From NCBI RefSeq assembly GCF_900188105.1, contig NZ_FZNP01000008.1, forward strand, positions 124,001-188,000: DNA of 64,000 nucleotides. The letters are read 5' to 3'. The notes under the pieces were generated by a model. The model saw nothing but the letters and a program-made list of their open reading frames with translations, searched no databases and was not told where the DNA came from. The DNA comes from Actinomadura mexicana (GTDB lineage Bacteria > Actinomycetota > Actinomycetes > Streptosporangiales > Streptosporangiaceae). The position numbers and the translations under genes are program-made. This document shows positions 1 to 64,000 of the stretch, piece by piece (position 1 is the stretch's first letter; each line of letters begins with the position of its first letter).

Positions 1-645
1 GGTCAGGGTGGAGATCCGGTGTATGCCGGCGGGGGCCGGGGTTGCCGTTCTTGCTCGGTCGAGCCAGATGGCGCGAAGTCCTGCGTTGTGTGCGCCTACT
101 GCGTCCACGTCCAGTTTGTCGCCGATGTAGGCGACATGGGCGAGAGGCAGGTTGAAGGCGGTGCAGGCGGCCAGGAATGCCTCGGGGTCGGGTTTCGCGC
201 AGCCGAGTCGGTCAGAGCAAAGGAGGACTTCGAAATGGTGGCGCAGGCCCAGCGCCGTCATCCTGCGCTCCTGGTGGACGGTGCTTGAGTTGGACAAAAT
301 GCCGTTTCGGTAAGGGAGCGTGTTCAGTACCGCCGCCACGTCGGGAAATGCCGACCATGCCGCTTCGAACCGTGCCTCGTAACGGCCGTGCCAAGCGTCC
401 GCCTCTGTGTCGCTGAGCGGACGCTCGACGAACGTGCGGACTCTCGCGCGGCGTTGCTGCTCGTAGGTCACCAGGCCGGCCGCGAGGCGCCGGTGTCCGA
501 GCCTGGTGATCTGGTGCCAGCGGTCCAATGCGGCCTGGTCGGACGGCAGGCCCTCGGCCGCGAAGTGGCGCAGCAGCCCGGCCCGCTCCGAGCCGGTGAA
601 ATCGAAGATCGTGTCATCGACGTCCCACAGCACGGCCTCGATCAT
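1..645 (-). CDS. HAD-family hydrolase (3' end cut by window edge)
   Basis: This reads inward from the left edge, so the C-terminus is missing; 215 codons are visible without a stop. The protein starts MIEAVLWDVDDTIFDF, whose DxDxT motif I (D8 nucleophile, D10) is the hallmark of haloacid-dehalogenase-type phosphatases. ILSNSS is motif II, CAKPDPEAF carries the motif III lysine, and YIGDKLDVDAVGAHNAG is the acidic motif IV. Spacing of the motifs and a helical cap after motif I fit a subfamily I phosphatase or dehalogenase. Start chosen at the ATG 645-643. Substrate cannot be read from sequence. It diverges from the membrane-protein gene at 757. Confidence 0.88.
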   Translation of the reverse strand, partial: MIEAVLWDVDDTIFDFTGSERAGLLRHFAAEGLPSDQAALDRWHQITRLGHRRLAAGLVTYEQQRRARVRTFVERPLSDTEADAWHGRYEARFEAAWSAFPDVAAVLNTLPYRNGILSNSSTVHQERRMTALGLRHHFEVLLCSDRLGCAKPDPEAFLAACTAFNLPLAHVAYIGDKLDVDAVGAHNAGLRAIWLDRARTATPAPAGIHRISTLT

Positions 646-756
646 GTCCTGAGGTTACAGCGGCGGGGTCCAGGTGTGGCCTTGGCGGGGGGTTGCACTT
701 GCTGGAACGATTCGTCACCGTGGTGCCACGGAGGGCCACGGGCGAGGCGGGCGGCG

Positions 757-1893
757 ATGGATCTGCGTGCGGAGGGGCGAGCGGACGACGGACGGGGCGA
801 CCTGCTGAGCCGGCTGGGTGCGGTGGACCGCCGTCGGCTGCGGGATCCGGCGACCGCGGCGGAACTGCGGCGGTTCGCCGAGCAGGGGCGCGGGCGCGTC
901 GTGGTGGTGCTGCTGGCGAGGGCCGTCGCCCGGGTGCTGCCCGCCCCGATCACGCCGCTCACCGCGGCGCTGTCGGTGCTGGTCATGGCCGATTGGCCGT
1001 GCGTTCTCGCGCTCGCCCTGGGCGGGCTCTTCGAGGACGACCCGCTGCGCGGGACCACCGGTGGGCTGCTCGTCCTGGCCGCGACCGCAACGTCCGTGCT
1101 GATGCTGGCCCTTTCGTGGATCGCCTGGCGCTGGACGGCGGTCCTGGCCGAGTGCGTGTCCGACCTGCTGGCCGTGTCGGCGGAGCGAAGGGAGTTCCTC
1201 GGCTGGCTCCACGGGCGCTGCCGTCCGGTGCCGCAACTGGCGGCGGGGATCGCCGGGACGGGCCTTTCCGCGCTCATGGTCTACGCGATGTCGCACCAGC
1301 AGGCCGATTCGGTCTCGGTCAGCGTGTGGATCTACGTGTGCTCCGGCTGGACGGGATTCATCGGAGGCGGTGTCCTCTACTGGCTCTACACGCTCGCCGA
1401 AGTGCCGCTGCGCCTGCACCGGTGCATGGACTTGCAGATGGCTTGGATGGACCCCGCGCACACGCCCGCCATCGTCCAGCTGTGCCGCGTCTACGGGCGG
1501 GTCGCGTTCAGCGCGGGAGTGGGTGTCCTCATCGCCGAACTCTCGACCGTGGCCGTCGCCGGCGATCGTCCGGGCCCGCTGATGCAGGCGTTCTTCGTGG
1601 GCTTTCCCGTGCTTGCGGTCGTCACGGCCCTGTACGTCGGCATCCAGCCCTACGTCACGCTCGCTCACCTGGTCCGGCGCCATATCGACACGATCGTGGA
1701 CCCGCTGATGGCGCAGACGCACCGCCCGCCCGGACATCTCCTGCTCTCCGAAGACCTGGGCGGCGCCTTCCAGGCCTACACCCACTTCCGGGCGCTGCGC
1801 CGCCTCCCGGTCAAGACCGCCACCCTCCTGCAGTACGTGACCGGGATCCTGGCCTCCCTGGTCGTCTTCTTCGTCCAACGCCTGCTCGCCTGA
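757..1893 (+). CDS. Multi-pass membrane protein of unknown function
   Basis: A 378-residue protein from the ATG at 757; the frame is open further upstream, but that part overlaps the divergent HAD gene and looks non-coding. It has a charged N-terminus (about residues 1-50), then roughly six hydrophobic segments: two around 60-125, two around 165-215, two around 245-300, and a last one at the extreme C-terminus (LASLVVFFVQRLLA). No catalytic or transport motif is recognisable. Third positions are strongly G/C, as in real genes of this genome. I do not recognise the family. Its 3' end faces the gene at 1941 across a hairpin. Confidence 0.72.
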   Translation: MDLRAEGRADDGRGDLLSRLGAVDRRRLRDPATAAELRRFAEQGRGRVVVVLLARAVARVLPAPITPLTAALSVLVMADWPCVLALALGGLFEDDPLRGTTGGLLVLAATATSVLMLALSWIAWRWTAVLAECVSDLLAVSAERREFLGWLHGRCRPVPQLAAGIAGTGLSALMVYAMSHQQADSVSVSVWIYVCSGWTGFIGGGVLYWLYTLAEVPLRLHRCMDLQMAWMDPAHTPAIVQLCRVYGRVAFSAGVGVLIAELSTVAVAGDRPGPLMQAFFVGFPVLAVVTALYVGIQPYVTLAHLVRRHIDTIVDPLMAQTHRPPGHLLLSEDLGGAFQAYTHFRALRRLPVKTATLLQYVTGILASLVVFFVQRLLA

Positions 1894-1903
1894 CCCACGC
1901 GGC

Positions 1904-1933
1904 CGGCCGCCGGGGGCCTCGTCCCGGCGGCCG
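1904..1933. terminator. Bidirectional hairpin between convergent genes
   Basis: Two perfect 11-nt arms (1904-1914 and 1923-1933) with an 8-nt loop sit in the 47-bp gap between convergent genes. There is no T-tract, so this would be a GC-hairpin terminator of the kind common in actinomycetes. Confidence 0.55.
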
Positions 1934-1940
1934 TCCACCC

Positions 1941-3404
1941 CTACGCGATCTTGGGGGTGGCCCGCATGCCGACGTAGCAGACCCGGCTGCCGTCGCCGAG
2001 GGTGGAGAACACCACCGGCATGTAGTCCTCGCTGAAGGAGGGGCCCGCGCCGGAGGCGGCGAAGACCGTGCCGGTGACCGGCTCCAGGTCCATCTCCAGA
2101 GGCGGGGACAGGTCCTTCATGTCGTCGACGAACTCGTACCGCATGTGGGGCGAGCCGTCGGGCTCCTGGGAGACGGTGATGACGACGCCCTCGCGCCTGT
2201 AGGTGCCGAGGAGCGGGGCGAGGTCCACCGCGGGGGGCGGATCCGCCGGGGCGAACGGTACGGGCATGGTGACGCCGGCGAGTTCGGCGAGCAGTTCGCG
2301 GAACAGGTCGGCGTACAGCAGGCGCGCCGCGCCGCCGTTGGTCATCAGCACGAGGGCCAGGTTCGCCTGCGGGACGACCCGCAGGTAGGCGTACTGGCCG
2401 ATGGCGGCGCCGTCGTGACCGAAGCCGGCGACGCCGTCCCAGTCGTAGAGCGTCCAGCCGAGGCCCCAGCCGTCCGCGCTGACGGTCCACTTGTCCGGGA
2501 CGTCCACCTCCCGGTGCTGCATCGCCGCCACGGCCTGCGGGGACAGGACGCGGGCGCCGCCGGGTGCCGTGCCGTTCTCCAGGTGCATGTGGGCGAAGCG
2601 GGCCATGTCGCCCGCGGAGACGATGACGCGGGCGGCCGGTCCGACCGAGCGGGGCATCGGGTCCCACGCCGGGGCCGGGTCGGGGTCGGGGTCGGTGCCG
2701 GGCTCGCCCAGGTGGCTCATGGCGGCGCGGTGGCTCATGGCCTCTTCCGGCAGCGTCATCGAGTGCTCCAGGCCGAGCGGCCGGAAGAGGAGGTCCTTGA
2801 GGGCCTGGTCCCAGGTCATTCCGGTGATCTTCTCGACGACCCGGCCGAGGACGACGTAGCCGAGGCCGCCGTAGGAGATCGCCGTGCCGGGCCGGCAGTC
2901 CAGCGGGACGCGGCGGGCGGCCTCGACGTAGTTGGCGATGCAGTCGTCGCCCCGGCCGCCGTCGAAGTTGAAGTCGTTGGTCACCCCGCCGGTGTGGGAC
3001 AGCAACCGCCGGATGGTGATCGCCTTGGTGTCCGCCGGGTCGGGGGTGCCGAACTCGGGGAGCACCTCGACGACCGGCGCGTCCAGGTCGAGCCTCCCCT
3101 CGTCCACGAGCCGCATCACGAGCGTGGCGGTGTAGACCTTGGCGATCGAGCCTGACAGGAACACCGAGTCGGTGGTCACCTCGACGCCGGTGCCGCGGTG
3201 CAGCACCCCGCCGGCCAGTTCGTACAGCCGGCCGTCGACCACCACCGCGAGGCATGCGCCCGGCACGTGGTGGGCCGCGCGCAGCGCGTCGAGCCGGGAC
3301 TGCCAGTGGTCCAGGTCGAAGCGGCGGCCCGTCGAATCGCGCATACCCCAGTCACCCTGCGCCTTCCAGTCGGCGTTCGAGTTCCAGTCCAGCTGCTCAG
3401 ACAT
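1941..3404 (-). CDS. Serine hydrolase, beta-lactamase/penicillin-binding-protein fold
   Basis: A 487-residue class C beta-lactamase-like (esterase/D-peptidase) protein. SGSIAKVY holds the SxxK nucleophile-lysine pair, SYGGLGY supplies the conserved tyrosine region, and HDGAAIGQ matches the third HxG-type box. A C-terminal beta-rich part of about 120 residues follows the catalytic domain. No signal peptide is visible, so the protein is probably cytoplasmic. Members range from esterases and peptidases to true beta-lactamases, so resistance should not be assumed. It lies 30 bp downstream of the MFS gene on the same strand and is probably co-transcribed with it. Confidence 0.82.
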   Translation of the reverse strand: MSEQLDWNSNADWKAQGDWGMRDSTGRRFDLDHWQSRLDALRAAHHVPGACLAVVVDGRLYELAGGVLHRGTGVEVTTDSVFLSGSIAKVYTATLVMRLVDEGRLDLDAPVVEVLPEFGTPDPADTKAITIRRLLSHTGGVTNDFNFDGGRGDDCIANYVEAARRVPLDCRPGTAISYGGLGYVVLGRVVEKITGMTWDQALKDLLFRPLGLEHSMTLPEEAMSHRAAMSHLGEPGTDPDPDPAPAWDPMPRSVGPAARVIVSAGDMARFAHMHLENGTAPGGARVLSPQAVAAMQHREVDVPDKWTVSADGWGLGWTLYDWDGVAGFGHDGAAIGQYAYLRVVPQANLALVLMTNGGAARLLYADLFRELLAELAGVTMPVPFAPADPPPAVDLAPLLGTYRREGVVITVSQEPDGSPHMRYEFVDDMKDLSPPLEMDLEPVTGTVFAASGAGPSFSEDYMPVVFSTLGDGSRVCYVGMRATPKIA

Positions 3405-3434
3405 GATCGATTCCTTTCGATGGAGGGGGAGGTC

Positions 3435-4943
3435 TCAGAAGGAGGTGGCGAGGCGTTCCTGAGCCGCGCCGCCGTCGGGGGCCGCTTCGGGTTCGGGCGC
3501 CCTCCGCTCGCGCAGGACGAGGAAGGCGAGGACGGCCGCCGCCAGCACGCCCGCGGCGCTGACGGTGAAGGCGGTGGACATGGCGGAGGTGAACGCTTCG
3601 CGGGCGGTGCCGGCGAGCGCGGTGTCACCGGTGCGTCCGGCGACCGCGAGCGCCCCGCCCACGGAACGCGCGGCCTCTGTGGGGGCGCCGGCGGGCATGC
3701 CGCCGGTGTAGCCGCCGGACACGATGCTGCCGAGGACGGCCACGCCGAGCGCGGCGCCGGCCTGCTGGACGGTGTCGTTCAGGGCGGACCCGACACCGGC
3801 GTGCTCGGCGGGGATCGTGCCCATGAGGGAGGCGACGGCCGCGGGAACCGCCAGGCCGCCGCCGGCGCCGAGAAGGAACAGGCCGAGGGCCGGCTGGACG
3901 AGCCCGCCATCGGGCTGCAGAGCGGCCATCACTCCGAACCCGGCGGCCGAGACGAGCAGCCCCGCGGTGGTCAGCGCCCGGTGCCCGATGCCGGCGAGGA
4001 CGGTGGCGCCGAGGGTGTTGAAGATCAGCGAGGAGACCGCCATCGGGATGAGGGCGAGTCCGGCCTCGGTAGGGGTGAAGCCCAGGACGTACTGCAGGTA
4101 CTGGGTGAGGACGAGCAGGAGCCCGCCGTTGCCGATCTGCACCAGGGTCAGCGAGAGGCTGCCGCCGCTGAACGCGCGGTGGCGGAACAGGGCGAGCGGC
4201 ACCATCGGGTGCGGCGTGCGCAACTCCCATGCCACGAAGCCGCCCAGGGCGAGGATCGCCGCCGCCGGCGCCGGCCAGGAGGCGCCGTGACCCAGCTCGA
4301 TGATCGTCCAGACCAGGGCCGTCATGCCGATCATCGACAGTGCCGCGCCCAGCGGGTCCGGCCTGCCCGCGGGGGCGCTGGACTCGGGCATCAGGACGAG
4401 TGCGGCGACGATGGCCAGGACGGCGATCGGCACGTTGATCAGGAAGACCGCGCCCCAGTGGAACCAGGCGATCAGGGCGCCGCCCAGCACGGGTCCGCCG
4501 ACCAGGCCGAGCATGGCGACCGCGCTCCAGCAGGCCATGGCCCTGCGCCGTTCGGCCTCGTCGAAGACGGTGACCAGGATCGACAGGGTGCTCGGCATGA
4601 CCAGCGCGCCGCCGACGCCCATCACCGCGCGGGCGGCGATCAGCTGGGCCGGGGCGGCGGCGAGGGCGGCGGCCAGCGACGCCGCGCCGAACAGTCCCAG
4701 GCCGATGACCATGACGCGGCGCCGGCCGTAGCGGTCGGAGAGGCTGCCGGCGGTCAGCAGCAGACCGGCGAACACGAGGATGTAGGAGTCCAGGATCCAC
4801 TGCGTGTCCCGGGGGCTCGCGCCCAGATCGTCGGCCAGTGCCGGGATCGCCACGGCCAGCGCCATGTTGTCGATGACCAGCACCATCGCGCTCAGGCACA
4901 GCACGGTCAGGATCAGCCAGCGGTGCGGACTGCGCGTCGGCAT
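3435..4943 (-). CDS. MFS drug exporter, DHA2 (EmrB/QacA) family
   Basis: A 502-residue transporter with about 14 predicted membrane helices, typical of proton-coupled DHA2 multidrug exporters. LSDRYGRRRVMVIG after helix 2 is the MFS loop signature, and the ARAVMGVGGALVMPSTLSIL stretch is the antiporter-type motif C region. Start set at the ATG at 4943, preceded by GAGAGGAAC; an upstream in-frame ATG at 5018 would place coding sequence over the operator repeats. It is transcribed divergently from a TetR regulator, the usual layout for an inducible efflux pump. Substrate unknown. Confidence 0.9.
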   Translation of the reverse strand: MPTRSPHRWLILTVLCLSAMVLVIDNMALAVAIPALADDLGASPRDTQWILDSYILVFAGLLLTAGSLSDRYGRRRVMVIGLGLFGAASLAAALAAAPAQLIAARAVMGVGGALVMPSTLSILVTVFDEAERRRAMACWSAVAMLGLVGGPVLGGALIAWFHWGAVFLINVPIAVLAIVAALVLMPESSAPAGRPDPLGAALSMIGMTALVWTIIELGHGASWPAPAAAILALGGFVAWELRTPHPMVPLALFRHRAFSGGSLSLTLVQIGNGGLLLVLTQYLQYVLGFTPTEAGLALIPMAVSSLIFNTLGATVLAGIGHRALTTAGLLVSAAGFGVMAALQPDGGLVQPALGLFLLGAGGGLAVPAAVASLMGTIPAEHAGVGSALNDTVQQAGAALGVAVLGSIVSGGYTGGMPAGAPTEAARSVGGALAVAGRTGDTALAGTAREAFTSAMSTAFTVSAAGVLAAAVLAFLVLRERRAPEPEAAPDGGAAQERLATSF

Positions 4944-4981
4944 CGGTGTTCCTCTCGCCGTTATGAACGCCGTACTCAGGA

Positions 4982-5036
4982 TGCGAACACTGTACGCATA
5001 GCGGATCATTGTACGCAACAGCGTTGGCCGTACGCG
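4982..5036. promoter_or_regulatory. Operator-like repeats in the MFS/TetR divergent promoter
   Basis: The octamer TGTACGCA occurs at 4991-4998 and 5010-5017, and CGTACGCG at 5029-5036, exactly 19 bp apart each time. The first lies in a near-perfect 17-bp palindrome (4982-4998, TGCGaACAcTGTaCGCA). Evenly spaced repeats on one face of the helix between a TetR gene and its probable target suggest cooperative TetR binding that represses both genes. Confidence 0.6.
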
Positions 5037-5066
5037 TCAGCGAACGATGTGCCCTATGGTGGTGGC

Positions 5067-5798
5067 ATGCCAGCCGACAAGCCGCCCATCCCCTCGGTGT
5101 GGGCACGCCCTCGCGCGACGCGCGCCCAGCCCGCACTCAGCCGCGAGCGGATCGTCGCCGAATCCGTCCGGCTCCTGGACGAGGAGGGCATGGACGCGCT
5201 CAGCATGCGCAGCCTCGCCGTCCGCCTGGGGACGGCGGCGACGTCGCTCTACCGTCACGTGGCCAACAAGGACGAGCTGATCGAGCTGGTCGTCGACGAG
5301 CTGTACGGCGAGGTGGAGGTGCCCGGCCCCGCCGGCGCGGCCGGCTGGCGGGCGCCCCTGGAGCACTGCGCCCAGAGCCTGCGCTCGATGATCCTGCGCC
5401 ACCCGTGGGTCGCGCCCGCGCTGGGCCAGGTCGGGCTCGCCGAACTCGGCCCCAACCTGATCGACCGGTCCGAGCGCCAGCTCGCCCTGTTCCATGCCGC
5501 CGGTTTCCCGCCGGGCGAGGCGGAGCAGGCCATGAACGGGCTGCTCGCGTACGTGATCGGTATGAGCATCAGCGAGGCGGCGTACCTGTCGATGCTCGCC
5601 CGCAGCGGCCGGACCGAGCAGGAGTGGGCCGAAGGCCTGCGCCCCGCCGCCGAGCGGGCTCTGGACGAGCACCCCCGGCTGCGCGAGGAGTTCGCCGCCC
5701 GCCCGGACGCCGATCCGCGCGTGGTGCGCGACACCAACTTCGCCTACGGGCTCGACCGTTTCCTCGACGGCCTCCAGACCAGGCTCGACGCCCGCTGA
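5067..5798 (+). CDS. TetR-family transcriptional regulator
   Basis: A 243-residue protein. The N-terminal helix-turn-helix (about residues 22-70) reads SRERIVAESVRLLDEEG, then SMRSLAVRLGTAATSLYRHV, the TetR DNA-binding pattern with the LYRHV recognition-helix end. The remaining 170 residues form the ligand-binding domain, resembling the TetR C-terminal type seen in tetracycline-class repressors. ATG 5067 chosen because the helix-turn-helix begins shortly after it. Divergent from the MFS exporter with operator-like repeats between them, so it probably represses the pump and itself. The oxidoreductase at 5839 follows in the same direction and may share the transcript. Confidence 0.9.
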   Translation: MPADKPPIPSVWARPRATRAQPALSRERIVAESVRLLDEEGMDALSMRSLAVRLGTAATSLYRHVANKDELIELVVDELYGEVEVPGPAGAAGWRAPLEHCAQSLRSMILRHPWVAPALGQVGLAELGPNLIDRSERQLALFHAAGFPPGEAEQAMNGLLAYVIGMSISEAAYLSMLARSGRTEQEWAEGLRPAAERALDEHPRLREEFAARPDADPRVVRDTNFAYGLDRFLDGLQTRLDAR

Positions 5799-5838
5799 GC
5801 CGGTCGGAGCAGCGGAGCGATCCGAAAGGGAGCACGTG

Positions 5839-6741
5839 ATGAAGGCTGTGCGTTTCAGCCGGTTCGGGGGGCCGGAGGTCCTCGAGGTCGTGGATCTTCC
5901 CGATCCGCATCCGGGGCCCGGCGAGGTGCGGGTCGCAGTGCGCGCGGCGGGGGTGAACGCCAGCGACTGGAAGAAGCGCGGGGGGCTGATGGATCAGGAG
6001 CTCCCCCAGACCCTGGGCTACGAGGCGGCGGGGGTCGTCGACGAGCTCGGCGAGGGCGTGGCGGACGTCGCCGTCGGCGATCGCGTGTTCGGGTTCTGCG
6101 TCGAGGGGGCGGCCCAGGCCGAGCTGGCCGTGCTGTCCCACTATGCGCCGATCCCACCGTCGCTCGACTTCTCCGGTGCCGCCGCCCTGCCTGCGGCCAT
6201 CGAGACGGCCACGCGCGCACTCGACCAGCTCGGCGCCGGGGGCGGCGGCACGCTGCTCGTCAACGGCGCCTCCGGGAGCATCGGCGGCGCCGCGGTCCAG
6301 CTCGCCGCGGCGCGGGCGGCGCGCGTGATCGGTACCGCCGGTCCGGCGAACCAGGAGTACCTGCGCTCGCTGGGGGCCGAGCCGGTCGCCTACGGCGAAG
6401 GTCTCGTCGAGCGGGTTCGAGCGCTGGCGCCCGACGGCGTCGACGCGGCGCTCGACGTCGCCGGCAACGGCGTGCTGCCCGAGCTGATCGCACTCGCGGG
6501 CGGCGCGGAGCACGTCGTCACGGTCGCCGACTTCGGCGGAGCCCGGGAGCACGGTGTGCGGTTCAGCCGCGGGGACGACGGCCGCGCGGTCCACGTGCTC
6601 GGTGAGATCGGCGCGCTGGTCGAGGCGGGGCGCTTCGCGCTCCCGGTCGCGCGGACCTTCCCGCTCGCCGAGGTCGCGGAGGCGCACCGTGCCGGAGAGG
6701 GCCGCCACGTGCGCGGCAAGCTGGTCCTGCTGGTCGGCTGA
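5839..6741 (+). CDS. NADP-dependent oxidoreductase, quinone-oxidoreductase (MDR) type
   Basis: A 300-residue zinc-free medium-chain dehydrogenase/reductase. MKAVRFSRFGGPEVLEV is the standard start; the GroES-like part covers about residues 1-115 (AAGVNASDWKKRGG, LGYEAAGVVDELG), and the nucleotide-binding fold has LLVNGASGSIGGAAVQLA. No catalytic or structural zinc ligands are present, as in QOR-type enzymes acting on quinones or enones. AAAGGGAG precedes a GTG and an ATG three bases apart; ATG 5839 is preferred. Forty bp after the TetR gene, so possibly part of the same stress-inducible unit. Confidence 0.87.
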   Translation: MKAVRFSRFGGPEVLEVVDLPDPHPGPGEVRVAVRAAGVNASDWKKRGGLMDQELPQTLGYEAAGVVDELGEGVADVAVGDRVFGFCVEGAAQAELAVLSHYAPIPPSLDFSGAAALPAAIETATRALDQLGAGGGGTLLVNGASGSIGGAAVQLAAARAARVIGTAGPANQEYLRSLGAEPVAYGEGLVERVRALAPDGVDAALDVAGNGVLPELIALAGGAEHVVTVADFGGAREHGVRFSRGDDGRAVHVLGEIGALVEAGRFALPVARTFPLAEVAEAHRAGEGRHVRGKLVLLVG

Positions 6742-6813
6742 CGCGGGGACCGGCGCCGGGCCGGTCAATCCCGGGCCGGGACGCGGCCGCGGCCGCGGCT
6801 GTAGGGTCCTGGT

Positions 6814-7428
6814 ATGTCACGGGCGGTGTCTCGGGATCCCGATCGGCTCATTCTGTTCACTGACGCGGTCGTGGCGATCGCCGTGACGCTGCTCGTGCTG
6901 CCGCTGGTCGACGTGGTGCCGGAGGCGGTGGGCGCGCACCGGCGGTCGGTCGAGGTCGTCACCGAGCACCGGACGCAGATCTGGAGCTTCGTGCTCAGCT
7001 TCGTGGTGATCATCCGGTTGTGGTTCGTGCATCACCGGGTCTTCGAGCACATCGGCGGCTACACCCGGGCGCTGATGCTGGTGAACGCGGGTTGGCTGCT
7101 GGCCATCGTGTTCCTGCCGTTCCCCACGGAGATGGTCGCCTCCTATCCGGGGGACGACCGGTTCACCGTGATGCTGTACATCGGGAACGTCCTCGTCGCG
7201 GGCGCCTTCCAGACCGCACTGACGGCGATCTCCTACCGCGATCCGAATGTCGCGCTGGAATCCGATCCGCCGACGATCGAGTCGGTCCGGGGCTCGCTGT
7301 CCAACTTGGCCCTGCTCGCTCTGGCCCTCGCCGTGGTCGCGGTCCTCCCAGGCGTCTCGTATTTCGCGCTGTTCCTGCTCCTCCTCCAAGCTCCGGTCGA
7401 CAGGTTCTGGAGGCTCGTCGGAGTCTGA
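6814..7428 (+). CDS. TMEM175-like (DUF1211) potassium channel family protein
   Basis: A 204-residue membrane protein starting MSRAVSRDPDRLILFTDAVVAIAVTL. The R-x3-FTD-A-V-x-A-I-A-x-T motif in the first helix matches the RxxxFSD signature that defines the TMEM175/DUF1211 family, here with threonine for serine. About six helices follow, one TMEM175 repeat; bacterial members assemble as tetramers and conduct K+. Known bacterial homologues justify calling it a candidate leak channel; ion selectivity cannot be read from sequence. Confidence 0.8.
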   Translation: MSRAVSRDPDRLILFTDAVVAIAVTLLVLPLVDVVPEAVGAHRRSVEVVTEHRTQIWSFVLSFVVIIRLWFVHHRVFEHIGGYTRALMLVNAGWLLAIVFLPFPTEMVASYPGDDRFTVMLYIGNVLVAGAFQTALTAISYRDPNVALESDPPTIESVRGSLSNLALLALALAVVAVLPGVSYFALFLLLLQAPVDRFWRLVGV

Positions 7429-7505
7429 GCGATCGTGCCCGCTCGATGCGCGCCAGGCGGCAGGGCTTATCGGCGTTTAACCCCCTGCGCGTCATGCTCG
7501 GCGGC

Positions 7506-8168
7506 ATGCGTGTACTGATCGTTGAGGACGAGCGGGTGCTCGCGGACACGATCGCCGAGGGACTGCGGGACGAGGCGATGGCCGTGGACGTGGTGTACGA
7601 CGGCGACGACGCTCTGGAGCGGGCCTCCTACAACGAGTACGACGTGGTGGTCCTCGACCGCGACCTGCCGACCGTCCACGGGGACGACGTGTGCCGGGAG
7701 CTGGTGGGGCGGCGGAGTCCCGTGCGGATCCTGATGCTGACCGCGGCCGGTGACGTCGACGACCGCGTGGACGGGCTGACGCTGGGCGCCGACGACTACC
7801 TGCCCAAGCCGTTCGTGTTCGGCGAGCTGGTGGCGCGGGTGCGGGCGCTGGCGCGCAGGTCGGGGCCGCCGGTGCCGCCCGTCCTCGAGGGGCGGGGCAT
7901 CCGGCTCGACCCGTACCGGCGCAGGGCGGCGCGGGACGGGCGGGAGCTGCGGCTCACCAACAAGGAGTTCGCCGTGCTGGAGGAGCTGCTGCGGGCGGAG
8001 GGCGGCGTGGTGAGCGCCGAGCGCCTGCTGGAGCGGGCGTGGGACGAGAACATCGACCCGTTCAGCAACATCGTCCGGGTCACGATGGCGACGCTGCGGC
8101 GCAAGCTCGGGCAGCCGCCGGTGATCGAGACGGTGACCGGGTCCGGGTACCGGCTGGAGGCATGGTGA
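7506..8168 (+). CDS. OmpR/PhoB-type response regulator
   Basis: A 220-residue two-domain regulator. The receiver (1-115) starts MRVLIVEDER, with acidic pocket E8/D9, the phospho-acceptor aspartate in VVVLDRDLP and the conserved lysine in DYLPKPF. The winged-helix domain (about 130-220) shows RLTNKEFAVLEELL and ends VTGSGYRLE, typical of OmpR family output domains. ATG 7506 gives the canonical receiver N-terminus; another in-frame ATG lies at 7494. The stop overlaps the histidine kinase start by 7 bp, so the two are translationally coupled partners. Target genes unknown. Confidence 0.93.
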   Translation: MRVLIVEDERVLADTIAEGLRDEAMAVDVVYDGDDALERASYNEYDVVVLDRDLPTVHGDDVCRELVGRRSPVRILMLTAAGDVDDRVDGLTLGADDYLPKPFVFGELVARVRALARRSGPPVPPVLEGRGIRLDPYRRRAARDGRELRLTNKEFAVLEELLRAEGGVVSAERLLERAWDENIDPFSNIVRVTMATLRRKLGQPPVIETVTGSGYRLEAW

Positions 8169-9346
8169 AGAGGCTGAGCGTCAGGACGCGGCTCACGCTC
8201 GTGTACGGGTCGCTGTTCCTCGTCACGTCGGCGGCGCTGGTCGCGGTGACGTACCTGCTGACGGTCAGGACGATGGACGACCGGTTCACCTCGCGCCAGA
8301 ACGTGGACGCGACGACGATCACCCGGTTGCGGGCGCTGGCCGTCGACGGGGACGTCAGCCGGCTGGTGAGGCTGAAGGCCGACGCCGACCGGGAGCTGGC
8401 GCGGCAGAAGCACGACGTCCTGGCGCAGCTGCTGCAGAGCTCCCTGGTGACGATGCTGGTCCTCGGCGTCCTGGCCGTGGTGATCGGGTACGTGGTGGCG
8501 GGGCGGATGCTGCGGCCGCTGCACACGGTGACCGCGACGGCGCGGCGGCTGTCGGAGAGCAACCTGCACGAGCGGATCGCGCTGGACGGCCCGCAGGACG
8601 AGATCAAGGACCTGGCCGACACCTTCGACCGGATGCTGGACCGGCTGAACCGCGCGTTCGACGCCCAGCGCCGGTTCGTCGCGAACGCCTCGCACGAGCT
8701 GCGCACGCCGCTGACCATCAACCGGACGGTGCTGGAGGTCGCGCTCGCGAGCCGCAGGAGCCCGCCGGAGACGAGGGCGCTCGCGGACGTCCTGCTCGGC
8801 AACACCGCACGCCATGAGCGGCTCATCGAGGGGCTCCTGCTGCTCGCCAGGTCCGAGAGGGAGCCGGCCACGCGGGCCGGCACGCCGCTGCGGGACGTGG
8901 TGCGCAGCGCGCTCGACCAGCTCGACGGGCAGGTGGAGGAGGCGGGCGTGGACGTCGAGGCGCGGCTCGGCCCGGCCGCCGTGACCGGTGACCCGGTGCT
9001 GCTGGAGCGGTGCGCCGTGAACCTGCTGGAGAACGCCGTGAAGTACAACGTGGGGGACGGCCGGGTCTGGGTGCGCACGGGGGTCCGGGACGGCGAGGCG
9101 TTCCTGCAGGTGGTCAACACCGGGCGGCCCGTCCCGTCCTACGAGGTCGCGACGATCTTCGAGCCGTTCCGGCGGCTGCGCGCGGACCGGACGGGGTCCA
9201 GGGACGGCGCGGGACTCGGCCTGTCGATCGTGCGGGCCGTCGTCGCGGCGCACGGCGGCGCGATCGACACCGTCCCGCGGCCGGACGGCGGACTGTCGAT
9301 CACGGTCCGGCTGCCGGTGGCCGCCGAGCCCGCGCTCACCGCCTAG
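8162..9346 (+). CDS. Sensor histidine kinase
   Basis: A 394-residue membrane kinase. Transmembrane helix 1 (about 12-35) and helix 2 (about 95-118) flank a short external sensor of about 60 residues; a HAMP linker follows (about 118-170). The dimerisation box RRFVANASHELRTPL holds the phosphorylated histidine; ENAVKYNV is the N box and GAGLGLSIV the G box of the ATPase domain. The start overlaps the response-regulator stop by 7 bp. The stop overlaps the convergent acyl-CoA ligase stop by 4 bp. The signal is unknown; small external domains often monitor the membrane or cell envelope. Confidence 0.93.
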   Translation: MVKRLSVRTRLTLVYGSLFLVTSAALVAVTYLLTVRTMDDRFTSRQNVDATTITRLRALAVDGDVSRLVRLKADADRELARQKHDVLAQLLQSSLVTMLVLGVLAVVIGYVVAGRMLRPLHTVTATARRLSESNLHERIALDGPQDEIKDLADTFDRMLDRLNRAFDAQRRFVANASHELRTPLTINRTVLEVALASRRSPPETRALADVLLGNTARHERLIEGLLLLARSEREPATRAGTPLRDVVRSALDQLDGQVEEAGVDVEARLGPAAVTGDPVLLERCAVNLLENAVKYNVGDGRVWVRTGVRDGEAFLQVVNTGRPVPSYEVATIFEPFRRLRADRTGSRDGAGLGLSIVRAVVAAHGGAIDTVPRPDGGLSITVRLPVAAEPALTA

Positions 9347-11133
9347 CCGGCCGGCTGCGCGCCGAGGGGCCAGGGCGGCGGCTGCGGCCACGGGACGCGG
9401 CCCTCGGGCTCGGGCCGGTCGGGGCGGGCGGTCAGCCAGCGGTGCACGACCTTGCCGGTCGCGTTGCGCGGCAGCTCGGGGATGAAGTGCACGTCGCGGG
9501 GCACCGCGTAGCGGGCGACCTGGGCGTGCACGTAGGCGCGGACGGCGTCGGCGTCGAGCCGGGCACCGGGCCGCAGGACGACGTACGCGGCGAGGCGCTG
9601 CCCCCATTCGGGGTCGGGCACGCCGGTGACCGCGACCTCGTGGATCTCCGGCATCCGCAGCAGGGCCTCCTCGACGTCGCAGGGGACGATGTTCTCGCCG
9701 CCGGACACGACCATGCCGTCGCTGCGGCCGTCCACGAACAGCAGGCCGCGGTGATCGATGTGGCCGAGGTCGCCGGTGGCGAGCAGGCCGTCGCGGACCT
9801 CCATCGGCTCGCCGCCGGTGTAGCCCTCGAACAGCAGCTCGTTCGCCGCGAAGATCTGCCCGCGGGTGGAGCGGCCGAGGCGGCGGCCCTCCTCGTCGAG
9901 GATCGCCAGGGCGGTGTTGCGCGGCGGGCGTCCGGCGGTGCGCGGATCGAGCCGCAGGTCGCGCGGGGTCGCGATGGACACCCAGGACGCCTCGGTGGTG
10001 CCGTAGACGTTGTAGAGCCGGTCGCCGAACGCGTCCATGAACCGGGTGGCGAGGTCGCCGGGCAGCGCGGCGCCGCTCAGCGCCGCGATCCGCAGGGAGG
10101 ACGTGTCGTACCGCTCGCGGCGTTCGGGGGCCAGTTCCAGAATCCGCTGGAGCATGACCGGGACGGCGAACAGGGTGGTGTCGCGGTGGGAGGCGACGGC
10201 CCGCAGCGTCCGCTCGGGGTCGAACCGGCGGTGCAGGACGATCGGCGCCCGCAGCGCCCACGCCATCTGCAGCGCGGCGTAGCCCCAGGTGTGGAACAGC
10301 GGCGCTTCGACGATCATGGTCTGCCGGGCGCGCAGCGGGATCCGGGACGTCATCGAGGCCAGCGGCCACAGGCCGGGACGGGGCGGGCGGCGGGCGCCCT
10401 TCGGACGGCCGGTGGTGCCCGAGCTCAGCATGATCGTCCGGCTCTGGATCTGCGGGGGCGCGGCGGCGGCGGCCGGCGCCGATCGGATGATCTCCTCGAT
10501 GCTCGGCCCCGGGGCGGTGAGGACGGTTTCCGGGGCGGTGCGGGGCGGAGGCAGCGTCGCGGCGGGGACGGGGGCCGACAGCGGGGCGGCGGCGGGCGGC
10601 CGGTGATCGGCCCACACCACGGTCCGGCGCAGCGCGATCGGGACGTTCGCCAGCAGCGGCGCGAACTCGGCGTCCGCGACGAGCAGGGTGGGGCGCAGCT
10701 CGCCGAGTACGGCGCGGATCTGGCCCGTTCCGAAGCCCGTGTTGAGCAGCACGACCTCGGCGCCCCGCCGGGAGCAGGCGACGAGGGTCAGGGCCATGCC
10801 GCGGTGGTTGCGGCACAGGACGCCGACGCGCGGGCGGGGGCCGTGCAGGGGCAGCCCGGTGGCGAGGCGGGCGGCGCGCTCGTCCAGCTCGCCGAACGTC
10901 AGCTCGCCCTCGTCGTCGATCAGGGCGGTGCGGGACGGGGAGCGGGCGGCGGCGGAGGCGACCAGTCCGGCGAGCGTGGTGCCCCAGCGGCGCAGCGTGC
11001 CGATCTGGCGGACCAGCCGGCGGGGGCCGCCGGAGAACAGCAGGCCGGTGCGGAGCAGGAGGGCGGCGAGGTCGCGGATGTGCCCGATCCGCCGGCGCAT
11101 CCCCGGCCGGTAAGCGGGCCTTGCGTGCGTCAC
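9343..11133 (-). CDS. Acyl-CoA synthetase / AMP-dependent ligase (FadD-like)
   Basis: A 596-residue adenylate-forming enzyme that would activate a carboxylic acid with ATP and CoA. LSSGTTGRPKGAR is the phosphate-binding loop, YGTTEASW the adenine motif, and TGDLGHIDHRG the conserved A7/A8 region; RNATGKVVHRW near the C-terminus carries the catalytic lysine. GTG start at 11133 sits behind GGAGGAGGG. It diverges from the thiolase/FadB pair with shared operator-like repeats, suggesting it supplies acyl-CoA to that beta-oxidation unit. Chain-length preference cannot be told. Confidence 0.88.
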   Translation of the reverse strand: MTHARPAYRPGMRRRIGHIRDLAALLLRTGLLFSGGPRRLVRQIGTLRRWGTTLAGLVASAAARSPSRTALIDDEGELTFGELDERAARLATGLPLHGPRPRVGVLCRNHRGMALTLVACSRRGAEVVLLNTGFGTGQIRAVLGELRPTLLVADAEFAPLLANVPIALRRTVVWADHRPPAAAPLSAPVPAATLPPPRTAPETVLTAPGPSIEEIIRSAPAAAAAPPQIQSRTIMLSSGTTGRPKGARRPPRPGLWPLASMTSRIPLRARQTMIVEAPLFHTWGYAALQMAWALRAPIVLHRRFDPERTLRAVASHRDTTLFAVPVMLQRILELAPERRERYDTSSLRIAALSGAALPGDLATRFMDAFGDRLYNVYGTTEASWVSIATPRDLRLDPRTAGRPPRNTALAILDEEGRRLGRSTRGQIFAANELLFEGYTGGEPMEVRDGLLATGDLGHIDHRGLLFVDGRSDGMVVSGGENIVPCDVEEALLRMPEIHEVAVTGVPDPEWGQRLAAYVVLRPGARLDADAVRAYVHAQVARYAVPRDVHFIPELPRNATGKVVHRWLTARPDRPEPEGRVPWPQPPPWPLGAQPAG

Positions 11134-11162
11134 CGCGCCCTCCTCCGGTGATTTCCGGTCAC

Positions 11163-11289
11163 GTTACCCATCAGTCATGAACCGGACAAGGGCGTCAGGC
11201 CCGCTGTCGGCGGGCATCGGGACGGAGAGTGGCGCGTCAGTGGTTACTGACGAGTAGCATTATGGGTTACCAGCGAGTAGCATCGCTGG
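11163..11289. promoter_or_regulatory. Repeats in the acyl-CoA ligase / fadA divergent promoter region
   Basis: An 18-nt element recurs at 11243-11260 and 11266-11283 (both GTTAC-N3-CGAGTAGCAT), 23 bp apart. A weaker relative (GTTACCCATCAGTCAT) lies at 11163-11178, next to the ligase start. Each core is an imperfect TAC...AGTA palindrome. The second copy also overlaps a perfect 7-bp inverted repeat (11270-11276/11283-11289). This arrangement fits a dimeric repressor controlling both directions of the fatty-acid locus; the regulator is not identified. Confidence 0.5.
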
Positions 11290-11367
11290 TGCGGGTACTC
11301 GTGCCGCCGGCAGGGGCGGCACGGGGCTCGACACCTTCACCCGAGCCCATCCCAGGGAGGACGACCC

Positions 11368-12570
11368 GTGCCTCGCACCGCACGCGACGTCGTGTTCGTC
11401 GACGGCGTCCGCACGCCGTTCGGCAAGGCCGGCCCGAAGGGGCTGTACGCGCAGACGCGCGCAGACGACATGGTCGTCCGCGCGATCCGGGAGCTGATGC
11501 GCCGCAACCCGTCCCTCCCGCCAGAGCGGGTGGACGAGGTCGCCGTCGCCGCCACCACCCAGATCGGGGACCAGGGCCTGACCATCGGGCGGTCCGCCGC
11601 CGTGCTGGCCGGGCTGCCGAAGAGCGTCCCCGGCTTCGCCGTCGACCGGATGTGCGCGGGGGCCATGACCGCCGTCACCACCACCGGCGCCGGCATCGCG
11701 TTCGGCTCCTACGACGTCGCCATCGCGGGCGGCGTCGAGCACATGGGCCGGCACCCGATGGGCGAGGGCGTCGACCCGAACCCGCGGTTCCTCGCCGACA
11801 GGCTGGTCGACCCGTCCGCCCTGGTCATGGGCTCGACCGCGGAGAACCTGCACGACCGGTTCCCCGGCATCACCAAGGAGCGCGCGGACGCCTACGCCGT
11901 GCGCAGCCAGCGGAAGGTCGCCGAGGCGTACGCGGCCGGGAGGATCCAGCCCGACCTGGTGCCGACCGCGGTCCGCTCCGCCGAGCGGGGCTGGGGCCTG
12001 GCCACCGAGGACGAGCCGCCGCGGCCTGGCACGACGGTGGAGAGCCTTGCCGCGCTGAAGACCCCGTTCCGCGTGCACGGCAACGTCACGGCGGGCAACG
12101 CCGCGGGCCTCAACGACGGCGCCACCGCCTGCCTGCTCGCGGCCGAGGACGTCGCGCGCGAGCTCGGCCTCGCGCCGCGGATGCGGCTCGTCGACTTCGC
12201 CTTCGCCGGCGTCGAGCCGGAGGTGATGGGCGTCGGGCCGGTCCCCGCGACCGAGAAGCTCCTCGCCCGCAACGCGCTGACCATGGACGACATCGGCCTC
12301 ATCGAGATCAACGAGGCCTTCGCCGTGCAGGTGCTCGCGTTCCTGGAGCACTTCAAGATCGCCGACGACGACGCGCGGGTGAACCCGTGGGGCGGCGCGA
12401 TCGCCCTCGGCCACCCGCTCGCCTCGTCCGGCGTGCGGCTGATGAACCAGCTGTCCCGCCTATTCGAGGAGCGCACGGACGTCCGGTTCGGGCTGACCAC
12501 GATGTGCGTCGGCATGGGCATGGGCGGAACCGTCCTCTGGGAGAACGCGAACTGGGAGGGCGCCAAGTGA
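11368..12570 (+). CDS. fadA: Acetyl-CoA C-acyltransferase (thiolase)
   Basis: A 400-residue thiolase catalysing the last beta-oxidation step, thiolytic cleavage of 3-ketoacyl-CoA. VDRMCAGAMTAV contains the acylated cysteine, NEAFAVQ the catalytic-loop asparagine, GGAIALGHPLASSG the active-site histidine and CVGMGMGGT the second cysteine. GTG start at 11368 follows GGGAGG. The stop overlaps the next gene's GTG, giving a coupled fadA-fadB order typical of actinobacterial trifunctional-type complexes. Confidence 0.93.
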   Translation: MPRTARDVVFVDGVRTPFGKAGPKGLYAQTRADDMVVRAIRELMRRNPSLPPERVDEVAVAATTQIGDQGLTIGRSAAVLAGLPKSVPGFAVDRMCAGAMTAVTTTGAGIAFGSYDVAIAGGVEHMGRHPMGEGVDPNPRFLADRLVDPSALVMGSTAENLHDRFPGITKERADAYAVRSQRKVAEAYAAGRIQPDLVPTAVRSAERGWGLATEDEPPRPGTTVESLAALKTPFRVHGNVTAGNAAGLNDGATACLLAAEDVARELGLAPRMRLVDFAFAGVEPEVMGVGPVPATEKLLARNALTMDDIGLIEINEAFAVQVLAFLEHFKIADDDARVNPWGGAIALGHPLASSGVRLMNQLSRLFEERTDVRFGLTTMCVGMGMGGTVLWENANWEGAK

Positions 12571-14648
12571 ACCCCGACATCTTCAAGGACGAGGTCGTCA
12601 CGCACGCGCGCGTACGCGACGTGACACTGCCCTACGGCGCGGGCACGCTCGCGCTCATCACGCTCGACAACGGCTTCGACCACACCAAGCCCAACACGTT
12701 CGGCCCGGGCGGCCTCGCCGAGCTGAACGCCGCGCTCGACGAGGTCGCCGGGCGCGAGGACATCGCGGCCGTCGGCGTCACCGGCAAGCCGTTCATCTTC
12801 GCCGTGGGCGCCGACCTCAAGGGCGTCCCGCTGATCCGGCGGCGCGAGGACGCCGCGGCCATCGGCAGGCTCGGCCACGACGTGTTCCGCCGCCTCGGCG
12901 AGCTCGGCGTCCCGTCCTTCGCCTACTACAACGGCGCGGCGATGGGCGGCGGCGTCGAGATCGGCCTGCACTGCGACTACCGGACGGTCTCGCGCGGCGT
13001 CCCGGCGTTCGCGCTGCCCGAGGCGTTCCTCGGCCTCGTGCCCGGCTGGGGCGGCACCTACCTGCTGCCGAACCTGATCGGCGCCGAGAAGGCGCTCAAG
13101 GTCGTCATCGACAACCCCATGGCCCAGAACCGGATGCTCAAGGGCGCGCAGGCCTACGAGCTGGGCATCGCCGACGCGATCTTCGACTCGGCCGACTTCC
13201 TGGAGGAGTCCCTCGCCTGGACGGCCCGGGTGCTCAGGGGCGAGATCACCGTCCGGCGCCCCGAGGTCGACAGGGGCAAGGCGTGGGACGACGCCGTCGC
13301 GATGGCCCGCTGGAACGTCGAGGGCAGGCTGCACGGCGCGGCCCCGTCCTACACGCGGGCGCTGGATCTGGTCGGCGCCGCCAAGGACCGCACCCGCGAC
13401 GAGGGCTTCGCCGCCGAGGACGAGGCCCTGGCCGGCCTCATCATGAGCGACGAGCTGCACGCCGGGCTGTACGCGTTCGACCTCACCCAGAAGCGCGCCA
13501 AGCGGCCCGCCGGGGCCCCGGACAAGGAGCTCGCCCGCAAGGTCACCAAGGTCGGCGTCGTCGGCGCCGGACTGATGGCCTCGCAGCTCGCCCTGCTGTT
13601 CGCGCGGCGCCTGGAGGTGCCGGTCGTGCTGACCGACCTCGACCAGGAGCGCCTGGACAAGGGCGTCGGCTACGCGCACGGCGAGATCGACAAGCTGCTG
13701 GGCAAGGGGCGGCTGTCCCCCGACAAGGCCAACCGCCTCAAGGGGCTCGTCACCGGCTCGCTCACCAAGGACGCGTTCGCCGACGCCGACTTCGTCATCG
13801 AGGCCGTCTTCGAGGAGATGTCGGTCAAGCAGAAGGTGTTCGCCGAGGTCGAGGAGTACGTCTCCGCCGAGTGCGTCCTCGCGACCAACACCTCCTCGCT
13901 GTCGGTCACCGAGATGGCCTCCGGGCTCGCGCACCCCGAGCGGGTGGTCGGCTTCCACTTCTTCAACCCGGTCGCGGTGCTGCCGCTGCTGGAGATCGTC
14001 CGGGGCGAGAGGACCGACGACGCGGCCCTCGCCACCGCGTTCGCCGCGGGCAGGGCGCTGAAGAAGTCGTGCGTCCTGGTCAAGGACGCCCCGGCGTTCG
14101 TCGTCAACCGCGTGCTGCTGCGGCTGCTCGCCGAGATCGTCAAGACGGTGGACGAGGGCACGCCGATCGAGGCCGCCGAGCGCGCCGCCGCCCCGCTCGG
14201 CCTGCCGATGCCGCCGTTCGTGCTGATGGGGCTGGTCGGCCCGGCGATCGCGCTGCACGTCAACGAGACCCTGCACGCGGCGTTCCCGGACCGGTTCCCG
14301 CTGTCGGACAACCTGGCCAAGATGGTCGCGGCGGGCAAGAGCGGCGTGTACCTGCCCGACTTCACCCTCGATCCCGAGGTCGTGGAGATCTTCTCCGGCG
14401 GGACGAGCCCCTCCACCGAGGAGCAGGTCCTGGACCGGGCGCTCGCCGCGCTCGCCGACGAGATCCGGATCATGCTGGACGAGGGCGTCGTCGCGGCCCC
14501 GCAGGACATCGACCTGTGCATGATCCTCGGCGCCGGCTGGCCGTTCCACCTCGGCGGCATCACCCCGTACCTGGACAGGTCCGGCGTCGCCGAGCGGGCC
14601 GCGGGCGGCCGCTTCCTGGAGCCGGGGGTCGCCTCCCTGCCCTCCTGA
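12567..14648 (+). CDS. fadB: 3-hydroxyacyl-CoA dehydrogenase / enoyl-CoA hydratase multifunctional protein
   Basis: A 693-residue two-activity enzyme. Residues 1-300 form the crotonase-fold hydratase (GADLKGVP, then NGAAMGGGVEIGLHCDYR for the oxyanion hole). About 325-510 is the NAD-binding dehydrogenase domain (VGVVGAGLMASQLALL) with NTSSLSVTEMA and HFFNPV of the 3-hydroxyacyl-CoA dehydrogenase family, followed by the C-terminal helical domain. The GTG start overlaps the thiolase stop by 4 bp. Together the pair would perform hydration, oxidation and thiolysis. A strong terminator follows. Confidence 0.93.
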   Translation: MNPDIFKDEVVTHARVRDVTLPYGAGTLALITLDNGFDHTKPNTFGPGGLAELNAALDEVAGREDIAAVGVTGKPFIFAVGADLKGVPLIRRREDAAAIGRLGHDVFRRLGELGVPSFAYYNGAAMGGGVEIGLHCDYRTVSRGVPAFALPEAFLGLVPGWGGTYLLPNLIGAEKALKVVIDNPMAQNRMLKGAQAYELGIADAIFDSADFLEESLAWTARVLRGEITVRRPEVDRGKAWDDAVAMARWNVEGRLHGAAPSYTRALDLVGAAKDRTRDEGFAAEDEALAGLIMSDELHAGLYAFDLTQKRAKRPAGAPDKELARKVTKVGVVGAGLMASQLALLFARRLEVPVVLTDLDQERLDKGVGYAHGEIDKLLGKGRLSPDKANRLKGLVTGSLTKDAFADADFVIEAVFEEMSVKQKVFAEVEEYVSAECVLATNTSSLSVTEMASGLAHPERVVGFHFFNPVAVLPLLEIVRGERTDDAALATAFAAGRALKKSCVLVKDAPAFVVNRVLLRLLAEIVKTVDEGTPIEAAERAAAPLGLPMPPFVLMGLVGPAIALHVNETLHAAFPDRFPLSDNLAKMVAAGKSGVYLPDFTLDPEVVEIFSGGTSPSTEEQVLDRALAALADEIRIMLDEGVVAAPQDIDLCMILGAGWPFHLGGITPYLDRSGVAERAAGGRFLEPGVASLPS

Positions 14649-14668
14649 CCCGGGCCCGTCCGGAGAGG

Positions 14669-14704
14669 GGGCGTTCCGAACCACCTTCGGAACGCCTCTT
14701 TTCT
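14669..14704 (+). terminator. Rho-independent terminator after fadAB
   Basis: Perfect 11-bp stem (14670-14680 with 14686-14696), 5-nt loop, then TCTTTTCT. It is the most canonical intrinsic terminator in the window and ends the fadAB unit. Confidence 0.9.
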
Positions 14705-14765
14705 GGCGTTCCCCTACGTCACGGGCATGCGCGCGTTTCGGCGGATCATAACCCGCGCACATATG

Positions 14766-14790
14766 GGCATACGGCTGACGGTCGTATGCC
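14766..14790. promoter_or_regulatory. Inverted repeat upstream of the APC permease
   Basis: GGCATACG (14766-14773) and CGTATGCC (14783-14790) form a perfect 8-bp inverted repeat with a 9-nt spacer, 29 bp before the chosen permease start. It may be an operator or a leader hairpin. It covers an in-frame ATG at 14786, which argues against that ATG as the start. Confidence 0.5.
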
Positions 14791-14818
14791 GGACACGGGA
14801 CGCGGAGGGGCGCCGAAA

Positions 14819-16306
14819 TTGAACGTGCTGCGCACGAAGTCGGTCGAGCAGTCGATCAGGGACACCGAGGAGCCCGAGCACCGGCTCCGCCGTGACCTGT
14901 CGGCGTTCGACCTGACGGTCTTCGGGGTCGGCGTGATCATCGGGACCGGCATCTTCGTCCTCACCGGCCAGGTCGCCAAGGACAAGGCCGGTCCCGCGGT
15001 CGCCCTGTCGTTCATCCTCGCCGCCGTCGTGTGCGGCCTCGCCGCGCTCTGCTACGCCGAGTTCGCCTCCACGGTCCCGGTCGCCGGGTCGGCCTACACC
15101 TTCTCCTACGCCACGATCGGGGAGTTCCCGGCCTGGATCATCGGCTGGGACCTCATCCTGGAGATGGCACTCGGCGCGGCCGTGGTGTCGGTCGGCTGGT
15201 CGGGGTACCTCGCCTCGCTGCTCGACGACGCCGGGGTCACGATCCCGACGGCGCTCGCCGCCCCGCCGGGCGAGGGCGGGACGGTGAACGTCCCCGCCAT
15301 CTGCCTCGTGCTGGCGGTGACCGCGCTGCTCGTCCTCGGCGTCAAGATCTCCTCCCGGGTGAACGCGGTGGTCGTCTCGGTCAAGGTGGCCATCGTGCTG
15401 CTGGTGATCTTCGCCGGGCTGTTCTTCGTCAAGGGCGCCAACTACCACCCCTACATCCCGCCGTCCAAGCCGACGCCGGACGTGGAGGGCCTCAAGGCGC
15501 CGCTGATCCAGGTCCTGTTCGGCAGCGCGCCGGTCAGCTACGGCTGGCTCGGCGTCTTCTCGGCCGTCGCCATCGTGTTCTTCGCCTACATCGGCTTCGA
15601 CATCGTCGCGACCGCGGCCGAGGAGGCGCGGCGCCCGCAGCGCGACCTGCCGGTCGGGCTGATCGGCTCCCTCGTCATCACCGCGGTCCTGTACGCGGCC
15701 GTGGCGACCGTCGTGGCGGGCATGCAGAAGTACACGGAGCTGAGCGTCGCCGCGCCCCTCGCGGACGCCTTCAAGGCCGTCGGCCATCCCGTCTTCGCCA
15801 CGATCATCAGCATCGGCGCGGTCGTCGGGCTCACCACCGTCGTGCTGATCCTGCTGCTCGGGCAGAGCCGCATCTTCTTCGCGATGGGCCGCGACGGCCT
15901 GGTGCCGCCCTGGCTCTCGGCCGTCCACCCGCGCTTCGGCACCCCCTACCGCTCGACGATCATCATGGGCGTGGTCGTCGCCGTGCTCGCCGGCTTCATC
16001 CCGCTCGCCGAGCTGGCGGAGCTGGTCAACATCGGCACGCTGTTCGCGTTCCTCGTCGTCTCGATCGCCGTGGTGATCCTGCGCCGCACCCGCCCCGAGC
16101 TGCCGCGCGCGTTCCGCACGCCCTGGATGCCGGTCGTCCCGATCCTGTCCGTGCTGGCCTGCCTGCTGGTGATGATCAACCTGCCGGTGGAGACCTGGCT
16201 GCGATTCCTCGTCTGGATGGTCGTCGGCGGTGTCGTCTACGCCGCCTACGGGTACCGCAACAGCAAGGTGGGCCGGCGGGCGGAGCCGATCTCCCACAAG
16301 TCCTGA
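14819..16306 (+). CDS. Amino acid permease, APC superfamily
   Basis: A 495-residue transporter with about 12-13 hydrophobic helices. The N-terminal stretch RTKSVEQSIRDTEEPEHRLR, then GVGVIIGTGIFVLTG in helix 1, is typical of actinobacterial cationic-amino-acid/YfnA-like APC permeases; GxGIF is the substrate-backbone-binding unwound segment. Start placed at TTG 14819 because GGAGGGG lies 8 nt upstream and homologues, as I recall them, begin near LRTKSVEQS; GTG 14825 and ATG 14786 are alternatives. Probable proton-coupled amino-acid uptake; substrate not resolved. Confidence 0.88.
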   Translation: MNVLRTKSVEQSIRDTEEPEHRLRRDLSAFDLTVFGVGVIIGTGIFVLTGQVAKDKAGPAVALSFILAAVVCGLAALCYAEFASTVPVAGSAYTFSYATIGEFPAWIIGWDLILEMALGAAVVSVGWSGYLASLLDDAGVTIPTALAAPPGEGGTVNVPAICLVLAVTALLVLGVKISSRVNAVVVSVKVAIVLLVIFAGLFFVKGANYHPYIPPSKPTPDVEGLKAPLIQVLFGSAPVSYGWLGVFSAVAIVFFAYIGFDIVATAAEEARRPQRDLPVGLIGSLVITAVLYAAVATVVAGMQKYTELSVAAPLADAFKAVGHPVFATIISIGAVVGLTTVVLILLLGQSRIFFAMGRDGLVPPWLSAVHPRFGTPYRSTIIMGVVVAVLAGFIPLAELAELVNIGTLFAFLVVSIAVVILRRTRPELPRAFRTPWMPVVPILSVLACLLVMINLPVETWLRFLVWMVVGGVVYAAYGYRNSKVGRRAEPISHKS

Positions 16307-16343
16307 CACTCCCCCGCCGTGACGGGGCTCACGGTGTCCTTTT
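16305..16343 (+). terminator. Hairpin after the APC permease
   Basis: CCGTGA (16317-16322) pairs perfectly with TCACGG (16329-16334), flanked by GACAC (16305-16309) and GTGTC (16334-16338), then CTTTT. This is a modest intrinsic terminator immediately after the permease stop. Confidence 0.55.
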
Positions 16344-16361
16344 GACCGACGGGTGTGCACA

Positions 16362-17720
16362 ATGGCGCGCATGGCACCTCCAGCGCGCGTCGCGGTGATC
16401 GGATCCGGCCCGGCGGGGATCTACGCCGCCGAGGCCCTGGTGAAGCAGGCCGGCGACGAGGTGCGGGTGGACGTCTTCGACCGGCTGCCGACGCCCTACG
16501 GGCTGGTGCGCTACGGCGTCGCGCCCGACCACACCTCGATCAAGTCGATCGCCCGGTACCTGCAGCGGGTACTGGAGGACCCGGCGGTCCGGTTCTTCGG
16601 GTGCGTCGAGCTCGGCCGCGACGTGACCCGCGCCGACCTGCTGGACTGCTACGACGCCGTCGTCTACTCCACCGGCGCGATGGTCGACCGGCACATGCGG
16701 ATCCCCGGCGAGGACCTGCCCGGCAGCATCGCCGCCACCGACTTCGTCAACTGGTACTGCGGCCACCCCGACGCCGCCGACCACGAGTTCGACCTGTCGG
16801 TCGAGGAGGTCGCGGTGGTCGGCGTCGGGAACGTCGCCGTGGACGTCGTGCGGATCCTCGCCAGGACGGCCGCCGAGCTGCGCGCCACCGACGTCCCCGA
16901 GCAGGTGATCGAGGTACTGTCGCGCAGCCGGGTCCGGCGCATCCACATGATCGGGCGGCGCGGGCCGGCGCAGGCGAAGTTCACCACCAAGGAGGCGCGC
17001 GAGCTGGGCCAGCTGCCCGACGCGAGCATCCACGTCAGCCCCCGGGACATGGAGCTCGACCCGGCGAGCGCCGAGCTGGCCGAGAGCGACCGGCACGTCC
17101 GCGGCAACATCAAGGCGCTGAGTGCCTGGACCGGCGAGCCCGCGGCCGGCAGCGCCCGCCACATCGACGTCCGGTTCTGGCGCGCCCCCGTCGAGATCCT
17201 CGGCACCGACCGCGTCGAGGGCCTCAGGCTGGAGACGACCCGCCTGGACGAGTCGGGCCGCGTCACCGGAACCGGCGAGTTCGAGACGCTGCCGGTCGGC
17301 ATGGTGCTGCGGTCCGTCGGCTACCAGAGCGTCCCGCTGGAGGGCGTCCCGTTCGACGAGCGCTCCTTCGTCGTCCCGAACGAGGGCGGCCGCATCGTCG
17401 GCCCGGACGGCGCCTTCGTGCCCCGCGAGTACGTCGCCGGCTGGATCAAGCGCGGCCCGTCCGGCGTCGTCGGGACCAACAAGTCCGACGCCGCCGAGAC
17501 CGTCCGCAACCTCCTGGCGGACCTCGCGGACGCCGGGACGGCGCCCGAGCGCACCATCGAGGAGCTGCTGGAGTCGCGCGGGCTGCCCGTCGTCACCTAC
17601 GACGACTGGCTGAACCTGGACGCCGCCGAGATCGCCCTCGCACGCCGCCTCGACCGCGGGGAGCGCGTCAAGCTCGCGCGCTGGGAGGCGATGCGGTCCG
17701 CCTGCCGGGGTCCCGCGTGA
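16362..17720 (+). CDS. NADPH:ferredoxin reductase, adrenodoxin-reductase type (FprA-like)
   Basis: A 452-residue FAD/NADPH enzyme. VAVIGSGPAGIYAAEAL is the FAD-binding Rossmann motif at the N-terminus, PYGLVRYGVAPDH the family signature, VVGVGNVAVDVVRIL the NADPH-binding fold, and GWIKRGPSGVVGTNK the conserved C-terminal FAD-contact block. Mycobacterial FprA and mammalian adrenodoxin reductase have this form and pass electrons from NADPH to ferredoxins, often serving P450s. GTG 16353, ATG 16362 and ATG 16371 are all in frame with no convincing ribosome-binding site, so the exact start is uncertain. Confidence 0.9.
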   Translation: MARMAPPARVAVIGSGPAGIYAAEALVKQAGDEVRVDVFDRLPTPYGLVRYGVAPDHTSIKSIARYLQRVLEDPAVRFFGCVELGRDVTRADLLDCYDAVVYSTGAMVDRHMRIPGEDLPGSIAATDFVNWYCGHPDAADHEFDLSVEEVAVVGVGNVAVDVVRILARTAAELRATDVPEQVIEVLSRSRVRRIHMIGRRGPAQAKFTTKEARELGQLPDASIHVSPRDMELDPASAELAESDRHVRGNIKALSAWTGEPAAGSARHIDVRFWRAPVEILGTDRVEGLRLETTRLDESGRVTGTGEFETLPVGMVLRSVGYQSVPLEGVPFDERSFVVPNEGGRIVGPDGAFVPREYVAGWIKRGPSGVVGTNKSDAAETVRNLLADLADAGTAPERTIEELLESRGLPVVTYDDWLNLDAAEIALARRLDRGERVKLARWEAMRSACRGPA

Positions 17721-17784
17721 TCCCCTCGAACTCCCCGCCGGGAAACTAGTGACGGAAAGGTGACCCGGACGCTACGGTGCGCGT

Positions 17785-18150
17785 GTGACCGGCGGTCCTG
17801 AACTGCACGGGTTCCCCCCACCCGAGACGGTCCCCGACCTCAGGTGGCTAGGGCCCGACTACGTCTCCGTACTGGTGTACGACCTGACGCGGGGTCTCCT
17901 GCGCCAGGATCCGCGCACGTCCGTCATGGGCGTGCGGTGCGAGGGCGCGCCCCGGCTCGCCCCCTCGGTCGACCCGGCGGGCGTCATCCGCGCGCACGAC
18001 GCCTGCTTCCCGCTCCAGGTCTACGTCCAGGACGGCGCGGGGCGCCCCTGGTGCCTGCGCGGGCGATGGACGTACTTCGGACGTGAGCTCGGCACGTCCG
18101 CCGCGTCCATCACCCACGCGTGGCGGCTGCTGTCGGCGGAAGGCGCCTAG
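17785..18150 (+). CDS. Small hypothetical protein
   Basis: A 121-residue protein from a GTG start, with G/C-rich third positions throughout. It has no signal peptide or membrane segment. Visible landmarks are a tryptophan-rich C-terminal half ([18 protein letters not shown], then ITHAWRLL) and two cysteines in the middle. I do not recognise the family. Its stop overlaps the convergent dxs stop by 4 bp. A frame on the opposite strand is also open here, but codon bias favours this one. Confidence 0.6.
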
Positions 18151-20069
18151 GAGCGCTCCTCGGAGGCGGCGGGCTCGTCGGCGCCGGCCGTGATGCGGGC
18201 CACCGACTCGGTCACGTCGCGTGCCAGCGCCTGCGGCGTGAGCCCGATGTCGGTGAGGATCTGGCTCCGGGACGCGTGGTCGAGGAACTCCTGCGGGATG
18301 CCGAAGGTGCGCAGGGGCGCGTCGACGCCGGCGTCGCGCAGCAGCCGGGCCACGGCGTCGCCGACGGCGCCGGTGCGCCCGTTGTCCTCGGCGACGGCGA
18401 CGAGGGTGTGCTCGCGGGCGAGGTCGAGCAGCGCCGGGTCGAGCGGCTTCACCCACCGGGGGTCGACGACGGTGACACCGATGCCCTGCGCGGCGATCAG
18501 CTCCGCCGCCTCGACCGCGGGCGCCGCCATCGAACCGGCCGCGACCATGAGGACGCGGGTGCCGTTGGAGCCGTCGTGGCGGGCCAGCACGTCCATGCCG
18601 CCGGCCTTGCCGACCGCCTCGATGTCGGCGGCCGCCGGGCCCTTGGGGTAGCGGATCGCGGTCGGGCCGTCGGAGACCGCCACGCACTCGCGCAGCAGCT
18701 CGCGGAGCCGGGCGCCGTCGCGCGGGACGGCGATGCGCATGCCCGGGACGAGCTGCAGGATCGACATGTCCCACATGCCGTTGTGGCTGGCGCCGTCGTC
18801 GCCGGTCACGCCGGAGCGGTCCAGGGCGAAGGTGACGGGCTGGCGGTGCAGCGCCGTGTCCATCAGGACCTGGTCGAAGGCGCGGTTGAGGAACGTGGCG
18901 TACACGGCCACGACCGGGTGCAGGCCGCCCATCGCGAGCCCGGTGGCGGAGGTGACCGCGTGCTGCTCGGCGATGCCCACGTCGAAGATGCGGTCGGGGA
19001 ACGCCTCGGCGAACGGCGCGAGCCCGACCGGGTAGAGCATCGCGGCGGTGATGCCGACGACGTCGCGGCGCTCCCGCCCGATCGCCACCATCTCCTCGCC
19101 GAAGACCTTCGTCCAGGCGGGGCCGCCCTTGCCGGTGACGAACTTGCCGGTGGCGGGGTCGAACGCGCCGCCGCCGTGCATGCAGTCCTCGGTGTCGTTC
19201 TCGGCGGGGGCGTAGCCGCGCCCCTTGGTGGTGATGCAGTGCACGATCACCGGGCGGCCGAACCCGCGGGCGCGGCGCAGCGCCCGCTCGACGGCGTCCT
19301 CGTCGTGGCCGTCGATCGGGCCGACGTACTTCATGCCGAGGTCCTCGAACATGGCCTGCGGCTGCAGGACGTCCTTGAGGCCCTTCTTGATGCCGTGCAG
19401 CGCCTCGTAGGCGACGTTGCCGACCACGGGCGCCCGCGGCACCGTCTTCTTGATCAGGTCGAGCGCGTTCTCGTAGCCCTGGGTGACGCGCAGGTCGGCC
19501 AGGTGGGAGGCGAGGCCGCCGATCGTCGGCGAGTACGAGCGGCCGTTGTCGTTGACGACGATGATGACGGGGCGGTCGACGCCGGCGGCGATGTTGTTCA
19601 GCGCCTCCCAGCACATGCCGCCGGTCAGCGCGCCGTCACCGACGACCGCGACGACGGCGCGGTCGCCCTCGCCGCGCAGCTGGAAGGCCTTGGCGAACCC
19701 GTCGGCGTAGGACAGGGCGGTCGAGGCGTGCGAGTTCTCGATGATGTCGTGCTCGGACTCGGCGCGGCTCGGGTAGCCCGACAGGCCGCCGCGCTTGCGC
19801 AGCAGCTCGAAGTCGTGCCGGCCGGTGAGCACCTTGTGCACGTAGGCCTGATGGCCCGTGTCGAAGAGGATCTTGTCGTGCGGCGAGTCGAAGACGCGGT
19901 GCAGCGCGATCGTCAGCTCGACGGCTCCCAGGTTGGGCCCCAGGTGCCCGCCGGTCCTGGAGACCGCCTGGACGAGGAACTCGCGGATCTCCTCCGCGAG
20001 CCGAGACAGCTGAGCGGCGTCCAGTCGTTTGAGGTCGCCGGGACCTGTGATCGACTCCAGCAAGCTCAC
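18147..20069 (-). CDS. dxs: 1-deoxy-D-xylulose-5-phosphate synthase
   Basis: A 640-residue thiamine-diphosphate enzyme that condenses pyruvate and glyceraldehyde 3-phosphate, the entry step of the MEP isoprenoid pathway. [16 protein letters not shown] and [13 protein letters not shown] are the N-terminal DXS blocks; [16 protein letters not shown] is the ThDP/Mg motif; GPIDGHD and [15 protein letters not shown] follow in the expected order. Length matches the family. GTG 20069 sits 10 nt after GGAGGA. It diverges from idi across 150 bp, and its product would feed the hopanoid operon at 32 kb. Confidence 0.96.
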
Positions 20070-20219
20070 TCGTTTCAACTCCTCCGTCGGGGATTCGGTC
20101 TCCCCTGGCTCGGGCCGTTCTGAGTTTAATCCCGGTTCGCCCGCGACGCGCCGCAGACCACCCGCCCGGGGGGTGTGAAAAGACTGACCCCGGTGCGAGG
20201 GATGAGGTAGGAAAAGAGC

Positions 20220-20798
20220 ATGGGCGTCGAAGAGATCGTGCTGCTCAACGCGGACGACGAGGCCGTCGGAACCGCGCCCAAGAGCGCCAGCCACCATAGA
20301 GACACGCCGTACCACCTGGCCTTCTCCTGCTATGTGACGGACACGGAGGGTCGTGTTCTGATCACTCAGCGCGCCCTCGGCAAGCGGACCTTCCCCGGCG
20401 TCTGGACGGGCAGCTGCTGCGGCCATCCGGGCCCCGGCGAGAAGCTCCGCGACGCCGTGCTCCGGCGATTGCGGGACGAGCTGGACATCCAGGACGCGAC
20501 ACTCACCCCCGTCCTGCCCCGGTTCCACTACCGGGCGGTGGCCGAGGACGGGACGGTCGAGCACGAGCGATGCCCGGTCGTGCGCGCCGTCGTCCCCGCG
20601 GGCTCGGCCGTCCACCCGAATCCCGAGGAGGTCGAGCGGGCCGAGTGGTGGACGTGGGAGCGCTGCCTGGAGCTGACCGGAAAGCCCGAGTCCTCCCCCT
20701 GGTACCGGCTCCAGATAGCCGAACTGGCGCCGCTCGGCACGCCGCTCGACTGGCCGGACACGGGCCGCCTCGGCCTGCCGCCCGCCCTCGGCTGGTAG
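20220..20798 (+). CDS. idi: Isopentenyl-diphosphate delta-isomerase, type I
   Basis: A 192-residue Nudix-fold isomerase interconverting IPP and [17 protein letters not shown] contains the catalytic cysteine and metal-binding histidine; EDGTVEHE supplies the metal-binding glutamates and catalytic acid; SPWYRLQ is the C-terminal signature. Length agrees with bacterial type I enzymes (about 180-200 residues). AGGTAGGAAAAG precedes the ATG. Pairing with dxs in a divergent arrangement links it to the isoprenoid supply for hopanoids and other terpenoids. Confidence 0.95.
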
Positions 20799-20830
20799 CC
20801 GCGCCCGGCCGCGTGTGTCCCGGGCGCGGC
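20798..20830 (+). terminator. GC hairpin after idi
   Basis: Perfect 11-bp stem (20798-20808 and 20820-20830) with an 11-nt loop starting at the idi stop codon; no T-tract. The segment GGCCGCGTGTGTCCCG is repeated immediately downstream, suggesting local duplication of the hairpin region. Confidence 0.55.
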
Positions 20831-20913
20831 CGGCCGCGTGTGTCCCGCATCACTGAAAGATCACTATTCGGCGTCCGGTGTTGACCGTCCGTCCGTCCAA
20901 GCAGACGCTTGTT

Positions 20914-20930
20914 CTTCGGTGTAACCGAAG
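20914..20930. promoter_or_regulatory. Palindrome at the sugar ABC operon leader
   Basis: A perfect 17-bp palindrome (CTTCGGT-GTA-ACCGAAG) lies directly before the ribosome-binding region (AAGGGACGG) of the binding-protein gene, with TTGACC at 20881-20886 upstream. The position suits a repressor operator or a translation-blocking leader hairpin. No regulator gene is adjacent. Confidence 0.5.
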
Positions 20931-20939
20931 GGACGGACG

Positions 20940-22244
20940 ATGCGAGTACGTGCTCCCCGGCGCCGCTGGACGGCGGTCGCGGCCGTGACGATGACGGCCG
21001 CGCTCACCGTCTCGGCCTGCGGCGGCAGCGACGACAAGGGCTCCAACGACACATCCGAGGTCGAGGTCTTCTCCTGGTGGACCGGTCCGGGCGAGGCGGA
21101 CGGGCTCGCCGCGATGCAGGCCGACTTCGAGAAGAAGAACTCCGGCACCAAGTTCGTCAACGCGGCCATCGCCGGCGGGTCCGGCACCCAGGCCCAGGCC
21201 GTCCTGGCGAGCCGGCTGCAGAACCGCAAGCCGCCGGACTCCTTCCAGGGCCACGCGGGCGCCGAACTGCTCGACTACATCAAGGCCGGGCAGATCGAGC
21301 CGCTGGACTCCTTCTACGGCGACAACAACCTGAAGTCGGTCTATCCCCAGCAGCTCCTCGACCAGATCAGCTACAAGGGCAAGATCTACTCGGTGCCGGT
21401 GAACATCCACCGGTCGAACATGCTCTGGTACAACCCGGGCATCCTCAAGGACGCCGGGATCGCGGGGCCGCCCGCGACGATCGCCGACTTCATCACCGCG
21501 CTGAAGGCCGTCAAGGACAAGACCAAGAAGGTCCCGCTGTCGCTCGGCGCGCAGTGGACGGCCGACCACCTGCTGGAGAACGTCCTGCTGGGCGACCTCG
21601 GCACCGACGCCTACAACGCGCTGTGGAAGCCGGGCGCCGACTGGGGCAGCCCGGCCGTCACCAAGGCGCTGACCGACTACGCCGAGATCATGAAGTACAC
21701 GACGCTGGAGGCCGCGTCCACCGACTGGCAGGGCGCCGCGAAGGCCGTCGTGGACGGCAAGGCCGCGTTCAACATCATGGGCGACTGGGCGTACGGGTAC
21801 TTCGTCGGCAGCGCGCCCAACGGCCTCGGCAAGAAGCTCGACACCGACTTCAAGTACGCGCCCTCCCCCGGCACCGACGGCACCTACATGTGGCTGTCGG
21901 ACAGCTTCACGCTGCCCAAGGGCGCACCCCACCGCGGCGGCGCCCTCGCATGGCTGAAGGAGGTGTCCAGCAAGGAGGGGCAGGACCTGTTCAACCCGAA
22001 GAAGGGATCCGTCCCCGCCCGCAAGGACGCCGACAAGAGCCTCTACAAGGGCTACCTCCAGTACGCGTTCGAGCAGTGGAACAAGCCCGGCATCAAGCTG
22101 GCGGGCTCGTTCTGGCACGGCGTCAACGCCAGCAAGAAGCAGCACACCGACATCGACACGGCGGTGGGCCTCTTCCTCCAGAACAAGGACGTCGCCAAGT
22201 TGCAGCAGGGGCTGGTGAGCGCGGCCAAGAACAGCGGCCAGTGA
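20940..22244 (+). CDS. Sugar ABC transporter substrate-binding lipoprotein (glucose-type)
   Basis: A 434-residue extracellular binding protein. A positively charged start and hydrophobic segment end in the lipobox VSAC (lipidated cysteine near residue 27). The mature part begins with EVFSWWTGPGEADGL and continues through SFQGHAGAELLDY and YSVPVNIHRSNMLWYN. These blocks recall GtsA/glucose-mannose binding proteins of cluster-B family 1, so glucose is the likeliest ligand, by recollection of the family only. First gene of a three-gene operon with two permeases; the 4-bp GTGA overlap couples it to the next. Confidence 0.87.
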   Translation: MRVRAPRRRWTAVAAVTMTAALTVSACGGSDDKGSNDTSEVEVFSWWTGPGEADGLAAMQADFEKKNSGTKFVNAAIAGGSGTQAQAVLASRLQNRKPPDSFQGHAGAELLDYIKAGQIEPLDSFYGDNNLKSVYPQQLLDQISYKGKIYSVPVNIHRSNMLWYNPGILKDAGIAGPPATIADFITALKAVKDKTKKVPLSLGAQWTADHLLENVLLGDLGTDAYNALWKPGADWGSPAVTKALTDYAEIMKYTTLEAASTDWQGAAKAVVDGKAAFNIMGDWAYGYFVGSAPNGLGKKLDTDFKYAPSPGTDGTYMWLSDSFTLPKGAPHRGGALAWLKEVSSKEGQDLFNPKKGSVPARKDADKSLYKGYLQYAFEQWNKPGIKLAGSFWHGVNASKKQHTDIDTAVGLFLQNKDVAKLQQGLVSAAKNSGQ

Positions 22245-23149
22245 GGTCTCCCGGTTCCAGATGGGCCCGTAGCCGCAGGTGGCTGCCCGGGCTGCTGCTG
22301 GTCTCGCCGTCCATCGTCGCGATCGGCCTGTTCGTCTACGGGCTCATCTTCTGGAACACGCGGGTCGCGGTGAGCGGCAAGCACGACGAGGTCACCGAGT
22401 ACGGGTTCGACAAGGGCAGGAACTTCGTCGACCTGTGGGACCAGCCCAGCTGGCCCGGCGCGGTGAAGCACGCGCTGCTGTTCACGGCGGCGTTCGTCAT
22501 CGGCGCCCTGGTGCTCGGCGCGTTCCTGGCGTTCCTGATGGACAAGGGCATCAGGGGCGAGGCGTCCTTCCGCGTCATCTACCTGTTCCCCATGGCGGTG
22601 TCGTTCATCGCCAGCGGCGTCGTGTGGCGCTGGCTGATGAACCCGGCGCCGCCGGAGCGCGCGGTCGGCTTCAACCAGCTGTTCGACAAGCTGCACCTCG
22701 GCGCGCTGGCGAACAGCTGGTGGCAGGACCCGGACTGGGGCATGGCGGCCATGGCGCTGCCCGCGATCTGGCAGATGTCCGGGTACGTCATGGCGCTGTA
22801 CCTCGCCGGGTTCCGCGGCGTCCCCGGGGAGCTGCGGGAGGCGGCGCGGGTGGACGGCGCGTCCGAGTGGAAGGTGTACCGGTACGTGGTGTTCCCCCAG
22901 CTCCGCCCGGTGACGCTGTCCGCGCTGATCATCCTCGGGCACATCTCGCTGAAGGTGTTCGACCTGATCATGGCGATCGCGGGCAAGCAGATCATCACCT
23001 ACGTGCCGGCCGTGGCCGCCTACGTCGAGATCTTCGACCGGCACGACCCGGCGAACGGCGCCACGATCGCCACCTACCTGCTGGTCGCGGTGGCCGTCCT
23101 GGTGATCCCCTATCTGGTCTGGTCGGTACGTTCGGAGCGGACGCGATGA
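22241..23149 (+). CDS. Sugar ABC transporter permease 1
   Basis: A 302-residue MalF-type permease with about six helices. ELREAARVDGASEWKVYRYVVFPQL is too long for one motif, but its core EAARVDGASEW with the following glycine-free coupling helix is the EAA loop that contacts the ATPase. The N-terminus is basic, then the first helix (LLLVSPSIVAIGLFVYGL). GTG 22241 overlaps the binding-protein stop. Works with the next gene as a heterodimeric channel. Confidence 0.92.
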   Translation: MRSPGSRWARSRRWLPGLLLVSPSIVAIGLFVYGLIFWNTRVAVSGKHDEVTEYGFDKGRNFVDLWDQPSWPGAVKHALLFTAAFVIGALVLGAFLAFLMDKGIRGEASFRVIYLFPMAVSFIASGVVWRWLMNPAPPERAVGFNQLFDKLHLGALANSWWQDPDWGMAAMALPAIWQMSGYVMALYLAGFRGVPGELREAARVDGASEWKVYRYVVFPQLRPVTLSALIILGHISLKVFDLIMAIAGKQIITYVPAVAAYVEIFDRHDPANGATIATYLLVAVAVLVIPYLVWSVRSERTR

Positions 23150-24063
23150 CGCGCGTGGAGGCATCCCCGGCGCCGGTGCGGCGCCGGCTGGCGGGCGGGC
23201 TGCGCGGTGGTGGAGGCGGCGCGACGGCGGAGCCGGGGAGTTCGTCCGGCGTCTGGCGGGCGGTGAAGCTCGTCGTCCTGCTGGCGTTCGTCCTGCTCTT
23301 CCTGATCCCCGTGTACGTGCTGGTGGTCACGAGCTTCAAGCCGCTGGACGAGGCGGACCCGAGCAGCGCGTGGAACCTGCCGGGCCAGTGGAGCACGTCC
23401 GGCTGGAGCTCCGCGTGGGACGCGCTGCGGCCCGGCCTGGAGAACAGCGTCAAGATCGCCGTCTCGGGGTCGCTGATCTCGGCGGTGCTCGGCTCGCTGA
23501 ACGGCTACGTGCTGTCCAAGTGGCGGTTCCCGGGCGCGGACGTGGTCTTCACGCTGTTCCTGTTCGGCATGTTCATCCCGTACCAGGCGGTGATGATCCC
23601 GCTGGCCGGCCTGCTCACCGACATGCAGCTGGTGGGCACGATCCGCGGCCTCGTCCTCGCCCACGTCGTGTACGGCATCCCGATCTGCACGCTGATCTTC
23701 CGGAACTACTACGTGACGATTCCGGACGAGCTGATCGAGGCGGCCCGCGTCGACGGCGCCGGGATGCTCCGCACCTACTGGTCGGTCGTCCTTCCCGTGT
23801 CGGCGCCGGCGTTCGCGGTGACGCTGATCTGGCAGTTCACCTCGATGTGGAACGACTTCCTGTTCGCGGTGTTCCTCGGCGCCCCCGACAGCTGGCCGGT
23901 CACGGTGATGCTGAACAACACGGCCGGTTCGGGGGCCGTGGCCGTCCAGTACAACCAGCAGATGGCCGAGGCGCTCCTCGCGTCCCTGCCGACCCTCCTG
24001 GTCTACCTGCTCCTCGGACGGTTCTTCATGCGCGGCCTCATGGCGGGCGCGTTGAAGGGCTGA
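23146..24063 (+). CDS. Sugar ABC transporter permease 2
   Basis: A 305-residue MalG-type permease with six helices. The EAA loop reads IEAARVDGAGMLRTYWSVV, and NNYV-like spacing before it (RNYYVTIPDEL) matches sugar transporters. A glycine-rich basic N-terminal tail (about residues 1-35) precedes helix 1. ATG 23146 overlaps the previous stop by 4 bp. No ATPase gene follows; as in many actinomycetes, a shared MsiK-type ATPase encoded elsewhere would have to energise the importer. Confidence 0.92.
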   Translation: MTRVEASPAPVRRRLAGGLRGGGGGATAEPGSSSGVWRAVKLVVLLAFVLLFLIPVYVLVVTSFKPLDEADPSSAWNLPGQWSTSGWSSAWDALRPGLENSVKIAVSGSLISAVLGSLNGYVLSKWRFPGADVVFTLFLFGMFIPYQAVMIPLAGLLTDMQLVGTIRGLVLAHVVYGIPICTLIFRNYYVTIPDELIEAARVDGAGMLRTYWSVVLPVSAPAFAVTLIWQFTSMWNDFLFAVFLGAPDSWPVTVMLNNTAGSGAVAVQYNQQMAEALLASLPTLLVYLLLGRFFMRGLMAGALKG

Positions 24064-24174
24064 GAATTTCCCGAACACGTCAACCGTATATCCGCCTCAA
24101 GCGTCACATGGGTGATCAAGCACCTCATGAGTTCGAAAGGCTCATGACGGACAAGGACCCTTTCGCCTCGTACG

Positions 24175-24204
24175 TTGGCAATTCCTGCGGGATGCGCCTA
24201 ACCT
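24175..24204 (+). promoter_or_regulatory. Candidate promoter for the ASCH-domain gene
   Basis: TTGGCA (24175-24180) and TAACCT (24199-24204) are separated by 18 bp, about 95 bp before the GTG start at 24298. It resembles a housekeeping sigma promoter; no better candidate is visible in this 234-bp gap. Confidence 0.4.
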
Positions 24205-24297
24205 CTCGGGCATCGTCGCGCGGCACCCGGCTTCCACCGCCGGGCGTCCCGGCGATCCCGGGGGGCGGACGGACCGGCGGACAACGGAGGTGACCGC

Positions 24298-24735
24298 GTG
24301 CAGGCGATGAGTGTTCAGCAGCCCTGGGCGTTCGCGATCGCGCGTGGTGGCAAGAGCGTGTCGAACCAGAGCTTCCCGACCGCCTACCGCGGCCCGCTCC
24401 TCGTCCACGCCTCGATGCGCGTCGACCTGAAGGCGTGCGACTCGCCGCTGATCCAGGCGGCCGGATGGGACCCCCGCGACCCGCTCGCCACCATCGGCGC
24501 GGTCATCGCGGTCGCCGAACTCGACGACGTCTGCTCCGCCGCCGTGCGCGGCGCCGCCTGCGACTGCGGCCCCTGGGCCGGCTCCGCCTCCCACCACTGG
24601 TGCCTGTCCGGCATCCGGGCCCTCCCCCGCCCCATCGTCGCCGTGGGCCGCACCGACCTGTGGCAGCCCACCCCCACCCTCCTCAAAGAGGTGGACACGA
24701 TGTTCGCCGTCGCCGCACTCAACAACGCCGACTGA
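24298..24735 (+). CDS. ASCH-domain-like protein
   Basis: A 145-residue protein. MSVQQPWAFAIARGGKSV near the N-terminus, then YRGPLLVHASM, follows the ASCH/PUA-like beta-barrel pattern (SVxxPWA..I..GxK..E.R), in which the domain usually binds RNA or modified nucleotides. The usual glutamate-asparagine pair after the lysine is replaced by SVSNQS, so activity of the catalytic ASCH amidohydrolases is not assured. GTG start 24298 lies 7-8 nt after GGAGGTGA; an internal ATG at 24307 would still keep the domain. It is convergent with mug, 18 bp away. Confidence 0.7.
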   Translation: MQAMSVQQPWAFAIARGGKSVSNQSFPTAYRGPLLVHASMRVDLKACDSPLIQAAGWDPRDPLATIGAVIAVAELDDVCSAAVRGAACDCGPWAGSASHHWCLSGIRALPRPIVAVGRTDLWQPTPTLLKEVDTMFAVAALNNAD

Positions 24736-24753
24736 GCGTAGGAAGACCGCTCC

Positions 24754-25317
24754 TCACGGCGTTCTGAGGGCGTCGGCCGCCTGGCGGAGGCGGCCGAACT
24801 CGGTGGCGATGCGGGCGAGGGGCCAGCTCGCGTTGAGGCCGCTCGGGTTGGGCAGCACCCACAGGCGGGCGGGGCCGAAGTCCTCGTCCTGCGGGCCGAT
24901 CTGCGTCCTGGGGCGGGCGAAGGCGGTGCGGTAGGCCGTGACGCCGGCGACGGCCAGGTAGGCCGGGCGGTGGCGTTCGACGAGGGCGGCCAGACGGCGC
25001 CCGCCCTCGCGGAGCTCGGTGTCGGTCAGCTCGTCCGCGCGGGCGGTGGTGCGCGGAGCCAGGTTGGTGATACCGAGGCCGTACCCGGTCAGGAGGTCCT
25101 GCTCGGACGGGTGCAGCCGGCGGTCGGTGAAGCCCGACAGGTGCAGCGCGGGCCAGAAGCGGTTGCCGGGACGGGCGAAGTGGCGGCCGGTCGCCCCCGA
25201 GTACAGGCCCGGGTTGATGCCGCAGAACAGGACGCGGAGCGTCCCGGGGGCCTCGGGGAGGATGTCGGGGATGACGCGGTCGCGGGCGGCCTCCAGATCG
25301 GCCTTGGTGGGGCGCAT
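24754..25317 (-). CDS. mug: G/U mismatch-specific DNA glycosylase (Mug/TDG)
   Basis: A 187-residue uracil-DNA glycosylase superfamily member that removes uracil or thymine from mispairs with G. VLFCGINPGLYSG is motif 1 (GINPG with the catalytic asparagine of the MUG branch), and VLPNPSGLNASW is the conserved DNA-contact motif NPSGLN. FARPGNRFWPAL is also family-typical. Start ATG 25317. An in-frame stop of an upstream open stretch overlaps the ATG by one base, hinting at translational coupling with sequence upstream. Confidence 0.93.
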   Translation of the reverse strand: MRPTKADLEAARDRVIPDILPEAPGTLRVLFCGINPGLYSGATGRHFARPGNRFWPALHLSGFTDRRLHPSEQDLLTGYGLGITNLAPRTTARADELTDTELREGGRRLAALVERHRPAYLAVAGVTAYRTAFARPRTQIGPQDEDFGPARLWVLPNPSGLNASWPLARIATEFGRLRQAADALRTP

Positions 25318-25507
25318 CAGATCAGGCTACGGACGTACGCCACCAGCGGGAGCGCGTCGCGCACGATCATGGCGGGTGCGGCCCGTACACGGCGGAGGAC
25401 CTCCACGCCCGAGAGGACGAAGGCCGCGGCCTGGAACTCCAAGACGGGCGGTGCCAAGTCCGGTTCGACCCGCAGGTCCTCATGGAGTTCTGAACCGCCG
25501 GCGGCGG
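25317..25507 (-). other. Coding-like remnant or tiny ORF coupled to mug
   Basis: Between the aldo/keto reductase and mug, about 55 codons on the minus strand read like protein (for example FVLSGVEVLRRV and MIVRDALPLVAYVRSLI) and stop at 25319-25317, sharing one base with the mug ATG. There is no ATG/GTG start with a ribosome-binding site at a sensible place; internal TTG, GTG and ATG codons exist. It could be a short coupled protein or the 3' end of a deleted gene. Confidence 0.35.
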
Positions 25508-26437
25508 TCAGGCGGACGCCGTGGTCAGGTGGTCGAGCTGGGCGGCGGTCAGGGTCGTGCGGGCGGCCTCCACGAGCGGTGGGAGCTGCTCCAGGGTCCG
25601 GGCGCTGGCGATGGGCGCGGCGACGGTCGGCCGGGCGGCGAGCCAGGCGAGCGCGACGGTCGCGACCGGGACGTCCTGCTCTTCGGCGACGATGTCGAGC
25701 GCCGCCAGGACGGCGCGTCCGCGTTCGGTCTCCAGGTGCCGCGCGGCGCCCCCGGCGCGCGCGCTGTCCACCGTGGACCCGGGGCGGTACTTCCCGGTGA
25801 GGAAGCCGGACGCGAGGCCGTAGTACGGGACGGCGGCCAGCCCGTACTTCTCGGCCAGGTCGCGCCGCGGCCCCTCGTAGGAGCCGCGGGAGACGAGGTT
25901 GTACTCCGGCTGGATCGCCGTGTAGGGGGCCGTCCCCTCCCGCTCGGCGAACTCCAGGGACGCCTGGAGCCTGTCCAGCTCGATGTTCGACACCCCGATC
26001 TGCCGGACCTTGCCGGCGGCGACCAGCCCGTCCAGCGTCGTCATGATCTCTTCGACGGGCACCGCCGGGTCGTCGAAGTGGGTGAAGTACAGGTCGATGC
26101 GGTCGGTGCGCAGGCGCCGCAGCGAGTCGTCCACGGCCGCCCTCATCGTCGCCGCGGCGAGCCCCGGGTGCTCGGGGTGGCGGCCGCCCTTGGTCGCGAT
26201 CACGAGGTCGTCGCGGTTGCCGCGCGACTCCGCCCACTCCCCGATGATCGACTCGGACTCGCCGCCGCGGTTGCCCTCCACCCACGCCGAGTAGGAGTCG
26301 GCGGTGTCGAGGAAGTTGCCGCCGGCCCCGGCATAGGCGTCCAGGATCTGGAACGAGCGCTCCCGGTCCGCGGTCCAGCCGAAGACGTTGCCGCCCAGGC
26401 AGAGCGGGAAGACGTCCAGTTCACCGATCCTGTGCAT
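25508..26437 (-). CDS. Aldo/keto reductase
   Basis: A 309-residue TIM-barrel NADPH oxidoreductase. NFLDTADSYSAW supplies the catalytic Asp and Tyr, LVIATKGG the lysine, and IDLYFTHFDDP the histidine region; IGVSN follows as the typical fifth-strand block and PIASARTLEQL the NADP-binding end. FGWTADRERSFQILDAY at the start is the YajO/Tas-like subgroup pattern. Upstream neighbour on the same strand is a TetR regulator 42 bp away, so the two may form one transcript. Substrate unknown (aldehydes or ketones by family). Confidence 0.92.
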   Translation of the reverse strand: MHRIGELDVFPLCLGGNVFGWTADRERSFQILDAYAGAGGNFLDTADSYSAWVEGNRGGESESIIGEWAESRGNRDDLVIATKGGRHPEHPGLAAATMRAAVDDSLRRLRTDRIDLYFTHFDDPAVPVEEIMTTLDGLVAAGKVRQIGVSNIELDRLQASLEFAEREGTAPYTAIQPEYNLVSRGSYEGPRRDLAEKYGLAAVPYYGLASGFLTGKYRPGSTVDSARAGGAARHLETERGRAVLAALDIVAEEQDVPVATVALAWLAARPTVAAPIASARTLEQLPPLVEAARTTLTAAQLDHLTTASA

Positions 26438-26479
26438 GGCATCCTTCTCGTCGATCGCGGCACGGGGTCGCAGGGACCA

Positions 26480-27088
26480 CTACCCCCCGTCGGCCGCGCT
26501 AGCCGTGACCTGGGCGGTGAGCGCGCGGGCGAGCATGTCGGCCTCGCTCTCCGAGAGCGGGGCGTGCCCGACGAGGATGCGGTACCAGAGCACCCCGTAG
26601 GCCTGGTCGACGACGAGGCCGAGATCGGTCCCCGGTGTGATCTCGCCGCGCTCGCGCGCCCGCTCCAGCAGCCCGCGCAGCACCGTGCGCCGTCCGGCGA
26701 TGAAGGCGCGCATGGGTTCGCGGGCGTGGGGGTCGCGCTGCGCCTCGGCCATCGCGTGCCGCAGGACCGACACGGTGCGCTCGTGCCCGACGGCCCGGAA
26801 CGTCGCGCGCAGGAAGGCCCCGAGGTCGCCGCGCAGCGAGCCGGTGTCCGGGACGGGGATGTCCTCGCCGGCGCGCTCGGCCACCGCCTCCAGCAGCACG
26901 GCGCCCTTGGACGGCCACCAGCGGTAGATCGTCTGCTTCCCGACGCCGGCCGACGCCGCGATCGTGTCGATCGTCACGGGCGCGTCGCCGGTGCCGCCGA
27001 GCAGTTCGACCGCGACGTCCAGGATCGCCCGGCGCGCGGCCTCGTTGCGGCGCCTCCCCGTGTGCGGTCGATGGGCCTCCCCGGTCAT
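26480..27088 (-). CDS. TetR-family transcriptional regulator
   Basis: A 202-residue repressor. RRAILDVAVELLGGTG, then TIDTIAASAGVGKQTIYRWW (residues about 20-65), is the TetR helix-turn-helix with the VGKQTIYRWWPSK recognition region common in actinomycetes. The C-terminal part resembles the TetR_C-type ligand domain. Start ATG 27088. It diverges from an SDR gene; a 27-bp perfect palindrome plus a third half-site lies between them, the probable operator. It likely represses the SDR and its own gene, and perhaps the aldo/keto reductase downstream. Confidence 0.92.
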   Translation of the reverse strand: MTGEAHRPHTGRRRNEAARRAILDVAVELLGGTGDAPVTIDTIAASAGVGKQTIYRWWPSKGAVLLEAVAERAGEDIPVPDTGSLRGDLGAFLRATFRAVGHERTVSVLRHAMAEAQRDPHAREPMRAFIAGRRTVLRGLLERARERGEITPGTDLGLVVDQAYGVLWYRILVGHAPLSESEADMLARALTAQVTASAADGG

Positions 27089-27119
27089 GGGCCGAGCATA
27101 CCGTTTGACGGAACCGCCG

Positions 27120-27159
27120 GTCTCGGCAAATAATTGTCGAGACGGAAGGTCTCGACAAT
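27120..27159. promoter_or_regulatory. TetR operator with three half-sites
   Basis: ATTGTCGAGAC (27133-27143) and GTCTCGACAAT (27149-27159) are perfect 11-bp arms with a 5-bp spacer. GTCTCGGCAA (27120-27129) matches the same arm with one change and pairs with the first arm. The result is two overlapping palindromes in the TetR/SDR divergent promoter. Confidence 0.75.
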
Positions 27160-27175
27160 GGAAGGGCGGCGCATC

Positions 27176-27895
27176 ATGACGCTGAACGGGCAGCGGACCC
27201 TGGTATGCGGCGGCACCTCGGGGATCGGCGCGGCCACCGCCCGGCTCTTCGCCGGCCAGGGCGCCGACGCCGTCGTCACCGGACGCGACGCCGAGCGCCT
27301 GGCCGAGGCCGCCGCGGACGGCCTCACCGCGCGTCGCCTGGACGCGGCCTCCGCGGAGGAGGTCGCCGCGTTCTTCGCCGAGGACACGGTCTACGACCAC
27401 CTCGTCCTCGCGCTGAGCGGCGGAGCGGGCGCGGGCCCCCTCGCCACCCTCGACCTGGCCGACCTGCGCGCCGGCTTCGAGGCCAAGTTCTGGTTGCACC
27501 TGCGGCTCGTCCAGGCCGCGCTCCCCCGCCTGGCGGCGGGCGGCTCGGTCACGTTCGTCACCGCCTCGTCGGCGCGGGCCGCGCTGCCCGGCACGGCCGG
27601 GCTCGCGGCGATCAACGGCGCGCTGGAGGCGATGGTGCCGCCCCTGGCCGCCGAACTGGCCCCGCTGCGCGTGAACGCCGTGTCCCCGGGCGTCATCGAG
27701 ACCCCGTGGTGGGACGCCATGCCCGCCGAGCAGCGCGCCGCCATGTTCGCCGAGCACGCCGCCGCCCTGCCGGTCGGGCGCGTCGGGCGTCCCGAGGACG
27801 TGGCGCAGGCGATCCTGCTGACCGCGACGAACGGGTTCATCACCGGCAACGTCGTCGAGTGCAACGGCGGCCTGACCCTGCCGACCGGCCGCTGA
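27176..27895 (+). CDS. Short-chain dehydrogenase/reductase
   Basis: A 239-residue Rossmann oxidoreductase. LVCGGTSGIGAATARLF is the TGxxxGxG cofactor motif (Cys-Gly for Thr-Gly), and FVTASSARAALPGTAGLAAINGALEAM holds the catalytic serine. The usual YxxxK is altered: the expected tyrosine region reads GTAGLAAIN, without the Tyr/Lys pair, so catalysis is uncertain or the protein belongs to an atypical SDR group. EWNGGL-like C-terminal block appears as VVECNGGLTLP. ATG 27176 follows GAAGGGCGG; ATG 27158 is possible but lies in the operator. Confidence 0.85.
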   Translation: MTLNGQRTLVCGGTSGIGAATARLFAGQGADAVVTGRDAERLAEAAADGLTARRLDAASAEEVAAFFAEDTVYDHLVLALSGGAGAGPLATLDLADLRAGFEAKFWLHLRLVQAALPRLAAGGSVTFVTASSARAALPGTAGLAAINGALEAMVPPLAAELAPLRVNAVSPGVIETPWWDAMPAEQRAAMFAEHAAALPVGRVGRPEDVAQAILLTATNGFITGNVVECNGGLTLPTGR

Positions 27896-27904
27896 CCGCA
27901 CGGG

Positions 27905-27940
27905 AACGGGCCGCCCCCCAGGTCGGGGAGGCGGCCCGTT
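27905..27940. terminator. Bidirectional terminator between SDR and acnA
   Basis: AACGGGCCGCC at 27905-27915 pairs with GGCGGCCCGTT at 27930-27940, with further C/G pairing inside the loop, followed by T in the plus direction. It separates two convergent genes. Confidence 0.75.
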
Positions 27941-27952
27941 TCGGCGTGCGGA

Positions 27953-30718
<2,766 letters not shown>

Positions 30719-30913
30719 GGACTCCTCCTCCGTCGCCACCGCGCGTCCGGTCCGGGACATGAGCGCGCGGCGCTGGTTTGATCTTCAATAAGGCCCGTCC
30801 CCGAGGCCGACGCGGGACGGCGCGCGGCGGGACGGGAGCTTCGTCTCCCTTGATCCTGCCTTAGTCGGAATCCTGACCGGGAATCAGGGCCGCCTAACTT
30901 CCGCCGCTTTTCT

Positions 30914-30952
30914 CTCGACGTCAAGCTATCTTCATTTTATCTCGACATCAAG
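30914..30952. promoter_or_regulatory. Two palindromic repeats upstream of acnA
   Basis: CTCGACGTCAAG (30914-30925) and CTCGACATCAAG (30941-30952) are near-identical, each an imperfect palindrome around GAyrTC, 27 bp apart, in locally AT-richer DNA about 200 bp upstream of the acnA start. They remind me of MarR-family (TamR-like) sites described near Streptomyces aconitase genes; that link is from memory. Confidence 0.5.
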
Positions 30953-30980
30953 CTACTTGCTCCCGGCCGAGGGGTCCGGC

Positions 30981-31964
30981 TCACCAGCGCTGGCGGGCCT
31001 CCTCCGCCCAGCCGGTGAGGGCGTCGAAGTCGTGCCATGTGCCGTCGTCGGCCTGGGCCCGGCCGCTGAAGTGGCCGAAGCACTGGTGGGTCTCGGTGCC
31101 GACGACGCCGAGCTCGGTCCGCGCGACCTTCTCGTGGAACGGCCGGAACTCGGCCTCGACGCGCGGCCCGCGGACCGTCCAGGGGCGCAGCCGGTCGCCG
31201 CGGTCGTAGGACCAGTCGAGCTCCTCGCCGATCTTGTGCAGCCGGCCGCCGACGAACAGCGCGTTCTCGGTCATCCCGGTGCCGTCGGTCCACTTGCCGC
31301 CGAGTTGCAGGGCGAGGCCGGGGCCGCTCGCCGCGGCCCAGTTCCATGTCGTCCGGTACGGCCACTTGCCGCGCCCGTGGTCGAGGACGGCGAAGGCGCC
31401 CTCCCCGATCTCGTGGTCGCCGGACGGGAGCCGCAGCCGCCCGTGCACGGGACGCCCGACGTCCTTGACCGTGTACTGGAAGCGCCGGGCGCTCCAGGGG
31501 ATCACCACGCCGAGCGACTCGTGGCCCTCCGGCAGCGGAACCCGGACGTCCAGGTCCACCAGCCCGGGGACCAGCGCCCGCACCCGCGAGCCGGACGGCC
31601 CCTGCCGGACGCCCACGGCGAACCCCGCCCCGCGCACCGACGCCTCCCCGGACCCGCTGCGGTCGGGGAACACCGCACCGCGCGCGAAGGGGACCACGCC
31701 GTCCCGGGAGGTCTCCTCGCCCGTCTCGCGGTCCAGCACGTACACGCCGTGGACCGCGGCGTAGTCCAGCGACGAGGCGACCAGCCCGATGACGTGCCGG
31801 GGCGTGACGATGCCCCAGTACTCCCAGCGCTTGGCGCGTCCCCAGCCGCGCAGGTTCGCGCGGTGCAGCGGGCGCCGCGTCCAGCCGACCGCCCGCGCAG
31901 CGAGCCGCCCGTCAGGCGTGCACAGGTCGACGGGCTCGGTGATCTCGCGCTCATGGGTCGGCAT
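30981..31964 (-). CDS. DUF2804 domain-containing protein
   Basis: A 327-residue protein covering a complete DUF2804 domain. Recognisable stretches are LRGWGRAKRWEYWGIVTPRH near the start, LDHGRGKWPYRTTWNWAAA in the middle, and TETHQCFGHFSGRAQADDG near the end, all rich in aromatic and charged residues and of beta-sandwich character. No signal peptide or membrane helix. The family's function is not established; a lipocalin-like fold acting on lipids has been suggested for related domains. It lies upstream of acnA on the same strand, with the acnA promoter region in between. Confidence 0.8.
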   Translation of the reverse strand: MPTHEREITEPVDLCTPDGRLAARAVGWTRRPLHRANLRGWGRAKRWEYWGIVTPRHVIGLVASSLDYAAVHGVYVLDRETGEETSRDGVVPFARGAVFPDRSGSGEASVRGAGFAVGVRQGPSGSRVRALVPGLVDLDVRVPLPEGHESLGVVIPWSARRFQYTVKDVGRPVHGRLRLPSGDHEIGEGAFAVLDHGRGKWPYRTTWNWAAASGPGLALQLGGKWTDGTGMTENALFVGGRLHKIGEELDWSYDRGDRLRPWTVRGPRVEAEFRPFHEKVARTELGVVGTETHQCFGHFSGRAQADDGTWHDFDALTGWAEEARQRW

Positions 31965-32013
31965 GCCCCGAGGCTACCGAGCGGTCCGCGCGACGCCGTG
32001 ACCCCTGGAACGG

Positions 32014-32043
32014 TTCAGCCCCCGGACACGCCCCGTTTAGATA
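32014..32043 (+). promoter_or_regulatory. Candidate promoter of the hopanoid operon
   Basis: TTCAGC (32014-32019) and TAGATA (32038-32043) are separated by 18 bp, about 55 bp before the hpnC GTG. The -10 box is good and the -35 weak. Confidence 0.35.
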
Positions 32044-32097
32044 AGTCCATACCTTGGCCAGAGTTTCTCTCGTGCCGGACCGGTCGATCTCCTCTAG

Positions 32098-32961
32098 GTG
32101 ATCATTGAACCGCCCTGGAGCGCCGAGGAGCACGATCGCGCGCTGGACCGGCTCGCCTCCCGGGAGAACTTCCCGGTGGCGGCGCGGGTCCTGCCCGCCC
32201 GGCACCGCGCCGCCCTGCGGGCCGTCTACGGCTTCGCGCGGCTCGTCGACGACATCGGCGACGAGGCCCCGCCGGAGCAGCGGCCCAAGCTGCTCGGACT
32301 CGTGGACGACGACCTGGACCGCGTGTTCGCCGGGCGGACGCCCGCCCTGCCGCAGCTGCGGAGGCTGGCGGAGACGGTGCACGCGCACCGGATCCCCGAG
32401 GAGCCGTTCCGCGACCTCGTGCAGGCGAACCGGCAGGACCAGACCGTCCACCGGTACGAGACGTTCGCCGACCTGAAGGGCTACTGCGCGCTGTCCGCCG
32501 CGCCGGTGGGACGGATCGTCCTGCGCCTGTTCCGCGCGCACACGCCGCGCCTCGCGGCCGCGTCCGACGACGTCTGCACGGCGCTGCAGATCGTCGAGCA
32601 CTGCCAGGACGCGGGGCAGGACTACCGGGCCGGCCGGATCTACCTGCCCGGCGAGGACCTGCGGCGCTTCGGCTGCGCCGAGGACGACCTCGCGCGCCCG
32701 GTCACGCCGACCCGGCTGCGCGGCGTCCTGGCGCTCCAGGCCGGCCGCGCCCGCGAACTGCTGGACGGCGGCGCAGCGCCGCTGCTGGCGGACCTGACGG
32801 GATGGGCGCGCATCGCCGTGGCGGGCTACGTGGCCGGCGGGCGCGCCGCGCTGTCGGCTCTGGAGCGCGGGCGGTACGACGTGCTCGCTCATGCGCTGCG
32901 TCCACGGCGGGCCACGCTGCCGGCCGGGTGGGCGCGCGCCCTTGGAAGGAGGGGGCGATGA
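32098..32961 (+). CDS. hpnC: Squalene/phytoene synthase-family HpnC
   Basis: A 287-residue trans-isoprenyl diphosphate synthase. ENFPVAARVLPARHR near the N-terminus is characteristic of HpnC; YGFARLVDDIGDE is the first aspartate-rich motif and VEHCQDAGQDYRAGRIYLP the second. In the HpnCDE route HpnC converts presqualene diphosphate to hydroxysqualene. GTG start 32098 has no clear ribosome-binding site. First gene of the hopanoid operon; its stop overlaps hpnD by 4 bp. Confidence 0.92.
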   Translation: MIIEPPWSAEEHDRALDRLASRENFPVAARVLPARHRAALRAVYGFARLVDDIGDEAPPEQRPKLLGLVDDDLDRVFAGRTPALPQLRRLAETVHAHRIPEEPFRDLVQANRQDQTVHRYETFADLKGYCALSAAPVGRIVLRLFRAHTPRLAAASDDVCTALQIVEHCQDAGQDYRAGRIYLPGEDLRRFGCAEDDLARPVTPTRLRGVLALQAGRARELLDGGAAPLLADLTGWARIAVAGYVAGGRAALSALERGRYDVLAHALRPRRATLPAGWARALGRRGR

Positions 32962-33875
32962 CGGTTTCGGAGACGTGCGAGGGTTCCGAGCGGGTGGTCG
33001 AGGCGTACCGGCACTGCGAGCGGGTGGTGCGCGAGGAGGCCCGCAACTTCTCCTACGGGATACGGCTGATGCCGGCCCCGAAGCGGCGGGCGATGAGCGC
33101 GGTCTACGCGTTCGCGCGCGGCATCGACGACATCGGCGACGGCCCGGAGCCGGCGTGCGTCCGGCTCGACCTGCTGGACCGGTCGCGGCAGCGGCTGATG
33201 ACCGTGCAGGAGGTGCTGCGGCGGCGGGCGGACGTCCGGGCGCTGGAGGGGCATCCGGTGCTGACCGCGCTGGCGGACGCGGCGGGCCGGTTCCCGATCC
33301 CCCTGGAGGCGTTCGAGGAGCTGCTCGACGGCTGCGAGGACGACGTGCGCGGCGCCGACTACGAGACCTTCGACGACCTGCTGCGCTACTGCCAGCGGGT
33401 CGCGGGCTCGGTCGGGCGGCTGTCGCTCGGGGTGTTCGGGTCGGACGGCCGGCAGCGGGCCGAGGGCCTCGCCGACTCGCTCGGCGTCGCGCTGCAGCTC
33501 ACCAACATCCTGCGCGACCTGCGCGAGGACCGGCTGGCCGGGCGCGCCTACATCCCGGCCGAGGACCTGGCGCGGTTCGGCTGCACGCTGAAGCTGGACG
33601 AGTCGGGCGCGTTCATCGACCCGCCGTGGCGGCTGAACGAGCTGATCGGCTTCCAGGCGGAGCGGGCGCGGGCCTGGTACGCCGAGGGGCTGCGGCTGCT
33701 GCCGCTGCTGGACCGGCGCAGCGCGGCGTGCACGGCGGCGATGGCCGGCATCTACCGGCGGCTGCTGGAGAACATCGCCGCCCGTCCGCAGATCGCGCTG
33801 GACGCGCGGGTGTCGCTGCCGACCTGGCAGAAGGCCGTGGTGGCGGCGCGCGCGCTGTCGGGGGTGGAGCGGTGA
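32958..33875 (+). CDS. hpnD: Presqualene diphosphate synthase HpnD
   Basis: A 305-residue squalene/phytoene-synthase family enzyme. VYAFARGIDDIGD and NILRDLREDRLAGRAYIPAED are the two aspartate-rich Mg-binding motifs. HpnD condenses two farnesyl diphosphates to presqualene diphosphate for the neighbouring HpnC. ATG 32958 sits behind GGAAGGAGGGGG inside the end of hpnC, giving strong coupled translation, and its stop overlaps the hpnE start. The C-terminal LPTWQKAVVAARAL is HpnD-like. Confidence 0.93.
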   Translation: MTVSETCEGSERVVEAYRHCERVVREEARNFSYGIRLMPAPKRRAMSAVYAFARGIDDIGDGPEPACVRLDLLDRSRQRLMTVQEVLRRRADVRALEGHPVLTALADAAGRFPIPLEAFEELLDGCEDDVRGADYETFDDLLRYCQRVAGSVGRLSLGVFGSDGRQRAEGLADSLGVALQLTNILRDLREDRLAGRAYIPAEDLARFGCTLKLDESGAFIDPPWRLNELIGFQAERARAWYAEGLRLLPLLDRRSAACTAAMAGIYRRLLENIAARPQIALDARVSLPTWQKAVVAARALSGVER

Positions 33876-35191
33876 GCGTCGTCGTCGTGGGCGGGGGGCT
33901 CGCGGGCATCAGCGCGGCGATCGCGCTCCAGGAGTCGGGCGTTCCGGTCACGCTGCTGGAGTCGCGGCCGTGGCTGGGCGGCGCCACGCACTCGTTCGGG
34001 CGGGGCGAGCTGAGCGTCGACAACGGCCAGCACGTCTTCCTGCGGTGCTGCACGGCGTACCAGGGGCTGCTTCACCGGCTGCGCGCCGACCACCTCGTCG
34101 ACGTGCAGGACCGGTTCGACGTCCCCGTCCTGCGGGCGGGCGCGCCGCCGGCGCGGCTGCGCCGGTCGGGCCTGCCGAGCCCGCTGCACCTGCTGCCCGC
34201 GCTGGCCGGGTACGCGCCGCTGTCGGCCGCCGACCGGCTGCGGGCCGTGCGCGCCGCGCTGGGGCTGGCGCGCCTCGACCCCGCCGACCCCGTGCTCGAC
34301 CAGGTCTCCGCCGGGGCGTGGCTGGCGCAGCGCGGGCAGCGGCCGTGGGCGCGGGAGGCGCTGTGGGGCCTGTTCCTCACGTCCGCGCTGAACGCCGAGG
34401 TGGACGACGCCGCGCTCGGCCTGTCGGCGATGGTGTGCCGGCGGGCCCTGTTCGGGCGCGCGGACGCGGCCGACATCGGGCTGCCGCTCGTCCCGCTGGA
34501 GGAACTGCACGGCGGCCCGGCGCTGCGGCGCATCGCGGAGATGGGCGGGACCGTCCGGCTGAAGGCCAGGGTGGAGGCCGTCACCGCCGACCCGAAGGTC
34601 GTCGTGGACGGGATGCCGATCGCCGCCGACGCGGTCGTCATCGCGGTGCCGCACGAGGCGGCGGTGCGGCTGCTGCCCGCCGAGGCGCTGCCGGACCCGC
34701 TGCGCTGGCCCGAGCTGGACGCCAGCCCGATCGTGAACGTGCACGTCGTCTACGACCGCCGGGTCCTGGACGCGCCGTTCGCCGCCGCGGTCGGCTCGCC
34801 CGTCCAGTGGGTCTTCGACCGGACGGCGGTCAGCGGGCTGCGCGGCGGCCAGTACCTCGCGGTGTCCCTGTCGGCCGCCGACCCGTGGATCGACATGCCG
34901 ACCGCCGAGCTGCGCTCGCGGTTCGTCCCCGAGCTGCGGCGGCTCCTGCCCGCCGCGTGGGGCGCGCAGGTCCGGGAGGTGTTCGTGACGCGGGAGCGGC
35001 GCGCCACGTTCCGGCAGCGCCCCGGCAGCGCGGCCGCCCGCCCCGGCGCGGCGACGCGCGCGCCGGGCCTGTACCTGGCCGGCGCGTGGACCGACACGGG
35101 CTGGCCCGACACCATGGAGGGAGCAGTGCGCAGTGGTCTCACCGCCGCCCGCCTGGTCCGCCGCCACCTGGAGAAGGTGAAGGACCGATGA
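33872..35191 (+). CDS. hpnE: Hydroxysqualene dehydroxylase HpnE (FAD amine-oxidase fold)
   Basis: A 439-residue flavoprotein. VVVVGGGLAGISAAIALQ is the dinucleotide-binding motif at the very N-terminus, LLESRPWLGGATHSF completes it, and GLYLAGAWTDTGWPDTMEGA is the C-terminal FAD contact block of the phytoene-desaturase/amine-oxidase superfamily. By family and position it reduces hydroxysqualene to squalene. GTG 33872 overlaps hpnD; its stop overlaps the next ATG. Confidence 0.93.
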   Translation: MSVVVVGGGLAGISAAIALQESGVPVTLLESRPWLGGATHSFGRGELSVDNGQHVFLRCCTAYQGLLHRLRADHLVDVQDRFDVPVLRAGAPPARLRRSGLPSPLHLLPALAGYAPLSAADRLRAVRAALGLARLDPADPVLDQVSAGAWLAQRGQRPWAREALWGLFLTSALNAEVDDAALGLSAMVCRRALFGRADAADIGLPLVPLEELHGGPALRRIAEMGGTVRLKARVEAVTADPKVVVDGMPIAADAVVIAVPHEAAVRLLPAEALPDPLRWPELDASPIVNVHVVYDRRVLDAPFAAAVGSPVQWVFDRTAVSGLRGGQYLAVSLSAADPWIDMPTAELRSRFVPELRRLLPAAWGAQVREVFVTRERRATFRQRPGSAAARPGAATRAPGLYLAGAWTDTGWPDTMEGAVRSGLTAARLVRRHLEKVKDR

Positions 35192-36213
35192 CGGCCGTGC
35201 CCGTTTCGCTGACCGATGTCCGTGAGCTGGTCGACGGCGCGCTGCGCGCCGCGGTCGGGCGGCTCGACCCGCGGACCTACCGGGTCGCGGCCTACCATCT
35301 CGGCTGGACCGACGAGGAGGGCCGCCCGCGCAAGGCCCCCGCGGGCAAGGCGCTGCGCCCGGCGCTGGCGCTGCTGTCCGCGCGGGCCGCCCTGGCTCCG
35401 CCGGAGAGCGGGCTGCCGGGCGCCGTCGCCGTCGAGCTGGCCCACGCGTTCTCGCTCCTGCACGACGACATCATGGACCGCGACCGGACGCGCAGGCACC
35501 GCCCGGCGGCGTGGACGGTGTTCGGCGACGCGTCCGCGATCCTGGCGGGCGACGCCCTCCTCGCCCTCGCGGGAGAGGTCCTGCTGGAGGCGCCCGGCCA
35601 GGGCTCGGCGCGGGCGGCCCGCGCGCTGGCGGCCGCCGTCCGCCGCCTCGTCGCCGGGCAGTCCCTCGACATGGACTTCGAGACGCGCAGGCAGATCGGC
35701 GTGGAAGAGTGCCTCACGATGGCCTCCGGCAAGACCGCCGCGCTGCTCGCGTGCTCGTGCGCGATCGGGGCCGTCCTGGACGGTGCGCCGGAGCGGCTGT
35801 GCGCCGCGCTGGAGGCGTTCGGCGAGGACCTCGGCATCGCCTTCCAGCTCGTGGACGACCTGCTCGGCATCTGGGGCGACCCGGCGACCACCGGCAAGCC
35901 CGCGCTGTCGGACCTGCGGTCCCGCAAGATGTCGCTGCCGGTCGTCGCCGCGCTGAACTCCGGGACGCCGGAGGCCGCGCGGTTGGCCGGGCTGTACGCG
36001 CGGCCCCTGCCGGCCGAGGAGGAGGCGGCCGGGGACCAACTGGCCGAGGCCGCCGGGCTGGTGGAGGCGGCGGGCGGGCGCGCCTGGGCCGAGATGGAGG
36101 CCGAGAGCCGCATCCAGCGCGCCGCCGAGCACCTGCTCACCGCGCGGCTTCCGGACCCCGTCCGCGCCGAGTTCCTGCACATCGCCGACTTCGTCACCTG
36201 CCGGGACCACTGA
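35188..36213 (+). CDS. Polyprenyl (probably farnesyl) diphosphate synthase
   Basis: A 341-residue trans-prenyltransferase. LLHDDIMDRDRTRRHRP is the first DDxxD motif with the basic cluster, GKTAALL the following Lys-Thr block, and FQLVDDLLGIWGD the second DDxxD. No obviously bulky pair sits before the first motif (residues SL), and product length cannot be settled by eye, but the operon needs FPP, the HpnD substrate. ATG 35188 overlaps hpnE by 4 bp, and the stop shares one base with shc. Confidence 0.93.
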   Translation: MTAVPVSLTDVRELVDGALRAAVGRLDPRTYRVAAYHLGWTDEEGRPRKAPAGKALRPALALLSARAALAPPESGLPGAVAVELAHAFSLLHDDIMDRDRTRRHRPAAWTVFGDASAILAGDALLALAGEVLLEAPGQGSARAARALAAAVRRLVAGQSLDMDFETRRQIGVEECLTMASGKTAALLACSCAIGAVLDGAPERLCAALEAFGEDLGIAFQLVDDLLGIWGDPATTGKPALSDLRSRKMSLPVVAALNSGTPEAARLAGLYARPLPAEEEAAGDQLAEAAGLVEAAGGRAWAEMEAESRIQRAAEHLLTARLPDPVRAEFLHIADFVTCRDH

Positions 36214-38189
36214 TGACGACGACAGAGCCCACCACCGGGACGACACCCGCCGCAGCACCGCCGGTCGGCGCAGCACCGCCGCCCGCCGCAGCACCGCCGG
36301 TAGGCGCGGAACGGCCGGGCGCCGGCGGGGCGGCCCGGATCAGGACGGCCGCCGAGGCGCTGGAGGCCGCCCGCGACCACCTGCTCCTGCTCCAGTCGCC
36401 GGAGGGCTGGTGGAAGGGCGAGCTGCAGACCAACGTGACGATGGACGCCGAGGACCTGCTGCTGCGCGAGTTCCTCGGCATCCGCGACGACGCGGACACC
36501 CGCGAGACCGCGCGCTGGATCAGGTCCCAGCAGGCCGCGGACGGCACCTGGGCGAACTTCCACGACGGCCCGCCGGACCTGTCCACGACCGTCGAGGCCT
36601 ACGTCGCGCTGCGGCTCGCGGGCGACCCGCCCGACGCGGGCCACATGATCCGCGCCGCCGCCTTCGTCCGCGGCGGCGGCGGCATCCCGGCGACCCGCGT
36701 CTTCACACGGTTCTGGCTGGCGATGTTCGGCCGCTGGCCGTGGGAGGACCTGCCGGTGCTGCCGCCGGAGCTGATGTTCCTGCCGCGCTGGTTCCCGCTG
36801 AACGTCTACGACTGGGCGTGCTGGGCGCGGCAGACGATCGTCCCGCTGACGGTGGTGGCCGCGCTGCGCCCCGTCCGGCCGCTGCCGTTCGCGCTGGACG
36901 AGCTGTACCCCGGCTACGACGTCCCCCCGGCCCGCCGCCGGGGCCTGTCCGGGTGGGACGCGGCGTTCGGGGCGCTCGACATGGCCCTGCACGTGTACGA
37001 GCGGCACCCGGCGAAGGGGGTGCGCAGGGCCGCGCTGCGCCGCGCCGCCGAGTGGATCGTCGCGCGGCAGGAGCGGGACGGGTCCTGGGGCGGAATCCAG
37101 CCGCCCTGGGTGTACTCGCTCCTCGCGCTGCACCTGCTCGGCTACGGCCTCGACCACCCGGTCGTCCGGCGGGGCCTGGACGGGCTGGAGCGGTTCACGA
37201 TCCGCGACGACCGGGGACGGCGCCTGGAGGCGTGCCAGTCCCCCGTCTGGGACACCGCGCTCGCGATGAACGCCCTGGCCGACGCGGGCCTGCCCGCCGG
37301 GCACCCCGCCCTGGAGCGGGCCGCCGGATGGCTGATCGGCGAGGAGGTGCGGGGCCCCGGCGACTGGTCGGTGCGGCGCCCCGGCCTGCCCCCCGGCGGC
37401 TGGGCGTTCGAGTTCGACAACGACTGCTACCCCGACACCGACGACACCGCCGAGGTCATCCTCGCGCTCGGCCGCGCCCGGCACCCGATGGCCGAGCCGG
37501 CGATCGAGCGGGGGCTGCGCTGGATGGCGGGGATGGCCTCCCGGGACGGCGGCTTCGGCGCGTTCGACGCCGACAACACCCGCGCCCTGTGCCGCAGGCT
37601 GCCGTTCTGCGACTTCGGCGAGGTCATCGACCCGCCGTCCGCCGACGTCACCGCGCACGTGGTGGAGGCGATGTCCCACCGCGGCATGGCCGACTCGCAG
37701 ACGGTCAAGCGGGCCGTCGTGTGGCTGCTGAAGGCGCAGGAGCCGGACGGGTCCTGGTTCGGCCGCTGGGGCGCCAACCACGTGTACGGGACGGGCAGCG
37801 TCGTGCCCGCCCTCATCGCGGCGGGCGTCCGGCCGGGCAAGCCCGCGATCCGCGGCGCGGTCGCCTGGCTGGAGCGCCACCAGCGCGACGACGGCGGCTG
37901 GGGCGAGGACCTGCGCTCCTACCGGGACCGGACGTGGATCGGGCACGGCGCCTCCACGCCGTCGCAGACCGCGTGGGCGCTGCTCGCCCTGCTGGCCGCC
38001 GGCGAGCGCGGACCGGCCGTCGAGCGCGGGATCCGCTGGCTCGTCGAGCACCAGCGCCCGGACGGCAACTGGGACGAGGACCACTTCACCGGCACCGGCT
38101 TCCCCGGCGACTTCTACATCAACTACCACCTCTACCGGCTCGTGTTCCCGCTCTCGGCGCTCGGCCGGTACCTGAAGGAGATCTCCTAA
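36213..38189 (+). CDS. shc: Squalene-hopene cyclase
   Basis: A 658-residue triterpene cyclase. The catalytic acid motif DTDD is at residues 408-411, and several QW-type repeats are visible (QAADGTWANF, QERDGSWGGI, QEPDGSWFGRWG, QRDDGGWGED, QRPDGNWDED). It folds squalene into hopene at the membrane. Residues 1-40 are a Thr/Pro/Ala-rich tail containing a 12-residue tandem repeat, unlike the folded domain. The gene is joined to the prenyl synthase by TGATG and to hpnH without a gap. Confidence 0.96.
   Translation: MTTTEPTTGTTPAAAPPVGAAPPPAAAPPVGAERPGAGGAARIRTAAEALEAARDHLLLLQSPEGWWKGELQTNVTMDAEDLLLREFLGIRDDADTRETARWIRSQQAADGTWANFHDGPPDLSTTVEAYVALRLAGDPPDAGHMIRAAAFVRGGGGIPATRVFTRFWLAMFGRWPWEDLPVLPPELMFLPRWFPLNVYDWACWARQTIVPLTVVAALRPVRPLPFALDELYPGYDVPPARRRGLSGWDAAFGALDMALHVYERHPAKGVRRAALRRAAEWIVARQERDGSWGGIQPPWVYSLLALHLLGYGLDHPVVRRGLDGLERFTIRDDRGRRLEACQSPVWDTALAMNALADAGLPAGHPALERAAGWLIGEEVRGPGDWSVRRPGLPPGGWAFEFDNDCYPDTDDTAEVILALGRARHPMAEPAIERGLRWMAGMASRDGGFGAFDADNTRALCRRLPFCDFGEVIDPPSADVTAHVVEAMSHRGMADSQTVKRAVVWLLKAQEPDGSWFGRWGANHVYGTGSVVPALIAAGVRPGKPAIRGAVAWLERHQRDDGGWGEDLRSYRDRTWIGHGASTPSQTAWALLALLAAGERGPAVERGIRWLVEHQRPDGNWDEDHFTGTGFPGDFYINYHLYRLVFPLSALGRYLKEIS
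36248..36307 (+). repeat. 36-bp direct repeat encoding the SHC N-terminal tail
   Basis: Two 24-nt copies with one mismatch (36248-36271 and 36284-36307) begin 36 bp apart and encode AAAPPVGA twice. The unit keeps the frame and lies in the disordered tail before the cyclase domain. Confidence 0.8.
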
Positions 38190-39194
38190 ATGGCGATGCC
38201 ACTGCGCCAGAGCCTGCGCGTCGGGGGTTACGTCCTGCGCAACAAGCTGGCGGGGCGGACGAGATACCCCTTGATCATGGAGCTGGAGCCGCTGTTCGCG
38301 TGCAACCTCGCGTGCGCGGGCTGCGGGAAGATCCAGCATCCGGCGGACGTGCTCAAGCAGCGGATGCCGGTCGAGCAGGCGGTCGCGGCGGTCCGCGAGT
38401 GCGGCGCGCCGATGGTGTCGATCGCGGGCGGCGAGCCGCTGATGCATCCGCGGATCGGCGAGCTGGTCGCCGAGCTGGTGCGGATGAAGCGGTACGTGTT
38501 CCTGTGCACGAACGCCGCACTGATCCCGAAGAAGATCGATCTGTTCCGGCCGTCCCGCTACTTCGCCTGGGCGGTGCACGTCGACGGGCTGCGCGAGCGT
38601 CACGACGCGTCCGTCTGCAAGGAGGGCGTGTTCGACGAGGCGGTGGACGCGATCAGGATGTGCCAGGAGCGGGGGTTCCGGGTCACGACGAACACGACCG
38701 TGTTCAACACCGACACCCCGCAGACCGTCATCGACGTCCTCGACTACCTCAACGACGAGCTCCGCGTCGACCAGATGATGATCTCGCCCGCGTACGCCTA
38801 CGAGAAGGCGCCCGACCAGGACCACTTCCTCGGTGTGCAGGAGACCCGCGGCCTGTTCCGCAAGACGTTCGCGGACGGGCGCCGCGAACGGTGGCGGTTC
38901 AACCACTCGCCGCTGTTCCTGGACTTCCTGGAGGGGAAGGTCGACTTCCCGTGCACGGCGTGGGCCATCCCGTCGTACTCGCTGAAGGGCTGGCAGCGGC
39001 CCTGCTACCTGATGGACGACGGCTACACCGCGACCTACCGGGAGCTCCTCGACACCACCGACTGGGGCGCCTACGGGCGGGGGCGCGACGAGCGCTGCGC
39101 GAACTGCATGGCGCACTGCGGCTACGAGCCCACCGCCGTGTTCGCGACCATGGGCTCGCTCAAGGAGTCGCTGCGCGCCATGCGGAGCATCTGA
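38190..39194 (+). CDS. hpnH: Adenosyl-hopene transferase HpnH (radical SAM)
   Basis: A 334-residue radical SAM enzyme. FACNLACAGCGK carries the CxxxCxxC iron-sulfur ligands C38, C42 and C45; SIAGGEPL is the SAM-binding GGE motif. The C-terminal RCANCMAHCGYEP gives further cysteines. HpnH joins a 5'-deoxyadenosyl group to hopene, starting the C35 side chain. Its ATG follows the shc stop directly. Downstream side-chain genes (hpnG, hpnO and others) are not in this operon. The stop codon lies in a 15-bp tandem repeat. Confidence 0.95.
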   Translation: MAMPLRQSLRVGGYVLRNKLAGRTRYPLIMELEPLFACNLACAGCGKIQHPADVLKQRMPVEQAVAAVRECGAPMVSIAGGEPLMHPRIGELVAELVRMKRYVFLCTNAALIPKKIDLFRPSRYFAWAVHVDGLRERHDASVCKEGVFDEAVDAIRMCQERGFRVTTNTTVFNTDTPQTVIDVLDYLNDELRVDQMMISPAYAYEKAPDQDHFLGVQETRGLFRKTFADGRRERWRFNHSPLFLDFLEGKVDFPCTAWAIPSYSLKGWQRPCYLMDDGYTATYRELLDTTDWGAYGRGRDERCANCMAHCGYEPTAVFATMGSLKESLRAMRSI

Positions 39195-39260
39195 GCACGG
39201 AGCATCTGAGCACGGAGCATCTGAGCACGGAGCTGCTGAGCACGGGGCTGCTGAGCACGG
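39186..39260. repeat. 15-bp tandem repeat (five copies) across the hpnH stop codon
   Basis: Five head-to-tail units: AGCATCTGAGCACGG three times (39186-39230), then AGCTGCTGAGCACGG and GGCTGCTGAGCACGG. The first contains the hpnH stop; because the unit is a multiple of three, each copy repeats an in-frame TGA. The array fills the gap between convergent hpnH and the PAP2/acyltransferase gene. Confidence 0.92.
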
Positions 39261-39269
39261 GGCGTCCGA

Positions 39270-41252
39270 TCACCCCGGCTCCTTCCGCAGTTCCTCGAAG
39301 ACGTCGTGGACGGCGTCCATCAGCGCGTCGGCGTCCTCCGCCAGACCGGGGTCGACGGAGAGGCCGAAGCACAGGTCGCGGTGGACGCCGAGCCCGGCGA
39401 TCGCCAGGGGCGTGCCGGGGGCGAGCGGGACGATCGGGTAGACGGCGGTGAGCGGGGCGCCGCACAGCCGCAGGATCCGGTCGGGCCCCGGAAGGCTGGA
39501 CACGGTGCCCTGCAGGAACCGTCCGCTGTAGGACATGCGCGCGAAGCGGGCGTGCAGCGGGGGCGGCATCAGCCGTCCCGCCTGCCACATCACGAACCAC
39601 GCCGCCTGCGCCCGCGTCCCGGACCGCAGCACCCGGCTGCGCCTGGAGATCAGGGCGAGCCGGTCGGTCTCGGCCATCTTCCCGATCGGCAGGTCCACCA
39701 TCACGGCGGTGGTGTGGTTGCCCACCATCGCGCTGCCCGGCGGCCGCATCATCAGCGGGACCGCGACGCGGCACGTGCCGGGCCGGCCGTCCTCCTCGCT
39801 GACGCTCCGGTTCAGGGCACCTGCGACGGCGCACAGCACGACGTCGGTGACGCGGGCGCCGTGGCGGCGGGCGACGTCCCGCACCGTGCCGAGCGGGAGG
39901 ACCATGGTGCCGAACCGGCGCTCGCGCGTCCCGGCGGCGGGCAGCCGCTCCGGCCTGCCGACGGCGGTGGCGAGCTGGCCGAGCCCGACCGCGGTGGCGA
40001 GCGCCTTGCGCAGCGGCGCCCGGGGCGGCCCGGCGACCGGCTCGGGCGGCGGCTCCATCAGGTAGACGGCCTGCGCCACGATGCCGACGCCGTCGGCGAC
40101 CACGTGGTGCATCAGGTAGACGACCGCCGTACGGCCGGGCTCGGCGCCCTTCAGCACGACCATCCGCCAGGGCGGCCGGTCCAGCGGCAGGGCCTCGGAC
40201 TGGAGCCGGGCCACCTCGGCGCGCAGCCCGGCCATGCCGCCGACCCGCTTCTCGGTGACGTGCCACTCCCAGTCGACCCGGTCCTGGTCGCGCCAGACGG
40301 GGCGGCGCCAGCGGCCCCTGCGGACGAGCCGCTGCCGGAAGCGGGGCAGCCCGCCGAGGCGCTCCTCGATCACCCGGACGAGGTCGGCGCGGCCGACGTC
40401 CGCCCGCGAGGTGTCGAGCATGATGACGCCGCCGGCCTGCTGCGGGGACTCGGGCGTCTCCACGGCGAGGAAGAACGCGTCCGGCCCCTGGACGCGCCGC
40501 GCGGGCGGACGCGCGACGCGCTCGGCGAGGTAGACCGGCACGACGACGAACGGCACGGCGGCCAGGGCGTCCAGCAGGTAGTGGTTCGCGGTCGCCAGGA
40601 TGACGTAGAGGGTGACCAGGATGTGCGCGGTGTTCAGCCCCTGCACCCAGCGCTTGGCCTTCACGCGTGCGAGTTCCACGCCGACCCACAGCGTCCAGGC
40701 CATGTGCAGGGACGGGACGGCGGCGAACTCGTCGGCGTGCTTCACCAGCGGCGACCCCCACGACCCCCAGGTGCGGCCGTCGGTGACGGTGTCGACGAAG
40801 CCGAGGCCGGGCGGCATCAGCCTGGGCGGCATGACGGGGTACAGCGCGAAGCACGCCAGGCCGGCGAGGTTGAGCATGACGAACGCGTTGCGGGCCGTGC
40901 GGTACCGCTCGGGGTGGCGCAGGAACAGCCAGACCAGGAGGGCCAGCGCGCTGGCGACGTAGGTGACGGCGTACTCGTAGTTGGCCAGGACCCGCAGGAC
41001 GGGCTGGTCCGCCAGCCAGCCGTTGAGGGCGGGTTCCACGTCCATGTGCAGGGCCCGCTCCAGCGCGTACAGCGACTCCCCGTGCTCCCGGGCCGCCGCC
41101 GCCCTCGCCTGCTCGGGAAGCATCGCCACCAGCGAGTAGAGCGCGAACAGCGCCAGGCCGAGCACGAGCTCGTTCCTGGCGCGGAGCCTCGTGCCCGTGG
41201 CGCCCGGGGCGAAGACCGCGTCCTGCGCGGCGACCGCGTCCTGTGTGCCCAT
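39270..41252 (-). CDS. PAP2 phosphatase / wax-ester-synthase (WS/DGAT) fusion protein
   Basis: A 660-residue two-domain protein. Residues about 20-240 are a multi-helix PAP2-type membrane phosphatase/transferase with PSLHMAW (H183) and ANHYLLDAL (H224), the paired catalytic histidines of the inositolphosphotransferase-like branch. Residues about 250-660 form a WS/DGAT acyltransferase with HHVVADG at 382-388, the HHxxxDG active site, and NHTTAVMVDLP further on. A plausible role is turning phosphatidate into diacylglycerol and acylating it, or making wax esters. ATG 41252 follows GAGGGGG. Convergent with hpnH across the 15-bp repeat. Confidence 0.88.
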   Translation of the reverse strand: MGTQDAVAAQDAVFAPGATGTRLRARNELVLGLALFALYSLVAMLPEQARAAAAREHGESLYALERALHMDVEPALNGWLADQPVLRVLANYEYAVTYVASALALLVWLFLRHPERYRTARNAFVMLNLAGLACFALYPVMPPRLMPPGLGFVDTVTDGRTWGSWGSPLVKHADEFAAVPSLHMAWTLWVGVELARVKAKRWVQGLNTAHILVTLYVILATANHYLLDALAAVPFVVVPVYLAERVARPPARRVQGPDAFFLAVETPESPQQAGGVIMLDTSRADVGRADLVRVIEERLGGLPRFRQRLVRRGRWRRPVWRDQDRVDWEWHVTEKRVGGMAGLRAEVARLQSEALPLDRPPWRMVVLKGAEPGRTAVVYLMHHVVADGVGIVAQAVYLMEPPPEPVAGPPRAPLRKALATAVGLGQLATAVGRPERLPAAGTRERRFGTMVLPLGTVRDVARRHGARVTDVVLCAVAGALNRSVSEEDGRPGTCRVAVPLMMRPPGSAMVGNHTTAVMVDLPIGKMAETDRLALISRRSRVLRSGTRAQAAWFVMWQAGRLMPPPLHARFARMSYSGRFLQGTVSSLPGPDRILRLCGAPLTAVYPIVPLAPGTPLAIAGLGVHRDLCFGLSVDPGLAEDADALMDAVHDVFEELRKEPG

Positions 41253-41398
41253 CGTCCCCCTCGCCCACGGTGGTACCCAAAGACGCGCGCGATCAGACGG
41301 CGTTGGCCGCATTCGGAGCCGACGCACGGTTTGTCGCCACGAGAGGCGGCGGCGCATGCATCCGGATTGGGGGAACCATCTAGCCGATCCGTACGTCT

Positions 41399-41410
41399 AC
41401 GATATATCGT
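41399..41410. promoter_or_regulatory. Palindromic site upstream of the padR gene
   Basis: ACGATATATCGT is a perfect 12-bp palindrome about 50 bp before the PadR start, followed by a related CGTATCG half. AT-rich palindromes of this sort are usual PadR autoregulatory operators. Confidence 0.55.
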
Positions 41411-41459
41411 TGTCGTATCGCGAGAGGTCAAAGAGAGCTCTCAGAAGGTGGTGTAGAAC

Positions 41460-42113
41460 ATGGGGCACATGCACGGCCGCGGCCCATGGGGCCGCGGCGA
41501 CTTCCCGAACTTCGGCGCCCTGTTCGGCGGCGGGCCGGGCCCCTGGGGCCCGCCCGGCGGGTTCGGCCACGGGCCCGGTCCGCGCCCGCCGTGGGCGCGG
41601 GGGCGCGGCGGTCCGTGGGGCCGGGGCGCCAAGGCCCGCAAGGGCAACGTCCGGGCGGCGATCCTCGTCCTGCTGGCCGAGGAGCCGCGCAACGGCTACC
41701 AGATCATCCAGGAGATCGACGAGCGCAGCGACGGGGCCTGGAAGCCGAGCCCAGGCGCGGTCTACCCGGCGCTGCAGCAGCTCGCGGACGAGGGGCTGAT
41801 CGCGGGCGACGAGTCCGGCGGCCGCCGCACCTTCCATCTCACCGCCGAGGGCCGCGCCCACGTGGAGGAGAACGCCGAGCGGCTGGCCGAGCCGTGGGCG
41901 GAGATGACGCCCGAGTTCGGCGAGGGCGTCCCGGAGCTGTTCAAGCAGGCCGCGCAGACCGGGGCCGCGGTGATGCAGATCGTCCATTCCGGCTCGCCCG
42001 AGCAGGTCGGCCAGGCGAAGGACGTCCTGTCGGAGGCCCGCCGCAGCCTGTACCGCATCCTGGCCGACGACCTGGACGACCCCGGGCCGACGGCCGACGA
42101 CACCGAGGAGTGA
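41460..42113 (+). CDS. PadR-family transcriptional regulator
   Basis: A 217-residue regulator. The first 58 residues are Gly/Pro/Arg-rich and low in complexity (for example FGGGPGPWGPPGGFGHGPG). The winged helix follows, with RAAILVLLAEEPRNGYQII and KPSPGAVYPALQQLADEGLI, the PadR signature, then GRRTFHLTAEGRAH. A helical C-terminal dimerisation part completes it. The start follows AGAAGGTGG. Three bp before the DUF1707 gene, so both are one transcript, a common actinobacterial pair. Confidence 0.92.
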   Translation: MGHMHGRGPWGRGDFPNFGALFGGGPGPWGPPGGFGHGPGPRPPWARGRGGPWGRGAKARKGNVRAAILVLLAEEPRNGYQIIQEIDERSDGAWKPSPGAVYPALQQLADEGLIAGDESGGRRTFHLTAEGRAHVEENAERLAEPWAEMTPEFGEGVPELFKQAAQTGAAVMQIVHSGSPEQVGQAKDVLSEARRSLYRILADDLDDPGPTADDTEE

Positions 42114-42115
42114 TC

Positions 42116-42625
42116 ATGGCACCGCGTGACGAGATCCGCATCGGCGACGCCGAGCGCGACGCCGTCATGGTCGCCCTGCACGACCACTTCGCCGAGGGCC
42201 GGCTGGACCGCCCCGAGCTCGACGAGCGGCTGGAGGCCGTGCTCGCCGCCAAGACGCGCGGTGACCTGCGCCCCCTCGTCCGGGACCTGCCGTCCCCGAC
42301 CGGGCTGCCCGAACCCCCCGAGAAGGCCCCGTGGGAGTCCCCGCCCGGGTCCGCGTGGGAGCCGGGGGCGGCGGTCGTGTTCGGCGGGCCGGGGCACCCC
42401 GCCTGGCACCGCCACCGCCGGCACATGGCCCACCGCCACCGGGGCAGGCCGGTCTTCCCGGTCTTCCCCCTGCTGTTCGCGGCGTTCCTGGTGCTCGCCT
42501 TCACGGCGGGGCCCGGCACGGGGGCCCTCGTCGTCCTGCAGATCGCGCTGGCCGCCTGGGTCGTGCGCGCGGTCCTGCTGGCGTTCGGGATCCGCCGGGC
42601 CCGGCGCCACGCTCCCGGCTCCTGA
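42116..42625 (+). CDS. DUF1707 (SHOCT-like) membrane protein
   Basis: A 169-residue protein. Residues about 5-58 are the DUF1707 domain (IRIGDAERDAVMVALHDHF, then GRLDRPELDERLEAVLAAKT), typical of small actinobacterial envelope-associated proteins. A proline/histidine-rich linker leads to one long or two short hydrophobic helices (about 118-160). Function is unknown. ATG 42116 follows the PadR stop after two bases, so it is probably controlled by PadR. Confidence 0.85.
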   Translation: MAPRDEIRIGDAERDAVMVALHDHFAEGRLDRPELDERLEAVLAAKTRGDLRPLVRDLPSPTGLPEPPEKAPWESPPGSAWEPGAAVVFGGPGHPAWHRHRRHMAHRHRGRPVFPVFPLLFAAFLVLAFTAGPGTGALVVLQIALAAWVVRAVLLAFGIRRARRHAPGS

Positions 42626-42798
42626 CCGGGGGACGGTTCAGGCGGCCGCCGGGACGCAGCGGTCGGGGACGGCGTCGCGGAGGGCAGGCCGGCCGCGCGC
42701 GATCACCTGGACGCGCTGCGCCTGCGGGCGGCCGCCGATGGACGTCGTCCCCGGCGGCGGGCGTGGCCTCGCCGCCGGCCCGTGCCCGCACCGCGCGG

Positions 42799-43188
42799 TC
42801 AGCCCCCGTGGAGCGCGAGCTCGTAGTGCAGCGTCCGGTAGCCCTTCAGCTTGTGGGCCAGCGGCACCGCGAACCCCTGCAGGAGCGGGTGCTTGCGGGC
42901 GAGCAGCCTGCGGATCGGCCGCGCCTCCTCCTCGGTGAGGAGGCGGACGCGGCCCCGCGTCCCCGGCCCGGTGGCCTTGCCCCGGAAGGTGCTCGGCGCG
43001 AGCTCCACCTCCGGGTTGCGCGCCAGCCGCCTGGCCTTGAACGCCTTGTCGTAGGTGCGGAAGTAGGCGCGGTCGCCGCGGACGACGACGTTCACGGGCG
43101 TCCCGACCGGCGTCCCGTCCTTGCGGTAGCTCGTCAGCAGGACGGTGCGCTGCTTCCTCAGCTTCTCGAGCGTCGATGTGGTCTCCAT
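42799..43188 (-). CDS. PPOX-class (F420/FMN split-barrel) oxidoreductase
   Basis: A 129-residue single-domain flavin-reductase-like barrel. RTVLLTSYRKDGTPVGTPVNVVV is long; its core YRKDGTPVGTPVN and RTYDKAFKARRLARNP are the diagnostic strands of the PPOX family that binds F420 or FMN. Actinobacterial members of this size usually reduce small molecules with F420H2, which is inference here. Start ATG 43188. The gene is monocistronic in appearance. The 173-bp gap before it (42626-42798) shows nothing I can support. Confidence 0.85.
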   Translation of the reverse strand: METTSTLEKLRKQRTVLLTSYRKDGTPVGTPVNVVVRGDRAYFRTYDKAFKARRLARNPEVELAPSTFRGKATGPGTRGRVRLLTEEEARPIRRLLARKHPLLQGFAVPLAHKLKGYRTLHYELALHGG

Positions 43189-43240
43189 GCCCGGGAGACG
43201 TGTTGCCCGCTCCCGGATGTGACATCACCGCGCCCCGGCA

Positions 43241-43867
43241 TCACCCGGTGCGGAGTGCCGCCGCCTCGGAGGCGAGCTTGCCGACGCGGTCCCAGTCGCC
43301 GTCGCGGAGGGCGTCCGCGGGGGTGAGCCAGGAGCCGCCGACGCAGCCGACGTTGCCGAGCGCGAGGTACTCGGCGGCGTTCCGCAGGCCGACCCCGCCC
43401 GTCGGGCAGAACCGGATCTGCGGCAGCGGCCCGCCCAGCGCCTTCAGGTAGGCGGCGCCGCCCGCCGCCTCGGCCGGGAAGAACTTCATCGCCGTGATCC
43501 CGTTCTCCAGCAGGGCGACGGCCTCCGAGGCGGTCGCGACGCCCGGCAGGAACGGCAGCCCGGTCGCGACCATCGCCGCCTGGAGGCGCGCCGTGCAGCC
43601 GGGGCTGACCAGGAACTTCGCCCCGGCGGCGGCCGAGCGCTCGGCGTCCTCGGGGCGCACGACGGTCCCCGCGCCCACCACGGCGTCCGGGACCTCGGCG
43701 GCGATCCGCGCGATCGCCGCGAGCGCGGACGGCGTGCGCAGCGTCACCTCGATCACCGGGAGGCCGCCCTCCACCAGGGCGCGGGCCAGCGGGACGGCGG
43801 CCTCGGCGTCGTCCAGCACCACCACGGGGATGACGGGCGCGAGGTCGAACAGGTCTTCGGCGATCAT
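43241..43867 (-). CDS. eda: 2-keto-3-deoxy-6-phosphogluconate aldolase
   Basis: A 208-residue class I aldolase that splits KDPG to pyruvate and glyceraldehyde 3-phosphate. [12 protein letters not shown] carries the catalytic glutamate, FLVSPGC the phosphate-proximal cysteine region, and [14 protein letters not shown] the Schiff-base lysine; CPTGGV binds phosphate. ATG 43867 overlaps the glucokinase stop (ATGA). Last gene of the edd-glk-eda operon. Confidence 0.95.
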
Positions 43868-44880
43868 GCGGGCTCCAGATCGGGCAGGCTCTGCGCGAGC
43901 CGGGCGGCGGCGCCGACGAGGGCCGGGCCGGGATGGACGATGAGGGCGGTCGGGATGGCGCGCATGTAGTCCTCGACGGGAGGCTTCCCCTCGAAGCGGG
44001 CACGGAACGCGCTGCCCTGCAGCACGTCCGCGATCCGCGGCAGGATCCCGCCGCCGAGATAGACGCCGCCCCGCGCGCCGAGCGTGAGGGCGACGTTGCC
44101 CGCGAGCGACCCGAGCAGCGCGCAGAACATGTCCACGGCCTCGCGGCACAGGGGGTCGTCGCGGTCCTCGCTGATCTGCCGCGGGGTCAGGTTCAGCGCG
44201 GGCCGGCCGTCGATCGCGGCGAGGTAGCGGCGGATGCGGGCCAGGCCCGCCCCCGACAGCAGGTACTCCGCGGTGGCCGCGCCCTTCTCGGCGCGCAGCA
44301 GCCGCGTCACCACGATCTCCCGGTCGGTGGCGGCCGGGACGTCGACCTGGCCGCCCTCGCCGGGCAGCGGAACGTAGCCCGACGGCGTCCGGACGAGCCC
44401 GGCGACGCCGAGGCCCGTGCCGGGCCCGACCACCGCGAGGGGCGCGCCTGGGTCCGGACGCCCCCGCCCGAGGGAGACGAGGTCGTCGTCACCGAGGTGC
44501 GGCAGGGCCAGGGCGAGCGCCTCGAAGTCGTTGATGACGTCCAGATGCGCCAGGCCGAGATGGGCGCGCACCGCCTCCGGGTCGCCCTCGGGCCAGCCCG
44601 CGTTGGTCAAATGGAACGTGCCATTCGTGACGGGGCCCGCCACGGCCAGGCACGCCGCCACCGGGCGCACGCCGACCGCGTCGAGATAGGCGGCCGCGGC
44701 CTCCGCGAGCCCCGGATGGTCGCGGGTCGGCAGCGCCCTGACCTCGGAAAGGGCACCCCCGGGGCCCTCCACCAGCCCGAACCGGGCATTGGTCCCGCCC
44801 ACGTCCGCGACCAGCCACGTCCCGCTCGGTACCTGCGACGGGGGAGCGACCCCCCACTCCCCCCGGTCCGCTTCGCTCAT
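43864..44880 (-). CDS. glk: Glucokinase
   Basis: A 338-residue ATP-dependent hexokinase of the Glk (E. coli-like, non-ROK) type. [15 protein letters not shown] is the phosphate-binding motif; [12 protein letters not shown] and [14 protein letters not shown] contact glucose, with the catalytic aspartate in [17 protein letters not shown] and LPGEGGQVD complete the active site. ATG 44880 shares one base with the edd stop. It phosphorylates glucose entering the pathway, fitting its place between edd and eda. Confidence 0.94.
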
Positions 44881-46688
44881 CAGAAGATCCCCGCGCCACG
44901 TTCGGCCGGGCCCACGGCGTGGCGGAACGCCTGGAACAGCTCCCGCCCCGTGCCGTACGTCTGGTCGGGCGGCCCCGCGGCGGGCTCGCGGGCGGCGAAC
45001 TCCTCGGCGGAGACGAGGACCTCCAGCACCCCCGCGTCCGCGTCGAGCCGGACGACGTCGCCGTCGCGGACGCGGGCGAGCGGCCCGCCCGCCGAGGCCT
45101 CCGGCGACACGTGGATCGCGGCGGGCACCGCCCCGGAGGCGCCCGACATGCGGCCGTCGGTCACCAGCGCGACGCGGTGCCCCCGGTCCTGGAGCACCGA
45201 CAGCGGCGGGGTGAGCCGGTGCAGCTCCGGCATGCCGTTCGCGCGCGGCCCCTGGTTGCGGACGACCGCGACGACGTCCCGGTCCAGCTCCCCGGCGGCG
45301 AACGCCTCCTGGAGCGCCTCCTGCGAGTCGAACACGCGGGCGGGGGCCTCGATGGTCCGGTGCTCCGGCCGGACCGCCGACACCTTGACGACCGCCCGTC
45401 CGAGGTTGCCGCGCACGGTGTGCAGGCCGCCGTGCGTGTCGAACGGCTCGGCGGCCGGGCGCAGGACCTCGGTGTCGCCGGACTCCCCGGGCGCCTCCCG
45501 CCACTCGACCTTGCCGCCGACGAGCTCCGGAACGTTGCGGTAGGCCGCGAGGGTGTCGCCGCCGACCGTCCGCGCGTCCTCGTGCAGGAGCCCGGCGTCG
45601 ATCAGCTCGCCGATGAGGAACGCGGTGCCGCCCGCCGCGTGGAAGTGGTTCACATCGGCGGTCCCGTTCGGGTAGAGGCGGGTGAGCAACGGCGTGACCT
45701 TGGACAGCTCGTCGAAGTCGTCCCAGGTCAGCTCGATGCCCGCCGCGGCCGCCATGGCCACCAGGTGCAGCGTGTGGTTGGTCGAGCCGCCCGTCGCGAG
45801 CAGCGCGACGACGCCGTTGACGAACGCGCGCTCGTCGAGCATCTCCCCGATCGGGGTGTAGCCGTCGCCCAGGTCCGTGAGCTTGAGGATGCGCCTGCCC
45901 ACCGCCTCGGTGAGGCCGTCGCGCAGCTTGGTGCCCGGCGGGACGAAGCTGGCGCCCGGCAGGTGCAGCCCCATGACCTCCATGAGCAGCTGGTTGGAGT
46001 TGGCCGTCCCGTAGAAGGTGCAGGTGCCGGGCGAGTGGTAGGACGCCGCCTCGGCGGCGAGCAGCTGCTCGCGCCCGATCTCACCCGCCGCGAACCGCTT
46101 GCGGACCTTGGCCTTCTCGCCGTTCGGCAGCCCCGACGCCATCGGCCCGGCGGGCACCAGGATCACCGGCAGGTGCCCGAACGACAGCGCCCCGATCACC
46201 AGCCCCGGCACGATCTTGTCGCACACGCCGAGCAGCAGCGCGCCGTCGAACATGTCGTGCGACAGCGCCACGGCCGTCGCCATCGCCACCACGTCCCGGC
46301 TGAACAGGGACAGCTCCATGCCGGCCCGGCCCTGGGTGATGCCGTCGCACATCGCGGGGACGCCGCCGGCGAACTGCGCCGTGCCGCCCCCCGCGCGGAT
46401 CGCGGACTTCAGGATCTCGGGGTAGTCCTGGAGCGGCTGGTGCGCGGAGAGCATGTCGTTGTAGGCCGACACGATCGCGATGTTGGGCGTGACGTCGCCG
46501 CGCAGCCACAGCTTGTCCTGGACGCCGCAGGCCGCGAAGCCGTGCGCGAGGTTCGCGCACCCCATCCCGCCGCGGACCGGGCCCTGCGACCGGGCCTCCC
46601 GGATCCGGTTCAGGTACGCGCCGCGGGGTCCGGCGCTCCGCTCGACGACGCGCCGGGTCACTGCCGCCAGCACGGGGTGCACAACCAT
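44880..46688 (-). CDS. edd: 6-phosphogluconate dehydratase
   Basis: A 602-residue IlvD/Edd-family [4Fe-4S] dehydratase that converts 6-phosphogluconate to KDPG. Cluster cysteines lie in [18 protein letters not shown] and [22 protein letters not shown] and [17 protein letters not shown] are the conserved C-terminal blocks. ATG 46688 has GGAG 7-8 nt upstream; a TTG at 46700 is in frame. First gene of the Entner-Doudoroff operon, divergent from the ROK regulator with an inverted repeat between them. Confidence 0.95.
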
Positions 46689-46741
46689 CAGATGCTCCAA
46701 GACCAGGGGATCGCAGGATCACCAAACTAGCGAGACATCGG

Positions 46742-46776
46742 TCATCCGTTCAACCGTACTTATGAACTTTGGATGA
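46742..46776. promoter_or_regulatory. Inverted repeat in the edd/ROK divergent promoter
   Basis: TCATCC (46742-46747) and GGATGA (46771-46776) enclose TTCA...TGAA, forming an interrupted palindrome of 35 bp in an AT-richer stretch. It is a likely operator for the divergent ROK protein. Confidence 0.5.
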
Positions 46777-46836
46777 CAAAAGTAAGGATGTTCCTCGAAC
46801 TGGACGCACGAAAGCCGCGGGTGCTTGACTGGCCGG

Positions 46837-47964
46837 ATGCCCCGCCCCGTCACCCGCCCGGCCACCGGCGGCGACATGCTGCGCCTGATCCGCGAGGACG
46901 GCGTGGCCACCCGCGCCGAGCTGGGCCGCATCACCGGGCTGTCCCGGCCCGCCGTGGCGTCCCGCATCGCGGCCCTGGTCTCGCGCGGCCTGGTGGTCGA
47001 GCGCGCCGACGGGCCCTCCACGGGCGGGCGCCCCCCGGCCCGGCTGGAGTTCAACGCGGCGGGCGGCGCCGTCCTCCTCGCCAACCTCGGCCAGTCCCGC
47101 GGCCAGCTCGCCGTCTGCGACCTCGCCGGCACGACCCTGGCCCGCGCCGACGGGCCCCCGGCGGAAGTCAGCCCGGGCAAGACGCTTCCCCGCCTGTTCG
47201 AGCAGTGGGAGTCCTTGCTCGCCGCGTCCGGCACCGACCCGTCGAGCATCCGCGGCGTCGGCCTCGGCGTCCCCGACGCCGTCGAGCACGTGGCCGGGAG
47301 CTGGGACGCCGTGGAGATCGGCGCCCCCATCTCCGAGCGCTTCGGCGTCCCCGCCTACCTCGACAACGAGGTCAACGCCGCCGCCCTCGGCGAGCACCAG
47401 GCCCACCCCGGCGTCGGCGACCTCCTGTTCGTCAAGGTGTCGACCGGGATCGGCGCGGGCATCATCGCGGGCGGCCGCATCCAGCGCGGCGCCCTCGGCG
47501 CGGCCGGGGAGATCGGCCACATCCCGGTGCCCGTCCCCGGCGAGGCCCCCTGCCGCTGCGGCAACGTGAACTGCGTCGAGGCCGTCGCCGGCGGCACCGC
47601 CCTGCTGGCCCGCTCCCCCGCCGACGACCTGCCCGCCCTGGCGGCGCTCGCCCGCTCCGGCGACCCCGCGACCGTCGCCCTGCTCCGCGACGCCGGCCGC
47701 CGCATCGGCGAGGTCGTCGCCACCGCCGTCAACCTCCTCAACCCCGCGGTCGTCGTCCTCGGCGGCGATCTCGCGGGCGCGGACGAGCCGCTGATCGCCG
47801 GCGTGCGCGAGATCGTCTACCAGCGCGCCACGGTGCTGGCGACCCGCGACCTGCACATCGAACCGAGCCGCCTGGGCGAGAGCGCGGGCCTGACGGGCTG
47901 CGCCGCCATGGTTCTGGACCGCATCCTCTCCCCCGACGCCGTCGACGCCGCGGCCGGCGCCTGA
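46837..47964 (+). CDS. ROK-family transcriptional regulator
   Basis: A 375-residue sugar-responsive regulator. An N-terminal winged helix (RLIREDGVATRAELGRITGL, then SRPAVASRIAALVSRGLV) is followed by a ROK domain with GVGLGVPDAVE, STGIGAGIIAGG and the zinc motif CRCGNVNCVE, close to CxCGxxGCxE. The kinase-like sugar site is present, so glucose or a phosphorylated derivative may be the effector. Divergent from edd-glk-eda, its probable target. ATG 46837 chosen; TTG 46825 is in frame. Confidence 0.9.
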   Translation: MPRPVTRPATGGDMLRLIREDGVATRAELGRITGLSRPAVASRIAALVSRGLVVERADGPSTGGRPPARLEFNAAGGAVLLANLGQSRGQLAVCDLAGTTLARADGPPAEVSPGKTLPRLFEQWESLLAASGTDPSSIRGVGLGVPDAVEHVAGSWDAVEIGAPISERFGVPAYLDNEVNAAALGEHQAHPGVGDLLFVKVSTGIGAGIIAGGRIQRGALGAAGEIGHIPVPVPGEAPCRCGNVNCVEAVAGGTALLARSPADDLPALAALARSGDPATVALLRDAGRRIGEVVATAVNLLNPAVVVLGGDLAGADEPLIAGVREIVYQRATVLATRDLHIEPSRLGESAGLTGCAAMVLDRILSPDAVDAAAGA

Positions 47965-47984
47965 GAAGCGAGGGCCGCGCGGGG

Positions 47985-48000
47985 AGAGCGTCCGCTCTTT
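47985..48000 (+). terminator. Short hairpin after the ROK gene
   Basis: AGAGC (47985-47989) and GCTCT (47994-47998) form a 5-bp stem followed by TT; a second perfect 6-bp hairpin lies at 48037-48052. Together they may end ROK transcription. Confidence 0.35.
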
Positions 48001-48322
48001 CGTGCGCGACGCGGTGTTAGCACACCCGGGCGGCGGGTCGCCACCGGGCGACGTGGCAGCCATCGGTCATGACGTGCACGGAAACCGCCCGCAACTCAAT
48101 GGGCAAAGCGATCATCGATCCGAGTGACGACAAACTCGACATATCCCCCCATTATGCAATGGCAGCCGATGATCACCATCACTCTCTGCATGCGCGCCGA
48201 TCGTCACATCCCCCGCCAGGTAAGACTTTTATACCGCCCGGAAGAGCTCGGACGAATGAGACTGACTGGCGTTTCCGGAGGATTCGTGGTTACCGTGTCC
48301 TTGCTCAACGAAAGCAACATCC

Positions 48323-48362
48323 GATCGTTCTTTGACTTTTGGCCCCAAAAGACAAAACGATC
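48323..48362. promoter_or_regulatory. Long bulged inverted repeat upstream of lanL
   Basis: CTTTTGG (48336-48342) and CCAAAAG (48345-48351) flank CC as a perfect inverted repeat, and the pairing continues outward through TTTG/CAAA to GATCGTT/AACGATC with small bulges, spanning 40 bp, 59 bp before lanL. No T-tract follows, so an operator or leader structure is more likely than a terminator. Confidence 0.55.
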
Positions 48363-48420
48363 AATAACCTAGGACCGGGCGACCCGGGTGGTCGAGCGGA
48401 AAAGGAGAGGGGGAGCGGGG

Positions 48421-51273
48421 ATGGCGGACTTCCATTTCAGTGTCCTGTCCGGGGCGGCGGCCGCCGACAGCGGCGACACCCGTCTGCTCGACGTCCTCGA
48501 CCGGGCGCTCGCCGCGGCGGACGGCCCGCTTCACTGGAAGTCGCTGCGCAGCGGGATGTGGGCCCACGTCCGCCCGGAGAACGGCGAGTGTCCCCAGCAG
48601 GGCTGGAAGCTGCACGTCTCCGCGACGCCGGCTTCGGCCCAGGACGTGCTGGCCCGCTCGCTGCCCGTGCTGCTGGCGGGCCGTTCCATGTTCAAGTTCG
48701 CCGCCACCCGCGACCACGTCGCGGCCATGACCGCGCGCAACACCTCGCGCGGCCATTCGGGGAAGTTCATCACCGTCTACCCGGTCGACGACGACGAGGC
48801 CGTCCGCCTCGCGGCGGAACTGCACGTGGCGACCGCCGGCCTCCCCGGGCCGCGCATTCTGTCCGACCGCCCCTACGGGCCCGGCAGCCTTGTGCATTAC
48901 CGCTATGGAGCGTTCGTCGAGGTGCGCCGGATCACCAATGACGGATTCTACGCGTGGGTAATTCTCGACCCCGACGGCAAACCCGTAGAAGACCGCCGCG
49001 GCGCCACCTACACGCCGCCCCCCTGGGCCGTCTGCCCATTTCCCCAGGACGTCCCACCGGCGGAGGGCCAGAAAGACGAGGACACAGCCGGCGGGTTCGG
49101 AGGCGCCCAGAAGAGCGCCGGCCAGAATGGCGCCGAGAACCGAAAAGGAATCCGTATCGGATCGCGGTTCACCGTCCACGAGGCGATCCGCCACACCAAC
49201 AAGGGCGGCGTGTACCGGGCGACCGACACCGAGACCGGCGAGGCGATCGTCATCAAGGAGGGCCGCCCGCACGTGGACGTCGACGCCAAGGGGCGTGACA
49301 CCCGCGACCGGCTGCGGACGGAGGCCCGCGTGCTGGAGGCGGTCGAGACCCTGGGCATCGCCCCGCGCCCTGTGGCGCTCTTCGCGCAGGCCGGCCACCT
49401 CTTCCTGGCGCAGGAGATGATCCCGGGCACCTCGTTGCGGCAGTGGATCGCCGATGTGGTCGGCGACGCGGGATGGGGCCCGCACGTCACCCCCGTCCTG
49501 GAGATGGGCGGGCGCCTGGCCGCCCTGCTGGCGAAGGCGCACGACGCCGGGCTCATCGTGCGCGACTTCAACCCGAGCAACATCATGGTGCGCCCGGACG
49601 GCACCCCGGTGATGATCGACCTGGAACTGGCCCTCACCGCCGACGACACCGAGCCGGAGGGGATGCGGGTGGGCACCCCCGGCTACAGCGCGCCGGAGCA
49701 GATGGCCGGCGCCGCGCCGGACCGGACGGCCGACCATTTCGCCCTCGGCGCGACCCTCTGCCACGTCCTCACCGGCGGGCCCCCCTACTTCCTGGACGAG
49801 AGCCCCGCGCCCAGGCCCCTGAGCGAGCGCCTGGCGGAATGGCTGGCCGCCCGCACCCTGGACCTCGACCTGCCCGGCTCGCTGGTCCCGCTGCTGCTCG
49901 GCCTGATGGCCGACGAGCCCGGCCATCGCTGGACGCCGCACCGGGCGCGGGAGGCGCTGGCGCGGATGGTCCCGGACCGCGCGGCCGGGAGCCGCGGGGC
50001 GCGGGGCGTTCCGGCGGAAGGCGGCGAGACCGCACCGCAGGCCGGTCCCACCCCGTCACTGCGGAAGCAGTGCCGGCTGTCCATCGCCGGGATCGTCGAC
50101 CAACTGATCACCACCATGAACCCGGAGTCGGCCGAGACGCTCTGGCCCGCCTCGTGCGTCTACGGCGCTCCCGACCCCTGCAGCCTCCAGCACGGCGCCG
50201 CGGGGACCCTGGGCGCCCTGACCCGATGTTTCGAGGTCGGCGCCGACCCGCGCCTCGCCGAGGCGATCGCCGGCGCGGGCCACTGGATCCTGCGGCGGCT
50301 GGAGAGGGACGGCGACCGTCCGCCGGGGCTGTACTTCGGCACGGCGGGCGCCGCGTGGGCGGTGCTGGACGCCGGCCTGGCCCTGGACGACGCCGGCCTG
50401 GTCGAGGGCGCACTCGCCGTCGCCGACCGCCTGCCGGAGTCGGTCCCCAGCCCGGACGTGACGCACGGGACGGCGGGCCTCGGGCTCGCGGCCCTGCACC
50501 TGTGGTCCCGCACCGGGCAGGCGCGGTTCGCCGAGCGCGCCGTCGCCGCCGCCGACGCCCTCGCCGAGACCGTCGAGGAACGGGAGGGCGGGCTCGACTG
50601 GAGCACGCCCGCCGAGATCGAGTCCAAGCTCGCCGGGGCGCGCTACTACGGGTTCGCGCACGGCGTCTCGGGCGTCGGCTGCTTCCTGCTCGCCTGCGCC
50701 GGGTCGGTCGGCGGCGACGCCCACCGGGCGCTCGCCGCCGGTGTCGGGGAGACGCTGCTCGACACCATGATCGACACTGGGCGGTCGGCGATGTGGGCGG
50801 CCAGTTCGGGTGACATCGCCACCGCGCCGTTCTGGTGCCACGGCTCGGCCGGCATCGGCGGCTTCCTGGGCCGCCTCGGCCAGGCCACCGGCGACGGCCG
50901 CTTCCAGCGGGCCGCCGAGATGTCCGTCCGCGCCGTCATGGACAACCGCTGGCGCGCGATCCTGGGGCAGTGCCACGGCCTGGCCGGCAACGGCGACTTC
51001 CTGCTCGACATGGCCGCGCTCACCGGCACCGAGCGGCACCGTGACGACGCGTGGCGGCTGGCCCAGATCGTTCTGGCCAACCGGGCGCACCGCGGCGGGC
51101 GGGTGGTGTTCCCCGACGAGCAGGGCGGTGTCTCGACCTCCTGGGGAGACGGCCTGGGCGGCGTCCTCGGTTTCCTGGTGCGCCTCCAGCACGGTACGCC
51201 GCGGCTGTGGATGGCCGACGAGGCCGCGCAGGCAGCCGCCGCCGAACCGTCGATCGCCGGGCGGGCGTCATGA
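48421..51273 (+). CDS. lanL: Class IV lanthipeptide synthetase (LanL)
   Basis: A 950-residue three-domain enzyme expected to phosphorylate precursor Ser/Thr, eliminate phosphate and add Cys thiols. The lyase domain (about 1-210) has GWKLHVS with K63 and H65. The kinase domain (about 245-530) has K279 in IVIKEG, RDFNPSN with D382 and N387, and D400 in IDLE in place of DFG. The cyclase domain (about 545-930) has C806 in FWCHGSAG and C851-H852 in GQCHGLAG. Those three zinc ligands are what separate class IV LanL from class III LanKC. ATG 48421 sits behind GGAGAGGGGGAG. Its stop overlaps the peptidase gene. Confidence 0.93.
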   Translation: MADFHFSVLSGAAAADSGDTRLLDVLDRALAAADGPLHWKSLRSGMWAHVRPENGECPQQGWKLHVSATPASAQDVLARSLPVLLAGRSMFKFAATRDHVAAMTARNTSRGHSGKFITVYPVDDDEAVRLAAELHVATAGLPGPRILSDRPYGPGSLVHYRYGAFVEVRRITNDGFYAWVILDPDGKPVEDRRGATYTPPPWAVCPFPQDVPPAEGQKDEDTAGGFGGAQKSAGQNGAENRKGIRIGSRFTVHEAIRHTNKGGVYRATDTETGEAIVIKEGRPHVDVDAKGRDTRDRLRTEARVLEAVETLGIAPRPVALFAQAGHLFLAQEMIPGTSLRQWIADVVGDAGWGPHVTPVLEMGGRLAALLAKAHDAGLIVRDFNPSNIMVRPDGTPVMIDLELALTADDTEPEGMRVGTPGYSAPEQMAGAAPDRTADHFALGATLCHVLTGGPPYFLDESPAPRPLSERLAEWLAARTLDLDLPGSLVPLLLGLMADEPGHRWTPHRAREALARMVPDRAAGSRGARGVPAEGGETAPQAGPTPSLRKQCRLSIAGIVDQLITTMNPESAETLWPASCVYGAPDPCSLQHGAAGTLGALTRCFEVGADPRLAEAIAGAGHWILRRLERDGDRPPGLYFGTAGAAWAVLDAGLALDDAGLVEGALAVADRLPESVPSPDVTHGTAGLGLAALHLWSRTGQARFAERAVAAADALAETVEEREGGLDWSTPAEIESKLAGARYYGFAHGVSGVGCFLLACAGSVGGDAHRALAAGVGETLLDTMIDTGRSAMWAASSGDIATAPFWCHGSAGIGGFLGRLGQATGDGRFQRAAEMSVRAVMDNRWRAILGQCHGLAGNGDFLLDMAALTGTERHRDDAWRLAQIVLANRAHRGGRVVFPDEQGGVSTSWGDGLGGVLGFLVRLQHGTPRLWMADEAAQAAAAEPSIAGRAS

Positions 51274-53156
51274 CAGAGCCCCTGCCGGATCTTCCCCCCG
51301 TGCCGAGCCGGTTCGGCTTCGCCTTCTCGGCCGACGGCCGCTGGGCCACCTGCCTGCGGTCCGCGCAGGACAGCGTCGTCCTGGAGCGCTGGGACCTGAC
51401 CTGGCCGCGCCCGACCCTGCGGACGCTCGACGACGCCGGCCTTCCGGGCGGGGACGAGACGGGCGGCCGGATCGTCGACCGCCGCAGCGGGGCGCTGCCG
51501 CTGAACGACGGCCGCGTCCTGGTCGTGCGGCCCGCGGTCGGCGACCGCGGGGAGCCCGCGGGCCACGGGACCCTCGTCGCCGCCGAGGCGACCCCCGCCG
51601 GGCTGAGGATCACCCGCTCGTGGGCGGTGCCGCGGATGCTCGCCGGGTTCCTGCTGGCCGCTCCGGGACAGGCGCAGACCGTCGTGCTCGTGGTCGTCGA
51701 GAACGAACGGCACTCGCGGATCTGGCGGGTCTCGCCCTCGTCCCCCGTCCTGGAGCCGGTGCTGCGGATCCCCGGCGTGCTGTCGGGAGGCGTCTGGGCC
51801 GACGAGGGCCGCACCCTCGCCCTCGACCACGACGGCGCCGGGCACCGGACCGAGGGAATCCTGGTCGACCTGCGCGAGCGCGCCTGGCGGCCGTTCTGGT
51901 CGGTCTCCGACACCACCAGCGACCGGATCGCGGCCTACAACCCGCGCTCGGGCGCCCTCGCGGTGACCACCACCACGCCGGGCGCGCAGCAGCGGGGCGC
52001 GCCGCAGATCGGGCTGCGCCTCCCCGGCGGCGGTCCCGCCCGGTTCCCCGAGATCCTCAACCGCTCGGCCGCGTACCGGACCCCGCTGACCTTCGACGCC
52101 GCGGGCGAGCACCTGCTCGTCCGGGAGATCGCCGGCGCCACCGCACGCCTGGCCGTGTACGCCACCGGGAACGACCGGATCACGCCGGTCCCCGGCCCGG
52201 CGGGCATGCTCTGGGCGCCCGCCCACTGGGCCGGCGACGGCCGGATCCACGTCCGCTTCTCGGCCCCCCACCAGCCGCCGACGCTCGCCACGGTACGGCG
52301 CCCCGCGCGCACCGGCTGGGACATGGCCGCGCATCCCTCCGACGGCGCGGCGGCCTGGCGGCACGCCGAGCTCGTCGAGCTCGCCGGCCCCGCGGGGCCC
52401 ATCGAGGCGATCGTCTACGGCGGCCCCGGCTGGCGCGACCGGCCCCGGCTGGTGCTGGCCCTGCACGGCGGCCCGCTGGCGGCGTGGCACTACGAATTCG
52501 AGCCGCTCTTCCAGTACCTGGCCGCCGCGGGCGTCTCCGTCGTGGCCCCCAACTACCGGGGCAGCACCGGCTACGGCGACGAGCACCTGCGGCCCGTCCT
52601 CGGCGACTGGGGCGGCCCCGACCTGAACGACGTCGTCCACCTCGGGCACGCCATCGCGGACGGCCGCGACACCGCGCTGCCGCGCCCCGTCGTGCTCGGC
52701 GCCAGCTACGGCGGGTTCCTGGCGCTGCTCGCGGCCTGCCGCACCCCCGGCCTGTGGTCGGGATGCGCCGCGCTCGCGCCCTTCACCTCGGCGTCCGGCC
52801 TCCACCGCACCGCCACCGGGATCGTCAGGGACCGCGTGTCGCGGCTCGGCCTCTGCGACGTCGGCGACGAGCAGGACGCCCGGCGCGACGTCCTGCGGGC
52901 GTGCGAGGCGCTGGCGGCGCCGCTGCTGGTGGCGCACGGCGTCCGGGACGAGGTCATCCCGGTGGAGCAGTCCAGGGCGCTGCGCCGGCGCCTTCTCGAA
53001 CTCGGCAGGACCGAAGGAGTCGACTTCGACTACCTGGAGACCGCCGACGACCACAACGGGGTCGTCCAGGCATGGTCCCCGGTCCTCCGCCAAGCGGTGG
53101 TCCGCTTCTGCCTCGCGGCGGGGCGGACCTTGGCCCTCGACAACGAAAGGAGGTGA
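51270..53156 (+). CDS. S9 prolyl-oligopeptidase-family peptidase, candidate leader protease
   Basis: A 628-residue serine peptidase: beta-propeller-like region (about 10-370), then an alpha/beta-hydrolase domain. Triad: S479 in GASYGGF, D560 in HGVRDEVIP, H595 in DDHNG; LALHGGPLAAWHYEF and NYRGSTGYGDEH are S9 landmarks. No signal peptide, so it acts in the cytoplasm. ATG 51270 overlaps lanL by 4 bp and the stop lies inside the ribosome-binding site of the precursor gene. S9 peptidases serve as leader peptidases in some class III lanthipeptide clusters (FlaP, as I recall), so trimming of the precursor leader is the natural guess. Confidence 0.88.
   Translation: MTEPLPDLPPVPSRFGFAFSADGRWATCLRSAQDSVVLERWDLTWPRPTLRTLDDAGLPGGDETGGRIVDRRSGALPLNDGRVLVVRPAVGDRGEPAGHGTLVAAEATPAGLRITRSWAVPRMLAGFLLAAPGQAQTVVLVVVENERHSRIWRVSPSSPVLEPVLRIPGVLSGGVWADEGRTLALDHDGAGHRTEGILVDLRERAWRPFWSVSDTTSDRIAAYNPRSGALAVTTTTPGAQQRGAPQIGLRLPGGGPARFPEILNRSAAYRTPLTFDAAGEHLLVREIAGATARLAVYATGNDRITPVPGPAGMLWAPAHWAGDGRIHVRFSAPHQPPTLATVRRPARTGWDMAAHPSDGAAAWRHAELVELAGPAGPIEAIVYGGPGWRDRPRLVLALHGGPLAAWHYEFEPLFQYLAAAGVSVVAPNYRGSTGYGDEHLRPVLGDWGGPDLNDVVHLGHAIADGRDTALPRPVVLGASYGGFLALLAACRTPGLWSGCAALAPFTSASGLHRTATGIVRDRVSRLGLCDVGDEQDARRDVLRACEALAAPLLVAHGVRDEVIPVEQSRALRRRLLELGRTEGVDFDYLETADDHNGVVQAWSPVLRQAVVRFCLAAGRTLALDNERR
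53146..53156 (+). promoter_or_regulatory. Near-ideal ribosome-binding site of the precursor gene
   Basis: AAAGGAGGTGA matches the 16S rRNA anti-Shine-Dalgarno almost end to end, 5 bases before ATG 53162, and contains the peptidase stop codon. It would give high, coupled translation of the precursor. Confidence 0.85.
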
Positions 53157-53161
53157 ATTGC

Positions 53162-53317
53162 ATGAACACGTTTGACGGTGACCTCGTGGCCGCTCTGCAG
53201 GAGCTGCCCGAGACCGACCCCGTGGAGATCGACGGCATCCAGCTCGGCGGTACCTGCAACTGCGTCGGTCTGCTCACGCTGCTGAACACCGTGTGCATCG
53301 GCATCTCCTGCGCCTGA
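53162..53317 (+). CDS. lanA: Class IV lanthipeptide precursor (venezuelin-like)
   Basis: A 51-residue peptide. The leader (1-30) contains LVAALQELPETDPVEIDG, with the LxxLQ-type helix recognised by class III/IV synthetases, and ends LGG. The core (31-51) starts TCNCVGLL and ends NTVCIGISCA: T31, T39, T43 and S49 can be dehydrated and C32, C34, C45 and C50 can form thioether rings. From memory, venezuelin (VenA) has almost this core, with Glu where this has Asn33, and a similar ELPETDPV-like leader. Gene order lanL-peptidase-lanA-ABC-ABC and its strong ribosome-binding site support the role. Confidence 0.95.
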   Translation: MNTFDGDLVAALQELPETDPVEIDGIQLGGTCNCVGLLTLLNTVCIGISCA

Positions 53318-53375
53318 TGCACCGCAACCCATGCGGAACCCGGGACCCCTGAGAAGAACCCCGGCCCGCAGAACC

Positions 53376-53412
53376 CCGGTCACGGACCGGCCACGAGCCG
53401 GTCCGTGACCGG
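53376..53412 (+). terminator. Strong hairpin after the precursor gene (attenuator)
   Basis: A perfect 15-bp stem (53376-53390 with 53398-53412) and 7-nt loop start 58 bases after the precursor stop. There is no T-tract. Such hairpins after lanthipeptide precursor genes usually end most transcripts, keeping exporter mRNA low and stabilising precursor mRNA. Confidence 0.75.
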
Positions 53413-53465
53413 ACCCACTTGCGAGTGTAGAAGATTTCCCTGGACCGTGAACGGAGCCGTGGCGC

Positions 53466-55202
53466 GTGGCCCTCACCGGCACATCGGGCGACTCCGCGGC
53501 GCTGCGCGCCGGCGGCAGGCGGCTGCTGCGCGGCGCCATGGCCCGCTTCCGGCCGGCCATGGGCGTGCTCGTCCTGCTCACGGCCGTCCGCGTCACCGCG
53601 ACGCTGGCGACGCCGATCATGCTGGCCAGGGCGGTCGACGCGGCCCGTGCCCAGCAGGACGCCGGCGCCTCCGCCGCGTGGCTCGCGCTCGTCCTGGCCG
53701 CGGCGGCCGTCGCCACCACCGGCGAGGACGTGCTCGGCTCCTACTGCGGCAGCGACATCACCGCCTGGCTCCGGCACCGGCTGCTCAGGCACGTGCTGGC
53801 CCTCGGGCCGGAGGGGCGGCGCCGCTTCCCCGCGGGGGACGTGCTGTCCCGGCTCACCGAGTCCGCGTCGGGCCCTGCGGCGTTCCCCGTCCTGCTGCTG
53901 TCGGCCGCCGCCACGCTGGCCACCACCGTGGGCGCGCTGGCCGGACTGGCCCTGATCGACTGGTGGCTCGCCGCCGCGTTCGCGGCCGGGCTGCCGCCGC
54001 TGCTGGTCGCGCTGCGCGTGTTCGTCGTCCGGGCCACCGAGCCGTTCGCCCGCTACCAGGCGTGCCAGGCGGCGATCGCGACGCGGCTGCTCGACGCCCG
54101 GCAGGGCGTCCGGACGATCCGGGCGAGCGGCACCGCCGCCGCCGAGGTGCGGCGCATCCTCGCGCCGCTCCCCGGGCTCGGCCGGGCCGGCCGGGAGACG
54201 TGGGCCGTGCAGGGCAAGGTCAGCCGGCGGCTCGCGCTGCTGGCCCCCCTCACCCAGGTCCTGGTCGTCGGCGTCGCGGGCGTCCGCCTGGCCGGCGGCG
54301 AGATCACCACCGGCCAGCTCGTGGGCGCCCTGTCCTACGCCGCCATGGCCGCCGCGTCGGCGTCGGTGTTCGACACCGTCGTCGCGCTGCTCAACTGCCA
54401 GGTCGGCGCCGGTCGGATCGACGAGATCCTGACGGCCGTCCCGGCGGTCGGGCCGCCCGCGCGTCCGGTGCGGCTGCCGGACGGGCCCGGCGAGCTGCGG
54501 CTGCGCGGCGTCACCGTCCGGCTCGGCGGCCGCGCCGTCCTCGACGGCCTCGACCTCGACGTGCCGCCCGGGACGACCGTCGCGGTCGTCGGCACGTCCG
54601 GGACGGGCAAGAGCGTGCTGATGTCGACCATCGGGCGGCTCCTCGACCCGGACGAGGGAGTGGTCGAACTCGACGGCGTCCCCGTCACCGCCGTCCCTCT
54701 CGCGGAGCTGCGGCGCGCCGTCGCCTACGCCTTCGAACGCCCCGCGCTGCTCGGCGCGACCGTGCGCGAGACGATCACCTACGCCCGCCCCGGCGCGACG
54801 CGCGCCGAGGTGCACCGCGCCGCCCGCGACGCCGTCGCCGACGCCTTCATCCGGGCCCTGCCCAACGGTTACGACACCCCTCTCGACCGCGCCCCGCTGT
54901 CCGGCGGCGAACTGCAGCGGCTCGGCCTGGCCCGCGCCGCGCTCGCCGACGCCCGGGTCGTCCTCCTCGACGACGCCACCAGCAGCCTCGACACCGCCAC
55001 GGAGATGAAGGTGACCCAGGCGCTCCGGCAGATCCTCGGCGGGCGGACCAGCCTGGTGGTGGCGCGCCGTCCGGCGACGGCCGCCCGCGCCGACCTCGTC
55101 GCCTGGCTGGACGCCGGACGCGTGCGGGCGCTCGCCCCCCACGCCGAACTGTGGGCCGACCCGGCCTACCGCGCGGTCTTCTCGACCCGGGCGGCCTCGT
55201 GA
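53466..55202 (+). CDS. ABC exporter subunit with degenerate ATPase site
   Basis: A 578-residue half-transporter: six-helix membrane domain (about 25-310) fused to a nucleotide-binding domain. Walker A GTSGTGKS starts at G376 and LSGGELQ at L478 is intact, but the catalytic glutamate after Walker B is Asp (D503 in LLDDATSS), the H-loop histidine is Arg (R534 in VVARRP), and the Q-loop position is Glu (E424). Such changes mark the non-hydrolysing half of heterodimeric exporters. GTG 53466 has GGAG about 9 nt upstream. It overlaps the next gene by 4 bp. Probable exporter of the lanthipeptide, as with VenT. Confidence 0.88.
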   Translation: MALTGTSGDSAALRAGGRRLLRGAMARFRPAMGVLVLLTAVRVTATLATPIMLARAVDAARAQQDAGASAAWLALVLAAAAVATTGEDVLGSYCGSDITAWLRHRLLRHVLALGPEGRRRFPAGDVLSRLTESASGPAAFPVLLLSAAATLATTVGALAGLALIDWWLAAAFAAGLPPLLVALRVFVVRATEPFARYQACQAAIATRLLDARQGVRTIRASGTAAAEVRRILAPLPGLGRAGRETWAVQGKVSRRLALLAPLTQVLVVGVAGVRLAGGEITTGQLVGALSYAAMAAASASVFDTVVALLNCQVGAGRIDEILTAVPAVGPPARPVRLPDGPGELRLRGVTVRLGGRAVLDGLDLDVPPGTTVAVVGTSGTGKSVLMSTIGRLLDPDEGVVELDGVPVTAVPLAELRRAVAYAFERPALLGATVRETITYARPGATRAEVHRAARDAVADAFIRALPNGYDTPLDRAPLSGGELQRLGLARAALADARVVLLDDATSSLDTATEMKVTQALRQILGGRTSLVVARRPATAARADLVAWLDAGRVRALAPHAELWADPAYRAVFSTRAAS

Positions 55203-56908
55203 CGGCCCCGCCCGCCGCGCGCCTGCTGCACCGCCACCTGCGCGGACAGTGGCCCGCGATGCGCCGCCTGTCCGCCTGGTCGGTCGTGGAGTCCCTGCCG
55301 ATGTTCGCGTCCGGCCTGCTCCTGGCCCGCGCCGTCGACCACGGGTTCCTCGCGGGACGCACCCTGACCGGCCTCGGCTGGCTGGGCGTCCTCGCGGCCC
55401 TGTACGCCGTCGGCGCGGTCGCGACCGGACGGGTCTACCCGTGGCTCGCCGCGACCGTCGAACCGCTGCGCGACTCGCTGGTCACCGAGGTCGTCGCCGC
55501 CGCCCTCCGCCGGATGGCCGACCGCACCCCGGACGCCGCCGGCGCAGGCGTCTCCCAGGTCACCGAGCAGGCCGAGGCCGTCCGGGCCCTGGTGGGGACC
55601 GCGCTGCGCAACGTCCGCCAGCTGGTCTCCGCCGGCGCCGCCGCGCTCGTGGGCCTGGCCCTGCTGTCCCCGCCGCTGGCCCTCGTCATCTGCCTGTCGG
55701 TGGCCCTCGCCCTGGGGGTGTACGCGGCCTTCGTGGGCCTGCAGATCCGCCGCTACCGGGCCGTCATCCGCCAGGCCGAGCGCATCGGGGAGGCCGCCGC
55801 CGGCGTCGTGCACGGTGTCCGGGACGTCGCCGCCTGCGCCGCCGAGGACCGCGCCGCCGCCGCGGTGGGCGAGGTCGTGGACGCACAGGCGGAGGCCCTG
55901 CGCGCCTACGCGCGCACCCGCTGGGTCCGCCTCCCCGTCCTGGCCCTCGGGGTGCACCTGCCCCTGCTCGCCCTGCTCGTCCTGGCGCCGTACCTGACCG
56001 CGCACCACGGACTCACCGCCGGGCAGATCGCGGGCGGCGCGGGCTACCTGGTGACCGGGCTCCAGCCGGGCATCACCGTCCTCGTCGACGCGGGCGGCAC
56101 CCTCCTGCTCAGCCTCGCGGTGGTCCTGGGCCGCCTCGCCGAGGTCTGCACCGTCCCCGAAGCGCCGGCGCCCGGCACGGCGACGGCCGAATCGTCCGGC
56201 ATCGAGGCCGACCACGTCACCTTCGCCTACTCCCCGCACGCCGCCCCCGTCGTCGAGGACCTGTCGCTCCACGTCCCCGAGGGGACGCACCTGGCCGTCG
56301 TCGGCCCCAGCGGCACCGGCAAGTCCACCCTCGCGAACCTGCTCACCGGCCTCCTGGAACCCCGGAAGGGCAAGATCACCCTCGGCAAGGTCCCCCTCCC
56401 CCGCCTGGACCCGGCACACCTGCGCTCGAAGATCACGCTGATCCCACAGGAGAGCTACGTCTTCGCCGGCACCCTCCGCGACAACCTGGCCTACCTGAAC
56501 CCCGAGGCCACCAGACCCAACCTGGACGAGGCCGCGGCCGCCGTCGGACTTCTGGACCTCGTCCAACGCCTGGGCGGCTACGAGACGGACATCCCACCCG
56601 GCGGCGGCGACCTCTCCCAGGGCGAACGCCAGCTCATCACCCTGGCACGCGCCTACCTGTCCCCGGCCGCGGTCATCGTCCTGGACGAGGCCACCAGCCA
56701 CCTGGACCCCGCCACCGAGGCCCGCGCCGAACAAGCCCTGGCGACCCGCGGCGGCACCCTGATCGTCATAGCCCACCGCATCACCTCGGCCGAACGAGCT
56801 GACCAGGTCCTCCTGCTGGACGGCCCCGTCCCCCTCCTGGGCACCCACGAGACCCTCCAAACCCGCAGCCAAACCTACGCAGACCTGGTAGGCCACTGGC
56901 TGACCTGA
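55199..56908 (+). CDS. ABC exporter subunit with complete ATPase site
   Basis: A 569-residue half-transporter. Membrane domain about 15-300; Walker A GPSGTGKST from G369, IPQESYVF as Q-loop, DLSQGERQ as signature (SQGE variant), catalytic E497 in IVLDEATSHLD and H526 in IAHRITSA. It keeps the residues that its partner has lost, so together they make one active ATP site and one degenerate site. GTG 55199 overlaps the partner gene. No C39 peptidase domain is present in either subunit, which is why leader removal needs a separate enzyme. Confidence 0.9.
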   Translation: MTAPPAARLLHRHLRGQWPAMRRLSAWSVVESLPMFASGLLLARAVDHGFLAGRTLTGLGWLGVLAALYAVGAVATGRVYPWLAATVEPLRDSLVTEVVAAALRRMADRTPDAAGAGVSQVTEQAEAVRALVGTALRNVRQLVSAGAAALVGLALLSPPLALVICLSVALALGVYAAFVGLQIRRYRAVIRQAERIGEAAAGVVHGVRDVAACAAEDRAAAAVGEVVDAQAEALRAYARTRWVRLPVLALGVHLPLLALLVLAPYLTAHHGLTAGQIAGGAGYLVTGLQPGITVLVDAGGTLLLSLAVVLGRLAEVCTVPEAPAPGTATAESSGIEADHVTFAYSPHAAPVVEDLSLHVPEGTHLAVVGPSGTGKSTLANLLTGLLEPRKGKITLGKVPLPRLDPAHLRSKITLIPQESYVFAGTLRDNLAYLNPEATRPNLDEAAAAVGLLDLVQRLGGYETDIPPGGGDLSQGERQLITLARAYLSPAAVIVLDEATSHLDPATEARAEQALATRGGTLIVIAHRITSAERADQVLLLDGPVPLLGTHETLQTRSQTYADLVGHWLT

Positions 56909-56947
56909 GAGACACCTGCGTCATGCCATACCGGCCTGGCGCCGAGC

Positions 56948-57356
56948 ATGGAGTCCCAAGGAGAGCCGGGCTCTTTCGCCGCCGGGTACACGGAGCACCT
57001 GCTCGACCGGCTTTCATCCCTCCGGCTCGGCTTGGCCGCCGCCGAGCGGGGCTCGGACGCGCTTGTCTCCATGGGGTGGAGCGGGCCGCTGAACTACACC
57101 GACGACACCGGGATAGATCGCGTCAGTGGTCCGCAGCTGGGAGGATCGCTTCGGTGCCCAGGTCGTCGGCGCCGGTTTCGCCGACCTGTATCCGAGCGTC
57201 GCGGCTCCACCGTCGACCTACGAGGAGGCGCTCCGACTCGCCGCCGAGCATCCCGCGTTCTGCCCGGACGACATCTGGCAGAACAGCTCCCCCGCCACAC
57301 TCGCCTCATAGGCCCAGGACCTCGTCGACCTCAACGCATGGGAGTTCTGGTGGGAC
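56948..57356 (+). pseudogene. Decayed DUF4253 gene
   Basis: An intact-looking first part (from ATG 56948: LVSMGWSGPLNYTDDTG) loses frame near 57115-57125. The sequence continues one frame over as VRSWEDRFGAQVVGAGF and FCPDDIWQ, hits TAG at 57309-57311, and resumes with AWEFWWD, the usual DUF4253 ending. One frameshift plus one nonsense codon in a row of family landmarks shows a dead gene. DUF4253 function is not known. Confidence 0.75.
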
Positions 57357-57573
57357 GGAACCCCACCCCTCGGCGGTGAGCTCCACTCGCGTTCCCACCG
57401 CGCGGCCAGCGCCTTACGAAGCTCCCGTAAACCCAGGCGTTCCAGCACACTGGCCGTACGCAGTCCGCTACCACGTCGGAGCCGCCTCGGACGGGTCGTC
57501 CACCTCGGTCGCCGAACGCCCTTAGGGTAAGCTCTCCGCAGAATGAACAATCTAGAGAACCAGGAGTGCTCTT

Positions 57574-58467
57574 ATGGAAGAGACCGTTAAGATTGGGCGT
57601 CCGACCTCAGGGTCACCGCTCGATCTGGCCACAAGGCGCCGCGTTCAGCGGCCGGGAACTGTCTCCCAAAGGGCGGTTCCTTATGGAGACTTCTCCGAAG
57701 CACAGCGACACGCGACCGCGGAGGAGATAGTCGAGGTCATCGACCGCTACGCCGATCCCCAGGAGTGCCGCAGGCATCTCCGCAGATACTGCCGGCTGCG
57801 TGTCATTGCCACTCATCGGGAGGCGCTGGAGTTTCTCGACGGTGGTCACGGCGTCAAGTCGTACATCGACCTGCGAGCGGTTGCCACTGATCGGGAGGCG
57901 CTGGAGGTCCTCGAAGGTGGCCACTGCGTTCAGTCGTACATCAGACTGCGAGCGGTCGCCACGCACGAGGAGGCGCTGGAGGTCCTCGACGGCGAGAAGT
58001 CTGCCTTCGGGCCCTACATCAAGTTGCGGAAGAACCTTGAGCACCGAAAGGCGCTGAGGGTCGCGCGCACGGGCGTCCCGGCGGATGCCTTCTTGGAGAT
58101 CAGCCAGGTGGCCACTCTGGAAGAGGCCCTGGAAGCTCTCCAGGGGCTTTCTGAAGACGAGCATGTATCCGGGTACAGTGCCTTCTATCGCCTGGCGCGA
58201 GGTCTGGGAGCCACGCACGAGAGAATTATTGCGTGCGTCCTTCGGTTCTCGCTCAATGCCGATGGCGCCTGGACCTATACCGCCAGCGATGCGGAGATGG
58301 CGCTTCGCTGGTTCTGCGAAAGCCTCCTGATCGGAGCTGGAATCTCCGAGGAGGAGATCGAAGAATGGGAGCAGGCGATGTCCTGCCCCTCCAACCCCTC
58401 CTGGTGTCCTCCGGGGCAGCCCAGCCGGGAGGAGGTACTCGCCTGGGTTCGGATGCCGTCCCACTGA
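57574..58467 (+). CDS. Protein of unknown function with 25-residue repeats
   Basis: A 297-residue protein starting at ATG 57574 behind CAGGAG. Residues 75-99, 100-124, 125-150, 151-175 and 176-205 are successive copies of a unit whose consensus is LRAVATHREALEVLDGGH, then xVxSYIx; the first three are closely alike and the last two worn. It reads as a helical solenoid. The N-terminus (1-60) is basic; the C-terminus (250-297) is acidic then Cys/Pro-rich. Third codon positions are less G/C-rich than in nearby genes, suggesting acquisition or relaxed selection. I do not recognise the family. It lies 0.67 kb after the exporter genes, on the same strand but beyond a pseudogene. Confidence 0.72.
   Translation: MEETVKIGRPTSGSPLDLATRRRVQRPGTVSQRAVPYGDFSEAQRHATAEEIVEVIDRYADPQECRRHLRRYCRLRVIATHREALEFLDGGHGVKSYIDLRAVATDREALEVLEGGHCVQSYIRLRAVATHEEALEVLDGEKSAFGPYIKLRKNLEHRKALRVARTGVPADAFLEISQVATLEEALEALQGLSEDEHVSGYSAFYRLARGLGATHERIIACVLRFSLNADGAWTYTASDAEMALRWFCESLLIGAGISEEEIEEWEQAMSCPSNPSWCPPGQPSREEVLAWVRMPSH
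57796..58023 (+). repeat. 75-bp coding tandem repeat
   Basis: Three units (57796-57870, 57871-57945, 57946-58023, the last with one extra codon) share most bases, for example CGGGAGGCGCTGGAG in units one and two. This is recent in-frame duplication in the gene at 57574; two older copies follow downstream. Confidence 0.8.
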
Positions 58468-58594
58468 GAAACGGATGCAGTCGTCCGGCCAATGGGATCT
58501 GGTGCCGCATCCGTCGTCGAATGCTGACTACGGCGACCTCATCTTTCAGCTCGCAGACGGACCATCCTCCGACTTGCAGCAGAAATCACCAATC

Positions 58595-58628
58595 ACCGGT
58601 TCCCGCTCGTCAGAGGGCGGGAACCGGT
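58595..58628. terminator. Bidirectional hairpin
   Basis: Perfect 12-bp arms (58595-58606 and 58617-58628) with a 10-nt loop. It lies between the repeat-protein gene (plus) and the decayed minus-strand sequences. Confidence 0.6.
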
Positions 58629-58974
58629 CCTTCCACCTCGAAGCCGAAGACGCCCTTTCAGCTGTACGGCACTGGGCGGGGTGCAGACAGCACAGCTCGC
58701 CACCTCGTTCGTTCCCTCGACGGAGGGAGCAGGGTGGCTCGCCCGCCACTGCACATCGCCGTCGCGATCGGGGACCGTGACACGTCCGATCACGGTGAGC
58801 CGGTCATCCATCAACAGCAGCTCACCGGTCACCGACAGCGCCACCCACCCGTGCGGGATCTGATGAGGCGCGCCGAGGACCGGCTCGGGCGGTTCGGCGA
58901 CGAACTCAACGTCGAGGGCCGCCGTCAAGTCTCCTGGCGACCTTGGCGCTCCGATAAGTGCGTGCTTCGTCCGG
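58629..58974 (-). pseudogene. Fragment of an unidentified minus-strand gene
   Basis: About 85 codons read like real protein with this genome's codon bias: LTAALDVEFVAEPPEPVLG, then HQIPHGWVALSVTGELLLMD and RLTVIGRVTVPDRDGDVQW. No sensible start exists; upstream it runs into the intron-type reverse transcriptase fragment. It may be the 3' remainder of a gene interrupted by that element. The rest of the 58468-58974 interval shows only the hairpin. Confidence 0.45.
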
Positions 58975-59612
58975 TCACTCGTAACGGGTGCGGTAGGCGA
59001 CGATCTGAACGTTGAAGCCGAGGAAATCAAAACTCTCGGCCACTTGAACGATGCGGGTCTTATCCTCGTTGAAAGACAGGCCCCGACCGCCCGGCCACCG
59101 CGCCAGTCGCTCCTTGATCAGCACGGCCTGGTGGCGGGTGTGACAGAGCCCCACCAGGTCGTCCGCGTACCTGATCAGCACCGGAGAATCCGGATAACTT
59201 CCTCCTGCCTTGGGACCGGCAGTTCTGTACCTGGCTCCAGCGACCGTTTCCAGACCGTGTAACGCGACGTTCAGCAGTAGCGGACTGATGACCCCGCCCT
59301 GCGGAGTTCCTTCCTCGGTCGCGAACCCGCGTCCCGCCTCGAACACTCCTGCCCGGAGCCACTCACGCACCATTTCCCGAGCGGGAAACAGGCCGATCGC
59401 CTCCATCAACGTCTCGTGGTCGATGCGGTCGAACGCCGCAGCCAGATCCGCATCGAGTACCCATAGCCGTGCTGCGCTCTTGCTTTTGCACGTCTCATCG
59501 ATGGCCTCGATGGCGTCATGACACCCTCGCCCCGGCCGAAACTCATATGACTTGGCCTCGAACCGGGCCTCCCACTCGGGTTCCAGTGCATTCCGGACCG
59601 CGCTTGATGACA
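58975..59612 (-). pseudogene. Truncated group II intron reverse transcriptase/maturase
   Basis: From about 59612 down to a stop at 58975 the minus strand encodes the middle of a bacterial RT: ALEPEWEARFEAKSYEFRPG, LWVLDADLAAAFDRIDHETL, then GTPQGGVISPLL and LIRYADDLVGLCHT (YADD catalytic site), ending FDFLGFNVQ. The N-terminal RT blocks before ALEPEW and the maturase X and HNH domains after FLGFNV are missing, so it is a dead fragment. No intron domain V could be recognised around it. Confidence 0.85.
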
Positions 59613-59721
59613 GCGGTCCTCGCCCAGCGCCGCTCCCCTCGCTGACAATCGCCAGGACAGATCACGCTGCTGTCCCCGAGCGCCTGGACCTGCACCAGGG
59701 CGTGACTGTGGGGCGGCGTGG

Positions 59722-59752
59722 TTGACCTCAAGTGTGGTTGAGGTTTTAGCGT
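59722..59752 (+). promoter_or_regulatory. MerR/SoxR-type promoter
   Basis: TTGACC (59722-59727) and TAGCGT (59747-59752) are 19 bp apart, the over-long spacing used by MerR activators. Between them sits CCTCAA-GTGTGG-TTGAGG (59726-59743), a SoxR-box-like palindrome. It precedes the reductase at 59789; no merR gene is adjacent. Confidence 0.65.
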
Positions 59753-59788
59753 GGCAGGCTCCTGGTGGTTTTCGAGGGGGAGGTTGTG

Positions 59789-60664
59789 ATGGGTTCTGCG
59801 CGGGTGAGCGTGACGGTGCTCGGGCTTGGGGAGATGGGGGCCGCGCTGGCGGGAGCGATCCTGGACGGCGGCCATCCGACCACCGTGTGGAATCGCACGG
59901 CGGGGAAGGGCGACGCGCTGGTCGCCAAGGGGGCGAGTCAGGCCAGCGGCGTCCGGGAGGCCGTTGCCGCCGGGCGGGTCGTGGTGGTCAACGTCAAGGG
60001 CAACTCCGTCGCCCGTGAACTGCTGGAGACGGCAGGAGACGACCTGCGCGGACGCGTCGTCGTCAACCTGACGGACGGGACGTCGGACGAGGTCAGGGAG
60101 GTGGCCGCGGCGGTCGCCGAGCGCGGCGGGGAGTACCTGCACGGGCAGATCATGACCATCGCGCCGGGCGTCGGGCATCCGGACGCGACGGTCTTCTACA
60201 GCGGCTCCGCGGACGTTCACGAGCGTCACCGGCAGGTGCTGCGGCTTCTCAGCGGGCACGCACCTCTGGTGTCCGACGACCCCGGTGTCGCGGTCCTCTA
60301 CGGCATGGCCGTCCACGGGACGATGTGGGGGCTCCTCAACGGGTTCCTGCACGCGGCCGCGGTGCTGTCGGACGAAGGTGTCGAGGTCGGACGGTTCCTG
60401 AAGGAGGCCGAGAGCCCGCTTGCGGCGCTGTCGATGTTCCTGCCGTCGATCGCGGACGAGGTGGACCGGGGCCGGTTCGCGACGCCCTACGGGGCGCTGC
60501 GCCACCATCTGCCCTCGATCGAGGACCTCGCGCGGGAGAGCCGGGCGCGGGGCATCGACGACGAGCTTCCCGAGTACTCCCGCGCGCTCGTGGCGGCGGC
60601 GATCGAACGGGGCCACGGAGACGACAGCTACTCCCGGCTCGTCGAACACTTCCGCAGGCCCTAG
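59789..60664 (+). CDS. NAD(P)-binding reductase, imine-reductase / 3-hydroxyisobutyrate dehydrogenase-like
   Basis: A 291-residue Rossmann protein. VTVLGLGEMGAALAGAIL is the GLGxMG nucleotide-binding motif, followed by TTVWNRTAGKGDAL with the Arg expected for NADPH. NLTDGTSDEVRE replaces the usual DxST catalytic stretch, and the middle helix reads AVHGTMWGLLNGFLHAAA, without the catalytic lysine of HIBADH. That matches the imine-reductase subgroup. ATG 59789 follows GAGGGGGAGG. A MerR-type promoter lies upstream, suggesting stress or xenobiotic induction. Confidence 0.85.
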   Translation: MGSARVSVTVLGLGEMGAALAGAILDGGHPTTVWNRTAGKGDALVAKGASQASGVREAVAAGRVVVVNVKGNSVARELLETAGDDLRGRVVVNLTDGTSDEVREVAAAVAERGGEYLHGQIMTIAPGVGHPDATVFYSGSADVHERHRQVLRLLSGHAPLVSDDPGVAVLYGMAVHGTMWGLLNGFLHAAAVLSDEGVEVGRFLKEAESPLAALSMFLPSIADEVDRGRFATPYGALRHHLPSIEDLARESRARGIDDELPEYSRALVAAAIERGHGDDSYSRLVEHFRRP

Positions 60665-60757
60665 GGCCGTGGGCGCCGTCCTTCGCGGATGTGCCGCGAT
60701 GAGTCCTGCGGTGTCCGGCGGTCATACTGTCGAACCCGTCTCCGAGGAGGGCGTCTG

Positions 60758-61113
60758 ATGCGCAGCGTGACCTCGCCGTGCTCTGGAACGCGCTCCCGAA
60801 GGTGGTGTTCTCCACCACGCTGTCGGCGGTGCGGGGCAACGCCCGCCTGGCCTCCGGCGGCCTGGCCGAGGAGATCGAGCGGTTGCGGGCCGAGCCGGGC
60901 GAGGGCGACATCGCGATCGGCGGCGCGACTCTCGCCGCCGAGGTGGCCGCACCGGGTCTGATCGACGAGTATCGGGTCAGGGTCAACCCGGTGCTGGTCG
61001 GTGGTGGCGTTCCGTTCTTTCCGCAGCACGAGCATCAGGTGGGTCTCGAACTCGTCGAGACCCGCACCTTCAACTCAAGAGTCGTCTTCCTCCACTACCG
61101 CGTGGCGCGCTAG
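60758..61113 (+). pseudogene. Dihydrofolate-reductase-family (RibD C-terminal) gene with internal deletion
   Basis: GAGGAGG (60744-60750) and ATG 60758 start MRSVTS, the normal beginning of this family. A few codons later the homology jumps, in another frame, to ALPKVVFSTTL, GDIAIGGATLAAEVAAPGLI and NPVLVGGGVPFF, the C-terminal half. About 80-90 expected residues are missing between them, including the N-terminal cofactor site. The joint is near 60770-60780. TCATACTGT at 60722-60730 is a plausible old promoter -10 element. Confidence 0.7.
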
Positions 61114-61634
61114 CCAGGGGTGGTCGTTCGGGAGTTGCCTGCCTGGTCGCCGAGGCTGAGCAGGAGGGTGCGCAGTGTTGCGGCCAGGTCGTCCTGCTGG
61201 TGTTGGTCGAGGGCCCCCAAGAGGCGGCGTTCGTTGTCCAAGTGGGCAGTGACGGCGCGGTCGATGAGGTCGCGGCCGGCGGGGGTGAGGGCGACGATGA
61301 CGGTGCGGCGGTTGGCGGGGTCGAGGTCGCGCGTGACGTAGCCCTTGGCGACGAGCCGGTCCAAACGGTTGGTGACGGCGCCCGAGGTCACCATGGAGGA
61401 GCGGGCCAGCGTGCCCGCGGTGATGCCGCCAGGTGAGTCGGCGCGGCGGAGGGTGGCCAGGACGTCGAACTCGCCCCGCTCCAGCCCGAACTCGGCGAAG
61501 AGCGCCTTGAGTTCGCGCTCGGCGATCCGGGTCAGCCGGGAGAGGCGGCCGAGCACCCTCATGGGGGACGCGTCGAGGTCGGGGCGGGCGCGGGCCCACT
61601 GCTCGACGATCAGGTCGACGGCGTCTCGATCCAC
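61110..61634 (-). CDS. MarR-family transcriptional regulator
   Basis: A 174-residue winged-helix protein. The recognition region GITAGTLARSSMVTSGAVTNRLDRLVAKG is long; its core SSMVTSGAVTNRLDRL and the wing RDLDPANRRTVIVALTPAGR are typical of MarR. Flanking helices (about 25-60 and 130-165) form the dimer interface. GTG 61634 lies behind GAGAGGTAA. It diverges from the secreted propeller gene, with several TTGAA/TTCAA palindromes between, so it probably represses both genes. Confidence 0.92.
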   Translation of the reverse strand: MDRDAVDLIVEQWARARPDLDASPMRVLGRLSRLTRIAERELKALFAEFGLERGEFDVLATLRRADSPGGITAGTLARSSMVTSGAVTNRLDRLVAKGYVTRDLDPANRRTVIVALTPAGRDLIDRAVTAHLDNERRLLGALDQHQQDDLAATLRTLLLSLGDQAGNSRTTTPG

Positions 61635-61643
61635 ACTTACCTC

Positions 61644-61716
61644 TCAACGTTGAACTGTTTGACATCAAGGTAGCACTCCGCCTACCTTTTTCAGTGTTGA
61701 ACATTTCAACCTTGAA
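61644..61716. promoter_or_regulatory. MarR operators in the divergent promoter
   Basis: TCAACGTTGA (61644-61653) is a perfect palindrome beside the marR start; TTGAA-CAT-TTCAA (61697-61709) and TTCAA-CC-TTGAA (61705-61716) overlap just before the propeller gene. TTGACA at 61659-61664 is a good -35. A weak 6-bp hairpin with a T-run (61668-61691) also lies here. Confidence 0.6.
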
Positions 61717-61725
61717 AGGTGCTCC

Positions 61726-62682
61726 ATGCAACGTCGGACGATCTCTGCCGTTCTGGTGTTCGGGCTGGTCAGCGCGATGGGCGCACCGGTGCGGGCGGAC
61801 GTGGGCCGGCAGGCCGCGTCGGCGGCGTACCCGACCACGATCGGGCTGCCGAACGGGTTCCAGCCCGAGGGCATCGCGATCGGCCCCGGACCGTTCGCCT
61901 ACGTCGGTTCCATGGCCGACGGCTCGGTGTACCGCGCCGACCTGCGCACGGGGCGCGGCGCGATCCTCAGCCGGGGGCCGGGCACGCAGGCCCTCGGGCT
62001 GAAGAGCGATTCGCGCGGGCGGCTGTTCGTGGCGGGAGGTGCGGGCGGCGACGCTCGTGTCCTCGACGCCCGCACCGGCCGGGTGCTGGCCTCCTACCGG
62101 CTGGCCGACGGCCCGTCGTTCATCAACGACGTCATCATCACGCAGGGCGCCGCGTGGTTCACCGACTCCACCAATCCGGTGCTCTACAGGCTGCCGCTCG
62201 GCGGCGGACGGCTGCCCTCCGCCGCGGTGCGGGTGCCGCTCACCGGCGATCTCGTCTACCAGGGCGATCCCGGCAGCCCCGACAGTGCCGGATTCAACGC
62301 CAACGGCATCACGCCGACACCGGACGGCCGGGGCCTGATCGTCGTGCAGTCGAACACCGGTGGGCTGTTCCGCGTCGACCCGACGGGCAGGACCCGCCGG
62401 GTGGACCTGCACGGCGAGTCGCTGCCGGAAGGCGACGGCCTGCTGCTGCGGGGCCGGACGTTGTACGCGGTGCAGAACCGGCTCGACACCGTGGCCGTCC
62501 TGCGGTTGGACGCGACGGGAACCAGTGGCCGTGTTGTGCGGCGGGTGACGGACAGCCGGTTCGCCCTGCCCACGACCGTGGCCGCCTTCGGCTCGCGGCT
62601 GTACCTCCCCAACATCCAGTTCTTCGCCACGGGGCCGACTCCAGGCATCTCGTACAACGCGGTCGCCATTCCCCGCCCGTAA
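61726..62682 (+). CDS. Secreted SMP-30/gluconolactonase-like beta-propeller protein
   Basis: A 318-residue exported protein. A Sec signal peptide (about 1-25: basic MQRR, hydrophobic core, cleavage after VRA) precedes repeated propeller blades: GFQPEGIAIGPGPFAYVGS, RLFVAGGAGGDARVLDARTG, FINDVIITQGAAWFTDST, FNANGITPTPDGRGLIVVQS, then EGDGLLLRGRTLYAVQN. The NDV/DS and NANG motifs resemble SMP-30 metal-site blades. It may be a lactonase or a strictosidine-synthase-like hydrolase; substrate unknown. Regulated by the divergent MarR gene, by position. Confidence 0.82.
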   Translation: MQRRTISAVLVFGLVSAMGAPVRADVGRQAASAAYPTTIGLPNGFQPEGIAIGPGPFAYVGSMADGSVYRADLRTGRGAILSRGPGTQALGLKSDSRGRLFVAGGAGGDARVLDARTGRVLASYRLADGPSFINDVIITQGAAWFTDSTNPVLYRLPLGGGRLPSAAVRVPLTGDLVYQGDPGSPDSAGFNANGITPTPDGRGLIVVQSNTGGLFRVDPTGRTRRVDLHGESLPEGDGLLLRGRTLYAVQNRLDTVAVLRLDATGTSGRVVRRVTDSRFALPTTVAAFGSRLYLPNIQFFATGPTPGISYNAVAIPRP

Positions 62683-62859
62683 GTCCGATTCATGCTTTAT
62701 CTGGGGGTGAGGCCGCGGGCGCGAAGATAACTTGAACGACACCGCACGCGGCGGATGACATGGCGGCGGACAACCAGGGCAGATCGACCGGCGTCGGGCG
62801 CCGATGTACCAGGCGTCTGAATAGCCCATTTGTCTTGATCTGATTGGATACCTGGTTCT

Positions 62860-64000
62860 ATGTCGCGTACAGCTGCGGCGGTGGTGGCCGTCGTGGGACT
62901 GCTGGTCGCCGTGATGTCCGGGCTCGCGCAGTCCGCCCCGAGCCCGTCCGCCAAGCCCCCGCCGCCCGGCACCGGCAAGAACGGCGAGGCGTGGGCCTGG
63001 ACGCAGCTGGTGAACGGGACGAGCCACACGACCGAGGTCCGCTTCGCCACCACCGAGAAGCCCGCCGGGCACTGCCCCACCTTGCAGTACGACATCGGGG
63101 GCAAGATGCAGACCGCGGATCTGAAGAAGGTCAGCGATCCTTTCGTCACCGGGGGCGGGCTCCAGCAGTTTCCGACGACCTTCTGCGTGACACCCGTCCC
63201 CGACGGGGCGAGAAACGCGCTGATCGAGCCGTCCACCACCATCGCGGCCACCGTGCATCCGGGGAGTCTCCAGCTTCCGCTGCCCGAGTGGCCCGTGAAC
63301 GGGCGTCCCCGGAGCATCGCGGTGATCGGTGACGCGGGGTGCGAGGTCACCTCCCCCACGGTCGGCGCGGCGCAGAACCAGGACTGCCAGAAGAACTGGC
63401 CGCTGGAGCCGCTCTCCGTGCACGCGGCGGCGCAGTCCCGGGCCGGACCTCGTCGTCCACGTCGGCGACTACGTGTACCGGGAGGCGCCGGAAGGGGCGA
63501 ACGACGCGACTCCAGGGTGCGACACCCAGGGGGAGGCCGCCGACTGGGCGTGCCTCATCAAGGACTTCCTGCGGCCTGACCAGGCTCTGCTGGCCGAGGC
63601 GCCCTTCATCTTCGCGCGGGGCAACCACGAGGACTGCACGCCTCCGAAGGTGGGACGGGGCGCAGAATGGTTCCGCTATTTCGCCACGGCCCCCCAGCAG
63701 AACAACGAGTGCTTCTCACTGCCGCAGACCCGGGCGGAGCCGGTCCAGATCAATGCGGGCACGCTGCATTTCGTCCTGTTCGACTCCAGTTCGGCGAGCG
63801 AGAGCAGTAAGCCGGACAAGGCCCAGGCCGCCAAGTACACGAGACCGTCGACGGCGAGACCGTCCAGCACTCGGTCTCGCGGGGTGTTCACGGCTACGCG
63901 CTACTGCGCGACACGGGCGGCCAGTGGCATCTCACCTTCCACGGGGTCTCCGGGCAGGCATGGCCGCTGGACTGCGCTCTGAGCACCGGGGCCGCCAAGG
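62860..64000 (+). pseudogene. Broken metallophosphoesterase gene (runs off right edge)
   Basis: ATG 62860 opens a signal peptide (VVAVVGLLVAVMSGLAQSAP) and an exported N-terminal part with RSIAVIGDAGCE. Near 63434 the frame shifts, and the calcineurin-like motifs continue as LVVHVGDYVYRE and FARGNHEDC. After FVLFDSSSA the expected catalytic GHxH region is absent: near 63836 the sequence jumps, in a third frame, to VHGYALLRDTGGQWHLTFHG, the usual C-terminal end. So there is one frameshift and one internal deletion of roughly 90-100 codons. The end lies beyond 64000. Confidence 0.75.

Follow-up and report, generated by a model that had tools for sequence, protein, structure and literature searches.

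The closest described relative of the gene cluster analysed here is that of venezuelin in Streptomyces venezuelae, with the organisation venL-venA-venT-venH. As described by Goto et al. (2010; PMC2843593), this cluster has no protease gene, and venezuelin was detected neither from its own host nor in S. lividans. Protease genes are likewise absent from most characterised class III and class IV clusters (PMC8960859), and for this reason leader removal in class IV is poorly understood (PMC2843593, PMC8960859, as excerpted). S9 peptidases have been described in class III: FlaP, which cleaves its modified precursor (PMC10885120), NorP, found in a class III cluster (PMC10206099), and the prolyl oligopeptidases of one class III family, for which the name LanPB is used (PMC7268733), each according to excerpts of the paper cited. 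For class IV, a passage of PMC10885120 has SflA processed by an AplP-like enzyme, an M1 metallopeptidase, which is encoded outside the SflA cluster.

The window (the whole stretch of DNA that was analysed, 64,000 nucleotides in length, being part of contig C27 of an 8.79-Mb Actinomadura genome) holds a class IV-type gene cluster of five genes at 48421-56908, as judged from open reading frames and profile matches (Table 1). In common with the FlaP, NorP and LanPB systems, the cluster combines a kinase-type lanthipeptide synthetase with an S9 peptidase; those systems, however, are class III (LanKC), the comparison with FlaP and NorP being by description, whereas that of the window is class IV. 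With SflA it shares a class IV peptide that needs a leader protease, the difference being that in the window this would be a serine peptidase inside the operon. It also departs from the protease-free venL-venA-venT-venH organisation: the window has an S9 gene between lanL and the precursor gene, and two half-transporters where the published cluster has VenT and VenH. The window peptide is ordinary and of a known kind, and the clustered S9 peptidase is the part that is not. From the sequence comparisons set out below, we consider it likely that this is a venezuelin-type class IV operon with a dedicated exit module, in which the S9 enzyme serves as a dedicated cytoplasmic leader peptidase.

Table 1 Features of the class IV-type cluster, in window coordinates
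Feature	Coordinates	Strand	Length, matches and remarks
lanL, class IV lanthionine synthetase, lyase-kinase-cyclase	48421..51273	+	950 aa; NF038150, RamC_N, Pkinase, LANC_like
S9-family peptidase, candidate leader peptidase	51270..53156	+	628 aa; PF00326; beta-propeller + alpha/beta-hydrolase
VenA-family precursor	53162..53317	+	51 aa; NF038147; leader MNTFDGDLVAALQELPETDPVEIDGIQLGG, core TCNCVGLLTLLNTVCIGISCA (predicted boundary)
16-bp perfect hairpin, without T-run	53376..53412	+	between precursor and transporter genes
ABC half-transporter 1 (ABC1)	53466..55202	+	578 aa; ABC_membrane + ABC_tran
ABC half-transporter 2 (ABC2)	55199..56908	+	569 aa; ABC_tran; long alignments to exporter half-transporter models

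The start codon of the S9 gene overlaps the stop codon of lanL (ATGA), the precursor gene starts 5 nt past the S9 stop with its ribosome-binding site within the 3' end of the S9 gene, and the two transporter genes overlap each other. The sole sizeable intergenic gap, of 148 nt, lies between the precursor gene and ABC1, and contains the hairpin. An earlier note on this DNA had described five coupled or closely spaced genes on one strand, and all five were found, on the plus strand. The cluster is flanked upstream by an IlvD-type dehydratase gene on the opposite strand (44880-46700) and downstream by a reductive-aminase-like gene (59765-60664); in the flanking frames tested, neither a regulator nor an immunity gene could be recognised. 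ABC1 has both Pfam transporter domains and ABC2 has ABC_tran only. Neither has a Pfam match to a C39 peptidase domain, and a double-glycine cut by such a transporter domain was rejected on that ground.

LanL scores 1096.8 bits against NF038150 (an NCBI equivalog, cut-off 650) and 499.1 bits against the class III model, which is under that model's cut-off of 575. Its Pfam domains are a RamC-type N domain, a kinase and LANC_like, and it carries the motifs WCHG at C806 and QCHG at C851/H852, which align with the equivalent motifs of the LanL at L176, a locus of the Streptomyces group described below. We take C806, C851 and H852 to be the zinc ligands (Cys/Cys/His). Three such ligands in the cyclase domain are a class IV trait, absent in class III. 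The precursor scores 98.1 bits against NF038147, the VenA family (cut-off 35). The three-domain synthetase with three zinc ligands of the earlier note was thus recovered, and its assignment of the cluster to class IV, venezuelin type, agrees with a LanL and a precursor that are both far above the NCBI cut-offs. These two scores, together with a gene order that recurs in the genus, argue that the cluster is not a product of chance.

L176 is treated as venezuelin's own type because its precursor fits all the VenA positions named in the excerpted text of PMC2843593 (C32, C34, C45 and C50, PFA at 27-29, and A29-A30). The comparison group that contains it is presumably Streptomyces; VenA was found in 31 of its 295 genomes, at 32 loci. 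In a phylum-wide draw of 396 genomes, VenA was found only in the window's own genome. Shared with the venezuelin cluster, as represented by L176, are a LanL that is 52% identical, all of the core but one residue (N33 for E33), and the same Cys and Ser/Thr positions. The window core, TCNCVGLLTLLNTVCIGISCA, is one residue off the commonest core of the Streptomyces group, and it is in this sense that the peptide is ordinary. It keeps all the venezuelin offsets, namely four Cys and four Ser/Thr. Among the genus precursors (24, the window included) the Cys offsets are kept in 22 and the Ser/Thr offsets in 23, and among those of the Streptomyces group both are kept in 32 of 32; three core sequences are letter-identical between the two. 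Since the offsets are kept, the window product is expected to be a venezuelin whose rings follow the venezuelin plan. Its computed monoisotopic masses, allowing for four dehydrations, are 2037.987 (T31-A51) and 3019.500 (V21-A51).

The hairpin after the precursor gene is conserved as a structure. In an alignment of the window with 22 other loci (L007 being excluded), 99.7% of 368 cells are paired, counting G-U, and four pairs show two-sided changes; none of 500 shuffles reached the pairing or the two-sided value, and slid controls were 15-47% paired. As plain DNA, a perfect repeat of at least 12 is present in 14 of the 24 clusters looked at, and there is no Rfam match in 47900-57200. Perfect inverted repeats of at least 10, with other sequences, occur within 160 nt after venA at 22 of the 32 Streptomyces-group loci. 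The hairpin is possibly an attenuator or an mRNA stabiliser, and it would probably keep the precursor mRNA above the transporter mRNA.

The S9 peptidase matches PF00326 with an E-value of 3.4e-21. Its triad, S479, D560 and H595, is unchanged in every LanL-linked row that covers those positions. His556 is kept in the linked S9 rows and is mostly Gln in the unlinked ones, and at position 482 most linked rows have Ala and 21 of 21 unlinked rows have Gly, the window S9 itself having Gly. The AlphaFold2 model consists of a propeller and a hydrolase (pLDDT 89.3, pTM 0.90). The Pfam match, the triad and the modelled propeller-plus-hydrolase fold are all those of peptidase family S9. Among the matches listed, the nearest PDB structures are acylaminoacyl peptidases, whether by sequence (phmmer, 1.4e-17), by Foldseek (1.2e-31) or by VIA-align (Z 30.7, with an rmsd of 5.4 across 539 residues and with ties among rows within one Z unit); the fold matches also include the puromycin hydrolases 3azo/3azp and the puromycin-hydrolysing peptidase 7c72. 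PF02897, the N-terminal domain of the prolyl oligopeptidases (S9A), had no match in the window S9 at E 0.001. As modelled, the enzyme looks like an acylaminoacyl-peptidase-type S9. FlaP cuts after proline, but with acylaminoacyl peptidases as the nearest structures this is not to be assumed for the window enzyme. Acylaminoacyl-peptidase-type S9 enzymes have short peptides as their substrates, and acylaminoacyl peptidases are not known to act as leader endopeptidases. No signal peptide is obvious by eye in the window S9, which makes a cytoplasmic location probable.

Rather than being peculiar to the window strain, the S9 gene is regularly present in the ven clusters of the genus. The 25 named LanL loci nearest the window come from Actinomadura (24) and Spirillospora albida (one). 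An S9 gene follows LanL in 24 of them, and the 25th (L021) stops at a contig edge. The order LanL-S9-VenA-ABC1-ABC2 is seen at 23 named loci, in two of which, L010 and L011, ABC2 is truncated where the contig stops; at L019 the contig ends inside S9. A further 17 genus loci, several of them from the same species as named loci, all agree with this order (ABC2 being cut in L076). A count was made by hand over 65 genus genomes (the window's included), among the matches listed, best first, counting LanLs from 977 bits upwards and S9s from 60% identity upwards. It gave a ven-type LanL in 35 genomes, a close S9 in the same 35, and neither in 30; the genomes being related, these are not 35 independent events. 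LanL and S9 are on one contig in 34 of the 35; the exception is G993, where each of them is found at the edge of a contig. No other S9 among the matches listed in the genus, pieces of the same gene aside, exceeds 100 bits outside G1000 and G979, each of which holds a second LanL-S9 pair. At L280 (G1003) the LanL and ABC1 matches change frame, which reflects either decay or assembly errors, and a second LanL/LanKC-like gene (326 bits) stands between VenA and ABC1.

It is worth adding that the window's own genome has other lanthipeptide-type loci. These are a LanB-type dehydratase with a LanC-like gene, which has an S9 of the unlinked type about 6 kb away (L275, contig C30), a LanM (L277, C14), a LanKC with a homologous ABC pair (L278, C7), and a LanL-like synthetase that scores below the cut-off (L276, C20).

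In the wider family, too, LanL is commonly paired with an S9. A search of 298 genomes gave 90 with a LanL above the cut-off, from which the best-scoring 60 places outside the genus were taken. An S9 lies at most 1.3 kb downstream of LanL, on the same strand, at 39 of the 60, as found with a profile built from those same S9s. The gap between LanL and S9, with the 17 further genus loci included, has a median of 21 nt and is at most 1110; a precursor-like frame lies between them in L084, L087 and L092. The remaining 21 places have no linked S9, 12 of these being a single LanL clade, and together with the 32 of 32 Streptomyces VenA loci without one they indicate that LanL systems can do without a linked S9. 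No VenA match was found at any of the 39 S9-linked outside loci. Candidate precursors outside the genus, picked by a rule that combines Cys/Ser/Thr content and a ribosome site, often have leaders of the form MELDxxALDMLPA. Many of the LanL-S9 clusters (L102, L096, L113, L100 and others) have between one and four small Cys-rich precursor candidates, whose leaders are of this MELDxxALDMLPA type and whose cores vary. At L089 (G457) a 66-residue S9 remnant lies between LanL and a precursor candidate, which is apparently S9 loss in progress, and L281/L109 (G459) has VenA and LanL with no S9, half-transporter pair or VenT match within 16 kb. A literature search, with key class III and class IV papers outside its reach, found no printed report of an S9 beside LanL, and the pairing may already be in print.

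In a tree of 93 S9 rows, 72 LanL-linked sequences (31 ven, 41 other) are split from 21 unlinked ones with an SH-aLRT of 99, the unlinked set being from the genus only, with two duplicate pairs and several long branches, and the ven S9s form one clade (SH-aLRT 100). L203 was dropped from these rows, its S9 stretch being short. The LanL tree has 99 rows, which include 12 genus loci and 26 of the 32 Streptomyces-group LanLs (six pieces shorter than 850 aa were dropped). In it all VenA-type LanLs fall together, corresponding to one change, and S9 presence takes nine changes. Both trees come from quick searches, with SH-aLRT as the only support measure and long branches flagged. S9 and LanL distances, compared over 46 pairs, correlate with r 0.979 (a value reached in 0 of 999 permutations), which adds little to the conserved linkage, since operon genes are expected to diverge together. 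Congruence was judged from this correlation and by eye, and the long-branched L101, L116 and L117 are placed differently in the two trees. A hybrid origin, in which a ven LanL borrowed an S9 module, was dropped, because by eye the two trees largely agree in their groups and all ven S9s fall in a single clade.

None of the 32 Streptomyces-group VenA loci has a linked S9, and none has a half-transporter pair on the VenA strand, three of the loci being short stretches (L169, L190, L198); a VenT-like ATPase lies downstream in 30. The best VenT match in the window is the ABC1 frame, at 55 bits. L172, which was counted as not linked, has a weak S9-like gene of the unlinked type some 2 kb upstream of lanL; this gene reaches 41 bits against the window S9 and 77 against the linked-S9 profile. 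At L188, two weak ABC matches, of 91 and 63 bits, lie just downstream on the opposite strand. In the gene-order comparison proposed in the earlier note, the order LanL-S9-VenA-ABC1-ABC2 recurs in the genus, and Streptomyces ven clusters have neither a linked S9 nor the half-transporter pair. That the Streptomyces S9 has moved elsewhere in the genome was rejected: among the matches listed, best first, for the 31 VenA-bearing genomes there is one linked-type S9, in G846 (190.8 bits), and this belongs to a separate LanL cluster, L286; the other S9 hits listed reach at most 80.5 bits. Some Streptomyces-group frames match the propeller half of the linked S9 only (L287 at 8857-9915 on the minus strand, L288-L297 and L299), and no LanL match above 35 bits was found near them in the stretches taken.

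The ten-residue linker at positions 21-30 of the window precursor is VEIDGIQLGG. All 24 S9-bearing VenA precursors of the genus have a linker that ends in L-[GS]-G, as against none of 32 in the S9-less Streptomyces group, and at L109, where VenA stands with a genus-type LanL and no S9, it ends in AAD. S9 may therefore read the linker, but the difference is confounded with genus and L109 is a single data point. Proline 20 was rejected as a sign of S9, as a PETDP-type motif is also found in 32 of 32 S9-less Streptomyces-group precursors.

The route that we propose is as follows. By analogy with VenL, LanL would carry out phosphorylation, elimination and cyclisation at the core's four Ser/Thr and four Cys residues. 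The S9 enzyme, probably in the cytoplasm, would then take off the leader, most likely by a cut in linker 21-30, either in one step at LGG/T31 or after P20 with trimming to follow, the exact site being a guess. The heterodimeric ABC exporter would then secrete the peptide. The earlier note had placed a dedicated candidate leader protease in the operon, and this is upheld by co-occurrence with LanL across the 65 genomes, the gene order, the LanL-linked S9 subfamily and the intact triad. Its wider claim, that the cluster carries the whole pathway, goes further than the sequence shows: the flanking frames tested gave no regulator or immunity gene that could be recognised, and the genome has five M1 peptidase matches outside the cluster, any of which could still trim the product.

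Those M1 matches bear on the alternative that the first cut is made by another protease, AplP-like or general, and that S9 only trims linker residues or degrades the freed leader. Such a division of labour would resemble the case of SflA, and would suit an enzyme whose best fold matches, the acylaminoacyl peptidases, act on short peptides. It is nevertheless an unlikely one, since the linked S9s are a subfamily of their own and their strict co-occurrence with LanL exceeds what leader recycling seems to need. We give far less weight to the idea that S9 has a protective role in the producer and, like puromycin hydrolase, acts by inactivation, here of peptide that is finished or mis-made. Although 3azo/3azp and 7c72 are among the fold matches and the flanking frames tested yielded no recognisable separate immunity gene, Streptomyces-group clusters with identical cores have no S9, a ringed core should resist peptidases, and venezuelin analogues showed no antimicrobial activity in the results excerpted from PMC2843593. 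That the S9 gene came to its place by chance and has simply been inherited there is nearly excluded, for although S9-type matches are frequent (24 in the window's genome, many of them weak or partial), the adjacency is kept across genera, the co-occurrence is exact, the triad is unchanged and the subfamilies are split.

The preferred reading, S9 as dedicated leader peptidase, also bears on history. LanL and S9 look like an old pair. The most likely course of events is that S9 was lost from the ven clusters of Streptomyces, which export by another transporter, loss being the preferred direction. Such a loss would account for the absence of any protease gene from the venezuelin cluster. A more far-reaching version is tentative, and we hold it to be possible but somewhat doubtful: LanL and an acylaminoacyl-peptidase-type S9 would be an ancestral co-inherited pair, the S9 forming a new lineage of RiPP leader peptidase, distinct from the prolyl oligopeptidase FlaP, that cuts the linker (at L-[GS]-G/T in ven clusters), and Streptomyces would have lost both S9 and the half-transporter pair, so that identical cores are released by two protease/export systems.

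The S9 gene accompanies the ven cluster across the genus, and the enzyme it encodes is a strong candidate for the long-missing activity by which the finished peptide is freed. If it is indeed the leader peptidase, it would be a ready tool for releasing venezuelin-type peptides, the two groups would provide a natural experiment in which the same core occurs with and without the peptidase, and there would be a route to the products of the many LanL-S9 clusters of Actinomadura and its relatives.
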